64,000 nucleotides of DNA from Gemmatimonas sp. (GTDB lineage Bacteria > Gemmatimonadota > Gemmatimonadetes > Gemmatimonadales > Gemmatimonadaceae). The DNA is taken from assembly GCA_025361705.1 (NCBI GenBank), contig JANYJW010000059.1:1-64000 (forward strand). The letters are read 5' to 3'. Shown in pieces: positions 1-64,000 of this stretch. The notes under the pieces were generated by a model that was given only the letters and a program-made list of their open reading frames with translations, made no database searches and was not told the DNA's origin. The translations under genes were made by a program, and so were the position numbers. The number at the start of each line of letters is the position of its first letter. Position 1 is the stretch's first letter.

Positions 1-28
1 CGCCTCCATTCGTTTGCAGTCGACGATG

Positions 29-61
29 AAACAGCGGCGTCCCGACGGGGCGCCGCTGTTT
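29..61 (+). terminator. Rho-independent terminator
   Basis: A perfect 11-bp stem (29-39 with 51-61, core ACAGCGGCG/CGCCGCTGT) closes an 11-base loop and is followed by a T-rich run at 61-67. It is best read on the plus strand, ending a gene that lies to the left of the window. It sits about 100 bases beyond the broken OmpA-type gene, so it may serve both sides. Confidence 0.7.
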
Positions 62-156
62 CGTTTTCGATCGTCTGGCAAGGCGTGCCGCCGCCGGGTG
101 TTTGCCAAGTCCGGCATCGTCCCTGCGGACTGGTGCATGGAGTGCGCCATCGACGA

Positions 157-834
157 TCACGTCGATTGATGGACGGCGCACTTTGGAGCGGCCCCAGTCG
201 GACTGGCTGGGAATCTTGTGCATACGAGGTATTCCAATGCTTGCCGAGGCCCGACTTCAATGAGCGCAGGCTCCGACTCGGGCTTGAGCGTGGACTTGCC
301 GGTCTCAAAGAGAATGCCGTCGACGGCGATGTGGCCGGTCGCCTTGAGGCCATCGGCAAATGCCGCGGCGTTGGCGACCAACTCCTGCACCATGGCCGCC
401 TTTTCCACGATGGTCAGGATGTACTGGCCGGTGAAGTCGGCCCAGGCCTCGATCCACAGCTCCTTGCCGTCCTTGGTGAGCTTCAGCGTTTCCTTGCTCG
501 ATTCCGTCGCCACCACCGTGCCGCCCACCTGCTTGACGGCGTTCTCGACATTGCGAAGCATCTGCAAGACGCTCGGCTTGGTCGTGAGACTGGCCGGCGG
601 CTGGTATCTGATGAGCGTGAACTGGCCTTCCACCGGCGTTGTCTTTCCCTTGCCGACCGCAAAGGGGTACGCGTCGAACTGCTTGAGCGTGCACGCCTGG
701 ATCCAGTAGCCGGGAAGCCGGGAGATGAGTGCGTGGTCCTTGCAGTTCGCGGCGTCGGGCTACTGTGCGGCGAGCGGGAGGGCCGTGCCCGATGCGGCGA
801 GAACACCCAGTAACGTGCGCCATCGGTTTGTCAT
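157..834 (-). pseudogene. Broken OmpA-family outer-membrane protein gene
   Basis: Reading from an ATG at 834 gives a clean signal peptide (MTNRWRTLLGVLAASG followed by TALPLAAQ). An in-frame TAG at 762-760 interrupts it exactly where mature protein should begin. The same frame then runs on as a normal secreted protein: PDAANCKDHALISRLPGYW, later the OmpA-domain opening GILFETGKSTLKPESEPAL. Homology ends near position 250, and the last 30 residues to the stop at 157 look unrelated. The peptidoglycan-binding second half of the OmpA domain is therefore missing. An intact version would be an OmpA-domain envelope protein. Two separate lesions (nonsense codon, lost 3' half) argue for a decayed gene rather than one sequencing error. 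It follows the lytic transglycosylase gene by 37 bases on the same strand. Confidence 0.8.
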
Positions 835-871
835 GGCAGATCCTCGTCTGAAAGGGGGACAACTGGTGAGG

Positions 872-1477
872 TCAGCGCGGCTTGCCGAGCCCAGTATAGT
901 ACTTGTCGATCTTGCGCACGTAGTCCAGCGTCTCGCGATATCGCCATCGCGGCACCGTGGGCGCGACCTGTGCGACGTGCGCCCATTCCTCGGCGCTTCC
1001 CACCGCGCCCATGGCGGCGGTGCGGGCGCGCATGATGGTCCCCTCGCCGGCATTGTAGCTGGCGAACATGAAGGCCGGGCGCTCGGGCTCGGCAATGGAC
1101 TTGGCCCAGAGCGTCCAGAGATAGCGATCGTGCATGATGCCGGCCGCGATGTTCCACTCTGGGTCATCGATGGCACCGAACTCGGGTCGATGCGAGGCGA
1201 TGCCACGATAGGTCATCGGCATCAGCTGCATGACGCCGCGGGCGCCGACCCAACTCTTGGCGGTGGGGTCAAGACCGCTTTCCGCCATGCCCTGCGCCTT
1301 GAAGTAGTGCCAGTCAAACCCGGCGCCAAAGAACCGCTTGCTATAGCGCCGGAAGGTGTCGTCGTAGCGGCCGGTGTTTCGGTCGGCAAGTCGCTTGGCG
1401 GCGCCGCGCGGCGCGTCCTGCGCGGAGAGGGCCGCGGTCAACAGCACGGACGCGAGGACGACCAGTCGCAGGCGCAC
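872..1477 (-). CDS. Lytic transglycosylase (SLT domain)
   Basis: A 201-residue exported protein that should cleave peptidoglycan glycan strands with formation of 1,6-anhydromuramic acid. The GTG at 1477 is chosen because a typical signal peptide follows at once (VRLRLVVLASVLLTAALSAQ). The SLT fold is visible from about residue 45: the catalytic glutamate is Glu66 in QGMAESGLDP, followed by SWVGARGVMQLMP and the YNAGEG motif near residue 141. It is short, with the catalytic domain only and no LysM or substrate-binding module, resembling the C-terminal domain of MltF/Slt enzymes. The start lies 5 bases after the stop of the upstream DUF350 gene, so the two are probably co-transcribed. Confidence 0.87.
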   Translation of the reverse strand: MRLRLVVLASVLLTAALSAQDAPRGAAKRLADRNTGRYDDTFRRYSKRFFGAGFDWHYFKAQGMAESGLDPTAKSWVGARGVMQLMPMTYRGIASHRPEFGAIDDPEWNIAAGIMHDRYLWTLWAKSIAEPERPAFMFASYNAGEGTIMRARTAAMGAVGSAEEWAHVAQVAPTVPRWRYRETLDYVRKIDKYYTGLGKPR

Positions 1478-1482
1478 GGGCG

Positions 1483-1686
1483 TCAATTCAGCGCGTGACC
1501 AATTATCAGCGCGATGGAGATGAAGATGGACGCCACAAAGATCGCCACCGCCACGTTTCCCTTGCTGAGCTCCGCCGGGAAATTGACCTCGGGGGTGAGG
1601 CGGTCGATGACGCGGTAGCTCACGAACATGAGCACGACGCCGGCGACTGCATAGAGCAGGTTGATGGCGATGATGTCGAACTGCAC
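1483..1686 (-). CDS. DUF350 small membrane protein
   Basis: A 67-residue protein that is almost all membrane: two hydrophobic segments (about residues 5-22 and 45-63) flank a short charged loop (YRVIDRLTPEVNFPAELSKG). This matches one repeat of the DUF350/YjfL family, whose members often carry several such units. Function is unknown. The GTG at 1686 is preferred because the family pattern begins at VQFDIIAINLLYAV. The longer in-frame reading upstream is Arg/Ala/Pro-rich and would run into the 5' end of the divergent kinase gene. It is followed after 5 bases by the lytic transglycosylase. Confidence 0.75.
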   Translation of the reverse strand: MQFDIIAINLLYAVAGVVLMFVSYRVIDRLTPEVNFPAELSKGNVAVAIFVASIFISIALIIGHALN

Positions 1687-1865
1687 GCGGGCTCCGGGTG
1701 ACGAGTGGACGCTGTCGGGTGAATTGTACCGCCTGCGGGGTGCTGCGGAAGAGGCGCCGGGCGCCGCAGCGCCCCGTCGATGGCGGGCACGCACCCATTC
1801 CTCTGGCGATGGGTGCCGCTGGGTGGCAGACTTCCACTCCGTCGCTGCCGAGTCGCTGCCCGACG

Positions 1866-3980
1866 GTGGCGCCGCATGAACCCCCCGTCACTGAGGATCC
1901 TGCCTTCCCGACCAGCTCGCGTCCCGGCGAACAGCCCGTGGTTGCCTCGACTACGCCGCGAATTGCGCGTGTGGACGGTGCCGCCATTGCGCTGACCGTG
2001 CTGTTTGTCGCCTGGATTCTCGCAGGTGGGGCGCCGGCGTCGGCTGCGCCGTTCATTGACCTGACGCTGTTTGCGCTGCTGGGGATCGGGGCGGGGGCGT
2101 TGATGATCGCCGCCGGCCATCGTGCGGCCGTGGCGCGCGACCGTTGGGCCTGGTACCTGCTGGGCGTCGCATGTGGATTGCGCATGGCATCTGGTGCACT
2201 GTGGCGCTGGATGACGGGCCACGGACTACCGGCGCCCGCATTTGCCCAGGACATCACGCTGTTGCGGTGCACCATGGAGGTCGTCGGACTGGTCCTGTTC
2301 GTCAGCGCCAAGCGACGGCGGGCCGACGCGCTGCGGCATTGGCTCGATGCGGCTACCGTGGTGATTGGCGTCGGCGTGGTGGAGTGGTACTTCGCGCTCG
2401 CGCCCGCGCTCGACATCACGCCAGGCGCGGCCAAGGGATTGGCCGATGTGGCCGTACTGCTCACGGGAGCGCTGTGCGCCCTGCTGAGCGCGTTGCTCTA
2501 TCTGCGCCGCGCCGATGCCGGGGTGCGTCGTGCGGCGGTGCTGCTGCTGTTTGCCTTCAGCATCCAGGCCGCCATCGACTCCTGGCAGTGGCACGGCGTG
2601 CGCTATGTGGCGGGCGCGTCGGCCACGCTGGCCTGGTGGGCCGTCTGGGCGCTGAAGCTCGCGGCGGCGCGCGTCGCGGTGACCGCGCCACCGCTTCGCT
2701 CGACCGGTCCGGCCGCCGAGGCGCCCTACGCGAGCGGGATCGTGCCGTACCTCTTCCTTGGCGCGGCGACGCTCTCCCTCTGGCTGGAGATGGCGTATCC
2801 GCGGGGCGGAACCAACATCTGGCTGGTGGTCGCCACCTCGACCCTGACCGCGCTGCTGGTGGCGCGGCAGATGGTGGAGCAGCAGGAGCACGCGCAGCTG
2901 GCGCGGGCGATCGCCAAGGACCAGGCCCATTTCGCCGCGCTGGTGCAGCACTCGTACGACGCGGTCATCCTCACCGGTGGCGATGGCGGTGCCTCGTACA
3001 TCAGCCCGACGACACGGCGGCAACTCGGGGACAATCCGGCGTTTGCGGCTCCGTGGGGACTGATGACCGCGGTCCACCCCGATGACGCGCCGGCGCTTCA
3101 GGAAGTCCTGTCGCAAGCGGGCGATGCCAGCGGTGCGCTCGTTTGCCGGGTGCGCGCGGCAGACGGCGATTGGCATGTCTATGCGTTGCGCGTGGTCGAC
3201 CTGCGCCAGGACGCGCGGGTGGGCGCGATTGTAATTCATGGTCACGACATCACGCGCGAAGCGATGCTGGCGCGCCGCCTGCATGAAGCCGAAGAAGTGG
3301 AGGCGCTGGGCGTCTTCGCCAGCGGGCTCGCGCACGACCTCAACAACGTGCTGAGTGCCATCAGCGGCCATGTGGAGATGCTGCTGGAGGGTGTGCCGAC
3401 GGGCAGCGCTGCCGCTGAGGATCTGTCCGCGATGCAGCGTGCCATGTCGCGCGGTCTGCGCCTGACCCGCGCGCTGCTGGCGCTGAGCCGCCGCAAGGCG
3501 CCGAAGCTCGAGGTGGTCGCGGTGGGCGAGTTTCTGGCTTCGCGCGCCTTTGGTGGTATCGTGCCGGACTCGGCGTGCGCGTCCGTGCGGGTGCGCATTG
3601 ACCGCGTGGCGGTTGGGCACGCGCTCGATGCGGTGCTCCTGAACGCCGCGCCCGGGGCGGGGGCGCCTGGCCCGTGGCGTGTGACGGTCACCTGCCGCGA
3701 TTTCCACAGTGGCGATGACGCGGCCTCTGAGCTCGACACGGGGACCTATGCGGTGATCAGTTGCGCCAGCATCGGAAGTGCTGGCGGCGGCCCGGTGGAT
3801 GAACCGAGGCACGCAGTCGCGCTCGGGCCTCGCGCCCCGGCTGATCCAGCGACTGAGGAGGGACTGGACGTGCTGCTGGCGCGGGCCGTGCTTCGCGAGA
3901 TGGGCGGAGCGTTGGCGCTGCACGATGACGCGGATGGCACGCGGCACGTCACGCTGCATCTTCGGGCGGAGCGCTCCTGA
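1866..3980 (+). CDS. Membrane histidine kinase with degenerate ATP-binding domain
   Basis: About 704 residues from the GTG chosen at 1866. A GTG at 1938 is equally possible, and an ATG at 1698 is unlikely because it adds 56 residues without family character and lies 11 bases from the divergent DUF350 start. Order: a multi-pass membrane region (roughly residues 35-330), a PAS domain (about 355-465, ending IVIHGHDITRE) and a HisKA helix with the phospho-acceptor histidine at His490 in SGLAHDLNNVLS. The C-terminal HATPase region is decayed: an Asn survives in LLNAAPGAG but the usual N-ARDA context, the DxGxG box and the G-rich lid are gone. It may dimerise with, or modulate, the intact kinase encoded directly downstream (TGATG overlap). 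The shared layout suggests tandem duplication followed by loss of catalysis. Confidence 0.75.
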   Translation: MAPHEPPVTEDPAFPTSSRPGEQPVVASTTPRIARVDGAAIALTVLFVAWILAGGAPASAAPFIDLTLFALLGIGAGALMIAAGHRAAVARDRWAWYLLGVACGLRMASGALWRWMTGHGLPAPAFAQDITLLRCTMEVVGLVLFVSAKRRRADALRHWLDAATVVIGVGVVEWYFALAPALDITPGAAKGLADVAVLLTGALCALLSALLYLRRADAGVRRAAVLLLFAFSIQAAIDSWQWHGVRYVAGASATLAWWAVWALKLAAARVAVTAPPLRSTGPAAEAPYASGIVPYLFLGAATLSLWLEMAYPRGGTNIWLVVATSTLTALLVARQMVEQQEHAQLARAIAKDQAHFAALVQHSYDAVILTGGDGGASYISPTTRRQLGDNPAFAAPWGLMTAVHPDDAPALQEVLSQAGDASGALVCRVRAADGDWHVYALRVVDLRQDARVGAIVIHGHDITREAMLARRLHEAEEVEALGVFASGLAHDLNNVLSAISGHVEMLLEGVPTGSAAAEDLSAMQRAMSRGLRLTRALLALSRRKAPKLEVVAVGEFLASRAFGGIVPDSACASVRVRIDRVAVGHALDAVLLNAAPGAGAPGPWRVTVTCRDFHSGDDAASELDTGTYAVISCASIGSAGGGPVDEPRHAVALGPRAPADPATEEGLDVLLARAVLREMGGALALHDDADGTRHVTLHLRAERS

Positions 3981-6511
3981 TGCAAGGGACGACCGGGCGA
4001 CGGGGGCCAGGCGCGCTGCAGCGCGCGGCGCGTGTCATGCGCGACTATCGCCATGAGACATTGGTGCTTGCCGGCGCTGCGGCATGGTTGGCGCTGTTCG
4101 CCGCGGCCCGCGTGTGGCCCGTGCTGCTCGACACGGTGAATGCGCTGTATTTCGTCATCTGCGCCGTGTTTGTCGGCGACATGTGGCGCACCGCAGCCCA
4201 TCCATTGACTCCGGCGCCTGCGGCGCGTGCGTGGCGGCTGCTGGCCGTGGCGGCGGGATGCATCATCGTGGCGGGCGCGGCGTGGACCATCTGGGCCACG
4301 CGATACCCCTTGGATGGGACGCCGGTATGGAGCCGTGTGGCCGATGTCTTGTACGCGCCGCTGGCCATCGTGGCATTCCTGAGCTTCCCGCGCCATCCGC
4401 GCATGGCATTGCGGCACACGGAAGCGGCGTTTGACGCGGCGCTGCTCGCGGTGGGCACGCTGTCGCTGACGTGGTACTTCACGCCGCCGCTTGCGGCGCT
4501 CGCTCCCTTTCAATGGATCACACTGATCGCCTGGGGTGAAGCGGCCCTCGGGTGGCTGGTCGTTCTGGCGGCCGGTGTGGCGTACCTGCGCGCCTCGACG
4601 GTCGTGACGCGCAGCACACTGGCGTTGTGGATGATGTCGCAGGTGCTGTTCATCATCAGCGGGCTGCTGCTCGACCAGTACCAGGCGGGTGATCTGGTGG
4701 ATGTCGTCTTCTTCGCCGCCTGGATCTTCCGCTGGGCCTCAGCGCGTCATGCGCTGCGTCAATGGGAGCGACTCGGCGACAGGCCGCTGGGCACCGGCCG
4801 CGAGTACCAGAGCGGTATTGCGCCGGCAGCGTTCGTGTCTGGCGCGTATGTGCTCTTGCTGGCTGCGGTGTTTGCTGACCGGTCGCAGCGCACGGCCGCC
4901 ACTTCAGCCATCGCGGTGATCGCCCTGTGCATGACGTGGCTGCTGGTGGCGCGGCACCTGGTGCACGAGGCGGCCACGCGCCGTCAGGTGCGGGCGGTGG
5001 CCGCGCAGAAGGAACAGTTCCGCGCGGTGATGGACAGCGTCTCGGACTACATCTTCGTGGCCGAGACGGAGGGGCGGCTCACCTGGCTGAGCGCGTCGTC
5101 GCACCGGGCCTTTGCCCCGGGCGGGCAGGCGACGTTCGCGTCGCTGGTGCATCCGGACGAAACGGCCACGGTACGCGCCTGGCTGTCGGATCTTGCCACC
5201 GATCCGGCCGCTCCACCTGTGCTGGCGCGATTGCGCCGCGCCGACGGCTCGTGGGTGCATGTGGAATTGCGCGGCCACAACCGGCTGGCCGACGGGAACG
5301 TACGCGGCATCGTCATCAACGGGCGGGACCGCACCATGGAGATCACGCTTGAAGGGCGCGTGCGGCACGCCGAGAAGCTCTCGGCGCTCCATGAGATGGC
5401 TGGGCGAATTGCTCACGCATTCAACAATGTGCTGACCGTCGTGCAGGGCCACGCCGAACTCCTCGCGGCCAACCCGGCCCTGGATGCCGCGTGGCACGTC
5501 GACGTCGGGGAGATGCGCACGGCGGCCGCCCGCGGGGCGGCGATCACGAGGCAGTTGCTGGGATTCAGCGGGCGGCAGGTGCTGCACGCGGTGCCCGTGG
5601 ACGTCGCGGCCGTCGTGGACGAGGCGCTTCCGGGTTGGCGCCGGTTGCTGCCGTCAGGCACGAGCGTGCGGCGTGAGGGCGACGCCGGTGCGCTGCGCGC
5701 GGTGGTGGATCGTGCACAGCTCGAACAGGTGCTGCTGAACCTCGTCGTCAACGCGCGCGACGCGATGCCGGCGGGCGGTGACATCGTGCTGGGTGTGGCG
5801 CGCGGCGAGGCGGCGGACGGCAGCCGACGCGTGGTGCTCTCGGTGCGCGACACCGGCATCGGCATGGATGCGGATCATGTCACGCACATCTTCGAACCGT
5901 TCTTCACGACCAAACTCCCCGGGGTCGGCACGGGGCTGGGACTCGCGATGGTGGACACGATCGTGAGGCGCGCCGGCGGGGAGCTTTCCGTGCAGAGCGC
6001 GCCGGGGGCCGGGGCGACGTTCACCATAGCGCTGCCCGCTACCGGGGCAGGACGGGTGTCGATGTCCGTACCGGTGCTGGGTGATGCCGCGGATGTGTCG
6101 GCGCCGATGGTGCGTGGCGTCGTGCTGCTGGTCGACGACGAGGACGCCGTGCGCAACGTGACCACGCGCATGTTGACGCGCGTCGGATTCGACGTGCATG
6201 CGTGCAGCGGTGGCGCCGAGGCACTCGACGCTGCCGCCGAGCCCGGGGCCGCGTTTGACGTCGTCGTCACCGACATGATGATGCCTGGCATGTCGGGGCG
6301 TGAGCTGATCGAGCGGCTGGTGGTGCTGTATCCACAGTTGCCAATCGTTGTCATCACCGGCTTTACGGCGGATGCTTACACGCGGTCCCCGCTGCCGGTG
6401 CAGGTGCAGCGCATCATCGACAAGCCATTCGAGGCCGCCGAACTGATTGGCGCGGTGCGGCGCGCCGTCAGTGGGCGCGCCGGGCAGGGCGGCTCGACTA
6501 CGGCACCTTGA
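3980..6511 (+). CDS. Hybrid sensor histidine kinase with receiver domain
   Basis: An 843-residue inner-membrane sensor. Order: hydrophobic multi-pass region (about residues 20-330), PAS domain (about 345-455), HisKA with phospho-acceptor His479 (GRIAHAFNNVL), and a full HATPase domain: N box with Asn591 (NLVVNARDAM), G1 box at Asp624 (DTGIGM), F box (IFEPFFTTK) and G2 box (GTGLGLAMV). A C-terminal receiver domain has acceptor Asp765 (VVTDMMMPG) and the conserved Lys815 (IIDKPF). It can therefore autophosphorylate and pass the phosphate internally; no separate DNA-binding regulator is encoded nearby. It overlaps the upstream, degenerate kinase by one base (TGATG), and its 3' end overlaps the convergent DUF1080 gene by 14 bases. 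Confidence 0.88.
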   Translation: MQGTTGRRGPGALQRAARVMRDYRHETLVLAGAAAWLALFAAARVWPVLLDTVNALYFVICAVFVGDMWRTAAHPLTPAPAARAWRLLAVAAGCIIVAGAAWTIWATRYPLDGTPVWSRVADVLYAPLAIVAFLSFPRHPRMALRHTEAAFDAALLAVGTLSLTWYFTPPLAALAPFQWITLIAWGEAALGWLVVLAAGVAYLRASTVVTRSTLALWMMSQVLFIISGLLLDQYQAGDLVDVVFFAAWIFRWASARHALRQWERLGDRPLGTGREYQSGIAPAAFVSGAYVLLLAAVFADRSQRTAATSAIAVIALCMTWLLVARHLVHEAATRRQVRAVAAQKEQFRAVMDSVSDYIFVAETEGRLTWLSASSHRAFAPGGQATFASLVHPDETATVRAWLSDLATDPAAPPVLARLRRADGSWVHVELRGHNRLADGNVRGIVINGRDRTMEITLEGRVRHAEKLSALHEMAGRIAHAFNNVLTVVQGHAELLAANPALDAAWHVDVGEMRTAAARGAAITRQLLGFSGRQVLHAVPVDVAAVVDEALPGWRRLLPSGTSVRREGDAGALRAVVDRAQLEQVLLNLVVNARDAMPAGGDIVLGVARGEAADGSRRVVLSVRDTGIGMDADHVTHIFEPFFTTKLPGVGTGLGLAMVDTIVRRAGGELSVQSAPGAGATFTIALPATGAGRVSMSVPVLGDAADVSAPMVRGVVLLVDDEDAVRNVTTRMLTRVGFDVHACSGGAEALDAAAEPGAAFDVVVTDMMMPGMSGRELIERLVVLYPQLPIVVITGFTADAYTRSPLPVQVQRIIDKPFEAAELIGAVRRAVSGRAGQGGSTTAP

Positions 6512-7589
6512 GGTAGCTGCGCTCGACTTCGGCGATGGAGACGTCCAGGCGCAAGGCGGCGCTCGTCGTGCCGGGCGTGAATTGCACGCGCCCACCGGTG
6601 TACCGGAAGGTGAAGGTGCCGTCGGGCGTCGAGACAATCGGCATCGTGTCGGGGCGATCGAATAGTTGCAGCCCAAGGGTGCCATCGGGCATGCGAATCA
6701 CGCGGCACGAGTCGCTACCTTCGGCGCGATAGGTGCCGACATAGCGAGCCATCTGCGCGGCGGAGACCGCGTGCGCGTCTGTTGCCTCGCCGGCACGCGG
6801 AGCCATTGCGGGCTCGTCGGGAAGTGCGCGCACCCAGATGTTGCGGTAGCGCACCGGATTGCTGTGATCCTGCAGCACGAGCGGCGCGCGCGCGGCATGT
6901 GGTTCGTACGGTGCGGGACGCAGCCACGCCGTGCCGCCCCACAGCGAGGCGTGATCCTGCACGAGCACGCCATTGTGGAAGACGGTCACGCGAGCGGGAC
7001 GCGTCAGCGTGCCGGTGGCGTTCCAGCGCGGGCCGCGGAAGACGATGTCGTATACCTGCCATTCCCCGGGTCGTCGCGCGGCATTGACGAGGGGGGGATA
7101 CTGCCCGTAGAGCGCGCCCGCCTGACCGTCGGCGTAGGTCGCGTTGTCGTACGAGTCGAGCACCTGCACTTCGTAGCGCCCCATCAGGATGACGCCGCTG
7201 TTGCCGCGCCCCTGGCCGCGTCCCTTGGGCGGAGTGGGAGTGGCCCATTCGATGTGCAACTGGATATCGCCGAGCGGCGCGGCAGTCTGGATGGCGCCAA
7301 CGCCCGGTGCCGCCTCCATGTAGCCGTCGCGCACCACCCACTGTGCCGGCGCCGCGCCTTCACGTCCGCGCCACGCGGCAAGGGACGATCCGTCGAAGAG
7401 AATTACCGCATCGCTGGGCGCCGCGCCCGGCATGGTGCCTGGCGTCACAATGGCAGGGCGCGGGCGGTCTGGGTCATGCTGGCGCCACGCGGTACTCGTC
7501 TGCGCGGCCAGCGCGGCCGGCAGAGTCGCAATGAACGGAGCCGCGCAGAGCGCGGCACGGACCAAGGATGCTCTGGGGCGCGTGCGCAT
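6498..7589 (-). CDS. Secreted DUF1080 (3-keto-disaccharide hydrolase fold) protein
   Basis: A 363-residue exported protein with a signal peptide (about residues 1-29, ending ALAAQ). The DUF1080 jelly-roll domain spans about residues 60-255. Hallmarks are ILFDGSSLAAW near its start, GNSGVILMGRYEVQVLDS in the middle and VRYRNIWVRALPD at its end. Family members act on 3-keto sugars or bind glycans outside the cytoplasm. The last 90 residues form a separate module (MARYVGTYRAEG, then beta-rich sequence) that looks like a small lipocalin-like or DUF3471-type domain seen at the end of secreted hydrolases. The gene is convergent with the hybrid kinase and diverges from the VPS10-like gene. No sugar dehydrogenase lies beside it, so the substrate is unknown. 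Confidence 0.8.
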   Translation of the reverse strand: MRTRPRASLVRAALCAAPFIATLPAALAAQTSTAWRQHDPDRPRPAIVTPGTMPGAAPSDAVILFDGSSLAAWRGREGAAPAQWVVRDGYMEAAPGVGAIQTAAPLGDIQLHIEWATPTPPKGRGQGRGNSGVILMGRYEVQVLDSYDNATYADGQAGALYGQYPPLVNAARRPGEWQVYDIVFRGPRWNATGTLTRPARVTVFHNGVLVQDHASLWGGTAWLRPAPYEPHAARAPLVLQDHSNPVRYRNIWVRALPDEPAMAPRAGEATDAHAVSAAQMARYVGTYRAEGSDSCRVIRMPDGTLGLQLFDRPDTMPIVSTPDGTFTFRYTGGRVQFTPGTTSAALRLDVSIAEVERSYLKVP

Positions 7590-7750
7590 GGGTCACCCGG
7601 TGTGGAATCGCCCGGAAGATAGCGGACTGGAGGTCGCGTGGCGCGTCCAGCCCCCAGTTGCCAGCGGCCCGGCCGTCCGGCATCGTTGACGGGCCGTGCG
7701 ACGCCGCGCGCGCGGCATTTGGCAGCCGGCACCCCATTCGAGGATTTCGC

Positions 7751-10700
7751 ATGCGTCGCGTTCACTGGTCGCTCGCCCTGACGGGACTTACCGTTGCGTC
7801 CCTCACGCTCACGGGTGGAGGGCGTGGTCAGCGCGCACTCGACGCGCGTGAACCGTCCGTGCGCGACGGCACCGATTCGGCACTGCTGGCCACCTACAAG
7901 TGGCGCAACGTGGGGCCCGAGCGCGGTGGCCGGTCGATTGCCGTGAGCGGCGTGAAAGGACGCCCCAAGGAGGCGTACTTTGGCGCCGTCGGCGGCGGAC
8001 TCTGGAAGACGACCGACGGTGGCGAGACGTGGGTCCCGGTGACGGACGGCCAGGTGCGGTCAGCCTCTGTCGGCGCGGTGGCCGTGTCGGAGAGCAACCC
8101 GGACATCGTGTTCATCGGCATGGGCGAGACGTGCATTCGCGGCAACATCATGGCCGGTGATGGCGTGTACAAGTCGAGTGACGCGGGCAAGACCTGGGCG
8201 CATGTCGGATTTGCGGCGTCCGAGAACATCGCCAAGATCCGCATTCATCCCACCAATCCAGACATCATCTTCGTCGCCGCCTTTGGCAAGCACTCGGCCC
8301 CCAACGTTGAACGGGGCGTGTACAAGAGCATGGACGGCGGCAAGACGTGGCGGCGCGTATTGTTCCGCAACGATTCCACGGCGGCCATCGACATCACCAT
8401 CGACCACACCAACCCGGACGTGCTTTACGCGGCGCTCTGGGAGGCGTACCGCAGGGAATTCACGATGTCGTCCGGTGGAGCGGGGAGCGGCCTGTTCAAG
8501 AGCACGGATGGGGGCGAGACATGGAAGGAGATCACGCGAAGTCCGGGACTGCCTGAGGGACTGATCGGGCGCATCGGCGTGTCGGTGTCGCCGGTGAACG
8601 GCAGCCGGGTGTTTGCGCTGGTGGAGAACGCCAAGGGCGGGCTGTTCAAGTCGGATGATGCCGGGGCCACGTGGAGCCTGATGACCGACAACCGCAACGT
8701 GCGGCAGCGCGCGTTCTACTACACGCACGTGATGGCCGACAGCAAGAATGCCGACGTCGTGTACATGCTCAATACGAGCGCCTTCCGCTCGAACGACGCC
8801 GGCAAGACGATGGTGTCGGTGGGCAACGGGACGCACGGCGACTTTCACGATGTGTGGGTCGACCCTGACAACGCGCAGCACCTGGTGATCGGCAACGACG
8901 GCGGGGGCGCGGTGTCGACCACGGGCGGTCAGCGCTGGACGGAGCAGGACTTTCCCACGGAACAGTTTTATCACATCGCCACCACGGCGCACATTCCATA
9001 TCACGTGTGCGGATCGCAGCAGGACAACACGACGATGTGCGTGCCGTTCAACTGGAACCTCGGCCCAGCGCGCGGCCGCGCCATTCCGGGGCTGCCCGAG
9101 GGGCGCGCGCCGCAGGCGTGGTACACGGCCGGCGGCGGAGAGCCGGGGTACATGGCGCCCGACCCGCGCGACCCCGACCTCTTCTACGCCGGCACCAACA
9201 ACGGCGGCTTCCTCGACAAGTACAATCGCCGCACGGGACAGAGCCGCGAGGTGAATCCGTATCCGTGGATGTACTCCGGCGAACCGTCGAGCGAGATCCG
9301 CGAACGGTGGCAGTGGACCTATCCCATCATCTTCTCGCCGGTGGATCCCCGCATCCTGTACGTGTCGTCGCAGCGGCTCTGGAAGACGCCTGACGGCGGG
9401 CGCACGTGGACGGCGATCAGCGGTGACCTTACGCGCCACGACCCCGCGACCATGGGCCACTCCGGCGGTCCGATCACCGGGGACATGAATGGCCCTGAGG
9501 TGTACGGCGTGATCTTTGCCATTGCGCCGGGCAAGAAGGACGTCAATACCATCTGGACCGGATCGGACGACGGACTGGTGCACGTGACGCGCGACGGCGG
9601 CGCGACGTGGGCCAACGTCACACCCAAGGAGATGCCGGCGTTCGGGCGCGTCAGCCAGATCGATGCGTCGTCGTTCACGCCGGGCGCGGCGTACGTCTCG
9701 GTGCGCCGCCCGCTCATGGACGATACGGCGCCGTACATCTTCAAGACGTCTGACTTCGGCAAGACGTGGACGAAGATCGTCACCGGCATTCGCGCCGACG
9801 ACTATGTGCACGCCGTGCGCGAAGACCCCGCGCGGAAGGGCCTGCTGTACGCCGCCGCGCAGCACGGCGTCTATCGGTCAACCAACGATGGCGCGACGTG
9901 GCAGTCGCTGTCGCTCAATCTCCCTGACGTGCCGGTGTCTGACCTGCTCGTGAAGGACAACGAGATCGTGATTGCCACGCACGGGCGCGGCTTCTGGTCG
10001 CTCGACAACGCGGCGCCGCTGCGCCAGGTGACGCCGGCAATCACGGCATCGACAGAGCCGTGGCTCTTTGCACCGCCCGTGGCATACCGATCGGGCATGG
10101 GAGCCATTATCAACTACTGGCTCAAGCAACCGGCGAAGCGCGTCACCATCGAAGTGCTCGACGCCAAGGACAACGTCATCCGCACGTTCGCCCCGGACAC
10201 CGCGCCACGGCCGGCGGCGGGGGCGGGCGGTGGCGGGGGCGGACGCTTTGGCGGATTCCAGGCGCCGCCCTCGGCGGCGGCGGGCATGAACCGCTTCACG
10301 TGGGACCTCAACTACGCGTCGGCGACGACCTTCCCGGGAATGATCCTCTGGGGCGCCACCACGGCAGGCCCTGCGGCACCGCCGGGAACGTACCGCGTGC
10401 GGCTCACGGTCGACGGCAAGTCGCAGCTGCAGCCGGTGACCGTGCGCCGCAATCCCCTGCACACCGACGTCACGGACGCCGACCTGCAGGCGCAATTCGA
10501 CCTTGCCATCCGCATTCGCGACAAGGTGAGCGAAGCCAATCAGCTGGTCATCGACATTCGCAGCGTCAAGGCGCAGGTGGCCGACCGGCTCACGAAGACT
10601 GCTGACCCGTCGCTCAAGACCGCCGGGGACCGCCTGACCACCAATGCGGCCGACGTCGAAGATGACGTGTATCAGGTGCAGAACCAGAGTGGGCAGGATC

Positions 10701-10957
10701 CGCTCAACTTCCCGATCAAGATCAACAACCGGCTGGCATCGCTGCTGCGAGTTGTCAGTCAGGGCGACGGTCGGCCGACATCGAATATTCCCGAGATCCT
10801 CTCCATCCAGACGGGCCAGCTGAAGGTGCAGGTCGACAAGCTGGCGCAGGTGTGGAAGACAGACCTGACGGCATTCAACAAGGAAGCGGCGCGCCTCAAG
10901 CTGCCGCCCGTCGATCCGAAGTGCGCCAAAGCGGAGGGATGTGCCGTGCAGCCGTAA
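7751..10957 (+). CDS. Secreted VPS10/sortilin-like BNR beta-propeller protein
   Basis: A 1068-residue exported protein. The ATG at 7751 is chosen because a signal peptide follows (MRRVHWSLALTGLTVASLTL) and a GAGG-type ribosome site lies 8 bases upstream; the open frame to its left has no protein character. The first 720 residues hold many BNR/Asp-box repeats (GLWKTTDGGETW, GVYKSSDAGKTW, GLFKSDDAGATWS, GVYRSTNDGATW), the blades of a ten-bladed VPS10/sortilin-type propeller. A Gly-rich linker (near residues 820-835) follows, then a FlgD-like beta domain (about 790-920) and a helical C-terminal region (about 930-1060). Proteins of this kind are annotated as glycosyl hydrolases, but no catalytic pair can be assigned from sequence, so a binding or degradative surface role is all that can be said. 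Confidence 0.85.
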   Translation: MRRVHWSLALTGLTVASLTLTGGGRGQRALDAREPSVRDGTDSALLATYKWRNVGPERGGRSIAVSGVKGRPKEAYFGAVGGGLWKTTDGGETWVPVTDGQVRSASVGAVAVSESNPDIVFIGMGETCIRGNIMAGDGVYKSSDAGKTWAHVGFAASENIAKIRIHPTNPDIIFVAAFGKHSAPNVERGVYKSMDGGKTWRRVLFRNDSTAAIDITIDHTNPDVLYAALWEAYRREFTMSSGGAGSGLFKSTDGGETWKEITRSPGLPEGLIGRIGVSVSPVNGSRVFALVENAKGGLFKSDDAGATWSLMTDNRNVRQRAFYYTHVMADSKNADVVYMLNTSAFRSNDAGKTMVSVGNGTHGDFHDVWVDPDNAQHLVIGNDGGGAVSTTGGQRWTEQDFPTEQFYHIATTAHIPYHVCGSQQDNTTMCVPFNWNLGPARGRAIPGLPEGRAPQAWYTAGGGEPGYMAPDPRDPDLFYAGTNNGGFLDKYNRRTGQSREVNPYPWMYSGEPSSEIRERWQWTYPIIFSPVDPRILYVSSQRLWKTPDGGRTWTAISGDLTRHDPATMGHSGGPITGDMNGPEVYGVIFAIAPGKKDVNTIWTGSDDGLVHVTRDGGATWANVTPKEMPAFGRVSQIDASSFTPGAAYVSVRRPLMDDTAPYIFKTSDFGKTWTKIVTGIRADDYVHAVREDPARKGLLYAAAQHGVYRSTNDGATWQSLSLNLPDVPVSDLLVKDNEIVIATHGRGFWSLDNAAPLRQVTPAITASTEPWLFAPPVAYRSGMGAIINYWLKQPAKRVTIEVLDAKDNVIRTFAPDTAPRPAAGAGGGGGGRFGGFQAPPSAAAGMNRFTWDLNYASATTFPGMILWGATTAGPAAPPGTYRVRLTVDGKSQLQPVTVRRNPLHTDVTDADLQAQFDLAIRIRDKVSEANQLVIDIRSVKAQVADRLTKTADPSLKTAGDRLTTNAADVEDDVYQVQNQSGQDPLNFPIKINNRLASLLRVVSQGDGRPTSNIPEILSIQTGQLKVQVDKLAQVWKTDLTAFNKEAARLKLPPVDPKCAKAEGCAVQP

Positions 10958-10998
10958 CGCGGTGCGTCCGACGCGTGCGACAAATGGATATGCAACAG

Positions 10999-11028
10999 CA
11001 GGGCCGCCAACATGTGCTGGCGGCCCTG
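10999..11028. terminator. Hairpin between convergent genes
   Basis: An 11-bp perfect stem (CAGGGCCGCCA at 10999-11009 with 11018-11028) and an 8-base loop lie between the stops of the VPS10-like gene and osmC. There is no U tract, so it is either a bidirectional GC-rich terminator or an RNA-end stabiliser. Confidence 0.6.
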
Positions 11029-11080
11029 CGTCGTCGACCTGTCGGCACCGTGCATGACAGCACGGTGAGGCGCGCCGTGC

Positions 11081-11506
11081 TTACCCAACGAGCTGTGCGT
11101 CGAGTGTCATTGGCACGGCCGCGAGCGCGCGCGAGATGATGCAGCCGGTCTTGGTCTCCTCGGCGACCTTCTGGAACTGCTCCGCCGAGAGGCCCGGCAC
11201 GACGCCGCGCGTGATGAGGGCGATGCCAGTGACGGCGAAACCCGCGTCGGTCTTGTTGGCGCTGACGACGGCAGTGGTGGTCACGCTCGTCACCACGTGT
11301 CCGGCCATGGCCAGGGAATTGGACAGCGCCATCGAGAAGCAGCCCGCATGCGCGGCGCCGAGGAGCTCCTCAGGATTGGTGTCACCGCTTCCCTCAAACC
11401 GGCTGATGAACGAGAACGGGCCGCTGAACGCCTTGCTGCCCACCGCAAGCGTGCCCTTTCCCGACTTGAGATCACCCTGCCATGTGGCTTCTGCCTTGCG
11501 ATCCAT
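11081..11506 (-). CDS. osmC: OsmC-family peroxiredoxin
   Basis: A 141-residue cytoplasmic peroxidase of the OsmC type that reduces organic hydroperoxides with a pair of cysteines. Cys56 (AAHAGCFSMALS) is the peroxidatic and Cys122 (KTGCIISRAL) the resolving residue, at the family spacing. Length and start (MDRKAEATWQG) match OsmC rather than Ohr: the region after the first Cys reads as OsmC and the second motif is C-x-x-S-[RK]-A-L. The gene stands alone downstream of ppdK, with a 66-base gap that holds a 12-bp palindrome (11553-11564), so it may have its own stress-responsive promoter. Confidence 0.9.
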   Translation of the reverse strand: MDRKAEATWQGDLKSGKGTLAVGSKAFSGPFSFISRFEGSGDTNPEELLGAAHAGCFSMALSNSLAMAGHVVTSVTTTAVVSANKTDAGFAVTGIALITRGVVPGLSAEQFQKVAEETKTGCIISRALAAVPMTLDAQLVG

Positions 11507-11552
11507 GGTGCAATGCTCCGCGTGTGTTGTGATTGGGGTGGATGAAATGCGT

Positions 11553-11564
11553 GCAGACGTCTGC
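11553..11564. promoter_or_regulatory. Perfect 12-bp palindrome upstream of osmC
   Basis: GCAGACGTCTGC reads the same on both strands. It lies 46 bases upstream of the osmC start and 8 bases beyond the ppdK stop. Its position suits an operator for a dimeric regulator of osmC, but it does not match the known OhrR box and no regulator gene is adjacent. It could be chance in GC-rich DNA. Confidence 0.3.
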
Positions 11565-11572
11565 GGGTGCGT

Positions 11573-14236
11573 TCAGGCGAGCGCGGCGTGCGCCGCCGCG
11601 AGCCGCGCGATGGGCACGCGGAAGGGCGAACAGCTCACATAGTCGAGCCCCTGCGCATGGCAAAACGCAATGGACCGCGGCTCGCCGCCGTGCTCCCCGC
11701 AGATGCCGACTTTCAGCGCCGGGCGCGCCGCGCGCCCATCAGTGACGGCCAGTGTGATCAACTTGCCGACGCCGTCGACGTCGAGCACCTGAAACGGGTC
11801 AGCCGGGAAGATGCCATGCTCGACGTAGAACGGAACGAAGCGCCCGGCGTCGTCGCGGCTGAGGCCAAGCGTCGTCTGCGTGAGGTCGTTGGTGCCGAAC
11901 GAGAAGAACTGCGCCCCCGCGCCGACGATCTCGGCGGCCGTGAGCGCGGCGCGCGGCAGCTCGATCATTGTGCCGGTCAGGAACGGCACCGGGACGCCAG
12001 TGTCGCGCGCGACGTCGGCCGCCACGCGCTGGATGATGGCGCTCTGGTGGGTGAACTCGCGGTAGTTCGCGACGAGCGGCACCATGACCTCTGGATGCAC
12101 CGCCACCCCGCGCGCCATGACGGCGGCGGCCGCCTCGAAGATGGCGCGCGCCTGCATTTCGGTGATTTCAGGATACGTGATGCCCAGCCGGCAGCCGCGG
12201 TGGCCCAGCATGGGGTTGGTCTCACGCAGCGACTCCACGATGTGCGTCAGTTCCTGCCGGTTCAATCCGAGCGTGCGGGCGAGCAGCTTGGCCTCCTCGC
12301 CGCCATGCGGGAGGAACTCATGCAAGGGCGGATCGAGCAGGCGGATGGTAACGGGCAGGCCGTCCATCGCCTCGAAAATCCCCTCGAAGTCGGCGCGTTG
12401 CATGGGCAGCAGCTTGTCGAGCGCGCGTCGGCGCCCGGACTCGTCGTGCGCCACGATCATCTCGCGCATCGGCGTGATCCGCTCGCCCTCGAAGAACATG
12501 TGCTCGGTGCGACACAGGCCAATGCCCTCGGCGCCGAACCGCCGCGCCTGCCGCGCGTCATGCGGTGTGTCGGCGTTGGCGCGTACCCTGAGGCGGCGCG
12601 CGCCGTCCGCCCAGGCGAGGATCTCATGGTATGCCTGATAGACGGGGGCGCTCTCCGGCGTCAATTCGCCCAGCAGGACGCGCATCACCTCGCTGGGCAG
12701 CGTCGGCAGGTCGCCCACATATACGTGGCCCGATGCGCCATCGACGGTCAGCCACTCGCCCTCACGCACCGACACGTCGCCCACCGACACGGTGCGATGA
12801 TTGGCATCCACGGTGATGGCACTGCAGCCCACCACGGCGCACTTGCCCATGCCGCGCGCCACGACGGCGGCGTGGCTGGTCATGCCTCCACGCGCCGTGA
12901 GAATGGCGCGCGCGGCGACGATGCCGTGAAAATCGTCGGGGGTGGTCTCGTCCCGCACCAGGATCACTTTTTCGCCCTGGCGTGCGCGCGACTCCGCCAC
13001 GTCGGCATCAAAGACGGCAATGCCGCTGGCGGCACCCGGGCTGGCCGGCAGTCCCGTAGCGAACGGCACGTGGCCGCGTCCGGTATCGATGACGGGATGC
13101 AGGAGCTGGTCGAGCTGCGTGGGCTGCACGCGCAGCACGGCCTCGGCCTTCGTGATGAGCCCCTCGGTCACCATGTCGCGCGCGACACGCACCGCCGCCC
13201 CGACCGTGCGCTTGCCCGTACGCGTCTGTAGCAGGTACAACGTGCCACGTTCCACCGTGAACTCGAGATCCTGCATGTCGCGAAAGTGCTTTTCCAGCGT
13301 GCCGGCAACACGCAGCAGCTCGGCGTGCGCCGCCGGGAAAGCGCCGGGCATCTGCGATATGGGAAGCGGTGTGCGGATGCCCGCCACGACGTCCTCGCCC
13401 TGCGCGTTCACCAGGAACTCGCCGTAGAACCGCTGCTCGCCAGTGGATGGATCGCGCGTGAATGCCACGCCCGTGCCGGAGTCAGGGCCGAGATTGCCGA
13501 ACACCATGGCCACGATGTTGACGGCCGTGCCTGGCGCCTCGGCAATGTTGTACTGCCGGCGGTAGTCTACCGCGCGGCGAATCATCCACGACCGCCAGAC
13601 GGCCTCGATGGCGCCCCACAGCTGTTCGCGGGGATCCATCGGAAACGGACGGCCCGTCGTGGACCGGATGAGTGCCTTGTATTCCACCACGAGCGCCTGC
13701 AGCAGCTCGACCGGCACCTCGGCGTCGGTCTTCACATCCGACACCATGCGTTTGGCGGCGAGGAGCGCCTCGAAATGGTGGTGCGACGCGCCCAGTACCA
13801 CCTCGCCGTACATCTGCAGGAAGCGCCGGTATGAATCCCAGGCGAAGCGCGGGTTGCTGCTTTGTCGCGCGAGCCCTTCGACCGTCTGGTCGTTGAGGCC
13901 GAGGTTGAGAATGGTTTGCATCATCCCCGGCATCGACACGCGGGCGCCGCTGCGGACTGACACGAGCAGGGGATTGTCGAGGTCGCCGAACCGCCGGCCG
14001 CTGGTTGCCTCGAGTCGGGCGATGGCTCGCTCCACTTCGTCGCGCAGCCCATCCGGCGCCTTGCCATCGCGCAGGTAGGCGTCGCACATCGGACACGCAA
14101 TGGTGAATCCCGGAGGCACCGGAATGCCGATGTTTGTCATCTCGGCAAGATTCGCACCCTTGCCGCCCAGCAGGTCCTTCCACTCGCGCGTGCCTTCCGC
14201 GCGACCGTCACCGAAAAAGAAGACCGATTGCGTCAC
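11573..14236 (-). CDS. ppdK: Pyruvate, phosphate dikinase
   Basis: An 887-residue enzyme that interconverts pyruvate + ATP + Pi and phosphoenolpyruvate + AMP + PPi in the cytoplasm. It opens with the PEP/pyruvate-kinase ATP-grasp signature (LLGGKGANLAEMTNIGIPVP). The swivelling phosphohistidine is His455 in GGMTSHAAVVARG, and the C-terminal PEP-binding barrel has FGTNDLTQ and ICGEHGGEP. Length is typical (about 870-900). Its start is 30 bases after the purF stop, on the same strand, so it may be read from the purine cluster. No PpdK regulatory-protein gene is seen nearby. PPi-linked direction of flux (gluconeogenic or glycolytic) cannot be told from the sequence. Confidence 0.97.
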   Translation of the reverse strand: MTQSVFFFGDGRAEGTREWKDLLGGKGANLAEMTNIGIPVPPGFTIACPMCDAYLRDGKAPDGLRDEVERAIARLEATSGRRFGDLDNPLLVSVRSGARVSMPGMMQTILNLGLNDQTVEGLARQSSNPRFAWDSYRRFLQMYGEVVLGASHHHFEALLAAKRMVSDVKTDAEVPVELLQALVVEYKALIRSTTGRPFPMDPREQLWGAIEAVWRSWMIRRAVDYRRQYNIAEAPGTAVNIVAMVFGNLGPDSGTGVAFTRDPSTGEQRFYGEFLVNAQGEDVVAGIRTPLPISQMPGAFPAAHAELLRVAGTLEKHFRDMQDLEFTVERGTLYLLQTRTGKRTVGAAVRVARDMVTEGLITKAEAVLRVQPTQLDQLLHPVIDTGRGHVPFATGLPASPGAASGIAVFDADVAESRARQGEKVILVRDETTPDDFHGIVAARAILTARGGMTSHAAVVARGMGKCAVVGCSAITVDANHRTVSVGDVSVREGEWLTVDGASGHVYVGDLPTLPSEVMRVLLGELTPESAPVYQAYHEILAWADGARRLRVRANADTPHDARQARRFGAEGIGLCRTEHMFFEGERITPMREMIVAHDESGRRRALDKLLPMQRADFEGIFEAMDGLPVTIRLLDPPLHEFLPHGGEEAKLLARTLGLNRQELTHIVESLRETNPMLGHRGCRLGITYPEITEMQARAIFEAAAAVMARGVAVHPEVMVPLVANYREFTHQSAIIQRVAADVARDTGVPVPFLTGTMIELPRAALTAAEIVGAGAQFFSFGTNDLTQTTLGLSRDDAGRFVPFYVEHGIFPADPFQVLDVDGVGKLITLAVTDGRAARPALKVGICGEHGGEPRSIAFCHAQGLDYVSCSPFRVPIARLAAAHAALA

Positions 14237-14266
14237 GCTGCAGCCCCTCCGAGGGGTGGACCGGCG

Positions 14267-15643
14267 CTAGGCGCCGGCCCGGTATCGCTTGATGTCAACG
14301 GGGGGCTGGGTGGGGTACTGCCCGGAAAAACAGGCGTGGCAAAAGCCCTCTGGGCCGTCGGGCACGGCGCCAAGCATGCCATCGAGTGAAAGATAGCCCA
14401 GCGAGTCGACGCCGATGGCCGCGCCGACTTCGGCGATGGACAGGTTGGCCGCGATCAACTGCTCGCGCTCGGGCGTGTCGATGCCGTAGTAGCACGGACC
14501 TGTGATGGGCGGCGACGAGACGCGCATGTGCACCTCGCGCGCGCCGGCATTGCGCAGCAGCGCAACGAGCCCGCGCGTGGTGGTGCCGCGCACGATCGAG
14601 TCGTCCACCATCACCACGCTCTTGCCCTCGAGCACCTCGCGCACGGCATTGTACTTCACCTTCACCTTGGCATCACGCCCGGCCTGCGTCGGCTGGATGA
14701 AGGTGCGGCCCACGTAGTGATTGCGGATGAGCGCATGTTCCAGCTGCAGGCCCGACTCCTCGGCGTAGCCCAACGCGGCGGCATTGGATGAGTCGGGGAC
14801 GGCAAAGACGATGTCGGCGCCCGGCGCCGGCTGTTCCTTGGCGAGCCGGCGCCCGAGCGCGCGGCGCGCCCGGTCCACGGAGCCGCCGAAGACGCGGCTG
14901 TCGGGGCGGGCAAAATAGATGTACTCAAACACACAGCGATGCAGGACCGGCGACGCCGGCGTTTGCAACGAGCGCATGCCCTCCGCATCAACGGCGATGA
15001 TTTCGCCGGGCGCGACGTCGCGCGCCACGGTGGCGCCAACGATGTCGAGCGCGCACGTCTCGGAGGCGAACACCCACGCGTCGCCCAGCCTGCCCATGGC
15101 GAGCGGGCGCCAGCCGTGCGCGTCGCGCGCCGCGAGCAGCGTGTTGCCGATGACCACCACCAGCGAGTACGCGCCCTGCACACCCGACAGGGCATCGGCC
15201 AGTTGTTGCTCCGGCCTTGCCGCCCGGGACTTGGCGATGCGATGGACAATGACTTCGCTGTCCATGGTGGACGCGAAGATCGAACCGTCGGCCTCGAGCG
15301 CGCCGCGCAACTCCACGGCATTGGTGAGATTGCCGTTGTGCGCCAGTGCGATGTGCCCGCCGCGAAAGCGCACGAAGACAGGCTGCGCATTGTCGATGGT
15401 GCTTGACCCCGCCGTGGAGTACCGCGTGTGCCCAATGGCGGTGCTGCCGGGGAGGGCGGCGATGCGGTCCTCCTCGAAGCCATCCGAGACGAGTCCCATC
15501 TTGCGCACGGTCTGGGCGGTGCCGTCCACGTCCACCGCGACGATGCCGGCCGACTCCTGCCCGCGGTGCTGCAGCGAGTAGAGACCGAGGTGTGTGACTC
15601 GGGCCGCATGCTGCTGGCCGTAGATGCCGAAGACTCCGCACAT
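14267..15643 (-). CDS. purF: Amidophosphoribosyltransferase
   Basis: A 458-residue enzyme for the first committed purine step: PRPP + glutamine to phosphoribosylamine. The ATG at 15643 is fixed by the family: Met is followed directly by the catalytic N-terminal nucleophile Cys2 (MCGVFGIYG), with no propeptide as found in Bacillus-type enzymes. The glutaminase half has GHTRYSTAGSS and LAHNGNLTN; the phosphoribosyltransferase half has the PRPP loop VVMVDDSIVRGTT near residue 350. It overlaps purL by one base (TGATG), so the two are translationally coupled. Confidence 0.97.
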   Translation of the reverse strand: MCGVFGIYGQQHAARVTHLGLYSLQHRGQESAGIVAVDVDGTAQTVRKMGLVSDGFEEDRIAALPGSTAIGHTRYSTAGSSTIDNAQPVFVRFRGGHIALAHNGNLTNAVELRGALEADGSIFASTMDSEVIVHRIAKSRAARPEQQLADALSGVQGAYSLVVVIGNTLLAARDAHGWRPLAMGRLGDAWVFASETCALDIVGATVARDVAPGEIIAVDAEGMRSLQTPASPVLHRCVFEYIYFARPDSRVFGGSVDRARRALGRRLAKEQPAPGADIVFAVPDSSNAAALGYAEESGLQLEHALIRNHYVGRTFIQPTQAGRDAKVKVKYNAVREVLEGKSVVMVDDSIVRGTTTRGLVALLRNAGAREVHMRVSSPPITGPCYYGIDTPEREQLIAANLSIAEVGAAIGVDSLGYLSLDGMLGAVPDGPEGFCHACFSGQYPTQPPVDIKRYRAGA

Positions 15644-17949
15644 CAGCGCGTCCCTCCGGCCACCGCAGGGTCGCGCGCGACCACTGCGACGGCGCGTTGC
15701 ATGGCGCGTGGCAGCGCGGTGTGGAACGCGGTCGCCAGGCGCTTGCCGTCGGCGCGCACGACGCGGTCGCCCACGGTGATCACGAGGCCGGCGCTCGCAC
15801 TGCGCACCGTGCCGATGACTCGCGCCGGCACGCCGTGCGCGGCGGCTGCGGCCAGCACGGCGCCGGCGTTGCCGGTCGAAACCACCACGCGCGCCTGCGC
15901 CTCGCCAAAGAGCAGCGCGCGCAGCGGCAGCGACGCCCACGCCGACAGGTCCACCTGCGCGCCCATCGGGCGCGCCTCACTGCCAATGCAGCATTCGGCG
16001 AGCGCCACGGCCAGCCCGCCCTCGGAGCAGTCGTGCGCCGACGCCACGTGCCCGCCGCCAATCGCCGCCAGCAGCGCGTCGATGAGCCGCTTCTCGGCGT
16101 CGAGATCGCACGCGGGCGGCGGGCCAGCCACGATGCCGTGCACCCACGCGAGGTACTCGCTGCCCCCGAGTTCGTTGGTGTTCTCTCCCAGCAGGACGAT
16201 AGCGTGCCCTTCGGTGCCGAACGCCGAACGCGTGACGTGCGCCACGTCGTCGATGAGCCCCACCATGCCGATCACCGGCGTGGGGTACACCGCGCCCTGC
16301 GGATTCTCATTGTAGAGCGACACATTGCCGCCGGTCACCGGTGTGCCGAGTGCGCGGCACGCGTCGCCCATGCCGAACACCGCCTCGCGGAACTGGAAGA
16401 ACACGTCGGGCTTTCTGGGATTGCCGAAGTTGAGGCAGTTGGTGATCGCCATGGGGCGTGCCCCCACGCAGGCCACGTTGCGTGCCGCTTCGGCCACCGC
16501 GATGCGTCCGCCCACGCGTGGGTCGAGGTACACGTAGCGCCCGTTGCAATCGGTCTTCACCGCGATCCCCTTGGTCGTGCCGCGCACGCGAAGGACGGCG
16601 GCATCGCCGTCGCCAGGACCAAGCACGGTGCTGGTGCGCACCGTGGAGTCGTACTGGCGCGTGATCCAGCGCTTGCTGGCAATGGTGGGGCACTCGAGCA
16701 GCTGTTCGAGCGTCCAGGCGGGATCCGACTCCTGCGGCTTCTCCGGCACGGCGTGCACGTCGCGCGCCCGGCGCGCCACGGCCTCGTCGCTCTCGCGCGC
16801 CTCGGGATGGTACTGCGGGCAGTCGGTGACGAGCCGCACGCCCGGGAACTCCGCCACCACGTGGTCGCCCTCGGTCACGCGGTACACCGGCTCGGCGATG
16901 ACCTCGCCAATCACCTCGGCGGTGAGATCCCACTTGACGAGGATCTTCCTGACCTCGTCTTCGTGTCCCTTGATGGCCACCACGAGCATGCGTTCCTGCG
17001 ATTCGCTCAGCAGGATCTCGTACGGGGTCATTCCGACCTCGCGCTGCGGCACCTTGCGCGTGTCGATGGTGACCCCCACGTCGCCACGTTCCGCCATTTC
17101 TGCCGAAGACGACGTGAGGCCCGCGGCGCCCATGTCCTGAATGGCGACGATGTGGCCGCTCTGGATGAGCTCCAGCGAGGCCTCAAGCAGCAGCTTCTCG
17201 GTGAACGGGTCGCCCACCTGCACGCGCGGGCGCTTGGCCTCGGTGGCTGCGCTGAGGTCCTCCGACGCAAACGATGCGCCGTGGATGCCGTCACGCCCGG
17301 TGCGCGCGCCCACGGCAATGATCGGATTGCCGATCCCCTCCGCCTTGGCGCGAATGAGCTCGTCGTCGCGCAGCAGGCCGACGCACATGGCGTTGACGAG
17401 CGGGTTTCCCTCGTACGCGGCGTCGAACATCACGTCGCCGGCCACCGTCGGGATGCCCACGCAGTTGCCGTAATCGCCGATGCCCTTGACCACGCCGCCC
17501 ACGAGGTAGCGCACGCGCGGCGTGTCCATCGAGCCAAAGCGCAGCGAGTTGAGCATGGCAATCGGGCGCGCGCCCATGGTGAAGACATCGCGCAGGATGC
17601 CGCCCACGCCCGTGGCCGCACCCTGATACGGTTCGACGGCCGACGGATGGTTGTGCGACTCGATCTTGAACGCCACCGCGAGCCCGTCACCGATGCTGAT
17701 CACGCCCGCGTTCTCTCCCGGCCCCTGCAACACGTACGGTGCGTCCGTCGGCAGTGACTTGAGGATGGGACGCGAGTGCTTGTACGAGCAGTGCTCGCTC
17801 CACAGCGCGGAGATGATGCCGAGTTCGGTGAAGGTCGGTTCGCGGCCGAGCATCCGGCGCAGACGCTCGAACTCGTCGGCCGTGAGGCCGTGCTCGGCCA
17901 CGAGGGCCGGCGTGATGACAGGATCGCCAGGGCGGGGGGTCGCGGTCAC
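15643..17949 (-). CDS. purL: Phosphoribosylformylglycinamidine synthase, large subunit
   Basis: A 768-residue short-form PurL that converts FGAR to FGAM with ATP, taking ammonia from PurQ in a complex with PurS. The GTG at 17949 is preferred: the family begins near [20 protein letters not shown], and the extra upstream frame is only the shadow of the preceding zinc-ribbon gene. Visible landmarks include [10 protein letters not shown] near residue 50, [29 protein letters not shown] in the first half and [12 protein letters not shown] in the second, the two PurM-like halves. The start overlaps the upstream gene by four bases (GTGA), and the stop overlaps purF. Confidence 0.97.
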
Positions 17950-18278
17950 TTGTGGCGCAGGCCCCGCAGAATGTCGTCGAGGAACGTGCCGACGCGCGAC
18001 TCGTCCACATGGGTGAGCATCTCGAACTCGCCGGCATCGAGCCACATTCCCTTGCAGCTCTCGCAGACGTCGACCTTCACATGCTGAATGGTCGTCTCGT
18101 ACAGCGAGCCGCGGCACTTGGGGCACTTCCAGGGATGTGAAAGCTCAATCTGCTTGCGTTCGGCGTCGAGGCGGGCGCGATGCGCCTTGATCAGTTCGGC
18201 GTCGAGCTTGAGGAAATACTCGTCTTCGTTGCGCGACGGCTTGAAGTCGTCCGATGGGGATTTCTTGAAGTCTTTCAT
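17946..18278 (-). CDS. Zinc-ribbon (TFIIB-type) small protein
   Basis: A 110-residue protein with one zf-TFIIB-like zinc ribbon: [10 protein letters not shown] followed 19 residues later by [15 protein letters not shown], the two CxxC pairs that would hold a zinc ion. A charged helix precedes it, and the tail may be helical ([13 protein letters not shown]). The ATG at 18278 is chosen because the sequence becomes protein-like there ([13 protein letters not shown]); the longer frame is Pro/Arg-rich. The family is common and mostly uncharacterised. It overlaps purL by GTGA, so it is expressed with purine synthesis genes, but a role there is only inferred from position. Confidence 0.8.
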
Positions 18279-18339
18279 GGCGGGCGATTCCGTGAGGTGA
18301 GGTCGTGACGGCGGGTTGGCGGCGCAGGGCGCCGCAGGC

Positions 18340-18753
18340 CTACTGGTCGCGCGGAGGCTTGGCGGGCCGCGTGGACTTGATCTGGATGGTGATGGGCCCG
18401 TCATGCACGGCCGATTCCGGCACGGCGGCCGGCTTGGTGGCTTTCGCCTTGCGCGCCTCTGCCGCCGGAATCATGCGGGGCGACGAACTGGCGCCGCTGA
18501 AGTGCCGCTTGGCTGACCGAAACACGGCGTCCACCACGGCGCCCTTGTCGAGCACCACGACGTCGCTCATGCCGCAGGTGCGCTCGCACCCGTTCGTGTA
18601 GAAGAGATACGTGGCATCGCCGGTCGTCCGTTCGATGGCGGGCGCGCCGAGATGCGCCACGACCTGGGCCTTGGGCATTCCCGGATCGATGACGGCCTGC
18701 GCCTGCATCGGCAGGGCGGCGGCGAAGAACGACAGGATGATCACGGTGCGCAT
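18340..18753 (-). CDS. Secreted small protein, SmpA/BamE-like fold suspected
   Basis: A 137-residue protein with a signal peptide ([20 protein letters not shown]). The mature part begins [18 protein letters not shown], the pattern of BamE/SmpA-like domains in which a helix ending in LG-P precedes a beta sheet. Two cysteines (NGCERTCGM) could form a disulfide. The second half is Ala/Lys/Pro-rich and probably disordered. I do not recognise a specific function. It sits 12 bases after purQ and 61 bases before the zinc-ribbon gene, inside the purine cluster. Confidence 0.65.
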
Positions 18754-18765
18754 GAGGGTCTCCGG

Positions 18766-19458
18766 TCAGGCGTGTACGGCGGCGAGCACGGACTCGAACA
18801 GCACGCGTCCGTCAGTGGAGCCGAGCAGGGTGTCGAGCGCCCGTTCGGGGTGCGGCATGAGCCCGACGACGTTGCCCGCGGCGTTGCGGACGCCGGCAAT
18901 GTTGTCAAGCGATCCATTTACGTTGGCGGCCTCGGTGGCTTCGCCCGCCGCGTCGACGTAGCGGAAGACCACCAGTCCCTCGCCCTCCACCCGCTCGAGC
19001 GTGGCGGCGTCCACGGTGTAGCGTCCCTCGCCGTGCGCAATCGGCATGGTGAGGCACTGCCCTTCGCGGCACAACGCGGTCCAGCGGGTGATGGTGTTCT
19101 CCACGCGAATCGTCACGGGCATCGACAGAAACTGCAGGCCCGCGTTGCGCATCAGCGCGCCAGGCAGCAAGCCGGCTTCGCAGGCAATTTGAAATCCGTT
19201 GCAGATGCCGATCACCGGCCCACCGCGCTGGGCGTGCGCGGCCACTTCGGCCATGATCGGGGAAAAGCGCGCAATGGCGCCCGCGCGCAGGTAGTCGCCG
19301 TAGCTGAAGCCCCCGGGGAGGATGATCACGTCGCTCCCCTCGAGATCGTGCGCCTTGTGCCAGAGCTTCACCGCGGGCTGGCCGAGCGTCTCCGTCGCGG
19401 CGAAGACGGCATCATCGTCACAGTTGGAGCCGGGAAAGCTGACGATGCCGAACTTCAT
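18766..19458 (-). CDS. purQ: Phosphoribosylformylglycinamidine synthase, glutaminase subunit
   Basis: A 230-residue class I glutamine amidotransferase that supplies ammonia to PurL. The nucleophile is Cys86 in [13 protein letters not shown]; the His-Glu of the triad lies in the C-terminal MPHPERA. The oxyanion-strand motif [15 protein letters not shown] is present. Its ATG overlaps the purS stop by four bases (ATGA), giving the order purS-purQ-(two small genes)-purL. Confidence 0.97.
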
Positions 19459-19712
19459 GCGCTCACGACTCCGGCGATCTCGAAGTCTTCGGTGACCGGG
19501 TTGGCGAGCAGCCGCGCGCACATGTCGCGCACCGCCGCTTCGGCAGCCGTGGCGTTGGCGGCTGAGGTTTCGATGACGACGTGCCGGCCGACATGCACGG
19601 CGCCAACCGCCGCGAAGCCGAGCGTGTGCAAGGCATCGGCAACGGCCTTGCCCTGTGGATCGAGGAGACCCTTGCGCGGAACGATGTGCACGCTGATGCG
19701 GAATGGCTTCAC
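19455..19712 (-). CDS. purS: Phosphoribosylformylglycinamidine synthase, PurS subunit
   Basis: An 85-residue small subunit that bridges PurQ and PurL in the three-part FGAM synthase. It shows the PurS pattern RISVHIVPRKGLLDPQGKAV at the N-terminus and LGF..V..VHVGRHVV in the middle. The start is GTG at 19712, overlapping the pssA stop (GTGA), and the stop overlaps purQ (ATGA), so translation is probably coupled on both sides. Confidence 0.95.
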   Translation of the reverse strand: MKPFRISVHIVPRKGLLDPQGKAVADALHTLGFAAVGAVHVGRHVVIETSAANATAAEAAVRDMCARLLANPVTEDFEIAGVVSA

Positions 19713-20617
19713 GGGGTCGGGCCCTCGGTTGTGCCCTGATCTGGGCCGCGCTCGCCACGATTGCGATGGCGGCGACGGCGGCGGGGTTGGTCGTCCTCGG
19801 GGCGGCGGCGCGCACCAGATGCCGCCTCCTGCGCCAGGACCGGTGTCTCGTCGTCCTCAGCGTCGTCCCCGTTCTCGAACGGCGACGGCATGTCGAAGAG
19901 ACCGCGCACGATGGCGATGACAAGGCCGAGCGCCACATAGGCGACGCCGAGCGGGAAGAAGAACTGCTTGGGCAACCAGAAGAGCGCGACAATGACGGCC
20001 ACGAAGAAGAGCGTGCCGAAGGCGCCGTACCAGTTGCGCAGCGAGAAGCGCGGCCAGGCCGGATACGGCACCGGGCTGATCATCAGGAAGGCCAGCGCGA
20101 CCATCAGGAAGCGCAGGATCGACTGCCATGGCAGGTCGCCGATGACAGTCTGCTGGTAGAGGTTGGTCTGCGAGAACCAGTAGTAGGTCGCCAGCGTGCC
20201 GCCGGCCGCCGGACTCGGCAGGCCCTGGAAGAACGTCTTCGACTTGCCTGCCTGCTCCACGTTGAAGCGCGCCAGGCGCATCACGGCGCAGGCGACATAC
20301 AGCCAGACGAAGATCCAGTCCCAGCCCGTATGGTTGAGCTCGGCGAAGTACATCATGAGCGCCGGCGCGACGCCAAACGAGATGGCGTCGACCAGCGAGT
20401 CCAGCTCCTCGCCAAAGCGGCTGCCGGTGTTGGTGGCGCGTGCGATGCGCCCGTCGAACATGTCGAGGAAGCCCGCGGTGACGATGTACCAGCCGGCGCG
20501 CACGTGTTCGCCACGGGCGGCAGCGACAATGGCGAAGATGCCGAAGAACAGGCTCCCAAGCGTAAAGCCGTTGGGGAGCATCACGAGGGAGGGGCGGGGC
20601 AGGCGCGGGCGTCGCAT
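19709..20617 (-). CDS. pssA: CDP-diacylglycerol-serine O-phosphatidyltransferase
   Basis: A 302-residue inner-membrane enzyme that joins serine to CDP-diacylglycerol to make phosphatidylserine. The CDP-alcohol phosphatidyltransferase motif is complete within residues 52-77: DMFDGRIARATNTGS then GEELDSLVD, with the four metal-binding aspartates. About seven hydrophobic segments follow the type II (Bacillus-like) pattern. The last 60 residues are an unusual Arg/Asp-rich tail (QPRRRRRHRNRGERG), probably a disordered cytoplasmic extension. It overlaps psd by one base (TGATG) and purS by four. Confidence 0.95.
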   Translation of the reverse strand: MRRPRLPRPSLVMLPNGFTLGSLFFGIFAIVAAARGEHVRAGWYIVTAGFLDMFDGRIARATNTGSRFGEELDSLVDAISFGVAPALMMYFAELNHTGWDWIFVWLYVACAVMRLARFNVEQAGKSKTFFQGLPSPAAGGTLATYYWFSQTNLYQQTVIGDLPWQSILRFLMVALAFLMISPVPYPAWPRFSLRNWYGAFGTLFFVAVIVALFWLPKQFFFPLGVAYVALGLVIAIVRGLFDMPSPFENGDDAEDDETPVLAQEAASGARRRPEDDQPRRRRRHRNRGERGPDQGTTEGPTP

Positions 20618-21264
20618 CAGGGCAGTTCCGCAATGACCGTGGTGCCGGCCACCGTGTGCTCGCCCACGCGAACACGCGGCGTGCTCGCCGGCGGCAGGTA
20701 GATGTCGACCCGCGACCCGAAGCGGATGAGGCCGAATCGCTGGCCCTGCTCCACGGGATCGCCCGGCCGGCTGTACGTCACGATGCGCCGCGCGACGAGC
20801 CCGGCGATCTGCCGCACGAGCACGCGGTGCGGTCCGCTCTCGATGCCCACGGAGGACATTTCATTCTCGAGAGACGCCTTGTCGACCGCGGCGTTGAGGA
20901 ACTTGCCGGGGTTGTAGTGCGTGTACGCCACCTTCCCGCTCACCGGGTAGCGGTTCACGTGCACGTTGAAGACGTTCATGAAGATCGAGATCTTGAGTGC
21001 CCGCCCGTGCATGAACGCGGGCTCGTCGACCTCCATCACCTGCACGATCTTGCCGTCGGCCGGCGCGATGGCCAGTGCCGCGCCGCGCTCGCCATGCCGT
21101 TCGGGGTCGCGGAAGAAGTATGCCACCCACACGGCGAGCAGGATGCAGAGGCCGGCAACACACTCGAGCGGCGTCGAATGTCGCAGCATCGCCGCACCAG
21201 TGATGGCAAGGGCCAGCACGCCGGCAGTCCACATGAAGGGATGGCCTTCACGGGCAAATTTCAT
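20617..21264 (-). CDS. psd: Phosphatidylserine decarboxylase
   Basis: A 215-residue short-type Psd that turns phosphatidylserine into phosphatidylethanolamine. The proenzyme should cut itself before the serine of the [11 protein letters not shown] motif (near residue 185) to make the pyruvoyl group. Two N-terminal hydrophobic stretches (about residues 10-28 and 34-50) hold it in the membrane. Conserved blocks are [14 protein letters not shown] and [17 protein letters not shown]. With pssA downstream it forms a complete PE branch, inserted between purC and purS; the start overlaps the purC stop (ATGA). Confidence 0.95.
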
Positions 21265-22193
21265 TGCAGGACCTTGAGGTCGAGAGGAGCGCCGGTGATC
21301 CGGCGGTACGCGTCGAGGTAGCGTTCACTCGTTGCGGCGATGACCTGCTCGGTGAGCGTGGGAGGCGGGGCGTTGCCGTCCCAGCGGCCCGCGCGCCGTT
21401 CGCCGTCGAGCCAGTCGCGCAACGGCTGCTTGTCGAAGCTCGGTTGCGCGCGACCCGGGGCGTATTGGTCGGCGGGCCAGAAGCGCGAACTGTCGGGCGT
21501 CATCACCTCGTCGATGAGCAGGATGCGCCCATCGGGGGCGCGGCCAAACTCGAACTTGGTGTCGGCGATGATGATGCCGCGCGTGGCCGCGATGTCGCGT
21601 CCGCGCGCGTACAGGCGCCGCGCCAGGGCCTCCAGCGCCGTGGCATCGGGTTCGCCGATGGCCGCGCGCATCTGCGGCACGGTGATGTTCTCGTCGTGTC
21701 CCGTTTCCGCCTTGGTGGCCGGTGAGAAGACGGGGTGCGGAAAGGGCGAGCTCTCGAGCATGCCCGCCGGCAGCGCCTCGCCCGCCAGCGTACCCGTGGC
21801 GCCGTACTCCTTCCACGCCGAGCCGCTGATATACCCCCGCACCACGCACTCGATGGGGAAGACCTCGGTGCGGCGGCACAGCATCACGCGTCCCTGCAGC
21901 TGGTGCAGGTACGGGGCGAGTGCGGGCGTGTCCGCGACGATGGCGCTGGCGTCGACGCTCAGCATGTGATGCGCGATCTCGTCCGCGAACTGGTTCAGCC
22001 ACCACGCGGTCAACTGCGTGAGCACCGCGCCCTTGTACGGCACGAGTTCGCGCATCACGACGTCGAAGGCGCTCACGCGATCACTGGCCACGAGGAGCAG
22101 GCAGTCGTCGCCCAGGGCGTACACGTCGCGCACCTTGCCGCGGCGGATGCAGGGAAGCGGAAGTCCTGTGGTTCCCACCAGGGTCGGGCTCAT
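21261..22193 (-). CDS. purC: Phosphoribosylaminoimidazole-succinocarboxamide synthase
   Basis: A 310-residue SAICAR synthetase joining aspartate to CAIR with ATP. Motifs are [40 protein letters not shown] and [20 protein letters not shown] (positions cover about 16-235). At about 310 residues it belongs to the longer class like fungal and many non-Firmicute bacterial enzymes, rather than the 235-residue type. ATGA overlaps join it to purB upstream and psd downstream. Confidence 0.96.
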
Positions 22194-23626
22194 ACGCGGA
22201 CGTCCTCGCGAGCGGGGGTGATGCCCTCGGCGGCGGCGAGCAGCGGGTGCACCACCTCCGCGAGGAACTCCTCCACCTGGCGCGACGCGCGCCCGGTGTA
22301 GTGGCGCGCGTCGAGCGCGGCGCGCAGGTCCTCGATGGCCACCGGGTACGCCGGGTCGGCGGCGAGGCGTGCCAGCATGTCGTTGGGCACGCCCTCGTCC
22401 TTCATGGCGCGCGCCACCGCGATGCTGTGCCCGCGGATCACCTCATGCACCACTTGCCGGTCGGCGCCGGCCTTCACCGCGCGCACGATCAGCTCCTCGG
22501 TGGCCATGAACGGCAGTTCGTCGGCCAGTCGGTGGCGGATGCGCGCCGGGTGCACCTCGAGGCCGCGCGCAATGTTCTCCATCAGGATGAGCAGCGCGTC
22601 GGTGGCGAGGAACGCCTCCGGAATGGCGAGCCGGCGGTTGGCCGAGTCGTCGAGCGTCCGCTCGAAGTACTGCACGGCGTGCGTCTGGTTGGCGTTGGGC
22701 GTGAGCGACAGCACGAAGCGGCTGAGCGAGTTGATGCGCTCGCTGCGCATCGGGTTGCGCTTGTACGCCATGGCCGACGAGCCGATCTGCTCCCTCTCAA
22801 ACGGCTCCTCGATTTCCCCGAATGCCTGGAGCATGCGAAGGTCGCCGGCAAATTTGGCGGCGCTGGCGGCGATGCCCGCCAGCACGTCGAGGACGTGCGC
22901 GTCGAGCTTGCGTGTGTACGTCTGCCCGGTCACGGCGAGCGTGGTGGCGAATCCCATGGCGCGCGTCACGCGCTGGTCAAGCTCGCGCACCTTGGCGTGA
23001 TCACCGCCAAAAAGGGACAGAAAGCTCGCCTGCGTGCCGGTGGTGCCCTTGACGCCGCGCAGCGGCAGCGTGGCCACCCGATGGTCGAGGTCAGCGAGGT
23101 CGAGCACGAGGTCCTGCATCCACAGCGTCGCGCGCTTGCCCACGGTGGTGGGCTGCGCCGGCTGCAGGTGCGTGTAGCCAAGGGCCGGCTCGTCCTTCCA
23201 CTCAGCCGCGAACGCCGCGAGCGCGCGCAGCAGCGACACCAGCCGCGCGCGCAACAGCGTCAGCCCGTCGCGCATGAGCATGAGGTCGGCGTTGTCGGTG
23301 ACAAATGCCGACGTCGCGCCCAGGTGAATGACGCCGCGTGCCGCGGGGGCCGCGTCGCCGAACGCATGCACATGCGCCATCACGTCGTGGCGGAACCGCT
23401 TTTCGTACACCGCCACGGCCGCGAAGTCGATGTCGTCAAGGTGCTCGCGCATGTCGGCGAGCGCGCCGGGCGCGATGTCGGCCCCGAGGTCGCGCTCGGC
23501 TTCGGCGAGCGCCAGCCAGAGGCGGCGCCACAGCCCGTACCGCGACGACGGCGACCACAGCCGCAGCATCGCCGCGGACGCGTACCGTTCGGCAAGCGGC
23601 GAGGACCAGGTGGAGGGATCGGTCAT
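22190..23626 (-). CDS. purB: Adenylosuccinate lyase
   Basis: A 478-residue member of the fumarase/aspartase superfamily that cleaves SAICAR to AICAR and adenylosuccinate to AMP, releasing fumarate. The superfamily signature [16 protein letters not shown] holds the mobile catalytic serine; the acid/base histidines are in [12 protein letters not shown] and TRTY-equivalent [12 protein letters not shown]. Length is at the long end for bacteria and closer to the animal-type enzyme. It overlaps htrA upstream and purC downstream by four bases each. Confidence 0.95.
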
Positions 23627-25041
23627 CGGATCTGGAAGTCCACGGGATAAAGAGCGCCGCCGCGCTCGATGATCATGCGGATGGGGCCGCGCCCGGTGAG
23701 CGACTCGAGCAGCCGCCCGGCGTGCGGCGCGTCGGTGACGGCGGTGCGGTTCACCTGCACGATGACGTCGCCCACCTGCACGCCCAGCTCTTCGCCGACG
23801 CGTTGCGACACCTTGTAGACCACGGCGCCCTGGCTCGACCGGATGCCGCGCTCCGCGCGGATGGCCGGCGTGAGCGTGACGAGTTCAATCTCCTTGAGCA
23901 CCGCCACCTTCTGCGCGGCCACCTCGGGCAGGTCTGCCACGCGCACCTGCACGGTGCGCTCGCGTCCGCTGTGGCGGACGCGCACGGTGGCGTCCTCGCC
24001 CACGTGCATCTCGAGCAGTTCGGCTTCCCAGTCGTACGCGTTGCGCACCGTGCGCTCGCGCGACTGCACGATGACATCGCCCACCTCGAGGCCGGCCGCC
24101 GCCGCTGGCGATCCGGGTGACACCGTGCGAATCACCGCGCCGCCGCGCAAGGCATCGCGGTTGTTCTGCTCAGGCAGCGCAATCTTGATGCCGATCCACG
24201 GGCGGCGCACGGTGCCGTGCGCCAACAGGTCGTCGGTGACCCGCTTGGCGCGGTCGATGGGAATCGCAAAACCAAGGCCGATGGAGCCGCCGGTGGGCGT
24301 GTAGATGGAACTGTTGACGCCAATCACATCGCCCGCACCGTTCACCAGCGGGCCGCCCGAGTTGCCGGGATTGATGGACGCGTCGGTCTGGATCATGTCG
24401 ACGTACACGCCCTGACCCTCGCTCTGCCCGACGAGGTTGCGGCCCGTGGCGCTAATGACGCCGGCGGTCACCGACGGCTCCGAGTTGCCCAGCAGGAAGC
24501 CGTACGGATTGCCGATCGCGATGACCCATTCGCCGATAAGGAGGTCGCGCGACCCGCCGAGCGGTGCGGTGGGGAGGTTTCTTGCGTCGATCTTCAGCAC
24601 GGCGAGGTCGTTCATTTCGTCAATGCCGAGCACCTTGGCCGGGTACGTGGTGCCGTCGCGCAGCGCGACGCTCACGTTGGACGCGCCGGCGACGACGTGC
24701 GCGTTGGTGACGATGACGCCGTTGGCCTGGACGATGAAGCCCGACCCGATGCCGCTGCGCGTCTGCGTGCCGCCCTGGTTGTTGTTGCCAAAGAAGAACG
24801 CGAACGGATCCACCGGCGTGCGGAACACCGTCTCCGTCTGCACGGTCACCACGGCCGGGGCCACGCGCGCCACGGCGTCGGTAATTGCGGTGCGGCGCGA
24901 CTGGTCGATGCGTGCGCCGACATCCCGCCGCGCGGGCGCCCCGGCGACCGGGGCGCCCTGGGCATCGGTGCGGGCCGGCGACGCCCCCTCGCAGGCGAGG
25001 AGGAATATCAGGCAGAGCGGGCTCAGGCGGGCAATCCTCAT
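23623..25041 (-). CDS. HtrA/DegP-type serine protease, lipoprotein
   Basis: A 472-residue envelope protease. The N-terminus has a lipobox (LIFLLAC, Cys17), so the mature form is probably lipid-anchored in the periplasm, unlike soluble DegP. The trypsin-like domain holds the triad His115 (VTNAHVV), Asp145 (NDLAVLKI) and Ser228 (NPGNSGGP). Two PDZ domains follow (about residues 290-375 and 385-470), each with the G-L/V-G-D-V-I-V core. The ATG at 25041 is chosen because it gives the signal sequence and overlaps the upstream stop (ATGA). No stress-sigma promoter is visible; it is buried in the truA-pur cluster and so is likely expressed constitutively. Confidence 0.94.
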   Translation of the reverse strand: MRIARLSPLCLIFLLACEGASPARTDAQGAPVAGAPARRDVGARIDQSRRTAITDAVARVAPAVVTVQTETVFRTPVDPFAFFFGNNNQGGTQTRSGIGSGFIVQANGVIVTNAHVVAGASNVSVALRDGTTYPAKVLGIDEMNDLAVLKIDARNLPTAPLGGSRDLLIGEWVIAIGNPYGFLLGNSEPSVTAGVISATGRNLVGQSEGQGVYVDMIQTDASINPGNSGGPLVNGAGDVIGVNSSIYTPTGGSIGLGFAIPIDRAKRVTDDLLAHGTVRRPWIGIKIALPEQNNRDALRGGAVIRTVSPGSPAAAAGLEVGDVIVQSRERTVRNAYDWEAELLEMHVGEDATVRVRHSGRERTVQVRVADLPEVAAQKVAVLKEIELVTLTPAIRAERGIRSSQGAVVYKVSQRVGEELGVQVGDVIVQVNRTAVTDAPHAGRLLESLTGRGPIRMIIERGGALYPVDFQIR

Positions 25042-25703
25042 CGGGGACGGCGGGCCTTGGGCCGCCGGCTGATTTCGCCCAGGAACCGGTCGAAGCCGCG
25101 GTCGGTCAGCGGGTGCTGCAGCAGCGCCTTGAGCACGTCCGTGACAACCACGGCGCCGTCTGCGCCAGCGGTGAGGGCATCGGTGAACGCGCGCGAACTC
25201 GATGGGCCGGCTGCAATGATGTCGCACTCGAGACCAAAGCGATCAAAGATCACCCGCGACTCGTGGATGGCGAGCGATGGGTCCTCCCCCACGTGCGCCG
25301 TCGCGTCGACGGCAATGGTCACCATGGTCGCGCCCGCCTTGGCCGCGAGCACGGCTTGCGCCGCGTTGTGCACCAGCGTGGCCGCCACCGGCACGCCCTC
25401 GGCGCTGAGTCGCTTGATCGCCGGCAAGGCATCCTCCACCAGCGGCACCGCGACGATGACTTGCTCGGCGAGGCGACTCAGTTCCCGCGCGCCCTTGTAC
25501 AGCTCGTCGCGATTGACCGCGCGCACCGAGGCGATGATGGGGAGTGGCACGGCCGACGAGAGCTCCTGGACGAGCTCGCGCGGGTCGGCATTGGGTAGCT
25601 GGGAGGCGATGACGGCCGGGGTCGCCACAATGCCGTCGATCAGGCCGGCGGCGAACGCCCAGCGGACATCGTCGAGGGCGACGGAAGCAAGGTAGATGCG
25701 CAT
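25038..25703 (-). CDS. Transaldolase/fructose-6-phosphate aldolase-like protein lacking the catalytic lysine
   Basis: A 221-residue protein with the length and layout of the small transaldolase/FSA family (a TIM barrel). The hallmark strand reads QVIVAVPLVEDALPAIKRL: residue 85, the Schiff-base lysine of E. coli FSA (VVKVPVT), is alanine here. Other active-site strands also differ: IYLASVA for LYLDTSD and GIVATPAVIA for GVTTNPSIIA, so the conserved Asp and Thr-Thr-Asn-Pro are lost as well. The fold should be kept but aldolase chemistry is unlikely. It is coupled to truA (TGATG) and htrA (ATGA). Automated annotation will probably call it a transaldolase; I would treat it as a pseudo-enzyme of unknown role. 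Confidence 0.8.
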   Translation of the reverse strand: MRIYLASVALDDVRWAFAAGLIDGIVATPAVIASQLPNADPRELVQELSSAVPLPIIASVRAVNRDELYKGARELSRLAEQVIVAVPLVEDALPAIKRLSAEGVPVAATLVHNAAQAVLAAKAGATMVTIAVDATAHVGEDPSLAIHESRVIFDRFGLECDIIAAGPSSSRAFTDALTAGADGAVVVTDVLKALLQHPLTDRGFDRFLGEISRRPKARRPR

Positions 25704-26476
25704 CAGGCGGTGAGGTACAGGGCGGCGGGATAGGTGACCTGCTCGAGGCACAAACCGCAGGCGGGTGCCGGCGGCGAAACGTCATCGTTGACAGCGGCGA
25801 CGAGCAACGCAGCAAACTCCTCGTGCGGGCGCTGGTGCGTTGCCACCTCGAGCATCGAGCCCACGAGGAAACGCACCATATGATGCAGGAATCGGTTGGC
25901 TTCGACGTCGAAGACCAGGCCGCCCGGCACCTCGCGCCAGCGCGCGAGACGAATCTCGCAACGATGGTCGTCCTCCGCCGGCGCCGTGCCACGAACCGCA
26001 AACCCGAAGAACCGATGCTCCCCGAGCAGCGCGGTCGCGCACCACGCCAGCGCCTCGCCATCGACGGGCCGCGCGACCGGCCATTCCCATCGCCGCCGAA
26101 AGGGCGAACGGGCTGCCTCGTCGAGCCCCACCGCATAGCTGTACCGCCGGCTGGTCGCGCTGAACCGAGCGTGAAACTCCGGTTGCATCTCATACGCCGC
26201 CGCCACAAAGACGTCCTCGGGCAGCTGCGCATTGAGCACGTGCCGCAGCCGATCGGGCGTCCAGTGCGCCGGTACTTCCACGCTGGCCGCCTGACCACGG
26301 GCGTGAACCCCCGCGTCCGTGCGACCAGCGCCCGTCACCCGGACCGGGCCGCCGCACAAGCGCGCCAGCACCGACTCCAGGGTTCCCTGCACGGTCCGCG
26401 TCGCCGGCTGCACCTGCCAGCCGGAAAACCCAGTACCGTCATAGTGCAACACGAGCTGCAGCACGCGTCCCGCCAT
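25703..26476 (-). CDS. truA: tRNA pseudouridine(38-40) synthase
   Basis: A 257-residue enzyme that isomerises uridines 38-40 of the tRNA anticodon arm. The catalytic aspartate is Asp54 in TGAGRTDAGVHARGQ. Other family blocks are LHYDGTGFSGWQVQP at the start and VEANRFLHHMVRFLVGSML near residue 200. The ATG at 26476 fits the usual N-terminus. It is the first gene of the minus-strand supercluster and faces a 163-base divergent intergenic region. Confidence 0.95.
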   Translation of the reverse strand: MAGRVLQLVLHYDGTGFSGWQVQPATRTVQGTLESVLARLCGGPVRVTGAGRTDAGVHARGQAASVEVPAHWTPDRLRHVLNAQLPEDVFVAAAYEMQPEFHARFSATSRRYSYAVGLDEAARSPFRRRWEWPVARPVDGEALAWCATALLGEHRFFGFAVRGTAPAEDDHRCEIRLARWREVPGGLVFDVEANRFLHHMVRFLVGSMLEVATHQRPHEEFAALLVAAVNDDVSPPAPACGLCLEQVTYPAALYLTA

Positions 26477-26535
26477 TGGCAGAAAAATACTCCGCGGCGC
26501 GCGCGCTATCAAGCAAAAGGGATCGGGCCAAACGA

Positions 26536-26563
26536 TTGACATTGCACGACGTAGGTCTAAGGT
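26536..26563 (+). promoter_or_regulatory. Candidate sigma-70 promoter for the GAF-trpD pair
   Basis: A consensus -35 hexamer TTGACA (26536-26541) is followed after 16 bases by TAAGGT (26558-26563), which matches the -10 consensus at only three of six positions. It lies about 75 bases upstream of the GAF-protein start in the truA divergent gap. No equally good promoter is seen for truA. Confidence 0.35.
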
Positions 26564-26639
26564 TCCCGATCGCGGGCCTCTGCGGCGCCTCTGCGCACGA
26601 AGGCAGCCACCATCCCCACTTCCCACGCGCCCGACACGG

Positions 26640-27935
26640 ATGTCCGAGCACACCCTCGTTTCGCTGGCCCACGCGCTCTCGGCCGCTGCCGATCGAGACG
26701 CGGCGATCGTGGCTCTCAGCGAGGGGCTCGCCGAGCTCGACCGGGCCGCCGTGGTTGCGTGCCTCGAGGTCGATGCGCGCGACGGGCGGCTGGTCGCGTG
26801 CCACGCCGCCGACCGCAGCGATGTCCATCGCGTGCCGGTGGATGTCGCGCTGCGGCAATTTGCCAGCGAGGTGGTGCAGCGCGTGATGGCAGGCGGCACC
26901 TTCAGCGACGTGGGCGAAGAGGCCGATACCTTTGCGCGCATGCTGCGCCTCCCGGATCTCGGGGAGCCCGGCGAACTCGCCCTGCGCGGCATCCGGATTG
27001 ACGGCGAGCTGTCCGCCGTGCTGGCCCTCTACGAACCGAGGCGCGTGTTTGGTCCGCGCGTCACCGAGCGCTTTTCGGCTCTCGCCGCGCTTTTCGACTT
27101 GGCATACGGGCGCTTCGTGGAGCGCGAGGCCCGGGCGGAGTCGGCGCGTACGCTCGAGGACGTCACGCAGCGCGTGCACGGCGAGTACCTCGCGCGGCTC
27201 ACCAGGCTCGAGGTCCAGCTCACCGAGGCGCGCGACGCGGCCCATGTGGTCGGCGCCGAAGAAACGGTGCAGCGCGAGCGCGACCTGGCGCGGGTCGCCG
27301 AGGAAGGGCGGCGCTCGCAGTCGCGCCTGCGCGCGCTGGAGCATCAGGTCACGGCCGCGGTCGGCCAGCTGGAGCTGGCGCACATCGAGCTGCATCGCCG
27401 CAGTGAGGGCCTGCGCCAGCGCACGCGTACCATCTACCTGCTCGACCGCGTGCTCGCGATGGCCGTCGAGCAGGTGGACCCGCGGCGGCTCGCCGACGGG
27501 CTGCTTGCGCTCGTCGGCGACGATATGCAGGCCTTGCGGTGCTCCCTGTTCTTGCGCGCGCCCGAACCCGACACGCTCTATCTCGCGGCCTCGCGCGGCC
27601 TCGCCCCGCACGTGCGCAACGGATCGCGCATCACGGTGGGGCAGGGCGTTGCGGGACGTGTGGCCGCCACGCGCACGCCGCTGCTCGTGGTCGACGCGTC
27701 CGATGCACAGGCCGAACCGCTGCTGCGCGACGAGTACCTCACGACGGGGTCGTTCATTTCTTTCCCCCTCGTCCTGCGCGGCGAGCTGCTCGGCGTCATC
27801 AACCTCACCAACCGTGCCCAGCGCGGGTTGTTCGTCGAGGAGGACGTGGAGCGGGTGCGGTTGCTCGGGCTCGTCATCTCGCTCATCGCCGTCGAGGCGC
27901 GCCTCCCCGAGCAGTTGCTGGTGACGATCGCGTGA
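26640..27935 (+). CDS. GAF-domain protein with central coiled coil
   Basis: A 431-residue soluble protein. An N-terminal region (about residues 1-165) looks like a weak GAF-like domain, followed by a coiled coil (about 165-275, rich in Arg/Glu/Leu) and a clear C-terminal GAF domain (about 280-425, with LYLAASRGLAPHVRNG, VGQGVAGRVAATRTPLLV and FPLVLRGELLGVINLTNR). There is no kinase, cyclase or DNA-binding output domain. It could be a sensor that acts by protein contact, but the ligand is unknown. Its stop overlaps the trpD start by four bases (GTGA), so the two are made together. Confidence 0.75.
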   Translation: MSEHTLVSLAHALSAAADRDAAIVALSEGLAELDRAAVVACLEVDARDGRLVACHAADRSDVHRVPVDVALRQFASEVVQRVMAGGTFSDVGEEADTFARMLRLPDLGEPGELALRGIRIDGELSAVLALYEPRRVFGPRVTERFSALAALFDLAYGRFVEREARAESARTLEDVTQRVHGEYLARLTRLEVQLTEARDAAHVVGAEETVQRERDLARVAEEGRRSQSRLRALEHQVTAAVGQLELAHIELHRRSEGLRQRTRTIYLLDRVLAMAVEQVDPRRLADGLLALVGDDMQALRCSLFLRAPEPDTLYLAASRGLAPHVRNGSRITVGQGVAGRVAATRTPLLVVDASDAQAEPLLRDEYLTTGSFISFPLVLRGELLGVINLTNRAQRGLFVEEDVERVRLLGLVISLIAVEARLPEQLLVTIA

Positions 27936-28963
27936 ACGACGGCGCATTGCTCGCGGCCATCCGGCGCCTCGCAGGCGGCGAGTCGCTGTCCCGGGACGAG
28001 GCGGCGCGCGCGTTCGGCGGCGTCATGCGCGGCGACGGGACGGCGGCGCAGGTGTCGGCCCTGCTGATGGGCCTGCGCGTGAAGGGCGAGACGCCCGACG
28101 AACTCGCGGGCGTCGCGTCTGCCCTGCGCGACGCGATGACCGAACTGCGCACCGACGCGCCCGAGCAGCTGGTGGACACGTGCGGCACCGGCGGCGGGAC
28201 GATGACCACGTTCAACATCTCCACGGCGGCGGCGCTGCTCGCCGCTGGCGCCGGAGTGCGCATTGCGAAGCACGGCAACCGGTCGTTCACGTCCCGGTCT
28301 GGCAGCGCGGACGTGCTCGAGGCGCTTGGCGTGCGCATCGACCTCTCGGTGGAGCGCATGGGCGACGTGCTCGAGCAGGCGGGCATCGTGTTCATGTTTG
28401 CCCCCACCATGCACCCGGCCATGCGGCACGTGGGACCGGTGCGTCGCGAACTCGCCATTCAGACCGTGATGAATCTCGTGGGACCGCTCGCCAATCCGGC
28501 GCGGGCCGGACGTCAGGTGATTGGCGTGGCCGATCCGCGTCGACTCGGGCTCATTGGCGGTGCGTTGCAGACGTTGGGCACGACACACAGCCTCGTGGTG
28601 CACGGCGCGCCCGGCATGGATGAGATTTCGCCCATCGGCAGCACCATGGTGCTCGAGCTGGTGGATGGCGAGGCGCGTTCGTGGACGATCGAGCCCGAGC
28701 GGGTGGGCGTGCCGGCGACGACGCCACGCGACCTCGCCGGGGCCGAACCGTCGGACAATGCCCGTATCGTGGAGGACGTGCTCGCCGGGCGCGGATTGCC
28801 GGGGGCCGCTGCGGCGGTGTCGCTCAACGCGGCGGGTGCGATCTATGTGGCCGGACTCGCACCGGATTTCGCGCGCGCTCTCGACATGGCACGCGACGCG
28901 CTGCGTGCCGGCGCGGGACGCGAGGCGCTGGGGCGGCTGCGCACGGCGTCAGCCAAGGCGTAG
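27932..28963 (+). CDS. trpD: Anthranilate phosphoribosyltransferase
   Basis: A 343-residue enzyme for the second step of tryptophan synthesis, anthranilate + PRPP. The pyrophosphate loop DTCGTGGGTMTTFNIST lies near residue 80; KHGNRSFTSRSGSADVLEALG and the anthranilate-binding MHPAMRHVGPVRRELAIQT follow. The GTG at 27932 is preferred over longer readings because family homology begins within ten residues. It is coupled to the GAF-protein gene and separated from the other trp genes by lexA on the opposite strand. Confidence 0.96.
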   Translation: MNDGALLAAIRRLAGGESLSRDEAARAFGGVMRGDGTAAQVSALLMGLRVKGETPDELAGVASALRDAMTELRTDAPEQLVDTCGTGGGTMTTFNISTAAALLAAGAGVRIAKHGNRSFTSRSGSADVLEALGVRIDLSVERMGDVLEQAGIVFMFAPTMHPAMRHVGPVRRELAIQTVMNLVGPLANPARAGRQVIGVADPRRLGLIGGALQTLGTTHSLVVHGAPGMDEISPIGSTMVLELVDGEARSWTIEPERVGVPATTPRDLAGAEPSDNARIVEDVLAGRGLPGAAAAVSLNAAGAIYVAGLAPDFARALDMARDALRAGAGREALGRLRTASAKA

Positions 28964-28987
28964 CCGCGGGCTCGCCGCGGCTACGCC
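28957..28987. terminator. Bidirectional hairpin between trpD and lexA
   Basis: A perfect 13-bp stem (GGCGTAGCCGCGG at 28957-28969 with 28975-28987) and a 5-base loop. The trpD stop codon TAG is inside the left arm, and the lexA stop lies 5 bases to the right. There is no U tract on either side. It is well placed to end both convergent transcripts. Confidence 0.7.
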
Positions 28988-28992
28988 AGCAG

Positions 28993-29604
28993 TCAGAACT
29001 TCCGCATCACGCCCACGACCACGCCCTCAATCCGGATGTCGTCGGAGCGGTCGAAGTACATGGGCGCCAGCGACGCATTGGCCGGCTGCAGCCGCACGCG
29101 GCCATCGCGCTCGCGATAGTACCGCTTGACCGTCGCGGCCGATCCGTTGAGCATCGCGATGACCATTTCGCCGTTGTCCGCCGTCTGCCGCTGCTTGACC
29201 ACCACCAGGTCGCCGTCGGTGATGTGGTCGTCGATCATCGAGTTGCCGCGCACGCGCAACACGTAGTGTGATCCGCCGCCGCGCACAAAGTCGTTGGGAA
29301 CAGCCACCGTCTCGCCGCTGGTGGAATGCTCAATGGCGGTGCCGGCCGCCACCGCGCCAAGCAGGGGGAGTTCCACCGACTGCGGATACGCCTCGGACGG
29401 CAGGATCTCGATGGCGCGGCTCTCGTTGTAGCTGCGCTTGATGTAGCCCTTGCGCTCAAGATTGGTGAGGTGTTCGTGCACCGTCGCCAGCGAGTTATAG
29501 TTGAAGTGCGCGGCGATCTCCTCGAAGCTCGGCGCGTATCCGTTGCCGCCCTGGTAACCCTGCAGATAGTCGAGGATCTGGCGCTGGCGCTTGGTGAGCG
29601 GCAT
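28993..29604 (-). CDS. lexA: LexA repressor
   Basis: A 203-residue SOS repressor. The winged-helix domain (residues 1-65) begins MPLTKRQRQILDYL. The self-cleavage site is Ala87-Gly88 in LLGAVAAGTAI, and the Ser-Lys dyad is Ser122 (VRGNSMIDD) and Lys160 (AATVKRYYRE). RecA-stimulated autocleavage is therefore expected. The ATG at 29604 is the family start. It is divergent from trpC across an 86-base gap; only a weak LexA-like motif is seen there (29675-29689). Confidence 0.96.
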   Translation of the reverse strand: MPLTKRQRQILDYLQGYQGGNGYAPSFEEIAAHFNYNSLATVHEHLTNLERKGYIKRSYNESRAIEILPSEAYPQSVELPLLGAVAAGTAIEHSTSGETVAVPNDFVRGGGSHYVLRVRGNSMIDDHITDGDLVVVKQRQTADNGEMVIAMLNGSAATVKRYYRERDGRVRLQPANASLAPMYFDRSDDIRIEGVVVGVMRKF

Positions 29605-29674
29605 GGCGGCGATTCCGTTTATATGGTTGCGAGCGGGATGCTGCACCGGGTGGACGAGCGAATAAACCCCGAAG

Positions 29675-29689
29675 TAACGGTATCCGAAC
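29675..29689 (+). promoter_or_regulatory. Possible LexA-type direct-repeat operator
   Basis: TAAC-N7-GAAC differs by one base from the GAAC-N7-GAAC form of LexA boxes known in Alphaproteobacteria. It lies in the lexA/trpC divergent gap, 71 bases upstream of lexA and just before the trpC start. One near-match in a short region is weak evidence. Confidence 0.25.
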
Positions 29690-29690
29690 A

Positions 29691-30515
29691 TTGACCGAAG
29701 CGCAACAGGGCGACTGGACGGCACCCGCTGGGCCGTTGGGACGGCTGTCCGAGCGGTCCGCCGTGCGCGCGACGGCGGCCCGGGCTACCCGCGCCGACCT
29801 CGAGCGCCGCATCGCGGATCTGTCGCAGGCAACGCCCTTCGCCGCGGCGCTCGCGCGCCCCGACGTGGCAATCATCGCCGAGGTCAAGCGGAGGTCCCCG
29901 AGCAAGGGAGCGCTGGACGAGTCGCTCGATGCCGCCGCGCGCACCGCAGCGTACGCACTCGGCGGCGCCGCGGCGGTCTCCATCCTCACCGAGCCCACGG
30001 AGTTTGGCGGCTCGCTCGAGGACCTCGTGGCGGCGCACGCGGCCGTGTCGGTTCCGTTGTTGCGAAAGGACTTCATCATGCACGAGGTACAGCTGCTCGA
30101 GGCGCGCGCCCACGGCGCCAGCGCGGCGCTGCTGATCGTGCGGGCGCACCCGGCCGCGCGGCTCTTCGCCCTTGCTGCGGCTGCCCGCTCGGTGGGGCTC
30201 GAGGTGCTGCTCGAAGTGCGCGACGAACGGGAACTGGAACGCGCGCTCGGCGTCCCCGGGGCAGTCATCGGCGTGAACAACCGCAACCTCGAGACGCTTG
30301 CCATCGACGATGCCGTGTCGGAACGGCTGCTGCGCCTCATTCCTGCTGACCGGATTGCCGTGTACGAGAGCGGCGTGCGCGACGTCGAAGCGGTGCGCCG
30401 CGCGGCGGCATTGGGTGCCGACGCGGTACTGGTCGGGTCGGTGCTCTCGGTGGCACCGGACGCGACGGCGGCGGTGCGCGCGCTGACGGGCATCGCGCGG
30501 AGTCCCCGTGGCTGA
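29691..30515 (+). CDS. trpC: Indole-3-glycerol phosphate synthase
   Basis: A 274-residue TIM-barrel enzyme that closes the indole ring. Catalytic lysines are Lys66 (IIAEVKRRSPSKG) and Lys126 (PLLRKDFIMHE); VIGVNNRNLETL and YESGVRD form the phosphate-binding side. The start is uncertain: a TTG at 29691 gives the usual N-terminal helix (LGRLSER), while a GTG at 29763 would trim 24 residues. No clear ribosome site precedes either. It begins the trpC-F-B run and overlaps trpF by 8 bases. Confidence 0.93.
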   Translation: MTEAQQGDWTAPAGPLGRLSERSAVRATAARATRADLERRIADLSQATPFAAALARPDVAIIAEVKRRSPSKGALDESLDAAARTAAYALGGAAAVSILTEPTEFGGSLEDLVAAHAAVSVPLLRKDFIMHEVQLLEARAHGASAALLIVRAHPAARLFALAAAARSVGLEVLLEVRDERELERALGVPGAVIGVNNRNLETLAIDDAVSERLLRLIPADRIAVYESGVRDVEAVRRAAALGADAVLVGSVLSVAPDATAAVRALTGIARSPRG

Positions 30516-31158
30516 GGTGAAGTTCTGCGGCCTCATGCGTGGCGATGACGCGGCCTCGGCGGCTGCGCTGGGCGCGGCGTATGTGGGTGTCATCTTTGCC
30601 GGAGGCCCGCGTCGGCTCACGGCCAGCGCCGCGCGCGCGGTGCTCGACGCGGCCACGCCCTTTGGACGGGCGCGGCGCGTCGGGGTGTTCGGCGACCAGT
30701 CGCCGGCCGAGATTGCGGCGATCGCGCGGGAGGCAGGCCTTGACGTGGTGCAGCTGCATGGTGCGTCGTCGCCGACCGTGGCTGATGCGGTGCGGGCGGA
30801 GTTTACGGGCGAGGTGTGGCGCGTGGTGCGCGTGCGCGGCGGCGAGGATGCGTCGGTGTTGCGCGGCGCGGCCATCGGCGTCGATGCAGTGGTGATCGAC
30901 GCCCTGGTCGACGGCGTGCTCGGGGGAACCGGCGTCACCCTGGATTGGGAGCGGCTCGCCACATGGCTCAACGGTGTGGGGCGCCCGTCGCGGCTGGTGC
31001 TTGCGGGCGGTCTGCGGCCGGACAACGTGGCGCGGGCCATTGGACTGGTCGCGCCCGACGTCGTCGATGTATCCTCAGGGGTAGAATCGTCGGTGGGATT
31101 CAAGAATCATGAGCTGATGCGCGCCTTTGCCGATGCGGCGGCGCGTGGGGGGCGGTGA
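30508..31158 (+). CDS. trpF: Phosphoribosylanthranilate isomerase
   Basis: A 216-residue TIM-barrel enzyme performing the Amadori rearrangement in tryptophan synthesis. The catalytic pair is Cys7 (VKFCGLMR) and Asp131 (VVIDALVDG). [10 protein letters not shown] and [11 protein letters not shown] mark the phosphate site, and [15 protein letters not shown] ends the fold. It starts at a GTG inside the trpC 3' end and is followed by trpB after one base. Confidence 0.94.
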
Positions 31159-31159
31159 G

Positions 31160-32350
31160 ATGGCGACGGGTGTGCAGATGAACGACCGGTTTGGCGAGTT
31201 TGGCGGGCGGTATGTGCCCGAGACGCTGGTGCCCGCGCTCGACGAGCTCGAGGCGGCATTGGCCACGGCCTTGGCCGACCCGGCGTTCCACGCCGAATTG
31301 AATGGCCTGCTCACGCACTACGTGGGCCGTCCGTCGACGCTCTGCGACGCGCCGCGCTTTTCCGATCTGGTGGGCGCGCCGGTCTGGCTGAAGCGCGAGG
31401 ACCTCAACCACACGGGTGCGCACAAGATCAACAACGCGCTGGCGCAGGCGCTGCTCGCGCGCCGGATGGGCAAGCGGCGCATCATCGCCGAGACCGGGGC
31501 GGGACAGCACGGCGTGGCCACGGCCACGGTGTGCGCGAGGCTGGGTCTCGAGTGCGTGGTGTACATGGGCGAGGAGGACATGCGGCGCCAGGCGCTCAAT
31601 GTCTACCGCATGCGCCTCATGGGTGCGACCGTCGTGCCGGTGACCGCTGGCACGCGCACGCTCAAGGACGCCACCACCGAAGCCATCCGCGACTGGGTGA
31701 CGACGTGCCCCACGAGCCACTACATCATTGGATCAGTGGTGGGCCCGGCGCCGTATCCGCGCATGGTGCGCGACTTCCAGGCGATCATCGGTCGCGAAGC
31801 GCGGGCGCAGATGCTCGAGCGCGTCGGCCGTTTGCCGCGCAGCGTGGTGGCATGCGTCGGCGGCGGATCCAACGCCATGGGCATCTTTCACGCGTTCGTC
31901 GAAGACGCGGGCGTGGAACTGGTCGGCGTGGAGGCGGCGGGGCATGGTCTCGACAGCGGGGCGCACTCGGCAAGCCTCACGCGCGGCACGCCCGGCGTGC
32001 TGCACGGGGCGCTCAGCTACCTGCTGCAGGACGAGCACGGGCAGGTGCATCCCGCGCATTCCATTTCGGCCGGGCTCGACTACCCTGGCGTGGGGCCGGA
32101 GCATTCGTTCCTCCGCGACTCCGGCCGTGCGACCTACGTGACGATCACCGACGACGAGGCGCTCGCGGGCTTCGCGCTGCTCGGGCGGCTCGAGGGGATC
32201 ATTCCCGCGCTCGAGACGGCGCACGCGGTCGCGTGGATCGCAGCGCAGCGGGGGCGCTGGGCCGCCGACGAGCCGGTGTTGTTGTGCGTCAGCGGGCGCG
32301 GCGACAAGGATGTGGCGCAGGTGAGTGAAACCGGTATCTTGAAGGGATGA
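31160..32350 (+). CDS. trpB: Tryptophan synthase beta subunit
   Basis: A 396-residue PLP enzyme that condenses indole and serine. The PLP lysine is Lys89 in [13 protein letters not shown]; the phosphate-binding glycine loop is [12 protein letters not shown], and [12 protein letters not shown] holds the catalytic Glu. The ATG at 31160 ([18 protein letters not shown]) is chosen over an ATG 33 bases upstream because of the family N-terminus and a purine-rich GGGGGGCGG site before it. It is the TrpB1 type that pairs with TrpA. trpA is 3.3 kb downstream, separated by two non-trp genes. Confidence 0.97.
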
Positions 32351-34116
32351 GCGTGACACCGGCTGCCGTGTCGGAACAGGGCTCCGAAGGCCTCGAGCCG
32401 CCGTTCTCCCCGACCATCGTCGTGGAGATGCTGCGTCAACTCGACAAGACCATTCGGGCGCATCTGCTCTATCTCAACAACCACAACAACCCCACCTACG
32501 TCCGCGCGGTGGAGCAGACGAAGGCGGCGTTCGTGGCGTTGTGGGAGGAGACCGACGCGGTCCAGTTGATGGTCACCGACACGGCGCTGGAGTGGCACGG
32601 CGTCAAGGTGCTCGACGAACCCACCAAGGCGAGCGACTCGCTGCCGTGGATGTTCTTCAAGGACGGCCTGCGCGAACTCTCGCTGCAGCCGGGTTTTGAA
32701 GAGCGGGAACTGCTGGACTTCCTCGCGATCATCCCCAAGGTGCGGCGCGCGCTGCCCAACGAGGACGACCTCCTCACGCTGCTCTGGGAGAGCGAGTTCG
32801 CGCACCTGAAGTACCGGTATGTGGATGTGTCCGACGAGGGGGGGGGGCTCGAGTCGTCGACCGAACCCGGCCGGTGGCCGAAGGCGGACGGCGTCGCGGC
32901 GGACGATCCGAAGCAGGCCGTGCTCGAGGCCAAGGCCGAGGCCGAGGCCGCGGGCGCTGCGGGCGGCACGGCGGAGGACCAGAAGCCGTCGGGCATCGTG
33001 CGCATGGACGACTTCGACACCACGCTCTATTTCCTCGACGAAAAGGAAGTGGAGTACCTCCGGCGCGAGACGCTGCGCGAGTACGCCACCGACCTGCGCC
33101 GCGCCGTGCTCGACTCGCTGCTCGACATTTTCGAGTTTCAGCTCGACCCGCTGGTGCGCGCCGAGGTGCTTGCAGACCTCGAGGCGCTGATGCTCCACCT
33201 GCTCTCGGCGGGAGAGTTTTCGACGGTGGCGTACCTGCTGCGTGAAGCCTCGCTGACGCTCGAACGTGCGCGCGACGTGCAGCCGGAGACGAAGGCGCGG
33301 CTGGGGTCGCTGGCGGCGCGGCTCAGCGAGCCGGCGGCGCTCTCGCAGCTGCTTGAGGCGATGGACGTTGCCCCGACGCTGCCGTCGTCGACGGACCTCA
33401 ACGAGCTGTTTGCCCAGCTGCATCCGTCGGCGCTGGCGACCATCTTCGCCTGGCTGCCGCGCGCCCAAAGCCACGGCCTGCGTCCGCTGCTCGAAGGGGC
33501 AGCCTCGCGCATCGCCGAATCGGCCACCGGCGAGCTGGTGAAGCTGATCGGCGATCCGGCGCGCGATGTGGCGCTCGAGGCGGTGCGGCGGTGCGGGGCG
33601 ATGCGGACGGCGGCGGGTGTTCCCGCCATGGCGCGCCTGCTCGAGGGCGACGACCGCGAACTGCGGCTTGCGGTGCTCACGTCGCTCACCGACATCGGCT
33701 CACCGGGAGCGCTGCAGGCCATGGAGCGCGCGCTGGGAGACTCGGATCGCGACGTGCGCGTGCTGGCGGCGCGGTCGCTGATGACGCGCCAGTACCGGCC
33801 GGCGCTTGCGCGGGTGGAGGCGACCGTGAAGGGCCGTGAGATCCGCGACGCCGACCGCACGGAGCGGCTGGCGTTCTTCGAGCTGTTCGGTACGCTGTGC
33901 GGCGACGGCGGCGTCCCGTATCTGGATGGATTGCTGAACGCGAAGGGAGGCTTGTTCGCCCGCAAGGAAGATCCGGAGCTGCGGGCCAGTGCAGCCGTGG
34001 CGCTGGGACGCATCGGCACGGCCTCGGCGCGCGAGGCCCTGCAGCGCGCCGAGGGCGACAAGGACGTGATCGTGCGCAACGCGGTGGGTCGCGCCCTGCG
34101 TGGAGGTGGCGCGTGA
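32347..34116 (+). CDS. HEAT-repeat protein embedded in the trp operon
   Basis: A 589-residue, mostly helical, soluble protein without a signal peptide. The N-terminal 180 residues hold a conserved-looking domain ([33 protein letters not shown]). An acidic, Ala/Glu-rich linker follows (about 165-215). The C-terminal half has HEAT-type repeats (about residues 395-585; repeated units such as [32 protein letters not shown] and [13 protein letters not shown]). Such repeats bind partner proteins. Its ATGA overlap with trpB and GTGA overlap with the HD-GYP gene indicate strict coupling. It most likely works with the HD-GYP protein rather than in tryptophan synthesis. Confidence 0.75.
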
Positions 34117-35606
34117 CCACGCCGTCGCGTCCGTCCATCAGCATGCGCGCGTCGACGTCGATGCAGGCGCTCAACGACGCGTCGGGCGAGGCCTATGTCC
34201 GCGTGGCGAGCCGCGCGTTCATCCTCGCGTTCTACGGCACGATGCGGAACCTGCGCCTCTATCCGTTCGAAAACGCCGTGGTCCAGCAGTCGCTGCAGGA
34301 ATTGTCGCAGATCACCAACGACCTGCTGTCGCGCGAGCGCGAATGCGAGTTCCGCGTCGCCGGCGAGTTCGTCTTCGTCAACAGCACGCGCCTGCGCCTG
34401 GATCTCGACAACTACTCCAGCTTCAGCGCGCTGCTGTCGCAGTTCCGGCAGAACGGCATCGGCACGTTGCGCGCCTTGCGCGCGCCGGCCACGCGCGACT
34501 GGACGGTGCTGCTCGGATTCCTCATGAATCCGCAGGGCACGGACGCCGGCGAACGGTACGAGGCCATGCTGCGCCGCCTCGCCGACACCGGCATCACGGC
34601 CTTCGAGCTGGCGCCGCTGTCGGAGTCGGACGAGGACCAGGGCGGACAGCAGGTGGAGTCGAAGGAGAAGGCCAAGCGGACGTACGCGCGCTCGGTGTCG
34701 GCCACCAAGGACGTCATCAACTCCGTGCGCATGGGGCAGAGCGCGAACATCAAGAAGATCAAGCGCGTGGTGCAGGGCATCGTCGACCAGATCCTGTCGG
34801 ACGAGACGTCGCTGATGGGGCTCACCACCATCCGCGACTACGACGATTACACGTTCACGCACTCAGTGAACGTCTGCATCTTCTCCATCGCCCTCGGCCG
34901 CCGCCTCGCGCTCACGCGCCTGCAGCTGTACGACCTGGGCATGGCCGCGCTCTTTCACGACATCGGCAAGGCGCGCGTGCCGGTGGACGTCATCAACAAG
35001 GCCGACGTGCTCACCGACGAGGAGTGGCGGATGATCGCCTCGCATCCGTGGATGGGCGTGCTGGCGCTGTTCTCCGTGCGCGACCAGCAGGAGTTTCCGT
35101 ACCGGTCGATGCTCGTCGCGTTCCAGCATCACATGAAGCGCGACCTCACCGGGTATCCGCGCAGCCTGCGCACCAAGGACCTGATGTTCTACGCCAAGAT
35201 CGTGGCGGTGGCCGACGGCTTCGACGCCGCGACCTCGCGGCGGTCGTATCAGACGCTGCCCATGGCGCCGTCGGCGGTGCTGCAGGAAATGCGCGACAAC
35301 GCGCGCCGTGGCATGGATCCCACCATCGTCAAGGCGTTCATCAACCTCCTCGGCATCTATCCGGTGGGCACGTTCGTGGTGCTCGACACGTTCGAGCTGG
35401 CCATCGTGCACGCCGCGAACCCCGATCCCGAGATGCTCTCGCGTCCGCTCGTGCGGATCGTGAGCGACGACATGGGCAACGTGCAGTATCCCGGCACGGT
35501 GGTGGACCTCACCGAGCGCACCGAGTCCGGCGACTACCGCCGGACCATCATCAAGACCGCCGACCCCGACCGCTACGGCATTCGCGTCGGCGACTACTTC
35601 GTCTGA
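34113..35606 (+). CDS. HD-GYP domain protein with altered GYP motif
   Basis: A 497-residue soluble protein starting at GTG 34113. Residues 1-200 form an alpha/beta N-terminal domain of no known family. The HD domain runs from about 235 to 440, with His250 (FTHSVNVCIFSI) and the metal-binding His282-Asp283 (LFHDIGKARVP). The second motif reads HHMKRDLTGYP (residues 339-349) where cyclic-di-GMP phosphodiesterases have HHE-x-x-DG-x-GYP: the Glu and Gly are replaced by Met and Leu. Metal binding is likely kept, but full c-di-GMP hydrolysis is uncertain. It lies between the HEAT gene and trpA (7-base gap). Confidence 0.82.
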   Translation: MTTPSRPSISMRASTSMQALNDASGEAYVRVASRAFILAFYGTMRNLRLYPFENAVVQQSLQELSQITNDLLSRERECEFRVAGEFVFVNSTRLRLDLDNYSSFSALLSQFRQNGIGTLRALRAPATRDWTVLLGFLMNPQGTDAGERYEAMLRRLADTGITAFELAPLSESDEDQGGQQVESKEKAKRTYARSVSATKDVINSVRMGQSANIKKIKRVVQGIVDQILSDETSLMGLTTIRDYDDYTFTHSVNVCIFSIALGRRLALTRLQLYDLGMAALFHDIGKARVPVDVINKADVLTDEEWRMIASHPWMGVLALFSVRDQQEFPYRSMLVAFQHHMKRDLTGYPRSLRTKDLMFYAKIVAVADGFDAATSRRSYQTLPMAPSAVLQEMRDNARRGMDPTIVKAFINLLGIYPVGTFVVLDTFELAIVHAANPDPEMLSRPLVRIVSDDMGNVQYPGTVVDLTERTESGDYRRTIIKTADPDRYGIRVGDYFV

Positions 35607-35613
35607 GTCCGCC

Positions 35614-36387
35614 GTGCTGACTGCCCGATTCGACGCGCTCCGCGCCCAGGGACGCCGCGCCCTGGTCTGTTATGCCACGGCGGGTCACCCCGATCCCGAG
35701 CGCAGTGTGGCGCTGTGGCAGGGCCTCGAAGGCGTCGGGGCCGATGTGCTCGAAGTCGGGGTCCCGTTCTCCGACCCGATGGCCGATGGTCCCGTCATAC
35801 AGGCCAGTTCGCAGGTGGCGCTGTCGCACGGCGTCCACCTGGATCAAGTGCTCGAGCTGGTGGCCAAGGCACGGCTGGGCATCCCGGTTGTCCTGTTCAG
35901 CTACCTGAATCCGTTGATCGCGGCCGGCACGGGCGTCCTGCAACGCGCCGCCGATGCGGGCGTGCACGGCGTGCTCGTCACCGACCTGCCCGTCGGCAGC
36001 GATCCGGCGCGCGAGGCGTGGCTTGGCGAGGGGCCGCTGGCGTTCGTGCGCCTGGTGGCGCCGACGACGCCCGTCAGCCGCATGGCCGAGATCGCGCGGC
36101 ATGGGCGCGGCTTCGTGTATCTGATTTCACGGCTTGGCGTCACCGGCGTGAGCGACGACCTGCCTCCCGAACTGCCGCAGACCATCGCTGCGTTGCGGGG
36201 CGTCTGCACGCTGCCCATCTGTGTTGGGTTCGGCGTGTCGCGGCCCGACCATGCACGCGCGCTGGGCGCCGTGGCTGATGGCATCGTGGTGGGAAGCGCC
36301 ATCGTGCGTGCGGCCGGCACCTCGGTGGACGCCGCGGTCGCGCTGGCCGGCGGATTGCGCGCGGCACTCGACGAGGCCTCGGCATGA
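35614..36387 (+). CDS. trpA: Tryptophan synthase alpha subunit
   Basis: A 257-residue TIM barrel that releases indole from indole-3-glycerol phosphate and channels it to TrpB. The catalytic acids are Glu47 and Asp58 in [26 protein letters not shown] and [12 protein letters not shown] are the phosphate-binding strands. The start is GTG at 35614. Its stop overlaps the chemoreceptor-like gene by four bases (ATGA). Confidence 0.96.
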
Positions 36388-38465
36388 ACACGATTCTCCG
36401 CCTGCAGCAGCGCCTGGTGCCGCTGCTCGGCACCATACTGCTTCTTGCCGTCGCGGTCTACGATCCCGCATGGAGCTTGCACCTGCAGGTGCTGGTCGTG
36501 CTGACGGTGGCCACCGGCTTCCTGCGCGCATACCAGCTGTCGATCACCAAGTATTCGACGCTCAACCTGCTCGGCATGATCGCGGTGGGTGGGTCGCTGA
36601 TGGCAGGGCCTGCCACGACGTCCATCGCGCTGGCGTTCGGCACTTTCATCGCCGATTGGCTACCGTTGCGCAAGACGATCGGCATTGCGTGGATCAATGC
36701 GGGACGCGAGGTCGTCGCGCTCATTGCGTCGTTTGGCGTCTACGCCGCCGCCGCCGTGCTCTCCGGCTCGCACGTGAGCTCGGGCCTGCTGGGCGACCAC
36801 CTCCCCGCTGTTGCCGCCTTCTTTCTGGCGCACTTCATCTTCAGCCGCGGCCTGCTTTACTTCTCGCTGCTGGTGCGCGACAAGCTGCTGGCCGAAGAAC
36901 GCGCGATCATCCTGCGCTATGAGGTGATCACGTTCGGCTCGGGGGCCATGGGCGCCGCGGTAGGGCTGGTGTCGTTCCAGGCCCTGGGAAGCCTCGGGAG
37001 CCTGCTGGTCATGGTGGTGCTCGGATTTTCCGGACTGCTCGTCCGCCGCATCATCGAGGAGTCCATCGCCGCCGAAGAGCTCAACATCGTCCTTGCCATG
37101 GAGCAGGTGGTGTCGTCGGCGGTGTCGCTGGGGGAGAGCTTCCGGCGCATCGAAGCCCTGGCCCACCGGCTGGTCGACTGGACCGACTTGCGCATCTACC
37201 GATTTGAGGGGGACAGACTCACGGTCGCGTACCGCAGCGGGCCTGGCCTGCTGGAGCCGTCGCCGCCGGAGAGCGAGGACGGCAAGCAGCTGCGCGCGCT
37301 GGCGCTGAGCACCGGCGATCCGCAGATCGTGCGCGACACGCGGCGCGACCCGCGCGTCGAGCGCTTCGTGCCCGGTGTGCGCACGGTGGCCGTCGTGCCG
37401 CTGCGCTTTGGCGAGCGCAACCTGGGCGTCGTGGAACTCGAGCACCACAAGAGCAACATGTACGGGCCGAAGTCGGCCATGCTCATCAAGCGGTTCGCGT
37501 CGCAGGTGGCCACCACGCTGCAGCTGCATGACATGCGGATCCCCATGCTGCAGCTGCTCGACCGCCTGTCGCGCGAGATCGAGACGCTCACCGAGACGGC
37601 GCGCACGCTGCGCGCCCGCGGTGATCAGGTGGCGCGCACGGGCAGCGACATCACGCGTGCGCTCACCGAGGAGGGCGAGCAGGTGGCGCGCAGTCTCGAG
37701 GCCACCGACGCACTGTTCGAGGCCACGGTGCATGTGGTGCGCGATGGCGGCGAGGCAGAGGTGGCGAGCCGCCGCGCCACGGACATCGCGCGTGAGCATC
37801 GCGACACCATTGGCACGACGATCGGCAGGCTGGAGCACGTGCAGGCCTTCGTGGCCGAGAGCGCGGGGCAGATCGATGGCCTGCGCGAGGCCACGGGCGA
37901 GATCACGAAGTTCATCCACACCATCGGCGAACTGGCGGAGCAGACCAACCTCCTCGCGCTCAACGCCGCCATCGAGGCGGCGCGCGCGGGCGACCACGGG
38001 CGCGGCTTTGCCGTCGTCGCCGACGAGGTGCGCAAGCTGGCCGAGGAGAGCCGCACGGCGTCGGATGACGCAGGGGAGTTGCTGCGCGGATTCGAGATGC
38101 GCATGCGGGCCGTGGGCACGCAGATGGACGCGGGGCATGAGATGGTGCGCGACGTCGAGGCGCTCTCGACCTCGGCGCGCGGCGCGCTCGATGCCATTGT
38201 CGAAGCCACGGCCACTGGGGCGGAGCGGGCGCACCGCATTGCGCGCATGTCGCGCGAGCAGGAGTCGGAGTTCGGGCGCCTGCGCGAACGCGTGGCCCGG
38301 GTGTCGGATATTTCCGAGCGCAACCGAACCAGTGCCGAGCACGTGGCGTCGGCATCGGGCGATCAGGCCGCCGCCCTGCGCGAGCTCGAGGGCTCGACCC
38401 ACGCGCTGCGCGGCGTCGCCGCCAACCTGGCGGACCTCGCACGCAAGTTGGCGAGCGCGCAGTGA
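36384..38465 (+). CDS. Chemoreceptor-like signalling protein: membrane region, GAF, MCP domain
   Basis: A 693-residue inner-membrane protein. The first 230 residues contain six to eight hydrophobic segments and no periplasmic ligand-binding loop. A GAF domain follows (about 245-390, with [18 protein letters not shown] and [20 protein letters not shown]). The C-terminal 300 residues form a methyl-accepting coiled coil whose tip has the canonical [18 protein letters not shown] and [16 protein letters not shown], the CheA/CheW contact. No HAMP domain is evident. There are no che genes in the window, so it would use an array encoded elsewhere or act on another partner. It is coupled to trpA upstream and to the HD hydrolase downstream. 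Confidence 0.85.
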
Positions 38466-38998
38466 GCAGCCTGGTTCTTCCCGAATGGGCGATCGTCACG
38501 GACATCCGGCGCGCGCACATTGCGCGCGTCACCGGGCTGCTCGACGAGTGGGCGGTCACGATGCACCTCAACCCCGCCGAGGCGCAGGCGTGGCACGATG
38601 CCGGCCGTTGGCACGATGCGCTGCGCGACGCCACGCCGGCAGTGTTGCGCGCCCTCCTTGACGCGCCCGACCTCCCCGACGCCATTCTGCATGGACCAGC
38701 GGCCGCGGCACAGCTGGAGCGGGAGGGGGAGCGGCGGCAGAGCGTGCTCGAAGCCGTGCGCTGGCACACCGTGGGTCACCCCGAATGGGACCGCACCGGC
38801 CGCGCCCTCTTCATGGCCGATTTTCTCGAACCCGGCCGTGGCTTCATGAACGCCGATCGTGCGTTCCTCGCGGCCCAGCTGCCGCACAACTTTGACGGCG
38901 TCTTCCGTCAGGCGGTGCGCCAGCGGCTAGAGTGGACCCTGCGTGAGGGAAATCGCGTCTTTCCTGGAACGGTCGAGCTGTGGAATTCGGTGCGCTGA
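38462..38998 (+). CDS. YqeK-like HD-domain hydrolase
   Basis: A 178-residue protein with the histidine pattern of the YqeK family (symmetrical Ap4A hydrolases): RRAHIARV near residue 17, GRWHDALRD near 48, LHGPAAAA near 80 and VRWHTVG then [10 protein letters not shown] near 100-125. In many bacteria yqeK lies beside nadD, rsfS and a LytR gene; here a LytR-C protein gene overlaps it by 19 bases, which supports the call. The GTG start overlaps the chemoreceptor stop (GTGA). The usual HD-x-x-K motif reads HDALR, a minor change. Confidence 0.75.
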
Positions 38999-39483
38999 CG
39001 CCGCCGCCGGTGCCAGCCGCTGCCACGCGCCGTCGGCGTCGGCGCGTGGCAGCGCTCGTGCTGGTGATTGCCGTCGCCGTGGGCGTGTATGGCGCGCGTG
39101 CGCACTGGACGAGGGCCTGGTCGACCGGGGGTGATACGGCGTCGGACATCACCGTGCGCCCCGCGCGCGTCGTTCCCGATTCGGTGCGCATCAAGGTGGA
39201 AGTCGTCAACGCGACGGCAACACGCGGGCTTGGTCGCCTGGCCACTGCGTGGCTCCGTGACAAGGGATTCGATGTGGTGAGTACCACGACGGCGCCGGAG
39301 ATGGATCGCCGCGATTCCTCGATCGTGCTCGACCGCTCGGGGCATCCTGCGTGGGCCGCGATTGCCGCCACTGCAATCGGCGGGGCGCGCGTGGAACGGC
39401 GCCCCGATTCGCTACGGTTTCTCGACCTGACCGTGCTCGTCGGCCGGTCGTGGCGGCCGCCGTCGCAGGCGCTCTACCCGTAG
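38980..39483 (+). CDS. LytR C-terminal-domain protein, membrane-anchored
   Basis: A 167-residue protein with one N-terminal transmembrane segment after a run of arginines (about residues 17-38, VAALVLVIAVAVGVYG). It then has a LytR_C domain (about 70-155: VRIKVEVVNATATRGLGRLA, WLRDKGFDVV, DLTVLVG). The polyarginine start favours an inside-positive topology with the domain in the periplasm. Function is unknown; the neighbour YqeK suggests the common yqeK/lytR context. The GTG start lies inside the preceding gene, and its last 72 bases overlap rlmN on the other strand. Confidence 0.8.
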   Translation: MEFGALTPPPVPAAATRRRRRRVAALVLVIAVAVGVYGARAHWTRAWSTGGDTASDITVRPARVVPDSVRIKVEVVNATATRGLGRLATAWLRDKGFDVVSTTTAPEMDRRDSSIVLDRSGHPAWAAIAATAIGGARVERRPDSLRFLDLTVLVGRSWRPPSQALYP

Positions 39484-40503
39484 CTGACCGCACGCGGCGG
39501 CGATGTCGGTGCCGCGGCTCTTGCGCACCGCCACTTCCACCCCGTGCCGCGTCAGCACGGACGCAAAGCGCTGGATCCCCTCGGCGGACGTTGGCAGGTA
39601 CGACCCCGCGCCGCCCGGATGCAGCGGAATCAGGTTGACGAATGCTCCGCACTGCGTGGCGAGCAGCGCCAGTTCTGCCGCGTGCGCGGGCTGATCGTTG
39701 ACGCCGCTCAGCATCACGTATTCGAACGTGACGCGCCGCGAGAATGCGGCCGCCGCCTCGATCACCCTGGCGAGCGGGAACTTGATGTTCACCGGCATGA
39801 GCTGGCGACGCAACTCGTCGCTGGGCGCGTGCACTGAAATGGCGAGGCGAAACTGCTCGGGGCGCTGGGCCATGGCCTCGATGCCCGGCAGCACGCCGAC
39901 GGTGGATACCGTGATGTGCCGAGCGCCGATGCCGCAGCCCGCGGGGTCGTTGAGGATGGTGAGCACCACCTGCACGGCCTTCCAATTCATCATGGGCTCG
40001 CCCATGCCCATGAAGACGACGTTCGTCGGCGACACGGGCTCAGGGAGCAGCGCGAGCTCGCGCACCTGGCCGGCGATCTCGCTCGCCGTGAGGTTGCGCG
40101 CAAAGCCCATCAGGCCGGTGGCGCAGAACGAGCACTGCAGGGCGCACCCCGCCTGCGACGAAATGCAGAGCGTCACGCGATTGCCGTCGGGAATCGAGAC
40201 GGTCTCGATGGTCTGCCCATCATGCAGCCGGAACAGGAACTTGCGCGTCCCGTCGGTCGACCGCTGCTCGGTGGCAAGTGCGAGCCGCGGCAATGCGAAT
40301 GCCGCGTCGAGCTCGTCGCGAAACGTCAGCGGCAGGTCGGTCATCAGGGCGAAGCTCGCGACGGGCTTGGTCCAGAGGTGCCGTGCCACCTGGCCGCCGC
40401 GATACGCACCCACCCCGCGCGACTCGGCGAACGCGCGCAGCACGCGCTCGGCTTCGGCGGGCGCGAGGTCGAGCAAGTTCACGCGCAGCGGTTCTGTGGT
40501 CAC
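39412..40503 (-). CDS. rlmN: 23S rRNA (adenine-2503 C2)-methyltransferase
   Basis: A 363-residue radical-SAM enzyme that methylates A2503 of 23S rRNA and A37 of some tRNAs. The 4Fe-4S cysteines are Cys120, Cys124 and Cys127 (CALQCSFCATG), and the methyl-carrying C-terminal Cys is Cys338 (TDIAAACGQL). GMGEPMMNW is the SAM-binding strand. It starts at GTG 40503, overlapping the upstream barrel gene stop. The last 25 residues after Cys338 are a low-complexity tail that reads antisense through the LytR-C gene, a 72-base 3'-3' overlap. Confidence 0.95.
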   Translation of the reverse strand: MTTEPLRVNLLDLAPAEAERVLRAFAESRGVGAYRGGQVARHLWTKPVASFALMTDLPLTFRDELDAAFALPRLALATEQRSTDGTRKFLFRLHDGQTIETVSIPDGNRVTLCISSQAGCALQCSFCATGLMGFARNLTASEIAGQVRELALLPEPVSPTNVVFMGMGEPMMNWKAVQVVLTILNDPAGCGIGARHITVSTVGVLPGIEAMAQRPEQFRLAISVHAPSDELRRQLMPVNIKFPLARVIEAAAAFSRRVTFEYVMLSGVNDQPAHAAELALLATQCGAFVNLIPLHPGGAGSYLPTSAEGIQRFASVLTRHGVEVAVRKSRGTDIAAACGQLRVERLRRRPPRPADEHGQVEKP

Positions 40504-41399
40504 CGCAACACGGAACTCAGGGTGAACTGGTACGTCGCCGAGAGGTTGCCCGGGTCGCCCTCTTCGCGGGCAACGCCAATGACGTAGCCGCGGTGGTGAA
40601 AGGCGATGCCAAGACGCGCGCGCCAGTTCGCGCGCCCGTACGCCTCGGTCCGCGCCGCGCCCAGCCGCCCCTCGAGGCGGCCGTAGCGCCCGCCGGCAAA
40701 GAGGTACTCCTCGCGCGACAGGCCGTCCGCGGCGGTGACACTCAGGCCGACCCGGCTCGTACGCAGCGAGTCGAGGCCGACCAGCCGAGCGTCGATGGCG
40801 GTCAGCAATTCGGCGCGTTCATGGGCATGTGAAAACGGGCTGGCGAGAAACGTCGAGGCAGCAAGGCGCACGTCATGGCGGCCGAACCCGCGCGTGATCG
40901 CGCCGACATCGAACGAGACGGCGCGCCGGCTCTCGTTGTCCAACCGCCCGGTGCGCACGCGCACTGCGGCGCCGAGGGTCAGCGGGCCGACCGCGCGCGC
41001 GGCGACGGCAGAGAGCAGGGTGGTGATGTACGGAATCTCGTCGCCGATGGACTGCGGGTCGGAGTCGGTGCGCAGCAGGTCGGCCACCGACGCGCTGGCC
41101 ACGCTCAGGCCGACGGTCGTGCCGTCCCGAAGCCGCGCGGCCACGGTGCCGAGCTGGGCCGACACCGCCACGTCCACCGGCGCGCTCATCGTTCCAACGG
41201 CGAGTCGCAGCCTGCTTCCCAACGGAATCGCGATGCTCGCCGGATTCCAGAATCCGAAGCCCGAACCCAGTCCGAACGCAGGCGCTTCCGCCGTCAGGCC
41301 GATCGGAAACGACAACAGGTCGCGCCCAGGAACGAGTTGCGCCGCCACAGGAACCGCGGAAAAGGCGAGACAGGCCAGAAGTGGCGGAAGGCGGCGCAT
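40500..41399 (-). CDS. Predicted outer-membrane beta-barrel protein, uncharacterised
   Basis: A 299-residue exported protein with a signal peptide (MRRLPPLLACLAFSAVPVAA). The mature part is a series of amphipathic strands with small turns (GLGSGFGFWNPASIAIPLG, LRLAVGTMSAPVDVAVSAQ and similar), and it ends in a strand (ATYQFTLSSVLR), as expected of a small porin or PorV/FadL-like barrel. The NPA block near residue 52 resembles the start of such proteins in Bacteroidota and Gemmatimonadota. Its partner and cargo are unknown. It is followed by rlmN with a GTGA overlap, a pairing that is probably just economy of space. Confidence 0.6.
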   Translation of the reverse strand: MRRLPPLLACLAFSAVPVAAQLVPGRDLLSFPIGLTAEAPAFGLGSGFGFWNPASIAIPLGSRLRLAVGTMSAPVDVAVSAQLGTVAARLRDGTTVGLSVASASVADLLRTDSDPQSIGDEIPYITTLLSAVAARAVGPLTLGAAVRVRTGRLDNESRRAVSFDVGAITRGFGRHDVRLAASTFLASPFSHAHERAELLTAIDARLVGLDSLRTSRVGLSVTAADGLSREEYLFAGGRYGRLEGRLGAARTEAYGRANWRARLGIAFHHRGYVIGVAREEGDPGNLSATYQFTLSSVLR

Positions 41400-41495
41400 G
41401 TGGGCAGGATACCCGTAGCGCGGGGGATGGTCAAGCGCCGCCGCGCTACCACCAAGTGTCGTTCTCCGTTAGATTTACGCCGTTTACCCCCCTGC

Positions 41496-41500
41496 GGAGA
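41496..41500 (+). promoter_or_regulatory. Ribosome binding site that supports a TTG start
   Basis: GGAGA lies five bases before the TTG at 41506 and is the only Shine-Dalgarno-like sequence upstream of the EIIA reading frame. It supports that unusual start codon. Confidence 0.55.
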
Positions 41501-41505
41501 CCCGG

Positions 41506-41961
41506 TTGCTCACCGTGCTGCTTCCCCCGGAACGAATTCGTGTTCCGCTGGGCAGCCATTCACGTCACGCGCTCTTCCGCGAACTTGTGGAACTGGCGCT
41601 TCCCGATGCCGATCCGGCCACGCTGGAGACGGTCTTCCAGAGCGTGCTGTCGCGCGAGTCGCTCGCGAGCACCGCGCTCGGCGATGGGCTTGCCGTGCCG
41701 CACGGACGCACCAATGCCATCGCCGAGCTCCGTATGGCGGCGGGTCTCGTGGAGTCGGTGGATGATTATTCCGCGCCCGATGGCGCGCCCGTGCACGCCT
41801 GCTTCCTGCTGGTGACGCCAGAGGCGGACGCTGGCATGCATCTCAAGGTCCTGGGCAGGCTTGCCCGCTTGATGCGCAAGGTGGACCTGCGGACTGCGCT
41901 GTTCGAGGCACGAAGCGCGGCCGAGTTTGCCGCGGTCCTGGCGCGCGCGGAGGCCCCGTGA
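41506..41961 (+). CDS. PTS EIIA type 2 (PtsN/FruA-like) domain protein
   Basis: A 151-residue stand-alone EIIA domain. The phospho-accepting histidine is His66 in GDGLAVPHGRTNAI, with HACFLLVTPE and HLKVLGRLARLMR as the supporting core. No sugar permease (EIIC) is nearby, so it is more likely a regulatory PtsN-type protein than part of a transporter. The start is TTG, with GGAGA five bases upstream. It opens a tightly packed run of ten intact genes that continues to the methyltransferase near 51.3 kb; the next start overlaps it by four bases. Confidence 0.85.
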   Translation: MLTVLLPPERIRVPLGSHSRHALFRELVELALPDADPATLETVFQSVLSRESLASTALGDGLAVPHGRTNAIAELRMAAGLVESVDDYSAPDGAPVHACFLLVTPEADAGMHLKVLGRLARLMRKVDLRTALFEARSAAEFAAVLARAEAP

Positions 41962-42323
41962 TTGGTCGCCCATGGACGGCGGTGGTGCTCTGGGCGGTCG
42001 TCATCGAAGCGCTCATCATCTGGCCGTCGCCGCCGGCCGTGCCGCCTTCGCTGGACATCGTCGGGCTGGACAAGATCGTGCATGCGGCGCTGTTTGGCGT
42101 ACAAGCCGCGCTGGCCGCCCGTGCATTGCGCACGGACGCGCGCCCCTGGTGGCCGGCATTCGTCGGCGTGGTGGTGTTTGGAGCATTCACGGAGTTCGAG
42201 CAATCGTTCATTCCCACTCGTTCCATGGAGATGGGAGATTTCCTGGCGGACGCCGTCGGGGCCGCGGTTGGCCTCGCGCTGTTCGCCGTGTGGGCGCCGA
42301 GGCGCCGGGAGCTTCACCGTTGA
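41958..42323 (+). CDS. VanZ-like membrane protein
   Basis: A 121-residue protein with four hydrophobic segments. The VanZ-family core is visible: DKIVHAALFGVQAALAARAL in the second helix and the conserved acidic stretch FTEFEQSFIPTRSMEMGDFLADAVGA in two parts (about residues 78-103). Family members affect teicoplanin sensitivity in enterococci, but most, like this one, have no known role. GTG start; overlaps EIIA and aspS by four bases each. Confidence 0.8.
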   Translation: MIGRPWTAVVLWAVVIEALIIWPSPPAVPPSLDIVGLDKIVHAALFGVQAALAARALRTDARPWWPAFVGVVVFGAFTEFEQSFIPTRSMEMGDFLADAVGAAVGLALFAVWAPRRRELHR

Positions 42324-44119
42324 CCGAAGGGAACGTCTTTGCCACGTCGCAGCGCACGCATCGGTGCGGCGACCTTCGCGCCTCGCATGCGGGCGCCATC
42401 GTCACGCTGGGCGGATGGGTGCATCGTTCGCGCGACCTGGGCGGCCTCGTGTTCATGGACCTGCGTGATCGCGCCGGCCTGGTGCAGGTGAGCTTCAATC
42501 CCGACTGGTCGAGTGCGGCAGCGATTGCTGACGCCGCGGCCGTCGGCGTGGAGTCGGTGGTGCTCGTTGAGGGCACGGTGATGCACCGGCCGGGCGACAT
42601 GCGCAATCCCGACCTCGCCACGGGCGATATTGAGGTGCGCGCGACGTCCATTCGCGTCGTGGGCCCGGCCGTGACGCCGGCGATTCCCGTGGCGCGCGGC
42701 AAGAACGACAAGCTGCCGGCGGAGGACCTGCGCCTGCGGCACCGCTACCTCGACCTGCGTCGTCCCGAGTTGCAGGCCAACCTCGTGCTGCGCCACCACC
42801 TGCTGCAGGTGACGCGGCAGTACCTGAGCGCGCGGGGCTTTCTGGAACTCGAGACGCCCATCCTCACCAAGCCGACGCCCGAAGGCGCGCGCGACTATCT
42901 GGTGCCGAGCCGCGTGCATCCGGGCGAGTTCTACGCGCTCCCGCAGTCGCCGCAGATCTACAAGCAGCTCTTCATGTGCTGCGGTTTCGATCGGTATTTC
43001 CAGATTGCCCGCTGCTTCCGCGACGAAGACCTGCGGCAGGACCGTCAGCCGGAATTCACGCAGATCGACATCGAGGCCTCATTCATCGGCATCGACGACA
43101 TCATGGCGCTTTCCGAAGGCATGGTGGCCGACATCTGGCACGAGGCGGGGCACGAGGTGCCGACGCCCTTTGAGCGGATGTCGTACGCCGATGCGATGGA
43201 ACGGTATGGCTGCGATCGACCCGACTTGCGGTATGACTTGGCCATCGACGACCTCACGGCCGTCTTTGCGCCGCTGGACTTTGACGTCACGCGCAATGCC
43301 ATCGCGGCGGGTGGCCGAGTGCGCGGCCTCCGGGTCCCTGGGGCCTCGGCGTGGAGCCGCAAGCAGGTGGATGAACTCGAGTCGCTGGCCAAGGGCGCGG
43401 GCGCGCGCGGCCTGATGCGCGTCAAGAAGGTCGAGGGCACACTCGACACACCGCTCGCGAAGTTCTTCACGCCCGAGGTGGAGGCGGCGCTCGCCGCGCG
43501 GATGGCGGATGGCGAGCTGCTGCTTGTCGTGGCGGCGGACGATCGCGTGTCGAACCCGGCGCTCGACCGCGTGCGGCAGGAGTGCGCGCGGCGACTCGGG
43601 CTCGTGGACGAGCTGGCGCGGCGTTTCGTGTGGATCACCGACTTCCCGATGTTCGACAAGGATCCTGCCACGGGGGCGCTGTCTGCGGTGCACCACCCGT
43701 TCACCGCGGCCAACGCCGCCGACATGGCGGCGTATCCCGACGCGCCCGAACGCTGGCGCGCGCTGGCGTACGACTGCGTGCTCAACGGCCTCGAACTCGG
43801 CGGTGGCTCCATCCGCACGTCCGATCCACGCGTGCAGTCGCGCATGTTTACCCTGCTGGGCATTGGGGACACGGCGGAGCAGGAGCGGCGCTTCGGTTTC
43901 CTGCTCGAGGGGCTGCGCGCCGGTGCACCGCCGCACGGCGGCATCGCGTTCGGGTTCGACCGGATCTCGATGCTGCTGTCGCACGGCACGTCGCTGCGTG
44001 ACGTCATTGCCTTCCCCAAGACGACGGCGGCGCGCGCACTCTTTGAGGACGCGCCGACGACCGTGCCTGCTGACGATCTGCGGGAGCTGCACCTCCGTTC
44101 GACGGTGGAGGGGGCGTGA
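42320..44119 (+). CDS. aspS: Aspartate-tRNA ligase
   Basis: A 599-residue class II synthetase of the bacterial type. The N-terminal OB-fold binds the anticodon (GGWVHRSRDLGGLVFMDLRD, residues 32-51). Motif 2 is in CFRDEDLRQDRQPEFTQ, the bacterial GAD insertion spans about residues 285-420, and motif 3 is GIAFGFDRISMLL. The start is TTG at 42320, overlapping the VanZ-like stop; the family N-terminus begins within ten residues (RTHRCGDLRASH). It overlaps phoH by four bases (GTGA). Confidence 0.96.
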   Translation: MTEGNVFATSQRTHRCGDLRASHAGAIVTLGGWVHRSRDLGGLVFMDLRDRAGLVQVSFNPDWSSAAAIADAAAVGVESVVLVEGTVMHRPGDMRNPDLATGDIEVRATSIRVVGPAVTPAIPVARGKNDKLPAEDLRLRHRYLDLRRPELQANLVLRHHLLQVTRQYLSARGFLELETPILTKPTPEGARDYLVPSRVHPGEFYALPQSPQIYKQLFMCCGFDRYFQIARCFRDEDLRQDRQPEFTQIDIEASFIGIDDIMALSEGMVADIWHEAGHEVPTPFERMSYADAMERYGCDRPDLRYDLAIDDLTAVFAPLDFDVTRNAIAAGGRVRGLRVPGASAWSRKQVDELESLAKGAGARGLMRVKKVEGTLDTPLAKFFTPEVEAALAARMADGELLLVVAADDRVSNPALDRVRQECARRLGLVDELARRFVWITDFPMFDKDPATGALSAVHHPFTAANAADMAAYPDAPERWRALAYDCVLNGLELGGGSIRTSDPRVQSRMFTLLGIGDTAEQERRFGFLLEGLRAGAPPHGGIAFGFDRISMLLSHGTSLRDVIAFPKTTAARALFEDAPTTVPADDLRELHLRSTVEGA

Positions 44120-45102
44120 CCGACGCTGCGGTGCGAAACGCTGCGTCCGAGACGGGCGAGTCGGTCACGCGCAAACTCTCCACCGAAGGCGCGGATCTGC
44201 TGCTGTTGGCCGGCGTCGGCGACGCCAACCTGGCCGAGTTGCAGCGCATCTATCCCGTACGCGTGACGCTGCGCGGCGAGGCGATGGCCATCACGGGAAT
44301 CGCGGAAGCTGTCGAGCGCGCGGGTATCGTTGCCCAGCGGATGCTCGACGCGGCCAAGCAGCGGACGCCGTTCGAGGCCGACGACGTCCTGCGCTACTCG
44401 ATGGAGGGGCCGTCCACGGGGGAAGCCGCGCCCGACCGGCTCGTCTTGCCAGGCGTGCGCAAGATCATCCAGCCCAAGACGGCCGGGCAGGCACAGTACC
44501 TGCGCGCGCTCTTTGAGCACGACATTGTCGTCGGCATCGGGCCGGCCGGCACAGGAAAGACCTACCTGGCCGTTGCTGCGGCCGTCGATATGCTCTCGCG
44601 CAAGCGCGTGCGCCGCATTGTGCTCGCGCGCCCCGCGGTCGAAGCGGGCGAGTCGCTGGGCTTCCTGCCGGGCGACATGCAGGCCAAGGTCGATCCGTAC
44701 CTGCGCCCGCTCTACGACGCGCTCGAAGACATGATGCCGCCCGAGCGCATGCAGCGCGCGCTCGAAACGCGCACCATCGAGATCGCGCCACTGGCCTACA
44801 TGCGCGGCCGCACGCTGGGCGATGCCTTCGTCATCCTCGACGAGGCACAGAACGCCACCGCCGCACAGATGAAGATGTTTCTCACCCGCCTGGGCGTGAA
44901 CTCGCGCGCCGTCATCACGGGCGACAAGACGCAGATCGACCTGCCCAACCGCGCCGACAGCGGGCTCACCCAGGTGGAGCGCATTCTGCCGGGCATCGAG
45001 GGCATCGGGTTTCACTACTTCACCGACGCCGACGTCATCCGCCACCGTCTGGTGCGCGAGATCGTGAAGGCGTACGCAGCCGACGCGGAACAGGTGCCGT
45101 GA
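44116..45102 (+). CDS. phoH: PhoH-family ATPase (YbeZ)
   Basis: A 328-residue P-loop ATPase, the YbeZ type usually paired with the rRNA-processing RNase YbeY, as here. Walker A is GPAGTGKT at residues 142-149, and Walker B lies in AFVILDEAQNATAAQMK. The N-terminal 100 residues carry a KH-like fold (LRGEAMAITGIAEAVERAG). It overlaps aspS and ybeY by four bases each. It probably serves 16S rRNA maturation with YbeY. Confidence 0.93.
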   Translation: MTDAAVRNAASETGESVTRKLSTEGADLLLLAGVGDANLAELQRIYPVRVTLRGEAMAITGIAEAVERAGIVAQRMLDAAKQRTPFEADDVLRYSMEGPSTGEAAPDRLVLPGVRKIIQPKTAGQAQYLRALFEHDIVVGIGPAGTGKTYLAVAAAVDMLSRKRVRRIVLARPAVEAGESLGFLPGDMQAKVDPYLRPLYDALEDMMPPERMQRALETRTIEIAPLAYMRGRTLGDAFVILDEAQNATAAQMKMFLTRLGVNSRAVITGDKTQIDLPNRADSGLTQVERILPGIEGIGFHYFTDADVIRHRLVREIVKAYAADAEQVP

Positions 45103-45578
45103 GCGCGCGCGGCCGCACGGGCTCGGACGCGCTCGGCGTGGGCGTGACGCATGATGGCCTGCGACTGCCGGTGTCCGCGACGCGGCTGGCTGATGCCGTG
45201 CGCGTCGTGCTACGCGCCGAGGGCGTGCGCGGCGCGATGATCTCGGTCACGCTGCTCTCGCGCTCGGCGATGGCGCGCCTCAATCGGCGTCACCTCGCGC
45301 ACGCGGGCGCCACCGACGTCATCTCCTTCGGCTTTGCGCCGATGCCCGGTGTTGGCGTGGTGGGCGACGTCTATGTCTGCCCTGATGTGGCGCGCGCCAA
45401 CGCGGCGGCCGTCGGATGCGGGGTGCGGCAGGAGCTGCTGCGGCTCGTCGTCCATGGCACGCTGCACGTGCTGGGCTGGGACCATCCGGTGGACAGCACG
45501 CGCGAGGGGTCGCTCATGTGGCGGCGTCAGGAGCGCCTGCTCGCGACCATCATGCGCCGTCACGCGGCGCGGGCCTGA
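45099..45578 (+). CDS. ybeY: Endoribonuclease YbeY (rRNA maturation factor)
   Basis: A 159-residue metal-dependent RNase. The metal site is complete in VVHGTLHVLGWDHP with His119, His123 and His129. The ATDVISFGFAP strand near residue 70 and the GDVYVCPDVA strand are typical. GTG start coupled to phoH. It acts in 16S rRNA 3'-end processing and ribosome quality control. Confidence 0.95.
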   Translation: MSARGRTGSDALGVGVTHDGLRLPVSATRLADAVRVVLRAEGVRGAMISVTLLSRSAMARLNRRHLAHAGATDVISFGFAPMPGVGVVGDVYVCPDVARANAAAVGCGVRQELLRLVVHGTLHVLGWDHPVDSTREGSLMWRRQERLLATIMRRHAARA

Positions 45579-45583
45579 CCACG

Positions 45584-46807
45584 GTGGCCCTCGTGGCACT
45601 GTGCGTCCTCGTCGCGGCGCTCTGCGCCGCTGCCGACGGTGCGCTGCTCACCATCGACGTGGACGCGCCGGCCGACGAGCCCGGGCTGCACCGCTTCCTC
45701 CGCGCGCGCGAAGCCACGCATCGCGCGCTGGCATTCGGGCGCATCCTGGCGCAGTTGGCGGCCGGGGCACTGCTGGCGATCGCGCTCGAGGCCGCCGTGC
45801 ATCCGTTGCTCGCCTCGGTCGTGGCCATCGGCACCATCGTCGTCTCTGAAAGTGGCGCACGTGCGCTCGGCGATGTGCTCGGCGTCCGGGCGCTGCGGCG
45901 CTTGGCGCCCGTGGTCGGGGCGGCCACGGTGCTCCTGCGTCCGGTCGTGTCCCTCGGCGCGTGGTGCGACGCGGGACTCGCCAAGTTGCTGCCGCAGCGC
46001 ACGAACGACGAGACGCGCGATGCCGACGTGGAGCGCTTTCGGGAGGTGGTGGCAGCCGAGGTGGCCGACGCCGACGCGGGCGCAGCCGCCCAGCAACTGC
46101 TCACCGGCGTGTTCGCGTTGGGCGACACGCAGGTGCGCGACATCATGGTACCCCGCGTCGACATCGTCGGCGTCGAGCGCGATGCGCCGTGGTCCGAGGT
46201 TGTGGCGCGCGTGCGCAGTGCCAGGCACTCGCGTCTCGTGGTGTACGGCGAGGACCTCGATGAGGTGGAGGGGATCCTGTACGCCAAGGATCTGCTGCAC
46301 GCCGTACTCGACGACGCGGAGCCGGCCGCTGGCTGGCGCTCGCTGGTGCGTCCCGCCTGGTGCATTCCGCCCACCAACACGGTCGACGCACAGCTGCGGG
46401 ATTTCCGCTTTAACCGGCGGCACATTGCGCTCGTCGTCGACGAGTTCGGGGGCATCGCCGGACTCGTCACGCTCGAGGATGTGCTGGAGCTGATCGTCGG
46501 CGACATCCGCGACGAGAATGACGGCGAAAACGAGGATCAGGTTGCGCGGGAAGGGAACGACCGCTTCTGGCTGCCCGCACGCGTGACGCTCGAGGCGCTC
46601 TCCACGCTCACGCGCCACGACTTCCGCCGCGACGATGTGACGACCGTTGGCGGGCTCGTCTACGAGTTGTTTGATGGCGTGCCGGAGCCTGGCGAGGACC
46701 TCGAGGTCGACGGCTTCCGCGTGGTGGTCGAACAGATGCGCGGTCGACGTATCGAACGGGTCTATTTTGAGCGTCTTGCCCCTTTAACGGATCTGGACGC
46801 CGAATGA
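45584..46807 (+). CDS. CNNM/CBS-domain (HlyC/CorC-type) membrane protein
   Basis: A 407-residue protein starting at GTG 45584, five bases after ybeY. The N-terminal 140 residues are a divergent DUF21/CNNM membrane domain with about four hydrophobic segments. The paired CBS domains lie at about residues 180-310 (QVRDIMVPRVDIVGVERD, then RHIALVVDEFGGIAGLVTLEDV), and the CorC/HlyC FAD-like domain follows at about 325-405 (FWLPARVTLEAL, DVTTVGGLVYELF). Relatives are linked to Mg2+ or cation homeostasis. ybeZ-ybeY-ybeX(corC) is a common gene order, which this matches. Confidence 0.87.
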   Translation: MALVALCVLVAALCAAADGALLTIDVDAPADEPGLHRFLRAREATHRALAFGRILAQLAAGALLAIALEAAVHPLLASVVAIGTIVVSESGARALGDVLGVRALRRLAPVVGAATVLLRPVVSLGAWCDAGLAKLLPQRTNDETRDADVERFREVVAAEVADADAGAAAQQLLTGVFALGDTQVRDIMVPRVDIVGVERDAPWSEVVARVRSARHSRLVVYGEDLDEVEGILYAKDLLHAVLDDAEPAAGWRSLVRPAWCIPPTNTVDAQLRDFRFNRRHIALVVDEFGGIAGLVTLEDVLELIVGDIRDENDGENEDQVAREGNDRFWLPARVTLEALSTLTRHDFRRDDVTTVGGLVYELFDGVPEPGEDLEVDGFRVVVEQMRGRRIERVYFERLAPLTDLDAE

Positions 46808-47763
46808 ACGCCATCGTCCTCGTCCTCGTCTTCCTCGTTGCGTGGCTCACGGCCGCCGCGACGGCCGTGCGCACCGTCAGCCGCATCTGGCTGCGGCACT
46901 GGGCCGAACGGCGTCTCGCCGGCATGGACGATGCGGGTGCGTTCGCCGTCCGCCCGCCGAGACTGCTCCTCGCGGCCGGCACGGCCATTGCCGCGCTCAC
47001 GCTGACCATTGGCGTGGTGGCGGTCACGCAGGCAGCCTCGGCCGGGGAGGCCGCGCGCACGCTGCTCGTCGCGGCCCTCCTGTTGCTCGTGCTCGGGCAG
47101 TCGCTGCCGCGCGCTGTCGCGCGACGCTGGGGCATGGAACTCGTGCCCGTCTTGTTGCCGCCGCTGCACCTGCTCGCCGTGGTCGTGTCCCCAGTGCTGG
47201 CTGTGGTCGAGCGCGCCGGGCGTGCGGTGGCGCGCCCGGCCGCAACGGCGCCCGACGATCTCCGCGAAGCGCTCGAGGACTTGCTGCGCGAAGGGGAACT
47301 CGAGGGCGTCGGCGAGGCGGACGAGAGCGCGATCATCAGCGGGGTAGTGGAGTTCGGGGTTACGCCGGTCCGCGAGGTGATGACGCCGCGCGACCGCATG
47401 GTAGTGGTGGACCGCGCGCTCGCGCCGGCGGCCATGGCGCGCCTCGTGGCCCAGGCGGCGTACTCGCGCATCCCCGTCATCGACGGCGACCTCGATCACG
47501 TCGTGGGAATCATCCATTCGTTCGACGTGCTCGAGCGCCCCGACGCGCCGGCCGCAAAACTGCGCCGCGTGGCCTTTGCGTCGCCCGACCTTGCGTGCAT
47601 CGAACTCATGCGGACGATGCTGCGCGAACGGCGCCATCTCGCCATCGTTCAGGACGCGGCGGGCGTCACGCTTGGCCTGGCGACGCTCGAGGACCTCGTG
47701 GAGGAACTGGTGGGCGACATTCACGACGAACATGACGCCGTCGCCCGGCGGGAGGGCGCGTGA
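46804..47763 (+). CDS. Second CNNM/CBS-domain membrane protein, without CorC domain
   Basis: A 319-residue paralogue of the preceding protein. A CNNM-like membrane domain (about residues 1-140, four hydrophobic segments) is followed by two CBS domains (about 185-310: PVREVMTPRDRMVVVDRA, YSRIPVIDGDLDHVVGIIHS, HLAIVQDAAGVTLGLATLED). It ends right after the second CBS (GDIHDEHD) and lacks the C-terminal CorC/HlyC domain of its neighbour. The two may form a heteromer. ATGA overlap upstream, GTGA overlap with meaB. Confidence 0.83.
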   Translation: MNAIVLVLVFLVAWLTAAATAVRTVSRIWLRHWAERRLAGMDDAGAFAVRPPRLLLAAGTAIAALTLTIGVVAVTQAASAGEAARTLLVAALLLLVLGQSLPRAVARRWGMELVPVLLPPLHLLAVVVSPVLAVVERAGRAVARPAATAPDDLREALEDLLREGELEGVGEADESAIISGVVEFGVTPVREVMTPRDRMVVVDRALAPAAMARLVAQAAYSRIPVIDGDLDHVVGIIHSFDVLERPDAPAAKLRRVAFASPDLACIELMRTMLRERRHLAIVQDAAGVTLGLATLEDLVEELVGDIHDEHDAVARREGA

Positions 47764-48851
47764 GCGATATCACCCTGCCACCGGGAGCGCCGCGCGTACT
47801 GCAGGCGCTGCTCGCCGACTTCCTCGCGGGGCGCAAGGCGGCGCTCGCGCGCATCGTGTCCATGGTCGAGGATGGACGAAGCGGCACCGACCTCCTGCTG
47901 GCTGCACTGCATCCGCGGGTGGGCCGTGCGCGGCGCATCGGGCTCACGGGCCCGCCGGGTGCGGGCAAGAGCACCCTCACCACCGGCCTTGCGGCGCTGC
48001 TTCGCGCACAGGGCCTGACGGTTGGCATCGTGGCCGTCGACCCCACCTCGCCATTCTCCGGCGGTGCGTTGCTGGGTGACCGCGTGCGCATGGAGGCGGT
48101 CGCCCTCGACCCCGGTGTCTTCATTCGCTCCATGGCCACGCGCGGCTCGCTGGGCGGGCTCGCCGGCACCACGCGCGAAGTCTGCGACGTGCTCGATGCC
48201 TTTGGGTGCGACCGCATCCTCATCGAGACGGTGGGCGTCGGGCAGAGCGAGCTCGACATCGCCCGCACCGCCGATACGTCACTCGTGGTGCTGGTGCCCG
48301 AAGCCGGCGACTCCATTCAGACGCTCAAGGCGGGCCTGATGGAAATTGCCGACGTCTTCGTGGTGAACAAGGCCGACCGCCCGGGCGCCAACCGGCTGCG
48401 CAACGATATCGATCTCATGCTCGGCCTGCGGGGCGGACATCACATGAAGAACGTCCCGGCGCACCACGGCATCGACCTGCGCCGCGTCGGCGTGGCATCG
48501 GCCGTTGCGATGCCGCCCGCAGACGCCGGCCCGCACTGGGCGCAGCCGGTGCTGCGAGCGGTCGGCGTGACAGGCGAAGGACTGCCCGAGCTGATGGCCG
48601 CCCTCGACGGGCACTCCGCGTATCTTGCAGAGAGCGGCGAGCTGGACGTGCGGCGTCGGGCGCGCCTGCGCGAACGAGTCAAGGATGTGGTCTTCCAGCG
48701 CCTGACGCGCCGCCTGTGGCACGATGCAGCAACCAACGCATGGATCGACGCCCAGGTGGGCGACCTCGCCGCAGGGCGCACCACCCCGTATGCCGTGGCT
48801 GACGCGCTGCTCCTGAAAAGCGGTGCCCTGATGACCGGAGAACCCGCATGA
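47760..48851 (+). CDS. meaB: MeaB/ArgK-type G-protein chaperone of B12-dependent mutase
   Basis: A 363-residue SIMIBI-class GTPase that loads and protects the adenosylcobalamin mutase. Walker A is GPPGAGKST (residues 64-72); [33 protein letters not shown] and the guanine-specificity motif VVNKAD are present. The gene runs straight into the mutase large-subunit gene (ATGA overlap), the classic partnership. The C-terminal dimerisation arm ([16 protein letters not shown]) is intact. Confidence 0.95.
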
Positions 48852-50539
48852 CCACCCAACCCGACCTGGAAGCATCCCTCGACGCCATGCGCGCGGAGCT
48901 CGACGAGTTGCGCGCCCAGGTGGCCCGCTGGCAGGCGCGCTACGCCAAGGGCGAGACGCGCAGCGTGGCGTGGACCAACTCGGCGCGCGAGATCGCCCCG
49001 CTGTACACGGCGCTCGACCTCGAAGGATCCGGCGGCACGGCGTTTGAGGTGCCCGGCGCGTTTCCGTTCACGCGTGGCATTCACCCCACGGGATACCGCG
49101 GCAAGCTGTGGACCATGCGCCAGTTTGCCGGGTTCGGCTCGGCCCGTGAAACCAACGAGCGCTACAAGTTCCTGCTCGGGCGCGGCACCACCGGCCTGTC
49201 GGTGGCCTTCGATTTTCCGACGCTGATGGGCTACGACTCCGACCATCCGCGGTCGGAAGGCGAGGTCGGCAAGTGCGGCGTGGCCATCAGTTCGCTGGCT
49301 GACATGGAAACGCTGTTCGACGGCATCCCGCTCGACCAGGTGTCGACGTCGATGACCATCAACGGGCCGGCCATCATCCTGTGGTGCTTCTACATCGCCG
49401 CCGCCGAGAAGCAGGGCGTGTCGCCAGCGCAGCTGCGGGGCACCATCCAGAATGACATCCTCAAGGAGTACATGGCGCAGCACGCGTGGTGTTTCCCCAT
49501 TGAGCCCGCGCTGCGTCTCATCGTCGATTGCTTCGACTGGGGGGCGGCCCACGCGCCCCAGTGGAATACCGTCTCCATCTCGGGCTACCATATTCGCGAG
49601 GCCGGCGCCACGGCCGCACAGGAACTGGCGTTCACGCTGGCCGATGGCTTCACATACGTGGAACGCGGCATCGCGCGCGGCCTCGATGTCGACGAGTTCG
49701 CGCCGCGCCTGTCGTTCTTCTGGGACATCCACAACGACTTCTTCGAGGAGATCGCGAAGTTGCGCGCCGCGCGCCGCATCTGGGCGCGCCACATGCGAGA
49801 CCGCTTCGGGGCAAAGAACCCGCGTAGCTGGGTCATGCGATTCCACTCCCAGACGGCCGGCGTGACACTCACCGCGCAGCAGCCGATGAACAACGTCGTG
49901 CGCGTCGCCTACCAGGCACTCGCCGCCGTCCTCGGCGGCACGCAGTCGCTGCATACCAACTCCATGGACGAGACCCTCGCCCTTCCCACCGAGCACGCGG
50001 TGGAGGTGGCCCTGCGCACGCAGCAGGTGATGGCGTACGAGACGGGCGTGGCGTCGGTCATCGATCCGCTGGGCGGCTCGTACTATGTGGAGAAGCTCAC
50101 CGACGACCTCGAGCGCGAGGCCGAGGAATTGTTCGCCCAGATCCACGAGCAGGGCGGGGTGGTGCGCGGCCTCGAAGACGGCTGGTTCCAGAAGCGCATT
50201 GCCGAAAGCGCCTCGCGTCAGCAGTGGGAAATCGAGCAGCGTCGCAAGCTGGTGGTGGGCGTCAACGAGTTCGTCACCGACGAGACGCTGACCATCCCGC
50301 TCCTCAAGATGGACGAATCGGCCGCTGCGCAGCAGACAGCGCGGCTCGGCGCGCTCCGCGCCTCGCGCGACAACGCCCTCGTGCAGCGGCACCTCGATGC
50401 CCTGCGCTCGGCGGCGCGCGGCACGGAGAACGTGGTGCCGCACATCCTGAATTGCGCCCGGGCCTACGCCACGCTGTACGAAATCCGCGCCGCGCTCGAA
50501 GACGTGTTCGGGGCGTACCGCGAGCCGGTCTTCTTTTGA
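48848..50539 (+). CDS. Methylmalonyl-CoA mutase-family large subunit with isobutyryl-CoA mutase-type active site
   Basis: A 563-residue substrate-binding subunit without its own B12 domain. The barrel is intact: [14 protein letters not shown] holds the conserved Tyr-His pair, and [15 protein letters not shown] and [16 protein letters not shown] follow. Two residues that bind the free carboxylate in methylmalonyl-CoA mutase differ: Tyr89 (RQYAGF) is Phe93 here ([10 protein letters not shown]), and Arg207 (MVRNTY) is Gln211 (KEYMAQHAW). Phe and Gln are the residues of isobutyryl-CoA mutase, which moves a carbonyl-CoA group between isobutyryl- and n-butyryl-CoA. I infer a substrate without the second carboxylate. 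The probable B12-binding partner is at 60057-60470. Automatic annotation will likely say methylmalonyl-CoA mutase. Confidence 0.88.
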
Positions 50540-51321
50540 TGCGCAAGCGAGTGACGGCTGCCACCGCCGACTGGTGGCGATCGTATTTCGACGCCGGCTA
50601 CCTGCGCGAGTACGAGCCGATGTTCAACCTCACCGAGGATCGCCGGCAGGTGGCGCGGCTGCTCGACCTGCTCGCCTTGCCGTCGGGCGCGCGGGTGCTC
50701 GACTGTCCGTGCGGTCAGGGGCGACACGCGCACCTGCTGGCCGAGGCGGGCTTTGACGTCGATGGCATCGACTTCTCGGCGCCACTGATCGACGCGGCGC
50801 GCGGGCGTGGAACCGGACGCACCCTGCGCTACCGGCGCGGCGACATGCGGCGCCTTCCGGCGGGCTGGTCGGGGCGCTTCGATGCCGTGGTCAACCTCTT
50901 CACGTCGTTCGGGTTCTTCGCCGATCCGCGCGACGATGCCACGGTGCTGCGCGAGTTCGCCCGGGTGCTCAAGCCGGGCGGCGTGCTCCTCTGGCACGGC
51001 GGTGACCGCGACGGCGTGATGGCCAAGTTCGTGTCCCGCGACTGGTGGACGACGGCCGACGGCACGCTGGTGGCGCAGGAACGCAGCTTCGACCCGCTCT
51101 CGGGGTTCCTCACCGTGGAGTCGTGCTGGCGCGGACCCCGGCTCAGCGAGGACCGTACGCATCGCATCCGACTCTACACGCCCACGCAACTCGCCGACCT
51201 CATGCGCGATGCGGGATTGATCGTGGAGCAGGCGTTCGACAGTTTCAGCACGCACCCGCTCGGCCGACGGTCGAGCGAGATGATGCTGCTCGCGCGCAAG
51301 GAGTCGCTGCACGTCCCCTGA
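50539..51321 (+). CDS. Class I SAM-dependent methyltransferase
   Basis: A 260-residue soluble enzyme with a Rossmann methyltransferase core. The SAM loop is RVLDCPCGQGRHAHL (residues 52-66), the acidic end of strand 2 is VDGIDFSAPLIDAA, and the post-loop strand is VNLFTSFGFFAD. The C-terminal part (FLTVESCWRGPRLSEDRTHR) is like that of methyltransferases with small-molecule substrates; the substrate cannot be named. It overlaps the mutase by one base (TGATG), so the two are co-expressed. Confidence 0.82.
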   Translation: MRKRVTAATADWWRSYFDAGYLREYEPMFNLTEDRRQVARLLDLLALPSGARVLDCPCGQGRHAHLLAEAGFDVDGIDFSAPLIDAARGRGTGRTLRYRRGDMRRLPAGWSGRFDAVVNLFTSFGFFADPRDDATVLREFARVLKPGGVLLWHGGDRDGVMAKFVSRDWWTTADGTLVAQERSFDPLSGFLTVESCWRGPRLSEDRTHRIRLYTPTQLADLMRDAGLIVEQAFDSFSTHPLGRRSSEMMLLARKESLHVP

Positions 51322-51695
51322 GCACCGGAGCCCCCCGATGCCCGGCCGATCCTCAAACACGTGCGCGCCGTCATGCACGATGCGGCGCCGGACATCGACG
51401 AAGACATCAAGTGGTCGATGCCCTGGTTCTGTTACCAGGGCAAGCTGTTGGCGTACATGTCCGGGTTCAAGGCGCATGCGGCGTTCGGCTTCTATCGAGG
51501 CGCCGACGTGATGGGCACTGGGGCAGAGGTACGCACGGCGATGGGAGGCTTCGGTCGCCTGGCCAGCGTGCGCGACCTGCGGTCCAAGACGGTCATCCGG
51601 CTACGTGAAGAAAGCCATACCGCATCGCCGTCACCATTGCCCAGGTGCGCGAGGGCAAGTCGCAGAACTGGAAGTACGAGACCAGGCGGCGCTAG
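51322..51695 (+). pseudogene. Remnant of a DUF1801 (YdhG-like) gene
   Basis: In-frame from the base after the methyltransferase stop, the sequence reads PEPPDARPILKHVRAVMHDA, then DEDIKWSMPWFCYQGKLLAY and GGFGRLASVRDLRSKTVI, a clear DUF1801 core. There is no start codon or N-terminal helix. At about 51598 one extra base shifts the frame (YVKKAI continues in another frame), and a second shift at about 51620 restores TIAQVREGKSQNWKYETRRR to a TAG at 51693-51695. A truncated 5' end and two frame changes mark it as dead. Intact relatives are small YdhG/iron-chaperone-like proteins of unclear role. Confidence 0.75.
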
Positions 51696-52129
51696 GGCGC
51701 CCGCACCACCGCCATCACGGGGAGGGTGCGCCCGCCGGCAAAGGTCAGCACGATGGGCAGCGAGTCGCCCGCCGCGAGCGCGCGGCGCAGCCCGTTCACC
51801 ATCAGGTGCTTGGCGCCCTCGGCGAGCACCAGCGAGTCCCCACCGGCGTTCACCAACGCCGAGTCGAGCGGCATCATGTGCACCATGCCGTTCATCGCCA
51901 TCGTCTCGTGCAGCGTCACGGTCTCGGCCACAGGCGACGACGCAGCGAAAAGGAACACCGGTGCGCGCTCGCCATTGACCAGCGTCAGGTAGACCGCCGT
52001 GACCGTGCCCGAATCGGCCGTGCGAGCCCAGGCGCCACGCACGTGCAGGGTCGAGGTGGTCTCCGGGGCTGGGGCAGTTCCGCCGCACGCAGCGGCAAGG
52101 ACGATGGCACTGACGGCACCAAAGCGCAT
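51692..52129 (-). CDS. PCuAC-type periplasmic copper chaperone, lipoprotein
   Basis: A 145-residue protein with a lipobox (AIVLAAAC, Cys15), so probably membrane-anchored in the periplasm. The cupredoxin-like domain carries the PCu(A)C copper site: His74 (VTLHETMAMNG), Met85/Met86 (VHMMPLDS), His108 and Met110 (AKHLMVNGL), close to the H-x10-M-x21-H-x-M pattern. Family members deliver Cu(I) to the CuA or CuB site of cytochrome oxidase. No Sco or oxidase gene is adjacent. The ATG at 52129 is chosen for the signal sequence. Its 3' end overlaps the DUF1801 remnant by four bases. Confidence 0.88.
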   Translation of the reverse strand: MRFGAVSAIVLAAACGGTAPAPETTSTLHVRGAWARTADSGTVTAVYLTLVNGERAPVFLFAASSPVAETVTLHETMAMNGMVHMMPLDSALVNAGGDSLVLAEGAKHLMVNGLRRALAAGDSLPIVLTFAGGRTLPVMAVVRAP

Positions 52130-52189
52130 CACGACCTCACGAGTGGGCCGAACCGCCGGCACAGTGCCGCGCGGTTCGGCCGAAAGGTA

Positions 52190-52234
52190 CTGCCGGCCGA
52201 GGGGACGCGGTAACGCGTTCCCCCTGGCCGGCAG
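52190..52234 (-). terminator. Long hairpin downstream of the SPFH gene
   Basis: CTGCCGGCC (52190-52198) pairs with 52226-52234, and the interior pairs further (ACGCG at 52205-52209 with 52214-52218), giving one long GC-rich hairpin about 25 bases after the SPFH stop. No U tract. It separates the copper chaperone from the SPFH and respiratory genes. Confidence 0.55.
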
Positions 52235-52258
52235 GTGCCACGTGTCAACGGTGGCGCC

Positions 52259-53026
52259 TTACGGCGCGTCGTTGCCGCCGAAGGCGCTCTTGAGCCCACC
52301 CAGCAGATCCATCGTCACCGGCAGGATCGTGCTGTTCCCATTCGCGGACATCTCGGTCAGCGTCTGCAGGTAGCGGAGTTGCAGTGCCGGCGGGTTGGCG
52401 CGGATGATCGTCGCCGCCTTGCCCAGCGTCTCGGCGGCCAGGAACTCGCCGTCGGCGCGGATGATCTTGGCGCGCTTCTCACGCTCGGCCTCGGCCTGCG
52501 CAGCCATCGAGCGCTGCATCGATTCCGGCAACAACACGTCCTTGACCTCGACCACCGACACCTTGACGCCCCACGGTTCCGTGTGCTCGTCGATGATCTG
52601 CGCGAGCTTCTGGTTGATGCGGTCGCGCTCGCCGAGCAGCTCGTCCAGCGTGGACTGGCCGAGCACGCTCCGCAGCGTCGTCAGGGCAATCTGCGACGTC
52701 GCGCGGCCGTAGTTCTCGACGGAGATCAGCGCCTTGGCGCAGTCGACGACCTGGAAGTACACGACGGCATCCACCTTGATGGTGACGTTGTCGCGCGTGA
52801 TCAGTTCCTGCGGCTCGACGGTGAGCGTCACCACGCGCGTGTCGATCTTGAACATCTTGTCGACCAGCGGGATGATGACGTTCAGCCCCGGGGAGCGCAC
52901 CCCGACCAGCTTGCCGAGCCGCAGCATCACGCCGCCCTCGTACTGCTTCACGATCCGCACGCCAAACTTCAGCACGAAGATGACGAATGCGGCGGCAATG
53001 ATGTAGTTCACCATGTTCCTGTCCAT
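52259..53026 (-). CDS. SPFH/Band 7 (stomatin-like) membrane protein
   Basis: A 255-residue protein with one N-terminal hydrophobic anchor (about residues 5-20) and an SPFH domain (about 23-185: YEGGVMLRLGKLVGVRSPG, RVVTLTVEPQELITRDNV, SVVEVKDVLLPESMQ). A helical oligomerisation tail follows (AAQAEAEREKRAKIIRAD). Such proteins form ring-like membrane microdomains. The usual NfeD partner is not next to it. It starts 35 bases after nrfD on the same strand, with GGAGA nine bases before its ATG, so it may share the respiratory operon. Confidence 0.88.
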   Translation of the reverse strand: MDRNMVNYIIAAAFVIFVLKFGVRIVKQYEGGVMLRLGKLVGVRSPGLNVIIPLVDKMFKIDTRVVTLTVEPQELITRDNVTIKVDAVVYFQVVDCAKALISVENYGRATSQIALTTLRSVLGQSTLDELLGERDRINQKLAQIIDEHTEPWGVKVSVVEVKDVLLPESMQRSMAAQAEAEREKRAKIIRADGEFLAAETLGKAATIIRANPPALQLRYLQTLTEMSANGNSTILPVTMDLLGGLKSAFGGNDAP

Positions 53027-53061
53027 GCCAGCGTCTCCGGGTAATTAGTCACGGCCTGCAT

Positions 53062-54303
53062 TCACGACGAAAACTTCGACCAGCCCTTCAATGGCCGGCG
53101 CACCTGCTCCTTCTCCTTCATCCAGGCCGCCGGGAAGGTGCTGACGTCGCCCCACAGCGGCAGCAGCCGCGAGAAGACGAAGATCACCACGAACGGCAGG
53201 CAGAGGATGAAGATGCCGGCGAGGAGTCCCTCGCGGCCGCCAATGTCGATCTGGAAGTTCAGGAAGCCGCGCAGGCTCTTCGAGAACATCTGCCCGCCCA
53301 TCACGACGTTCCAGCGCATCGCCGCCACCTGCGCGAGCAGCAGGACGCCGCACACCACGCCGATCACGTTGCGCACGCCGGGCGCGATGCGCTGCTTGAA
53401 CACCACCACCGCGCCCATCGCCAGGAACGGGATGACCGAGCCGAGCAGGATCTGGACGATGAACATGCTGAAGAAGAGCTTGGTCGTCACCAGCTCCTTC
53501 AGGATCACCCAGTCCTCGTTGGCCATGTACGCGTGGTTAATGAGCTCGAGCAGCTCCAGCGTCACGTCGATGATGAGGAAGTACCATGCCGTCTCGATGA
53601 GCGCGTTGGTGCACGGTCCGTCGATCTCGCGGCCGTTGATCCACTGGATGATGATGTAGCACACCAGCACCATCGCCACGCCCGACACGATGGCGCTGAG
53701 CAGGAAGATCACCGGCATCAGCGGGCTCGCCCACCAGGGGTTGGCCTTGATGGCGCCGAAGATGAATCCCACGTAGCCGTGCAGGCCGCACGCGGCCGGG
53801 ATGCCGATGGACGCCAGGAAGACCATCACCTTGTGATCGACGGCCTTGGCTTCCTCGGAAATGTCCAGCACGCCCAGCGCGAGCAGCCAGTACACCGGCT
53901 TGAGCGCGGGGTACTTCGTCTCGTTGTACAGATGGACAATATCCGTCCGGTACACGAGCCAGATCTCCACCGCGAGGATGAACAGGTACGTCGAGTAGAT
54001 GAACCCGAAGCCCGCCATCGCCGACGTCACGTTGGGCGTGAACATGATGTTCAGCGCCCGCTCGGGATGCCCCAGGTGGTTGAGCAGCGGCAGCGTGGCG
54101 AACAGGAGAAACGCGAACGCCATCACCATCGCGAACCGGCTGACCGGCTTCAATTCGTCCTTGTCGAAGACATGGTGCAGCGACGAGATGATGAATGCGC
54201 CGGCGACGATGCCCGTGATGTACGGGTACAGCACAATCATCGTCGTCCAGTAGATGTGCGCCTGATTGGGCAGGACGTACCCTTCGGTGATGTAGTGATG
54301 CAT
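53062..54303 (-). CDS. nrfD: NrfD/PsrC-family quinone-reactive membrane protein
   Basis: A 413-residue integral membrane protein with about nine to ten hydrophobic helices. It belongs to the NrfD/PsrC family, which exchanges electrons between the quinone pool and a partner Fe-S protein. Recognisable points are the opening QAHIYWTTMIVLYPYITG, LLNHLGHPERALNIMF and the charged DISEEAKAVDHKVM loop. The partner Fe-S gene lies one base upstream, so the pair forms a membrane-bound quinol (de)hydrogenase module facing the periplasm. No catalytic molybdenum subunit is encoded beside it. Confidence 0.92.
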   Translation of the reverse strand: MHHYITEGYVLPNQAHIYWTTMIVLYPYITGIVAGAFIISSLHHVFDKDELKPVSRFAMVMAFAFLLFATLPLLNHLGHPERALNIMFTPNVTSAMAGFGFIYSTYLFILAVEIWLVYRTDIVHLYNETKYPALKPVYWLLALGVLDISEEAKAVDHKVMVFLASIGIPAACGLHGYVGFIFGAIKANPWWASPLMPVIFLLSAIVSGVAMVLVCYIIIQWINGREIDGPCTNALIETAWYFLIIDVTLELLELINHAYMANEDWVILKELVTTKLFFSMFIVQILLGSVIPFLAMGAVVVFKQRIAPGVRNVIGVVCGVLLLAQVAAMRWNVVMGGQMFSKSLRGFLNFQIDIGGREGLLAGIFILCLPFVVIFVFSRLLPLWGDVSTFPAAWMKEKEQVRRPLKGWSKFSS

Positions 54304-54304
54304 G

Positions 54305-55135
54305 CTAGATCACCTCGGAGTCGAGGCCGATGTAACGGGTGCGCGGGCGGGTGCCGAGGTACGACTTGAGCACCTGCACGCGGTTGGTCGACAGGATCTG
54401 GCTGATCGTTGACGTCGGGTCGCTCACGTTGCCGAAGATGCGCGCCTCGGCGGGACAGGAGACCACGCATGCCGGCAGCATCCCCTTGGTGATGCGGTGA
54501 TGGCACCACGTGCACTTGTCGGCCGTCATCGTGTCGGGGTTCAGGTAGCGCGACCCGAACGGGCAGGCCTGCACGCAGTACGCACAGCCCACGCAGCTCT
54601 CGTGATCCACCAGCACCACGCCTTCGTCGGTCTTGAACGACGCTCCCACGGGGCAGACCTGGATGCACGGCGTGTCAATGCAGTGATTGCAGAGCTTGGG
54701 CACAAAGAAGCCGCGCACCGGCTGCACCGCCTCGAGGCCCGCCGGCATGTTCCGCGTGGGTCCGGGTTCGGCGAAGCCGTTCTCACCACCGACCGGAGAG
54801 TTCACCACCACTTCGCCGTCCGGGTAGAACGTGTATTGCTCCACCCACGTCCGGTTGTAGCCGTCGGGCACGGCGTTTTCCACGCGGCAGGCGCGCACGC
54901 ACGAGCCGCAGCCGATGCACTTGGTCGTGTCAACCACGAACCCGTAGATGATGCCCTTGCCGGCTTCGGTCTCGGCCTTCGCCTTCGCATTTGCCTGCGC
55001 CGCGTCCTGGGGCAGCCGCAGCAGCGACGTGTTGACGAACAGGCTGCCGAACAGGAAGCTCTGGCCACCTGTCTTGGCGACCGTCTCCAGGAAGTCGCGT
55101 CTGGTGACGTCGTCGGAGTTGAGGGGACTGGTCAC
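54305..55135 (-). CDS. Tat-exported four-cluster ferredoxin subunit (NrfC/DmsB-like)
   Basis: A 276-residue periplasmic Fe-S protein. The twin-arginine signal is TRRDFLETVAKTGG (residues 11-24). Four 4Fe-4S cluster motifs are seen: CIGCGSCVRAC, CNHCIDTPCIQVC, CVGCAYCVQAC, and CTWCHHRI with a later CVVSC. This is the standard electron-wire subunit between NrfD and a periplasmic acceptor. The GTG at 55135 is chosen because it starts the Tat signal and overlaps the tetrahaem gene stop (GTGA). A Tat signal on the Fe-S subunit itself suggests export without a catalytic partner. Confidence 0.93.
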   Translation of the reverse strand: MTSPLNSDDVTRRDFLETVAKTGGQSFLFGSLFVNTSLLRLPQDAAQANAKAKAETEAGKGIIYGFVVDTTKCIGCGSCVRACRVENAVPDGYNRTWVEQYTFYPDGEVVVNSPVGGENGFAEPGPTRNMPAGLEAVQPVRGFFVPKLCNHCIDTPCIQVCPVGASFKTDEGVVLVDHESCVGCAYCVQACPFGSRYLNPDTMTADKCTWCHHRITKGMLPACVVSCPAEARIFGNVSDPTSTISQILSTNRVQVLKSYLGTRPRTRYIGLDSEVI

Positions 55136-55692
55136 TTGGCCGCCGTCGTGAGGGAGGCGAGCCCCGACTTGCCTGGGGTCACCACGGTCGTGTGGGGATT
55201 GTGGCAGTCGACGCACTTCGAGTTGGGCGTATACGTGCCCTTGTGATCGGTGATGTGCCGCTCGACGCTCGCGATCGACTTCAGCGTGCTCGGCCGCTCA
55301 AACGTCTTCAGGTGGCACCATTTGCACTCCTGAATGCCAGTCGGACGCTTGATGGCGTTCTTGTTCTTCAGGATCTTGTCGGCGTAGCCCTTGGTCGAGT
55401 CTTCGGCGACGACCTTGGTGTGCATCAGCCCGGGGCCGTGGCAGTTCTCGCACTGCGGCGTGTGGTGCTTGCCCGCCTTCCACATGGCGGCAATCTCGTC
55501 GTGGCACTCGGCGCAGGCCGCGCTGCCGATATGCCGCGGCTCGCGCTTGGCCTCGTCATCGATCGCCGACAGGCGGTAGTGGCCCTTGATGCCATAGTCC
55601 TTTGGCACCACCAGCGAGCGCACAAAGAGAAAGCCGACCACCGTAATGGCGACGAGGGCCAGCAGACGCACAAAGTGCCCCGCATGCCGCAT
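55132..55692 (-). CDS. Membrane-anchored tetrahaem c-type cytochrome
   Basis: A 186-residue protein with one N-terminal membrane anchor (about residues 8-27, VRLLALVAITVVGFLFV). The periplasmic domain has four CxxCH haem sites: CAECH (60-64), CENCH, CKWCH and CVDCH, with further histidines as likely second ligands. Size and layout resemble small NapC/CymA-like or cytochrome c3-type carriers without being a clear NapC. It would take electrons from the Fe-S/NrfD pair and pass them to the outer-membrane decahaem. A GAAGGGG ribosome site precedes the ATG at 55692. Confidence 0.88.
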   Translation of the reverse strand: MRHAGHFVRLLALVAITVVGFLFVRSLVVPKDYGIKGHYRLSAIDDEAKREPRHIGSAACAECHDEIAAMWKAGKHHTPQCENCHGPGLMHTKVVAEDSTKGYADKILKNKNAIKRPTGIQECKWCHLKTFERPSTLKSIASVERHITDHKGTYTPNSKCVDCHNPHTTVVTPGKSGLASLTTAAK

Positions 55693-55721
55693 GTGCTGAC
55701 CCCTTCAGGAGGGTAACCAGT

Positions 55722-55747
55722 GTGTGGCGAATTGGGGGGCGCCACAC
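55722..55747 (-). other. Hairpin in the leader of the tetrahaem gene
   Basis: GTGTGGCG (55722-55729) pairs perfectly with CGCCACAC (55740-55747) around a 10-base loop, about 30 bases upstream of the tetrahaem start. It could shape RNA processing or translation inside the operon. Confidence 0.4.
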
Positions 55748-55772
55748 GGAAAGTACAGCGCCGCACGCACGA

Positions 55773-55801
55773 CGGCGATAGGGAACCATTCCCTATCGCC
55801 G
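55773..55801 (-). terminator. Intercistronic hairpin after the MtrB-like gene
   Basis: A 13-bp perfect stem (55773-55785 with 55789-55801, core GGCGATAGGGAA) with a 3-base loop lies 18 bases after the barrel gene stop. With no U tract it may act as a partial terminator or as a 3'-end protector that sets the ratio between the outer-membrane pair and the quinone module. Confidence 0.5.
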
Positions 55802-55819
55802 CCGCGCCCTGCGGTCAGG

Positions 55820-58210
55820 CTAGAACGTCGAGCGACCCAGTTCGTGCGGCAGCGCCGACGGATGCCAGGAGACCGTGAAGGTCAGCCAGCCGGCCTTGTA
55901 CGGATTGTAGTTGTTGCCGAGGAAGTGGTACTGCCCCGTGGCGCACGTGGCGTTGCCAACGGTGGTGCACGCCGCGCCGATGTTGCCCGGCAGGTTGCCG
56001 GTCCACGTCGTCGCCGCCGGACCACCGAGCAATCCGGTGCTCGTGAACTGCGGGGCTTCCTGCTGCCAGTTGTGGTTGGTGTACGTCTCGGAGTTGTACC
56101 GGAACGTGAACCCCCAGTTGGCGTTGGCTGCGTACTGCACGGCCAGCGTCACCGGCGTCAGCTTCGACGACACTTCCGGCCAGTCCTCGGCCTTGGCCGT
56201 CAGGATCTGGGCCGCCGTGGCGCCCTGCGCGGCCGCGCCATCCGGCGAGCCGTTGTAGTTGGAGTTCAACAGGTGGAACGTCCCGTCGATCACCGACACG
56301 GTGGCCTTCACCGTCAGCTTGTCGGGGATGAGCACGGCGTTGACGCTGGCGAACGTGGTGGTGTTCGCGTCCTTGTTGGTGCTCGAGAAGTAGAACAGCG
56401 GGTTGTCGAACAGCGGCGACGACACCGTGCTCACCGCGCGATAGCGGTAGAGGGTGACGTTGTCGACGTTCTCCCGGGCATACCCGGCGCTCAGGCTCAG
56501 GCGGCTCACCGGCGTCCAGTCGATGTCGACGCCCGTGGTCGTGCTCTTGTCGCTCTGCATGCCAAAGCGCGACTCCGGATACTTGTCGTCGCCCGTCTGG
56601 AACGACAGGCCGACGCTCACCTGATCGACCGGCGTGATGGTCGCCATCACGTTGGTGCGCGTCCGGTCCCGGTTGGCCATGAAGAACTTGCGGTTGCCCG
56701 AGACCTCGATGGCCGATTCCGTGTAGTGGCCCCAGAAGCGGCGCTGCGACGTGGTGTAGCTGCTGTGCAGCGACAGCCAGCTCAGGCCGCTGTAATCCAG
56801 GCTCACGCGCGGGATCTTCTCGCGCGTGCCGTCCACTGCGAACACGCCGGGCTCGCGCGTGAAGTCCTCGACCGCATACCCGACGGCCACCGAGGCGTTG
56901 CGAGCCAGCTCATACGCCGCGCTGACGTCCGTGTTGACCTTGGTGAACGGATCCCACTCGGTGTTCTGCTGCGTCGCGTCAATCTGACGGTCGCTGCGCG
57001 CCCAGTTCAGCGTGCTGTCGGGCGGCGTCTGGTTGCTGTAGCTGTGATTGCGGTACTTCGCGCCCAGCGTCAGGCGGGCAATCGGATGGCTCGTCGCGCT
57101 CACGTTGACCGTCGTCAGCTTGACCTTGCCCTGAAGGCTCGGGCGCTGCAGCGCGGTCAGCGCCACGTTGGGCGCCGCGAGCATCGCCGAGTTGTTGAAC
57201 TGCGGCAGATACGCGTCATTCTGCTCCTGCACCGACGTGTTCAGCGAGCCCGTGACCCGCGTGCGGAACGGCAGCAGCACCGCACCGACGAAGGACATGG
57301 TGGACGCCGAGTTGCTCGGTGCCACGCTGACGCGCGCCGTGTTCGTGCCCCAAATGGTGCTCGAGGCCATGGTCGTCGCCCACGCCGCCGTGCTCAGCGC
57401 GGGGTTGTCCACCATCACTTCGGTGATTGCGTTGTTGTACTTGGAGTACTCCAGCGCCACGGTGCCCTGGTAGCTCTTCAGGATATCGCCGAGGAAGTTC
57501 GCCTTGGTCCGCGGGCCCGACGCATAGGACTGCGCGACCCGGAAATTGTTCACCGTCTCGTCGATCGGCGACACGTATTCGCGCTGCGGACCGCCCGAGC
57601 CGTTGAAGCTGATCGACTTGGGCAGGCCGCCCTTCTTGCCGATCGTCGTGAAGTTGGCCTGGAAATCGGCCGCCTCGCTGAAGGCGTAGTCGAGTGTCGC
57701 CTTGATCGGCGTCCAGATCGTCCGGATGTTGCCGATGTACGGCGCGTTCTTCCAGGCGGTCGAGTCGGGGCGCGGCGACGGCAGGGTGTTGAAGCCGAGG
57801 GCGGCTGCGCCCTCGTTGCCCGGCGAACGGCCCGTGGACGAGTACAGGTGCGGAATGCGGTCGTAGCGGACATTGAAGTTGTACAGCCCGGGACGCGACG
57901 CCTGCAGCCACATGCTCTGGTCGAGCGCGCCGAGGCGGCGGAGCGTCAGCTGGTATGTGCCGTAGCCGTCCGCGGGGGTGTACTGCAGCCGGGCGCGCTC
58001 CAGGAGCGGGCCGGCAGGAAGGGACCGGTATTCCTCGAGCTTGCCCTTGTCGATGTCGGCAGGCTCGGTGGTGAAGGCGCGCGCACCGATCTCGGCGGCG
58101 GCAGTAAATGTGCCGGTGGTCTTCTTCGCCTGGGCCTGGCTCGTGGCGGGAACTGCCACAGCCAGCACACCGGCGAGGACGCACGCGGTCGCAAAGCTCA
58201 TTTGACGCAT
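55820..58210 (-). CDS. MtrB/PioB-family outer-membrane beta-barrel
   Basis: A 796-residue exported protein with a signal peptide (MRQMSFATACVLAGVLAVAV). The rest is a long run of alternating amphipathic strands with short turns, as in the 26-strand MtrB porin that sheathes a decahaem cytochrome. FNVRYDRIPHLYSSTGRSP near residue 120 and DFQANFTTIGKKGGLPKS near 180 are typical family blocks. The N-terminal CxxC of Shewanella MtrB is absent. The only cysteines in the mature part are Cys748 and Cys756, in a C-terminal loop that could form a disulfide. A GAGGAAA ribosome site is 7 bases before the ATG. The decahaem gene is 25 bases upstream, the usual pairing. Confidence 0.88.
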   Translation of the reverse strand: MRQMSFATACVLAGVLAVAVPATSQAQAKKTTGTFTAAAEIGARAFTTEPADIDKGKLEEYRSLPAGPLLERARLQYTPADGYGTYQLTLRRLGALDQSMWLQASRPGLYNFNVRYDRIPHLYSSTGRSPGNEGAAALGFNTLPSPRPDSTAWKNAPYIGNIRTIWTPIKATLDYAFSEAADFQANFTTIGKKGGLPKSISFNGSGGPQREYVSPIDETVNNFRVAQSYASGPRTKANFLGDILKSYQGTVALEYSKYNNAITEVMVDNPALSTAAWATTMASSTIWGTNTARVSVAPSNSASTMSFVGAVLLPFRTRVTGSLNTSVQEQNDAYLPQFNNSAMLAAPNVALTALQRPSLQGKVKLTTVNVSATSHPIARLTLGAKYRNHSYSNQTPPDSTLNWARSDRQIDATQQNTEWDPFTKVNTDVSAAYELARNASVAVGYAVEDFTREPGVFAVDGTREKIPRVSLDYSGLSWLSLHSSYTTSQRRFWGHYTESAIEVSGNRKFFMANRDRTRTNVMATITPVDQVSVGLSFQTGDDKYPESRFGMQSDKSTTTGVDIDWTPVSRLSLSAGYARENVDNVTLYRYRAVSTVSSPLFDNPLFYFSSTNKDANTTTFASVNAVLIPDKLTVKATVSVIDGTFHLLNSNYNGSPDGAAAQGATAAQILTAKAEDWPEVSSKLTPVTLAVQYAANANWGFTFRYNSETYTNHNWQQEAPQFTSTGLLGGPAATTWTGNLPGNIGAACTTVGNATCATGQYHFLGNNYNPYKAGWLTFTVSWHPSALPHELGRSTF

Positions 58211-58235
58211 GGTTGGGTTTCCTCTGTCGGTGGCG

Positions 58236-59159
58236 TTAGCGGGTGAAGAAGATGCCGGTCGGGTGGTTCGACCCGTGGATGACCGAGTGGCAGTTGACGC
58301 AGCCCTTGTTGTACGCGAAGCGCACCGAGGGCGCATCGGACGGACGCGCGGCCGGCTGGCCGTGCGGCGTGTTGTGGCACTGCTGGCAGAGGCGCGGCAG
58401 GGCCTGCTTCAGCATCCGCTGCTTGTTGCTGCCGTGCGAATCGTGGCAGTTGGCGCAGCTCTCGGTCACCGGCATGTGCTCCCACATGAACGGCCCGCGC
58501 TTCTCGGCGTGGCAGGAGAAGCAGGTCTCGTTCACCGACGAGCCAATGAGCAGCTTCTCGTTGGCCGACCCGTGCGGGGCGTGGCAGCTGATGCATTCCA
58601 TCTTGCCTTCGCCCAACGGCATGTGCGCGTACTTGCCCATCGACGCGGCCTTTTCCTTGTGGCAGTTGCCGCAGGTCGCCAGCACCGACTTCTGCCGCAG
58701 GCTCCCCTTCTCGGTCTTGTCGTGCATCACGACGTGGCAGTCGGTGCACGCGACGTTGCGCGACTCGTGCGCGCTGCCGACCCATAGCGTCCGCGCCGTC
58801 TTCTCATGGCACGCGAGGCAGGTGGCGTTGCGCGCAGCGACCGGCGTCTTGCTGGTGCGGCGATACGAAATCAGCGTGCTCTTGTCCTCGCCTCCCGACT
58901 CGGCGTGGCTCTTGGCAGGACCATGGCACGACTCGCATCCCTTCTTCGCGTGCTCGCTCGTCGGCTTGGCCATGATCGCCTGACCCATGCCCGTCTTCGC
59001 GAACGGCTCGAAAAACTCCTTGTGGCAATCCTGGCAGGCGGCGCTGCCGGCATAGCCGGCCTCGGCCTTCTGCTGGGCGCTGGCCTTTGCCGGCAGCAGC
59101 GCGAGCGTCACTGCCGTGACGCCGGCGCTCAGCCATCGCAGGTATCGCATTCCGTGCAT
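58236..59159 (-). CDS. MtrA/DmsE-type decahaem c-type cytochrome
   Basis: A 307-residue periplasmic cytochrome with a signal peptide (about residues 1-28, ending AKASAQ) and exactly ten CxxCH sites: CQDCH, CESCH, CLACH, CTDCH, CGNCH, CISCH, CFSCH, CANCH, CQQCH and CVNCH. Size, haem number and the MtrB-like gene next to it place it in the MtrA/DmsE/PioA group, which lies inside the barrel and carries electrons across the outer membrane. An excellent ribosome site, GGAGGAAT at 59164-59171, precedes the ATG by 7 bases counted from GGAGG. It is the first gene of the minus-strand electron-transfer run. Confidence 0.94.
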   Translation of the reverse strand: MHGMRYLRWLSAGVTAVTLALLPAKASAQQKAEAGYAGSAACQDCHKEFFEPFAKTGMGQAIMAKPTSEHAKKGCESCHGPAKSHAESGGEDKSTLISYRRTSKTPVAARNATCLACHEKTARTLWVGSAHESRNVACTDCHVVMHDKTEKGSLRQKSVLATCGNCHKEKAASMGKYAHMPLGEGKMECISCHAPHGSANEKLLIGSSVNETCFSCHAEKRGPFMWEHMPVTESCANCHDSHGSNKQRMLKQALPRLCQQCHNTPHGQPAARPSDAPSVRFAYNKGCVNCHSVIHGSNHPTGIFFTR

Positions 59160-59594
59160 TGCTATTCCTCCGGTGCCCGAAATCGGGCGGTCCAACTGGG
59201 GTGGGAAGTGTGACCGGGTGGGGGCGCTGAACTGCGGTGCAACTGGACTCATGGAGCAAACGACCACTATGTGATTATCGGATGACCTGCCCTCGTCTGG
59301 ACTACGTAATGGTACGCATTTCGGCTGGGCGTTTCCCCTACGTCTGGCAGGTAGATGGAGTATACGAGCAGTACAGCCGTTGTAAGTGGGGCGTTGCACG
59401 GAGCCGTAATGGGTGAAATCCCTGACGCGCGAGCGGGGGTTTCGCCGATGCCCGTGACCGCATTGCGCTGTCGCCTATCCACCGACAGCCCAGTCAGCGT
59501 GCGCCGCACCCACGCGAAAAGGCGTGGCGCTCACTCAGCGCCACGCCCTACGCCTGCCAGAGGTCTCGTGCGAGCGCGCTCGCGTGGTCGGGCG
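59160..59594. other. Largest intergenic region, upstream of the cytochrome/barrel genes
   Basis: 435 bases without a convincing gene, visibly less GC-rich than its surroundings. It should hold the promoter of the decahaem-led genes. A GATAAT hexamer on the minus strand (59279-59274) could be a -10 box, but no good -35 accompanies it. GTAATGG occurs at 59306-59312 and again at 59406-59412, exactly 100 bases apart; the first copy is joined to a TACGTA palindrome (59303-59308). The right end holds the terminator of the monohaem cytochrome gene. Confidence 0.5.
59517..59547 (-). terminator. Rho-independent terminator of the monohaem cytochrome gene
   Basis: A 10-bp stem (GGCGTGGCGC at 59521-59530 with 59538-59547), a 7-base loop and, on the minus strand, a TTTT tail at 59520-59517. 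It lies about 50 bases after the cytochrome stop and isolates it from the decahaem operon. Confidence 0.75.
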
Positions 59595-59930
59595 CTACGG
59601 CCTCAGCGATCGGATGTACCGAGCCAGGGCCGTCATCTCATCAGCGGACAACCGGTCCTTCCATGGCTTCATGTTCTTTCCCTTGCCATTGGTCAGCACC
59701 GCGAGGATGTCGGCGTCCGATCGCGTAGCGAAGAACGACTCGCCGTACAGCGGGATCTCGGGAAACATCTTCTTGATGGCGGGCGACGGACGCCCCGTGC
59801 TGCCATGGCACTTGGCACAGTTGGCCTCGAACAGCGCCTTGCCATCTGGTGCCTGGGCGGCGGCGCGCGCTGCGGCGAGCGTCGCGAAGAGACCGAACAG
59901 AACGAGCGAACGCATGGCGACGCTTCTCAT
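59595..59930 (-). CDS. Small monohaem c-type cytochrome
   Basis: A 111-residue exported cytochrome c. A signal peptide (about residues 1-26, ending ARAAAQ) is followed by the haem site CAKCH at residues 38-42, with Met residues in KKMFPEIP and [11 protein letters not shown] as candidate axial ligands. The C-terminal helix [11 protein letters not shown] is typical of class I cytochromes such as c-553/c5-like carriers. ATG at 59930 or 59915 are both possible. It is a separate unit with its own terminator but could shuttle electrons to or from the conduit encoded next to it. Confidence 0.88.
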
Positions 59931-60056
59931 GAATGGGGGGACACAGGCGCGGCAGGGCCATTTCGCGCGCGCCGTGCGCTGAATGTTAACCAAGTCATGC
60001 GTCCGTTCCGTCGGCCTTCTATTGCCGCCGCGCGCCGCTGCGGTTTATTTCCACCC

Positions 60057-60470
60057 ATGGAGAGACCCATCCGAGTGCTCGTTGCCAAGCCAGGGCTCGA
60101 CGGACACGACCGCGGCGCGAAGGTCGTGGCGGCCGCCCTGCGTGACGCCGGCATGGAAGTCATCTACACCGGCCTGCACCAGACGCCCGAAATGATCGCG
60201 AGCGCCGCCGTGCAGGAAGACGTCGACGTGGTGGGCCTCTCGATCTTGTCCGGGGCGCACATGACGCTCTTCCCGCGGGTGCGCGAGCTGCTCGCCGAGC
60301 AGGGACGCGATGACATCCTGATCACGGGTGGCGGCATCATCCCCAGGGAAGACATGGACAAGCTCAGCGCGCTGGGCGTCGGCCGGCTCTTTGGGCCCGG
60401 CACGCCGACCACCGAGCTGATCTCGTTCATTCGGACGTGGTACGCCGAGCGTCAGGCGCAGGACGCGTGA
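60057..60470 (+). CDS. B12-binding subunit of acyl-CoA mutase
   Basis: A 137-residue stand-alone cobalamin-binding domain. The His that coordinates cobalt is His17 in LDGHDRGAK (the DxHxxG motif, Asp15-His17-Gly20); the dimethylbenzimidazole pocket has [13 protein letters not shown] and [12 protein letters not shown]. It matches the small subunit of methylmalonyl- and isobutyryl-CoA mutases and should pair with the large subunit encoded 9.5 kb away (48848-50539). The ATG at 60057 is the family start. It overlaps the carboxylase gene by four bases (GTGA). Confidence 0.93.
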
Positions 60471-62083
60471 CCACGCGCCTTGCGGAGCTGAGCGACGAGG
60501 CCCGCGAACTCGAGCACCGGCTTCGCCTCGGCGGCGGCCCCGACAAGATCGAGCGTCAACACAAACAGGGGAAGTTGACGGCGCGGGAGCGCATCTCGCG
60601 CCTCAAGGACGCCGACACGCCCTTTGTCGAGCTCGGCTTGTTGGTGGCGTACGACAAGTACAACGGCGAGGCGCCCGCTGCGGGAGTCGTCACGGGGCTC
60701 GTGCACATCGGCGGCCGCCCGTGCGTGGTGGTGGCAAACGATGCGACGGTAAAGGCCGGCTCGTGGTGGCCCGAGACCATCGGCAAGATTCTGCGTGCGC
60801 AGGAATGCGCGATGCGCTGTCACCTGCCAATCGTCTACCTCGTCGATTCGGCGGGCGTGAACCTCCCGTACCAGGGCGGCGTCTTTCCGGGTCAGTACGG
60901 TGCGGCGCGCATCTTCTATTACAACTCGCTCATGCGGCGCTACCTGCGCATCCCGCAGATCGCCGCCGTCATGGGGCCGTGCATCGCGGGTGGCGCGTAC
61001 CTGCCCGCGTTGAGCGATGTCATCCTGATGGTGAAGGGCACCTCGTTCATGGGGCTCGGCGGCCCCAACCTCGTGCGCGGTGCCACTGGCGCGGTGATCG
61101 ACGGCGAATCGCTGGGCGGCGCCAGCACGCACACCGGCGTCTCGGGCGTGGCGCACTACGCCGTGGACGACGACGACGCCTGCCTGCTGAAGATCCGCGA
61201 CCTCGTGGGACGGCTCGCGCCGCCGGAGCGCGTGGCGCCATACGACGCCGACGCGGTGCCGGGTGCTGATCCGTCGACCCTCTACGACCTCTTCCCCAAC
61301 GATCACCGCATGCCGTACGACATGCGCGCGGTGCTGCGGACGATGCTGGATGACGGCGCCCTCGACGAATTCCAGCCCGACATGGCCCGCGAGATGATCT
61401 GCGGCGATGCGCGCATCGAGGGCACGCCGGTGGGCGTCGTCGCCAATCTGCGCGGTCTGCTCAAGGGGCCGCACGGCGAGGGCGCGCGCTTCGGCGGCAT
61501 CATCTATACGGAGAGCGCCGAGAAGGTGGCGTTCTTCATTGAACGCTGCGACCGGCAGGGCATTCCGCTGCTCTTCGTGCAGGACGTCTCTGGCTTCATG
61601 GTGGGCAAGGACGCCGAACATTCGGGCATCATCCGGGCGGGGGCGCATTTTGTGGAGGCCATGGCCACCACGAGCGTGCCCAAGATCGTGCTCACGCTCA
61701 ACCACGCGTCGGGCGCGGGCTACTACGCCATGGCGGGCCAGGGCTTCGATCCGGACTTCATCTTCTCGTGGCCCACGGGGCGCATGGCGGTGATGGAGGG
61801 CGAGTCGGCCGTGCAGGCGGTGCACGGCCCGTCGCTCGAGGAAGCCCGCAAGGCAGGCCTCCCGGTGTCCGACGAGTTGCAGGCCGCGGTGGAGGCGATG
61901 CGCGCCGACTACGAGCACCAGCTCGACGCGCGCTACGCGGCCGCGCGGGGATTTCTCGACACGCTGGTCTATCCTGATGACACGCGCACCGTGCTGGGCA
62001 TCGCTCTGCGCGCCACGTGGCAGAACCCCGGGCCGCATCTCGGCCCCTTTGTGTTGCCGAGCAGGCGTGGGAGTGGCGTATGA
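60467..62083 (+). CDS. Acyl-CoA carboxylase carboxyltransferase subunit (MccB/AtuC-like)
   Basis: A 538-residue biotin-dependent carboxyltransferase. Two crotonase-fold halves are seen: acyl-CoA-binding [18 protein letters not shown] with [19 protein letters not shown], then the carboxybiotin half with [38 protein letters not shown] and [19 protein letters not shown]. Features such as [20 protein letters not shown] are closer to methylcrotonyl-/geranyl-CoA carboxylase than to the propionyl-CoA type, but substrate cannot be fixed. The biotin carboxylase/biotin carrier subunit is not in the window. GTG start; followed by the AtuA-like gene with an ATGA overlap. Confidence 0.9.
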
Positions 62084-63441
62084 GCCGGACGGTACGCGTG
62101 GCGGGCGGGCAGGGCTTCTGGGGCGACTGGCCTGAGGCGCCGCGGCGGCAGGTGGATGGCGGCCCCATCGACTACCTGATGCTCGACTACCTGGCCGAAG
62201 TCACGATGTCCATTCTGCAGAAGCAGAAGGAGCGCGATCCGGCCATGGGCTACGCCCGCGACTTCGTGGGCGCCATGGAGAGCGTGCTCACGGCCGTCGC
62301 GGATCGTGGGGTGAAGGTGATCGCGAACGCGGGCGGCGTGAATCCCGAGGCGTGCGCTGACGCCGTGCAGGCGATGGCCGCCAAGGCCGGGCGCGCGGGC
62401 GCGCTGCGCATTGGCGTGGTGACGGGCGACAACCTGCTGCCGCGCATCGACGAGCTGCTCGCGAGCGGCCACGAACTGCGCAACATGGACACGGGCGAGC
62501 CGCTGTCGGTGGTGCGCGACCGAGTGATCGCAGCCAATGCGTACATCGGCTCCACGCCGATTGTCGAGGCGCTCGCCAAGGGCGCCAACGTCGTCATCAC
62601 GGGGCGATCCACCGACACCGCACTGACCATGGCGCCGCTGCGTCACGAGTTCGGCTGGGGCGCCACGGAGTGGGACAAGCTTGCGGCGGGGATCATCGCC
62701 GGGCACATCATCGAATGCGGGGCCCAGTGCTCGGGCGGCAACTGCCTGCACGACTGGCGCGACATTCCCAATCTCGCTGACATCGGCTACCCGATTGTCG
62801 AAGGCTCGGCCGATGGCACGTTTGTGGTCACGAAGCATCCGGGCACGGGCGGCCGAGTGAGCGTTCCCACGGTGACGGAGCAGCTGGTGTACGAGATGGG
62901 CGATCCACACGCGTACATCACGCCCGACGTGGTCGCCAACTTCGCGTCCATCCAGCTCGAGGATGCGGGCCTTGATCGCGTGCGCGTCTACGGCATCACG
63001 GGCGCACCGGCCACCGACAAGCTCAAAGTGTCGATCGCGTACAAGTCGGGCTACAAGGCGGTGGGCTCGCTGGTGTACGCCTGGCCCGACGCACTCGAAA
63101 AGGCGCAGGTGGCCGACCGCGTGCTTCGCGAACGGCTCGATCGCCTGGGTCTGACGTTTGAGAAGGTACTCGGCGAGTTCGTGGGCGCATCGGCCACGCA
63201 CGGCCGCCTCGCCGGCGATGCCGGTCGCGAGGCGCCCGAGGTGCAGTACCGCATCGGGGTGCGCGACGCCGACCGCAAGAAGGTCGAACGGTTCACGCGA
63301 GAGATCGTGCCGCTCGTGCTCAATGGCCCACCCAGCGTGACGGGTTTCGCCGGTGGCCGTCCCAAGGTGGAAGAGATTGTGGCGTACTGGCCCGCGCTGG
63401 TCGACAAGACCGTCGTGCGCACTGCGGTGGAGGTGCGCTGA
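62080..63441 (+). CDS. AtuA-like (DUF1446) acyclic terpene utilisation-type protein
   Basis: A 453-residue soluble protein of the DUF1446/AtuA family. Characteristic blocks are [15 protein letters not shown] at the start, [18 protein letters not shown] near residue 90, [19 protein letters not shown] near 180 and [20 protein letters not shown] near 225. AtuA is needed for citronellol/geraniol and leucine-isovalerate growth in Pseudomonas, but its reaction is not known. Association with a carboxyltransferase and an enoyl-CoA hydratase repeats the Atu gene neighbourhood. It overlaps both neighbours. Confidence 0.9.
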
Positions 63442-63797
63442 TGCGCATTCGGCTCATGGACATCGCCCACGCGCGGTCGGGCGACAAGGGCGACACCGCC
63501 AACGTTGGGGTCATTGCGCTGCGTCCCGAGTGGTATCCGCTGCTGGCCGCGCAGCTCACGCGCGACCGCGTGGCGCAGCACTTTGCGGGCATCATCGAGG
63601 GCGGCGTCGACCGCTACGAACTGCCCAACCTCAAGGCGCTCAACTTCCTGTTGCACGGGGCGCTGGACGGCGGTGGGACGCTCTCGCTCAAGACCGACGC
63701 ACAGGGCAAGGTCTTCTCGACGGCCCTGCTGCGCATGGAACTCGATATCCCCGATGCGGAGGCGGCCGCGCTTGGCCTGCCCGGAGCGACGACATGA
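63441..63797 (+). CDS. AtuA-associated small domain protein
   Basis: A 118-residue protein beginning LMDIAHARSGDKGDTANVG, the signature of the ferredoxin-fold domain found fused to the C-terminus of AtuA in other bacteria. Here it is a separate gene that starts on the last base of the atuA-like stop (TGATG). LPNLKALNFLLHGALDGGGT and a C-terminal strand complete the domain. It most likely forms a complex with the AtuA-like protein. Confidence 0.88.
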   Translation: MRIRLMDIAHARSGDKGDTANVGVIALRPEWYPLLAAQLTRDRVAQHFAGIIEGGVDRYELPNLKALNFLLHGALDGGGTLSLKTDAQGKVFSTALLRMELDIPDAEAAALGLPGATT

Positions 63798-64000
63798 CGA
63801 CGGAACCACGGCTCAAGATCGCCATGTTCGGGGGCATCGGGCGCGCCTCGCTGGCGCGCCCCGCGCTGCAGAACGCCCTCGACCAGCAGACCATCATTGA
63901 GCTGCGTCATGCGCTCGAGGAGTTCGAGGCCGATCCTGAGGTGCGCGCCGTGCTCATAACGGGCGAGGGCGACCATTTCTGCGCCGGCGTCGACGTCACG
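63794..64000 (+). CDS. Enoyl-CoA hydratase/isomerase-family protein, partial
   Basis: The first 69 residues of a crotonase-fold protein, cut by the window edge. RASLARPALQNALDQQTI replaces the usual N-x-P-x-x-x-N-A, and EADPEVRAVLITGEGDHFCA ends in the oxyanion-loop region (FCAGVDV). It overlaps the upstream gene by four bases (ATGA) and is part of the acyl-CoA operon. Whether it is a methylglutaconyl-CoA or isohexenylglutaconyl-CoA hydratase (the Mcc and Atu pathways) cannot be judged from this fragment. Confidence 0.87.
   Translation, partial: MTTEPRLKIAMFGGIGRASLARPALQNALDQQTIIELRHALEEFEADPEVRAVLITGEGDHFCAGVDVT

Follow-up and report, generated by a model that had tools for sequence, protein, structure and literature searches.

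The window, a 64,000-nt stretch of DNA from an uncultured Gemmatimonadota bacterium (genome 93% complete), contains a cluster of redox-protein genes on the minus strand (Table 1). All five same-strand genes that the initial annotation had recognized between 53062 and 59159 are present: those for a decahaem cytochrome (MtrA), an outer-membrane barrel (MtrB), and a triplet consisting of a membrane-anchored tetrahaem cytochrome c, a four-cluster Fe-S protein, and an NrfD-type membrane subunit. Neither the family match scores nor the gene order shared with relatives can be put down to chance, which both exceed by far. An additional gene, upstream on the same strand, encodes a small monohaem cytochrome c; it corresponds to a monohaem gene that relatives carry between those for cytochrome b and MtrA, and in relatives this gene precedes either MtrA or the triplet. 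On the other side, the SPFH/Band 7 gene follows NrfD at six loci of the window's genus (L054–L059). Because one hairpin follows the monohaem gene and another follows MtrB, the monohaem, MtrAB, and triplet genes probably do not form one simple operon. The first hairpin was identified by direct reading of the sequence, having been missed by an automatic scan that requires five T residues; the second has counterparts 3′ of most MtrB genes in the window's MtrAB lineage, with or without the triplet.

Table 1. Features of the cluster and its flanks (coordinates in the window)
Feature	Coordinates	Strand	Basis and remarks
Monohaem cytochrome c, small	59595..59993	-	Pfam Cytochrome_CBB3, 52 bits; likely start near 59915
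Terminator-like hairpin	59517..59547	-	11-bp perfect stem, then TTTT; 3′ of monohaem gene
MtrA/DmsE-family decahaem cytochrome	58236..59159	-	307 aa; 10 CXXCH; TIGR03508
MtrB/PioB-family outer-membrane barrel	55820..58210	-	PF11854; N-terminal CXXC absent
Perfect inverted repeat (hairpin)	55771..55803	-	Between MtrB and tetrahaem gene
Membrane-anchored tetrahaem cytochrome c	55132..55692	-	4 CXXCH; one N-terminal helix
Tat-type four-cluster Fe-S protein, NrfC/TtrB/DsrO-like	54305..55135	-	TRR motif; 16 Cys
NrfD-type quinone-interacting membrane subunit	53062..54303	-	413 aa; PF03916; ortholog alignment and tree
SPFH/Band 7 protein	52259..53026	-	PF01145, 138 bits; kept downstream of NrfD in genus
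PCu(A)C copper chaperone	51692..52162	-	PF04314, 94.5 bits; conserved downstream neighbour

The MtrA assignment is based on profile and structure-database matches, that of MtrB on profile matches. MtrA scores 250 bits with TIGR03508 (cut-off, 192), contains 22 histidines, sufficient for ten bis-His haems, and matches chain A of 6R2Q (MtrA in the S. baltica MtrCAB structure) with E = 6.7e-57. MtrB scores 221.6 bits with PF11854 (cut-off, 23; profile positions 26–604 of 635 covered) and falls under the stricter cut-off of TIGR03509 (165 vs. 240). Its start is likely at 58210, not 58336, because the longer open reading frame overlaps MtrA. The match of the single MtrB sequence to 6R2Q chain B is insignificant (E = 0.04); a profile of MtrB matches Photobacterium MtrB with E = 5.7e-6 and 85% probability over 443 columns. 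AlphaFold2 models, computed with three-sequence alignments only, had pLDDT values of 34 for MtrA and 27 for MtrB and were discarded. Plasmid searches with NrfD and MtrA returned only remote relatives but gave two loci that served as controls, an MtrCAB locus of Photobacterium and an nrf locus of Aeromonas.

The proteins of the triplet belong to broader families rather than to named subunits. The tetrahaem cytochrome has no family match above cut-off; in particular, it is not of the NapC/NrfH type (no match to Pfam NapC_NirT; 20 vs. 134 bits for TIGR03153) and not a NetB/NrfB protein (no match even at E = 10, with the positive control, Aeromonas NrfB, scoring 201 bits with the NetB model). The Fe-S gene has a GTG start and a 4-nt overlap (GTGA) with the tetrahaem stop; its product has a TRRDFLE Tat motif and exactly 16 cysteines, corresponding to four clusters, and its best NCBIfam models (TtrB, DsrO, and NrfC) are all below cut-off. 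The NrfD-type protein scores 134.6 bits with PF03916 and, when the hydropathy threshold is relaxed, shows approximately 10 helices; it reaches only 53 of 348 bits for the NrfD equivalog TIGR03148, and thus is kin to NrfD and not NrfD itself. A sequence search found no solved structure matching it. An assignment to DsrMKJOP equivalogs was rejected (NrfD, 51 vs. 350 bits for DsrP; Fe-S protein, 173 vs. 200 bits for DsrO); a real DsrP-like protein is encoded elsewhere in the genome.

Comparison with relatives reveals that the MtrA lineage of the window is usually found, in other genera and families, in a cluster of genes for a Rieske protein, cytochrome b, monohaem cytochrome c, MtrA, and MtrB. 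This order occurs at 11 loci of the window's family (L061, L063, L187, L188, L189, L194, L195, L197, L204, L209, and L212) and recurs in a further two families (L228, L231, and L234); the cytochrome b of the Gemmatimonadota MtrAB lineage carries a fused c domain. In the MtrA tree, the window's MtrA lies inside the bc-associated clade (support 100/99). In one Gemmatimonadota family, 27 of the 179 genomes have an MtrB that exceeds the cut-off. In the family, leaving aside the window's genus, this cytochrome b is present in 16/16 genomes with MtrB over cut-off vs. 14/152 without MtrB (Fisher p = 1.6e-14, uncorrected for kinship). Cytochrome b has been lost from the window's genus (0/11 genomes), which leaves the triplet as the only quinone-side component at the window's locus. 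Because of this loss, the usual association of MtrAB with Rieske, cytochrome b, and monohaem c could not be recognized from the window alone. A literature search found no description of a bc/MtrAB cluster in Gemmatimonadota, which is not proof of absence.

The triplet has a different distribution. Of 395 Gemmatimonadota genomes sampled, 33 have it, and other phyla contribute several hundred further loci. Almost every NrfD locus read carries the complete triplet; the remainder are truncated by contig ends. In the NrfD tree, the NrfD proteins of the window's family group with those of Myxococcota, apart from other Gemmatimonadota triplets. The triplet forms a widespread module of its own, probably gained from a Myxococcota-like source. 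The identical five-gene order, which the initial annotation proposed to seek across Gemmatimonadota, does recur, but only in five genomes of two genera, the triplet otherwise almost always lacking MtrAB alongside. The five genes as one conserved operon were therefore rejected, given the prevalence of triplets without MtrAB, the rarity of the order, and the hairpin after MtrB. The original interpretation is thus supported in part: a quinone-to-surface route, possible in either direction, stands, but the five genes as a single conserved unit do not.

Each half of the cluster has known counterparts; what is new is their combination and how it arose. Like PioABC of Rhodopseudomonas palustris TIE-1, the window has a decahaem cytochrome and an MtrB-family barrel and no extracellular cytochrome; whereas the inner side of PioABC comprises a HiPIP, the photosynthetic reaction centre, and bc1, that of the window comprises the monohaem cytochrome c and the tetrahaem/Fe-S/NrfD proteins, and the cluster encodes no HiPIP. 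PioAB functions with no extracellular cytochrome (PMC6831781), and in both PioAB and MtoAB the absence of MtrC is the norm. The order monohaem c, decahaem, barrel, anchored tetrahaem is shared with mtoD-mtoA-mtoB-cymA/imoA of Sideroxydans lithotrophicus ES-1 (PMC12016527), likewise without MtrC, but the window's tetrahaem is of another type than NapC/NrfH, and Fe-S and NrfD genes follow. In Aeromonas hydrophila, MtrAB homologs adjoin a Nrf-type inner-membrane quinol dehydrogenase (MtrCAB and NetBCD), and the window shares with NetBCD/NrfBCD a four-cluster Fe-S subunit and an NrfD-family membrane subunit; it differs in having neither MtrC nor PdsA and in having a multihaem subunit outside the NetB/NrfB family. 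NrfD and Fe-S proteins in place of CymA, considered unusual in the initial annotation, have precedents in NetBCD, in SirCD, which replaces CymA in Shewanella, and in CbcSTU (Cbc4) of Geobacter (PMC11434368). SirCD and CbcSTU, the latter with a cytochrome c, exchange electrons between quinone and periplasmic cytochromes; the likeness to CbcSTU is by gene content only (PMC11434368), and neither system is encoded beside MtrAB. Finally, the bc-linked iron oxidation of Acidithiobacillus (rus/pet) also connects electron entry at the outer membrane with a bc complex and a c-type cytochrome, but its outer-membrane protein is Cyc2, and the window's genome has lost its bc complex.

We consider it fairly probable that the cluster provides a trans-envelope electron path of the PioAB/MtoAB kind assembled from two modules. 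In the first, MtrA would thread the MtrB barrel so that haems are exposed at either face of the outer membrane, and would work with the monohaem cytochrome c, the usual inner partner of this lineage being the cytochrome bc complex (Rieske protein and cytochrome b). In the second, the three proteins of the triplet, probably acquired from a Myxococcota-like source, would form a quinone:cytochrome c oxidoreductase like NetBCD or CbcSTU, serving as the sole quinone link at the locus with the bc complex gone from the genus. We infer complex formation and contacts among MtrA, the tetrahaem cytochrome, and the monohaem cytochrome. No terminal enzyme would be required: MtrA may contact the outer partner through its outer haems, much as PioAB does, and Fe(II), an Fe mineral, and a redox shuttle are candidates for that partner. 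Electron uptake, from outside through MtrA and monohaem c to an oxidase, with some electrons passing to quinone via NrfD, seems somewhat likelier than outward respiration. Neither RuBisCO nor a Cyc2-like protein was found when sought in the genome, so autotrophic iron oxidation is not indicated.

A more specific proposal, which we advance tentatively, is that the lineage represents a new Gemmatimonadota class of MtrAB conduit, placed in the bc/c segment of the aerobic chain for uptake from Fe(II), minerals, or shuttles, and that in the window's genus an acquired NrfD-type complex may have replaced the lost cytochrome b as quinone link. Most knowledge of outer-membrane electron conduits comes from Proteobacteria. 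A published survey reported one Gemmatimonadota MtrCAB (PMC8805035). If the proposal is correct, bacteria of a phylum common in soil and groundwater link minerals to the aerobic respiratory chain, and the locus offers a single conduit with naturally exchanged quinone-side modules (bc, alternative complex III, or NrfD), so that what sets the direction of MtrAB becomes testable by comparison.

The foremost competitor to uptake, a serious possibility that we nonetheless rate below even, is outward respiration from quinol through NrfD, the Fe-S protein, the tetrahaem cytochrome, and MtrA to Fe(III), Mn(IV), a shuttle, or an electrode, as for Aeromonas NetBCD with MtrCAB. NrfD complexes usually oxidize quinol, which favours this direction, and many homologous triplets come from groups known to transfer electrons outward (Anaeromyxobacter, Methanoperedens, and Desulfobulbaceae). 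The genome's two additional MtrAB pairs (contigs C68 and C7), the adjacency of NetBCD to mtrCAB in Aeromonas (PMC8805035, PMC13393422), and the ability of SirCD to substitute for CymA with ferric citrate (PMC11434368) also are consistent with it. Three observations argue against it. First, as originally annotated, there is no MtrC/OmcA: no protein anywhere in the 93%-complete genome exceeds the TIGR03507 cut-off. Second, the window's MtrB lacks the N-terminal CXXC that is a feature of MtrB in metal-reducing Gammaproteobacteria; S. oneidensis requires the first cysteine of this motif to reduce ferric iron (Wee et al., as cited in PMC12175506). The motif is present in Photobacterium and absent in 17 other non-gammaproteobacterial sequences, a few of which were examined with an inexact N-terminus. 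Third, the ties of this MtrAB lineage to monohaem c and a cytochrome bc complex place it in a high-potential setting.

We regard it as rather unlikely that the triplet and MtrAB are separate systems and neighbours by chance, the triplet linking quinone with monohaem c or other periplasmic cytochromes and monohaem c alone serving MtrAB. Such a separation accords with the hairpin between MtrB and the triplet, with the lack of adjacent MtrAB at nearly all triplet loci, and with the presence of MtrB in only 5/50 triplet genomes elsewhere. Moreover, most species of the genus have monohaem c and the triplet with MtrAB missing at the locus (L055–L058); the triplet may thus have further partners, among them the other MtrAB pairs. 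Within the family, however, 10/11 genomes with the triplet also have MtrB, the shared order spans two genera, and one unrelated deltaproteobacterium has MtrAB, Rieske/cytochrome b, and the triplet within 18 kb (L097 and L235). Separate systems would be compatible with either electron direction.

That MtrAB instead feeds a surface-exported soluble-substrate reductase encoded elsewhere, as in Shewanella DmsEFAB (a DmsE-family decahaem with a DmsF barrel), is very improbable: although MtrA is a DmsE-family cytochrome by name and the genome encodes molybdopterin enzymes, no DmsAB partner was found for the window, and none of the genome's molybdopterin proteins passes a model cut-off as a surface DMSO reductase. 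As the initial annotation stated, no molybdopterin enzyme adjoins the cluster, and a conserved catalytic reductase, which it had named as one of two observations that would overturn its proposal, was not found beside MtrAB in relatives. A DMSO-type reductase as the missing partner was rejected from the model scores of the genome's molybdopterin proteins: the protein on contig C58 is below every cut-off, that on C69 is NuoG-like, those on C47 and C28 are a formate dehydrogenase and an alternative complex III, respectively, and that on C27 is PhsA-like and has its own NrfD.

The initial annotation had reported five genes at 53062-59159, and all five were confirmed as complete minus-strand genes.

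Electron-transfer genes at the window locus
Feature	Coordinates	Strand	Position or remark
Monohaem cytochrome c	59595-59993		Upstream of MtrA; absent from the initial annotation
MtrA/DmsE decahaem	58236-59159	-	First of the five in transcription order
MtrB/PioB barrel	55820-58210	-	Second
Anchored tetrahaem cytochrome	55132-55692	-	Third
Four-cluster Tat Fe-S protein	54305-55135	-	Fourth
NrfD	53062-54303	-	Fifth

Specifically, MtrA scores over the DmsE-family cut-off in a profile search, and across the whole of its haem region it aligns to the S. baltica MtrA known from a solved complex structure (E 6.7e-57); MtrB scores over the Pfam cut-off and under the stricter TIGR03509 model; the cysteines of the Fe-S protein number exactly 16; and the tetrahaem subunit belongs to none of the curated families tested with profile models. 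Because the Fe-S gene begins with a GTG that overlaps the stop codon of the tetrahaem gene, and a single base separates the Fe-S gene from NrfD, the three genes of this triplet look translationally coupled. Two hairpins, one terminator-like and 3′ of the monohaem gene, the other perfect and 3′ of MtrB, make two or three transcription units, rather than one operon, probable; most MtrB genes of the window's lineage also have a 3′ hairpin, with the triplet present or absent. Downstream of NrfD are a Band 7 protein and then a PCu(A)C copper chaperone. The electron-transfer genes sit inside a conserved block (window 47760-51321 and 60437-63800), syntenic across the genus, that looks like a region for propionate/branched-chain acid breakdown (MeaB-like, methylmalonyl-CoA mutase-like, and acyl-CoA carboxylase-like genes).

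A search of Gemmatimonadota for the five-gene order, the unit of the initial annotation, recovered it in two genera, five genomes in all (the window, G115, G083, G063, with NrfD split by a contig end, and G402, with MtrA cut), but the triplet usually occurs without adjacent MtrAB. The triplet, not the five-gene set, is the wider unit. In particular, the window NrfD has matches at E 1e-40 or better in 33 of 395 Gemmatimonadota genomes, counts that are not independent events, and nearly all Gemmatimonadota loci read carry a 4- or 8-haem cytochrome, the Fe-S protein, and NrfD together, the exceptions being cut by contig ends. At least 578 NrfD relatives are present among 84,980 species genomes; the best 80 of these include Myxococcota, Desulfobacterota-type, Planctomycetota, Methanoperedens, Chloroflexi, and Bacillota genomes that carry this triplet too. 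None of the 80 outside the window's family has MtrAB directly beside it. MtrB scores over cut-off anywhere in the genome in 5 of 50 triplet-bearing genomes sampled from that scan. In the NrfD tree, whose deep branches are long and unsafe, the family's sequences group with a myxococcal genome (66% identity), apart from other Gemmatimonadota triplets, suggesting that the family acquired its triplet horizontally. In Myxococcota-like genomes (L127, L132, L144, L107), the triplet adjoins giant cytochromes carrying between 19 and 34 haem motifs; in Desulfobulbaceae-type genomes (L111, L120, L137, L141, L156, L165), the gene after NrfD encodes a cytochrome of eight haems and about 530 aa that could act with the triplet as its terminal reductase or oxidase.

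The MtrA tree places the window's MtrA inside a clade (support 100/99) linked to bc, a Rieske protein plus a cytochrome b with a fused c domain. The order Rieske, cytochrome b with fused c domain, monohaem c, MtrA, MtrB occurs at 11 loci of the window's family, and two other families share it (L228, L231, L234); an alternative-complex-III-like cluster lies beside or near MtrAB in three further genomes (L229, L230, L233). Among family genomes outside the window's genus, bc-type cytochrome b is present in 16 of 16 with MtrB versus 14 of 152 lacking it (p 1.6e-14), an association that spans only five genera, so that this value greatly overstates the independent evidence. Cytochrome b also lies near the triplet at 13 of 26 other Gemmatimonadota loci versus 5 of 70 elsewhere. 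Two loci, one bc/triplet and one MtrAB, each have nearby a monohaem protein (L062 2953-4227 and L232 11386-12774) whose CXXCH is directly preceded by IPAWARRY / IPAFARMY and followed by PRL / PKL, the preceding residues being close to the Cyc2 motif AXPXFAR[Q/K][T/Y] (PMC8406198).

Two of the five-gene loci, G083 and G063, still have Rieske, cytochrome b, and monohaem genes upstream, which suggests an ancestral Rieske/cytB/c/MtrA/MtrB/triplet arrangement. At the syntenic locus of the window's sisters (G031, G222, G065, G175) there is monohaem c plus triplet, without MtrAB. A search for the family's bc-type cytochrome b found none in the window genome and none in the 11 genomes of its genus, the same query matching 66 of 179 family genomes; metagenome-derived genomes are incomplete and absences provisional. 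Together, the sister loci and the missing cytochrome b argue that the genus lost bc and that several species lost the MtrAB of this locus too. MtrAB, Rieske/cytB, and triplet also lie within 18 kb in an unrelated deltaproteobacterium, RIFCSPHIGHO2_01_FULL_43_49. Each half of the cluster is already known; as far as the literature searched shows, the novelty lies in the Gemmatimonadota MtrAB lineage that is linked to bc and in the history of module replacement at the window locus.

The simplest model of the cluster would be a conduit: an outer partner would exchange electrons with MtrA held in MtrB, MtrA with the tetrahaem and/or monohaem c, and these with Fe-S plus NrfD to quinone, or with the oxidase side. 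The claim that no MtrC/OmcA is encoded held genome-wide, a profile search giving no match over cut-off in the window genome (2.97 Mb, 93% complete, Gemmatimonadota). This absence does not demand an unknown terminal enzyme, since PioAB, a single decahaem plus a porin with no extracellular protein apparent, oxidizes Fe(II) (PMC6831781). An NrfD/Fe-S pair standing in for CymA, previously called unusual, is rare but has a precedent in NetBCD, an experimentally characterised Nrf-type quinol dehydrogenase that adjoins mtrCAB and serves the Mtr conduit.

We lean slightly towards inward flow (electron uptake), because of the bc/monohaem c neighbours of the MtrAB lineage, a gene order matching mtoD-mtoA-mtoB-cymA/imoA (PMC12016527), and the lack of MtrC and of CXXC in the window MtrB; C42 of MtrB is reported to be required in S. 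oneidensis (PMC12175506). Outward flow, from the quinone side through MtrA to the exterior, is a serious alternative that would match what NrfD complexes usually do and has precedents in NetBCD and SirCD (PMC8805035, PMC11434368). MtrAB-type conduits can run in either direction (PMC10734462).

The closest named relatives of the window genome among the matches listed are metagenome genomes of Gemmatimonadetes, several of them recorded as coming from groundwater. The genome has three MtrAB pairs, and a search for RuBisCO in it found none. The window's genus has a second MtrAB lineage (L191, L192, L193, L196, L200, L205), linked to a two-component system, with cytochrome c maturation genes in most loci and without bc genes or triplet. 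Contig C28 carries an alternative complex III with gene order as in Act, including a protein that is ActB-like through partial matches to QrcB and QrcC. The molybdopterin enzymes of the genome are ActB, a PhsA-like enzyme with its own NrfD, formate dehydrogenase, a NuoG-like protein, and one without assignment. The genes for the PhsA-like enzyme and its Fe-S and NrfD partners (L018, G000:C27:4915-10807) are divergent from that for an 11-haem cytochrome, a relative of the ExtM found in operons for selenite/tellurite reduction. A DsrP-like NrfD (414 versus the DsrP cut-off of 350 bits) lies at G000:C39:154500-157100 (L019 7498-10045), with more redox genes adjoining. Finally, L020 (G000:C38:4139-11364) has in a row a HybA/HmcB-like Fe-S protein, a HybB/HmcC-like membrane protein, a 13-haem cytochrome, a CXXCH-bearing histidine kinase, and response regulators, a possible second quinone-to-periplasm electron route.
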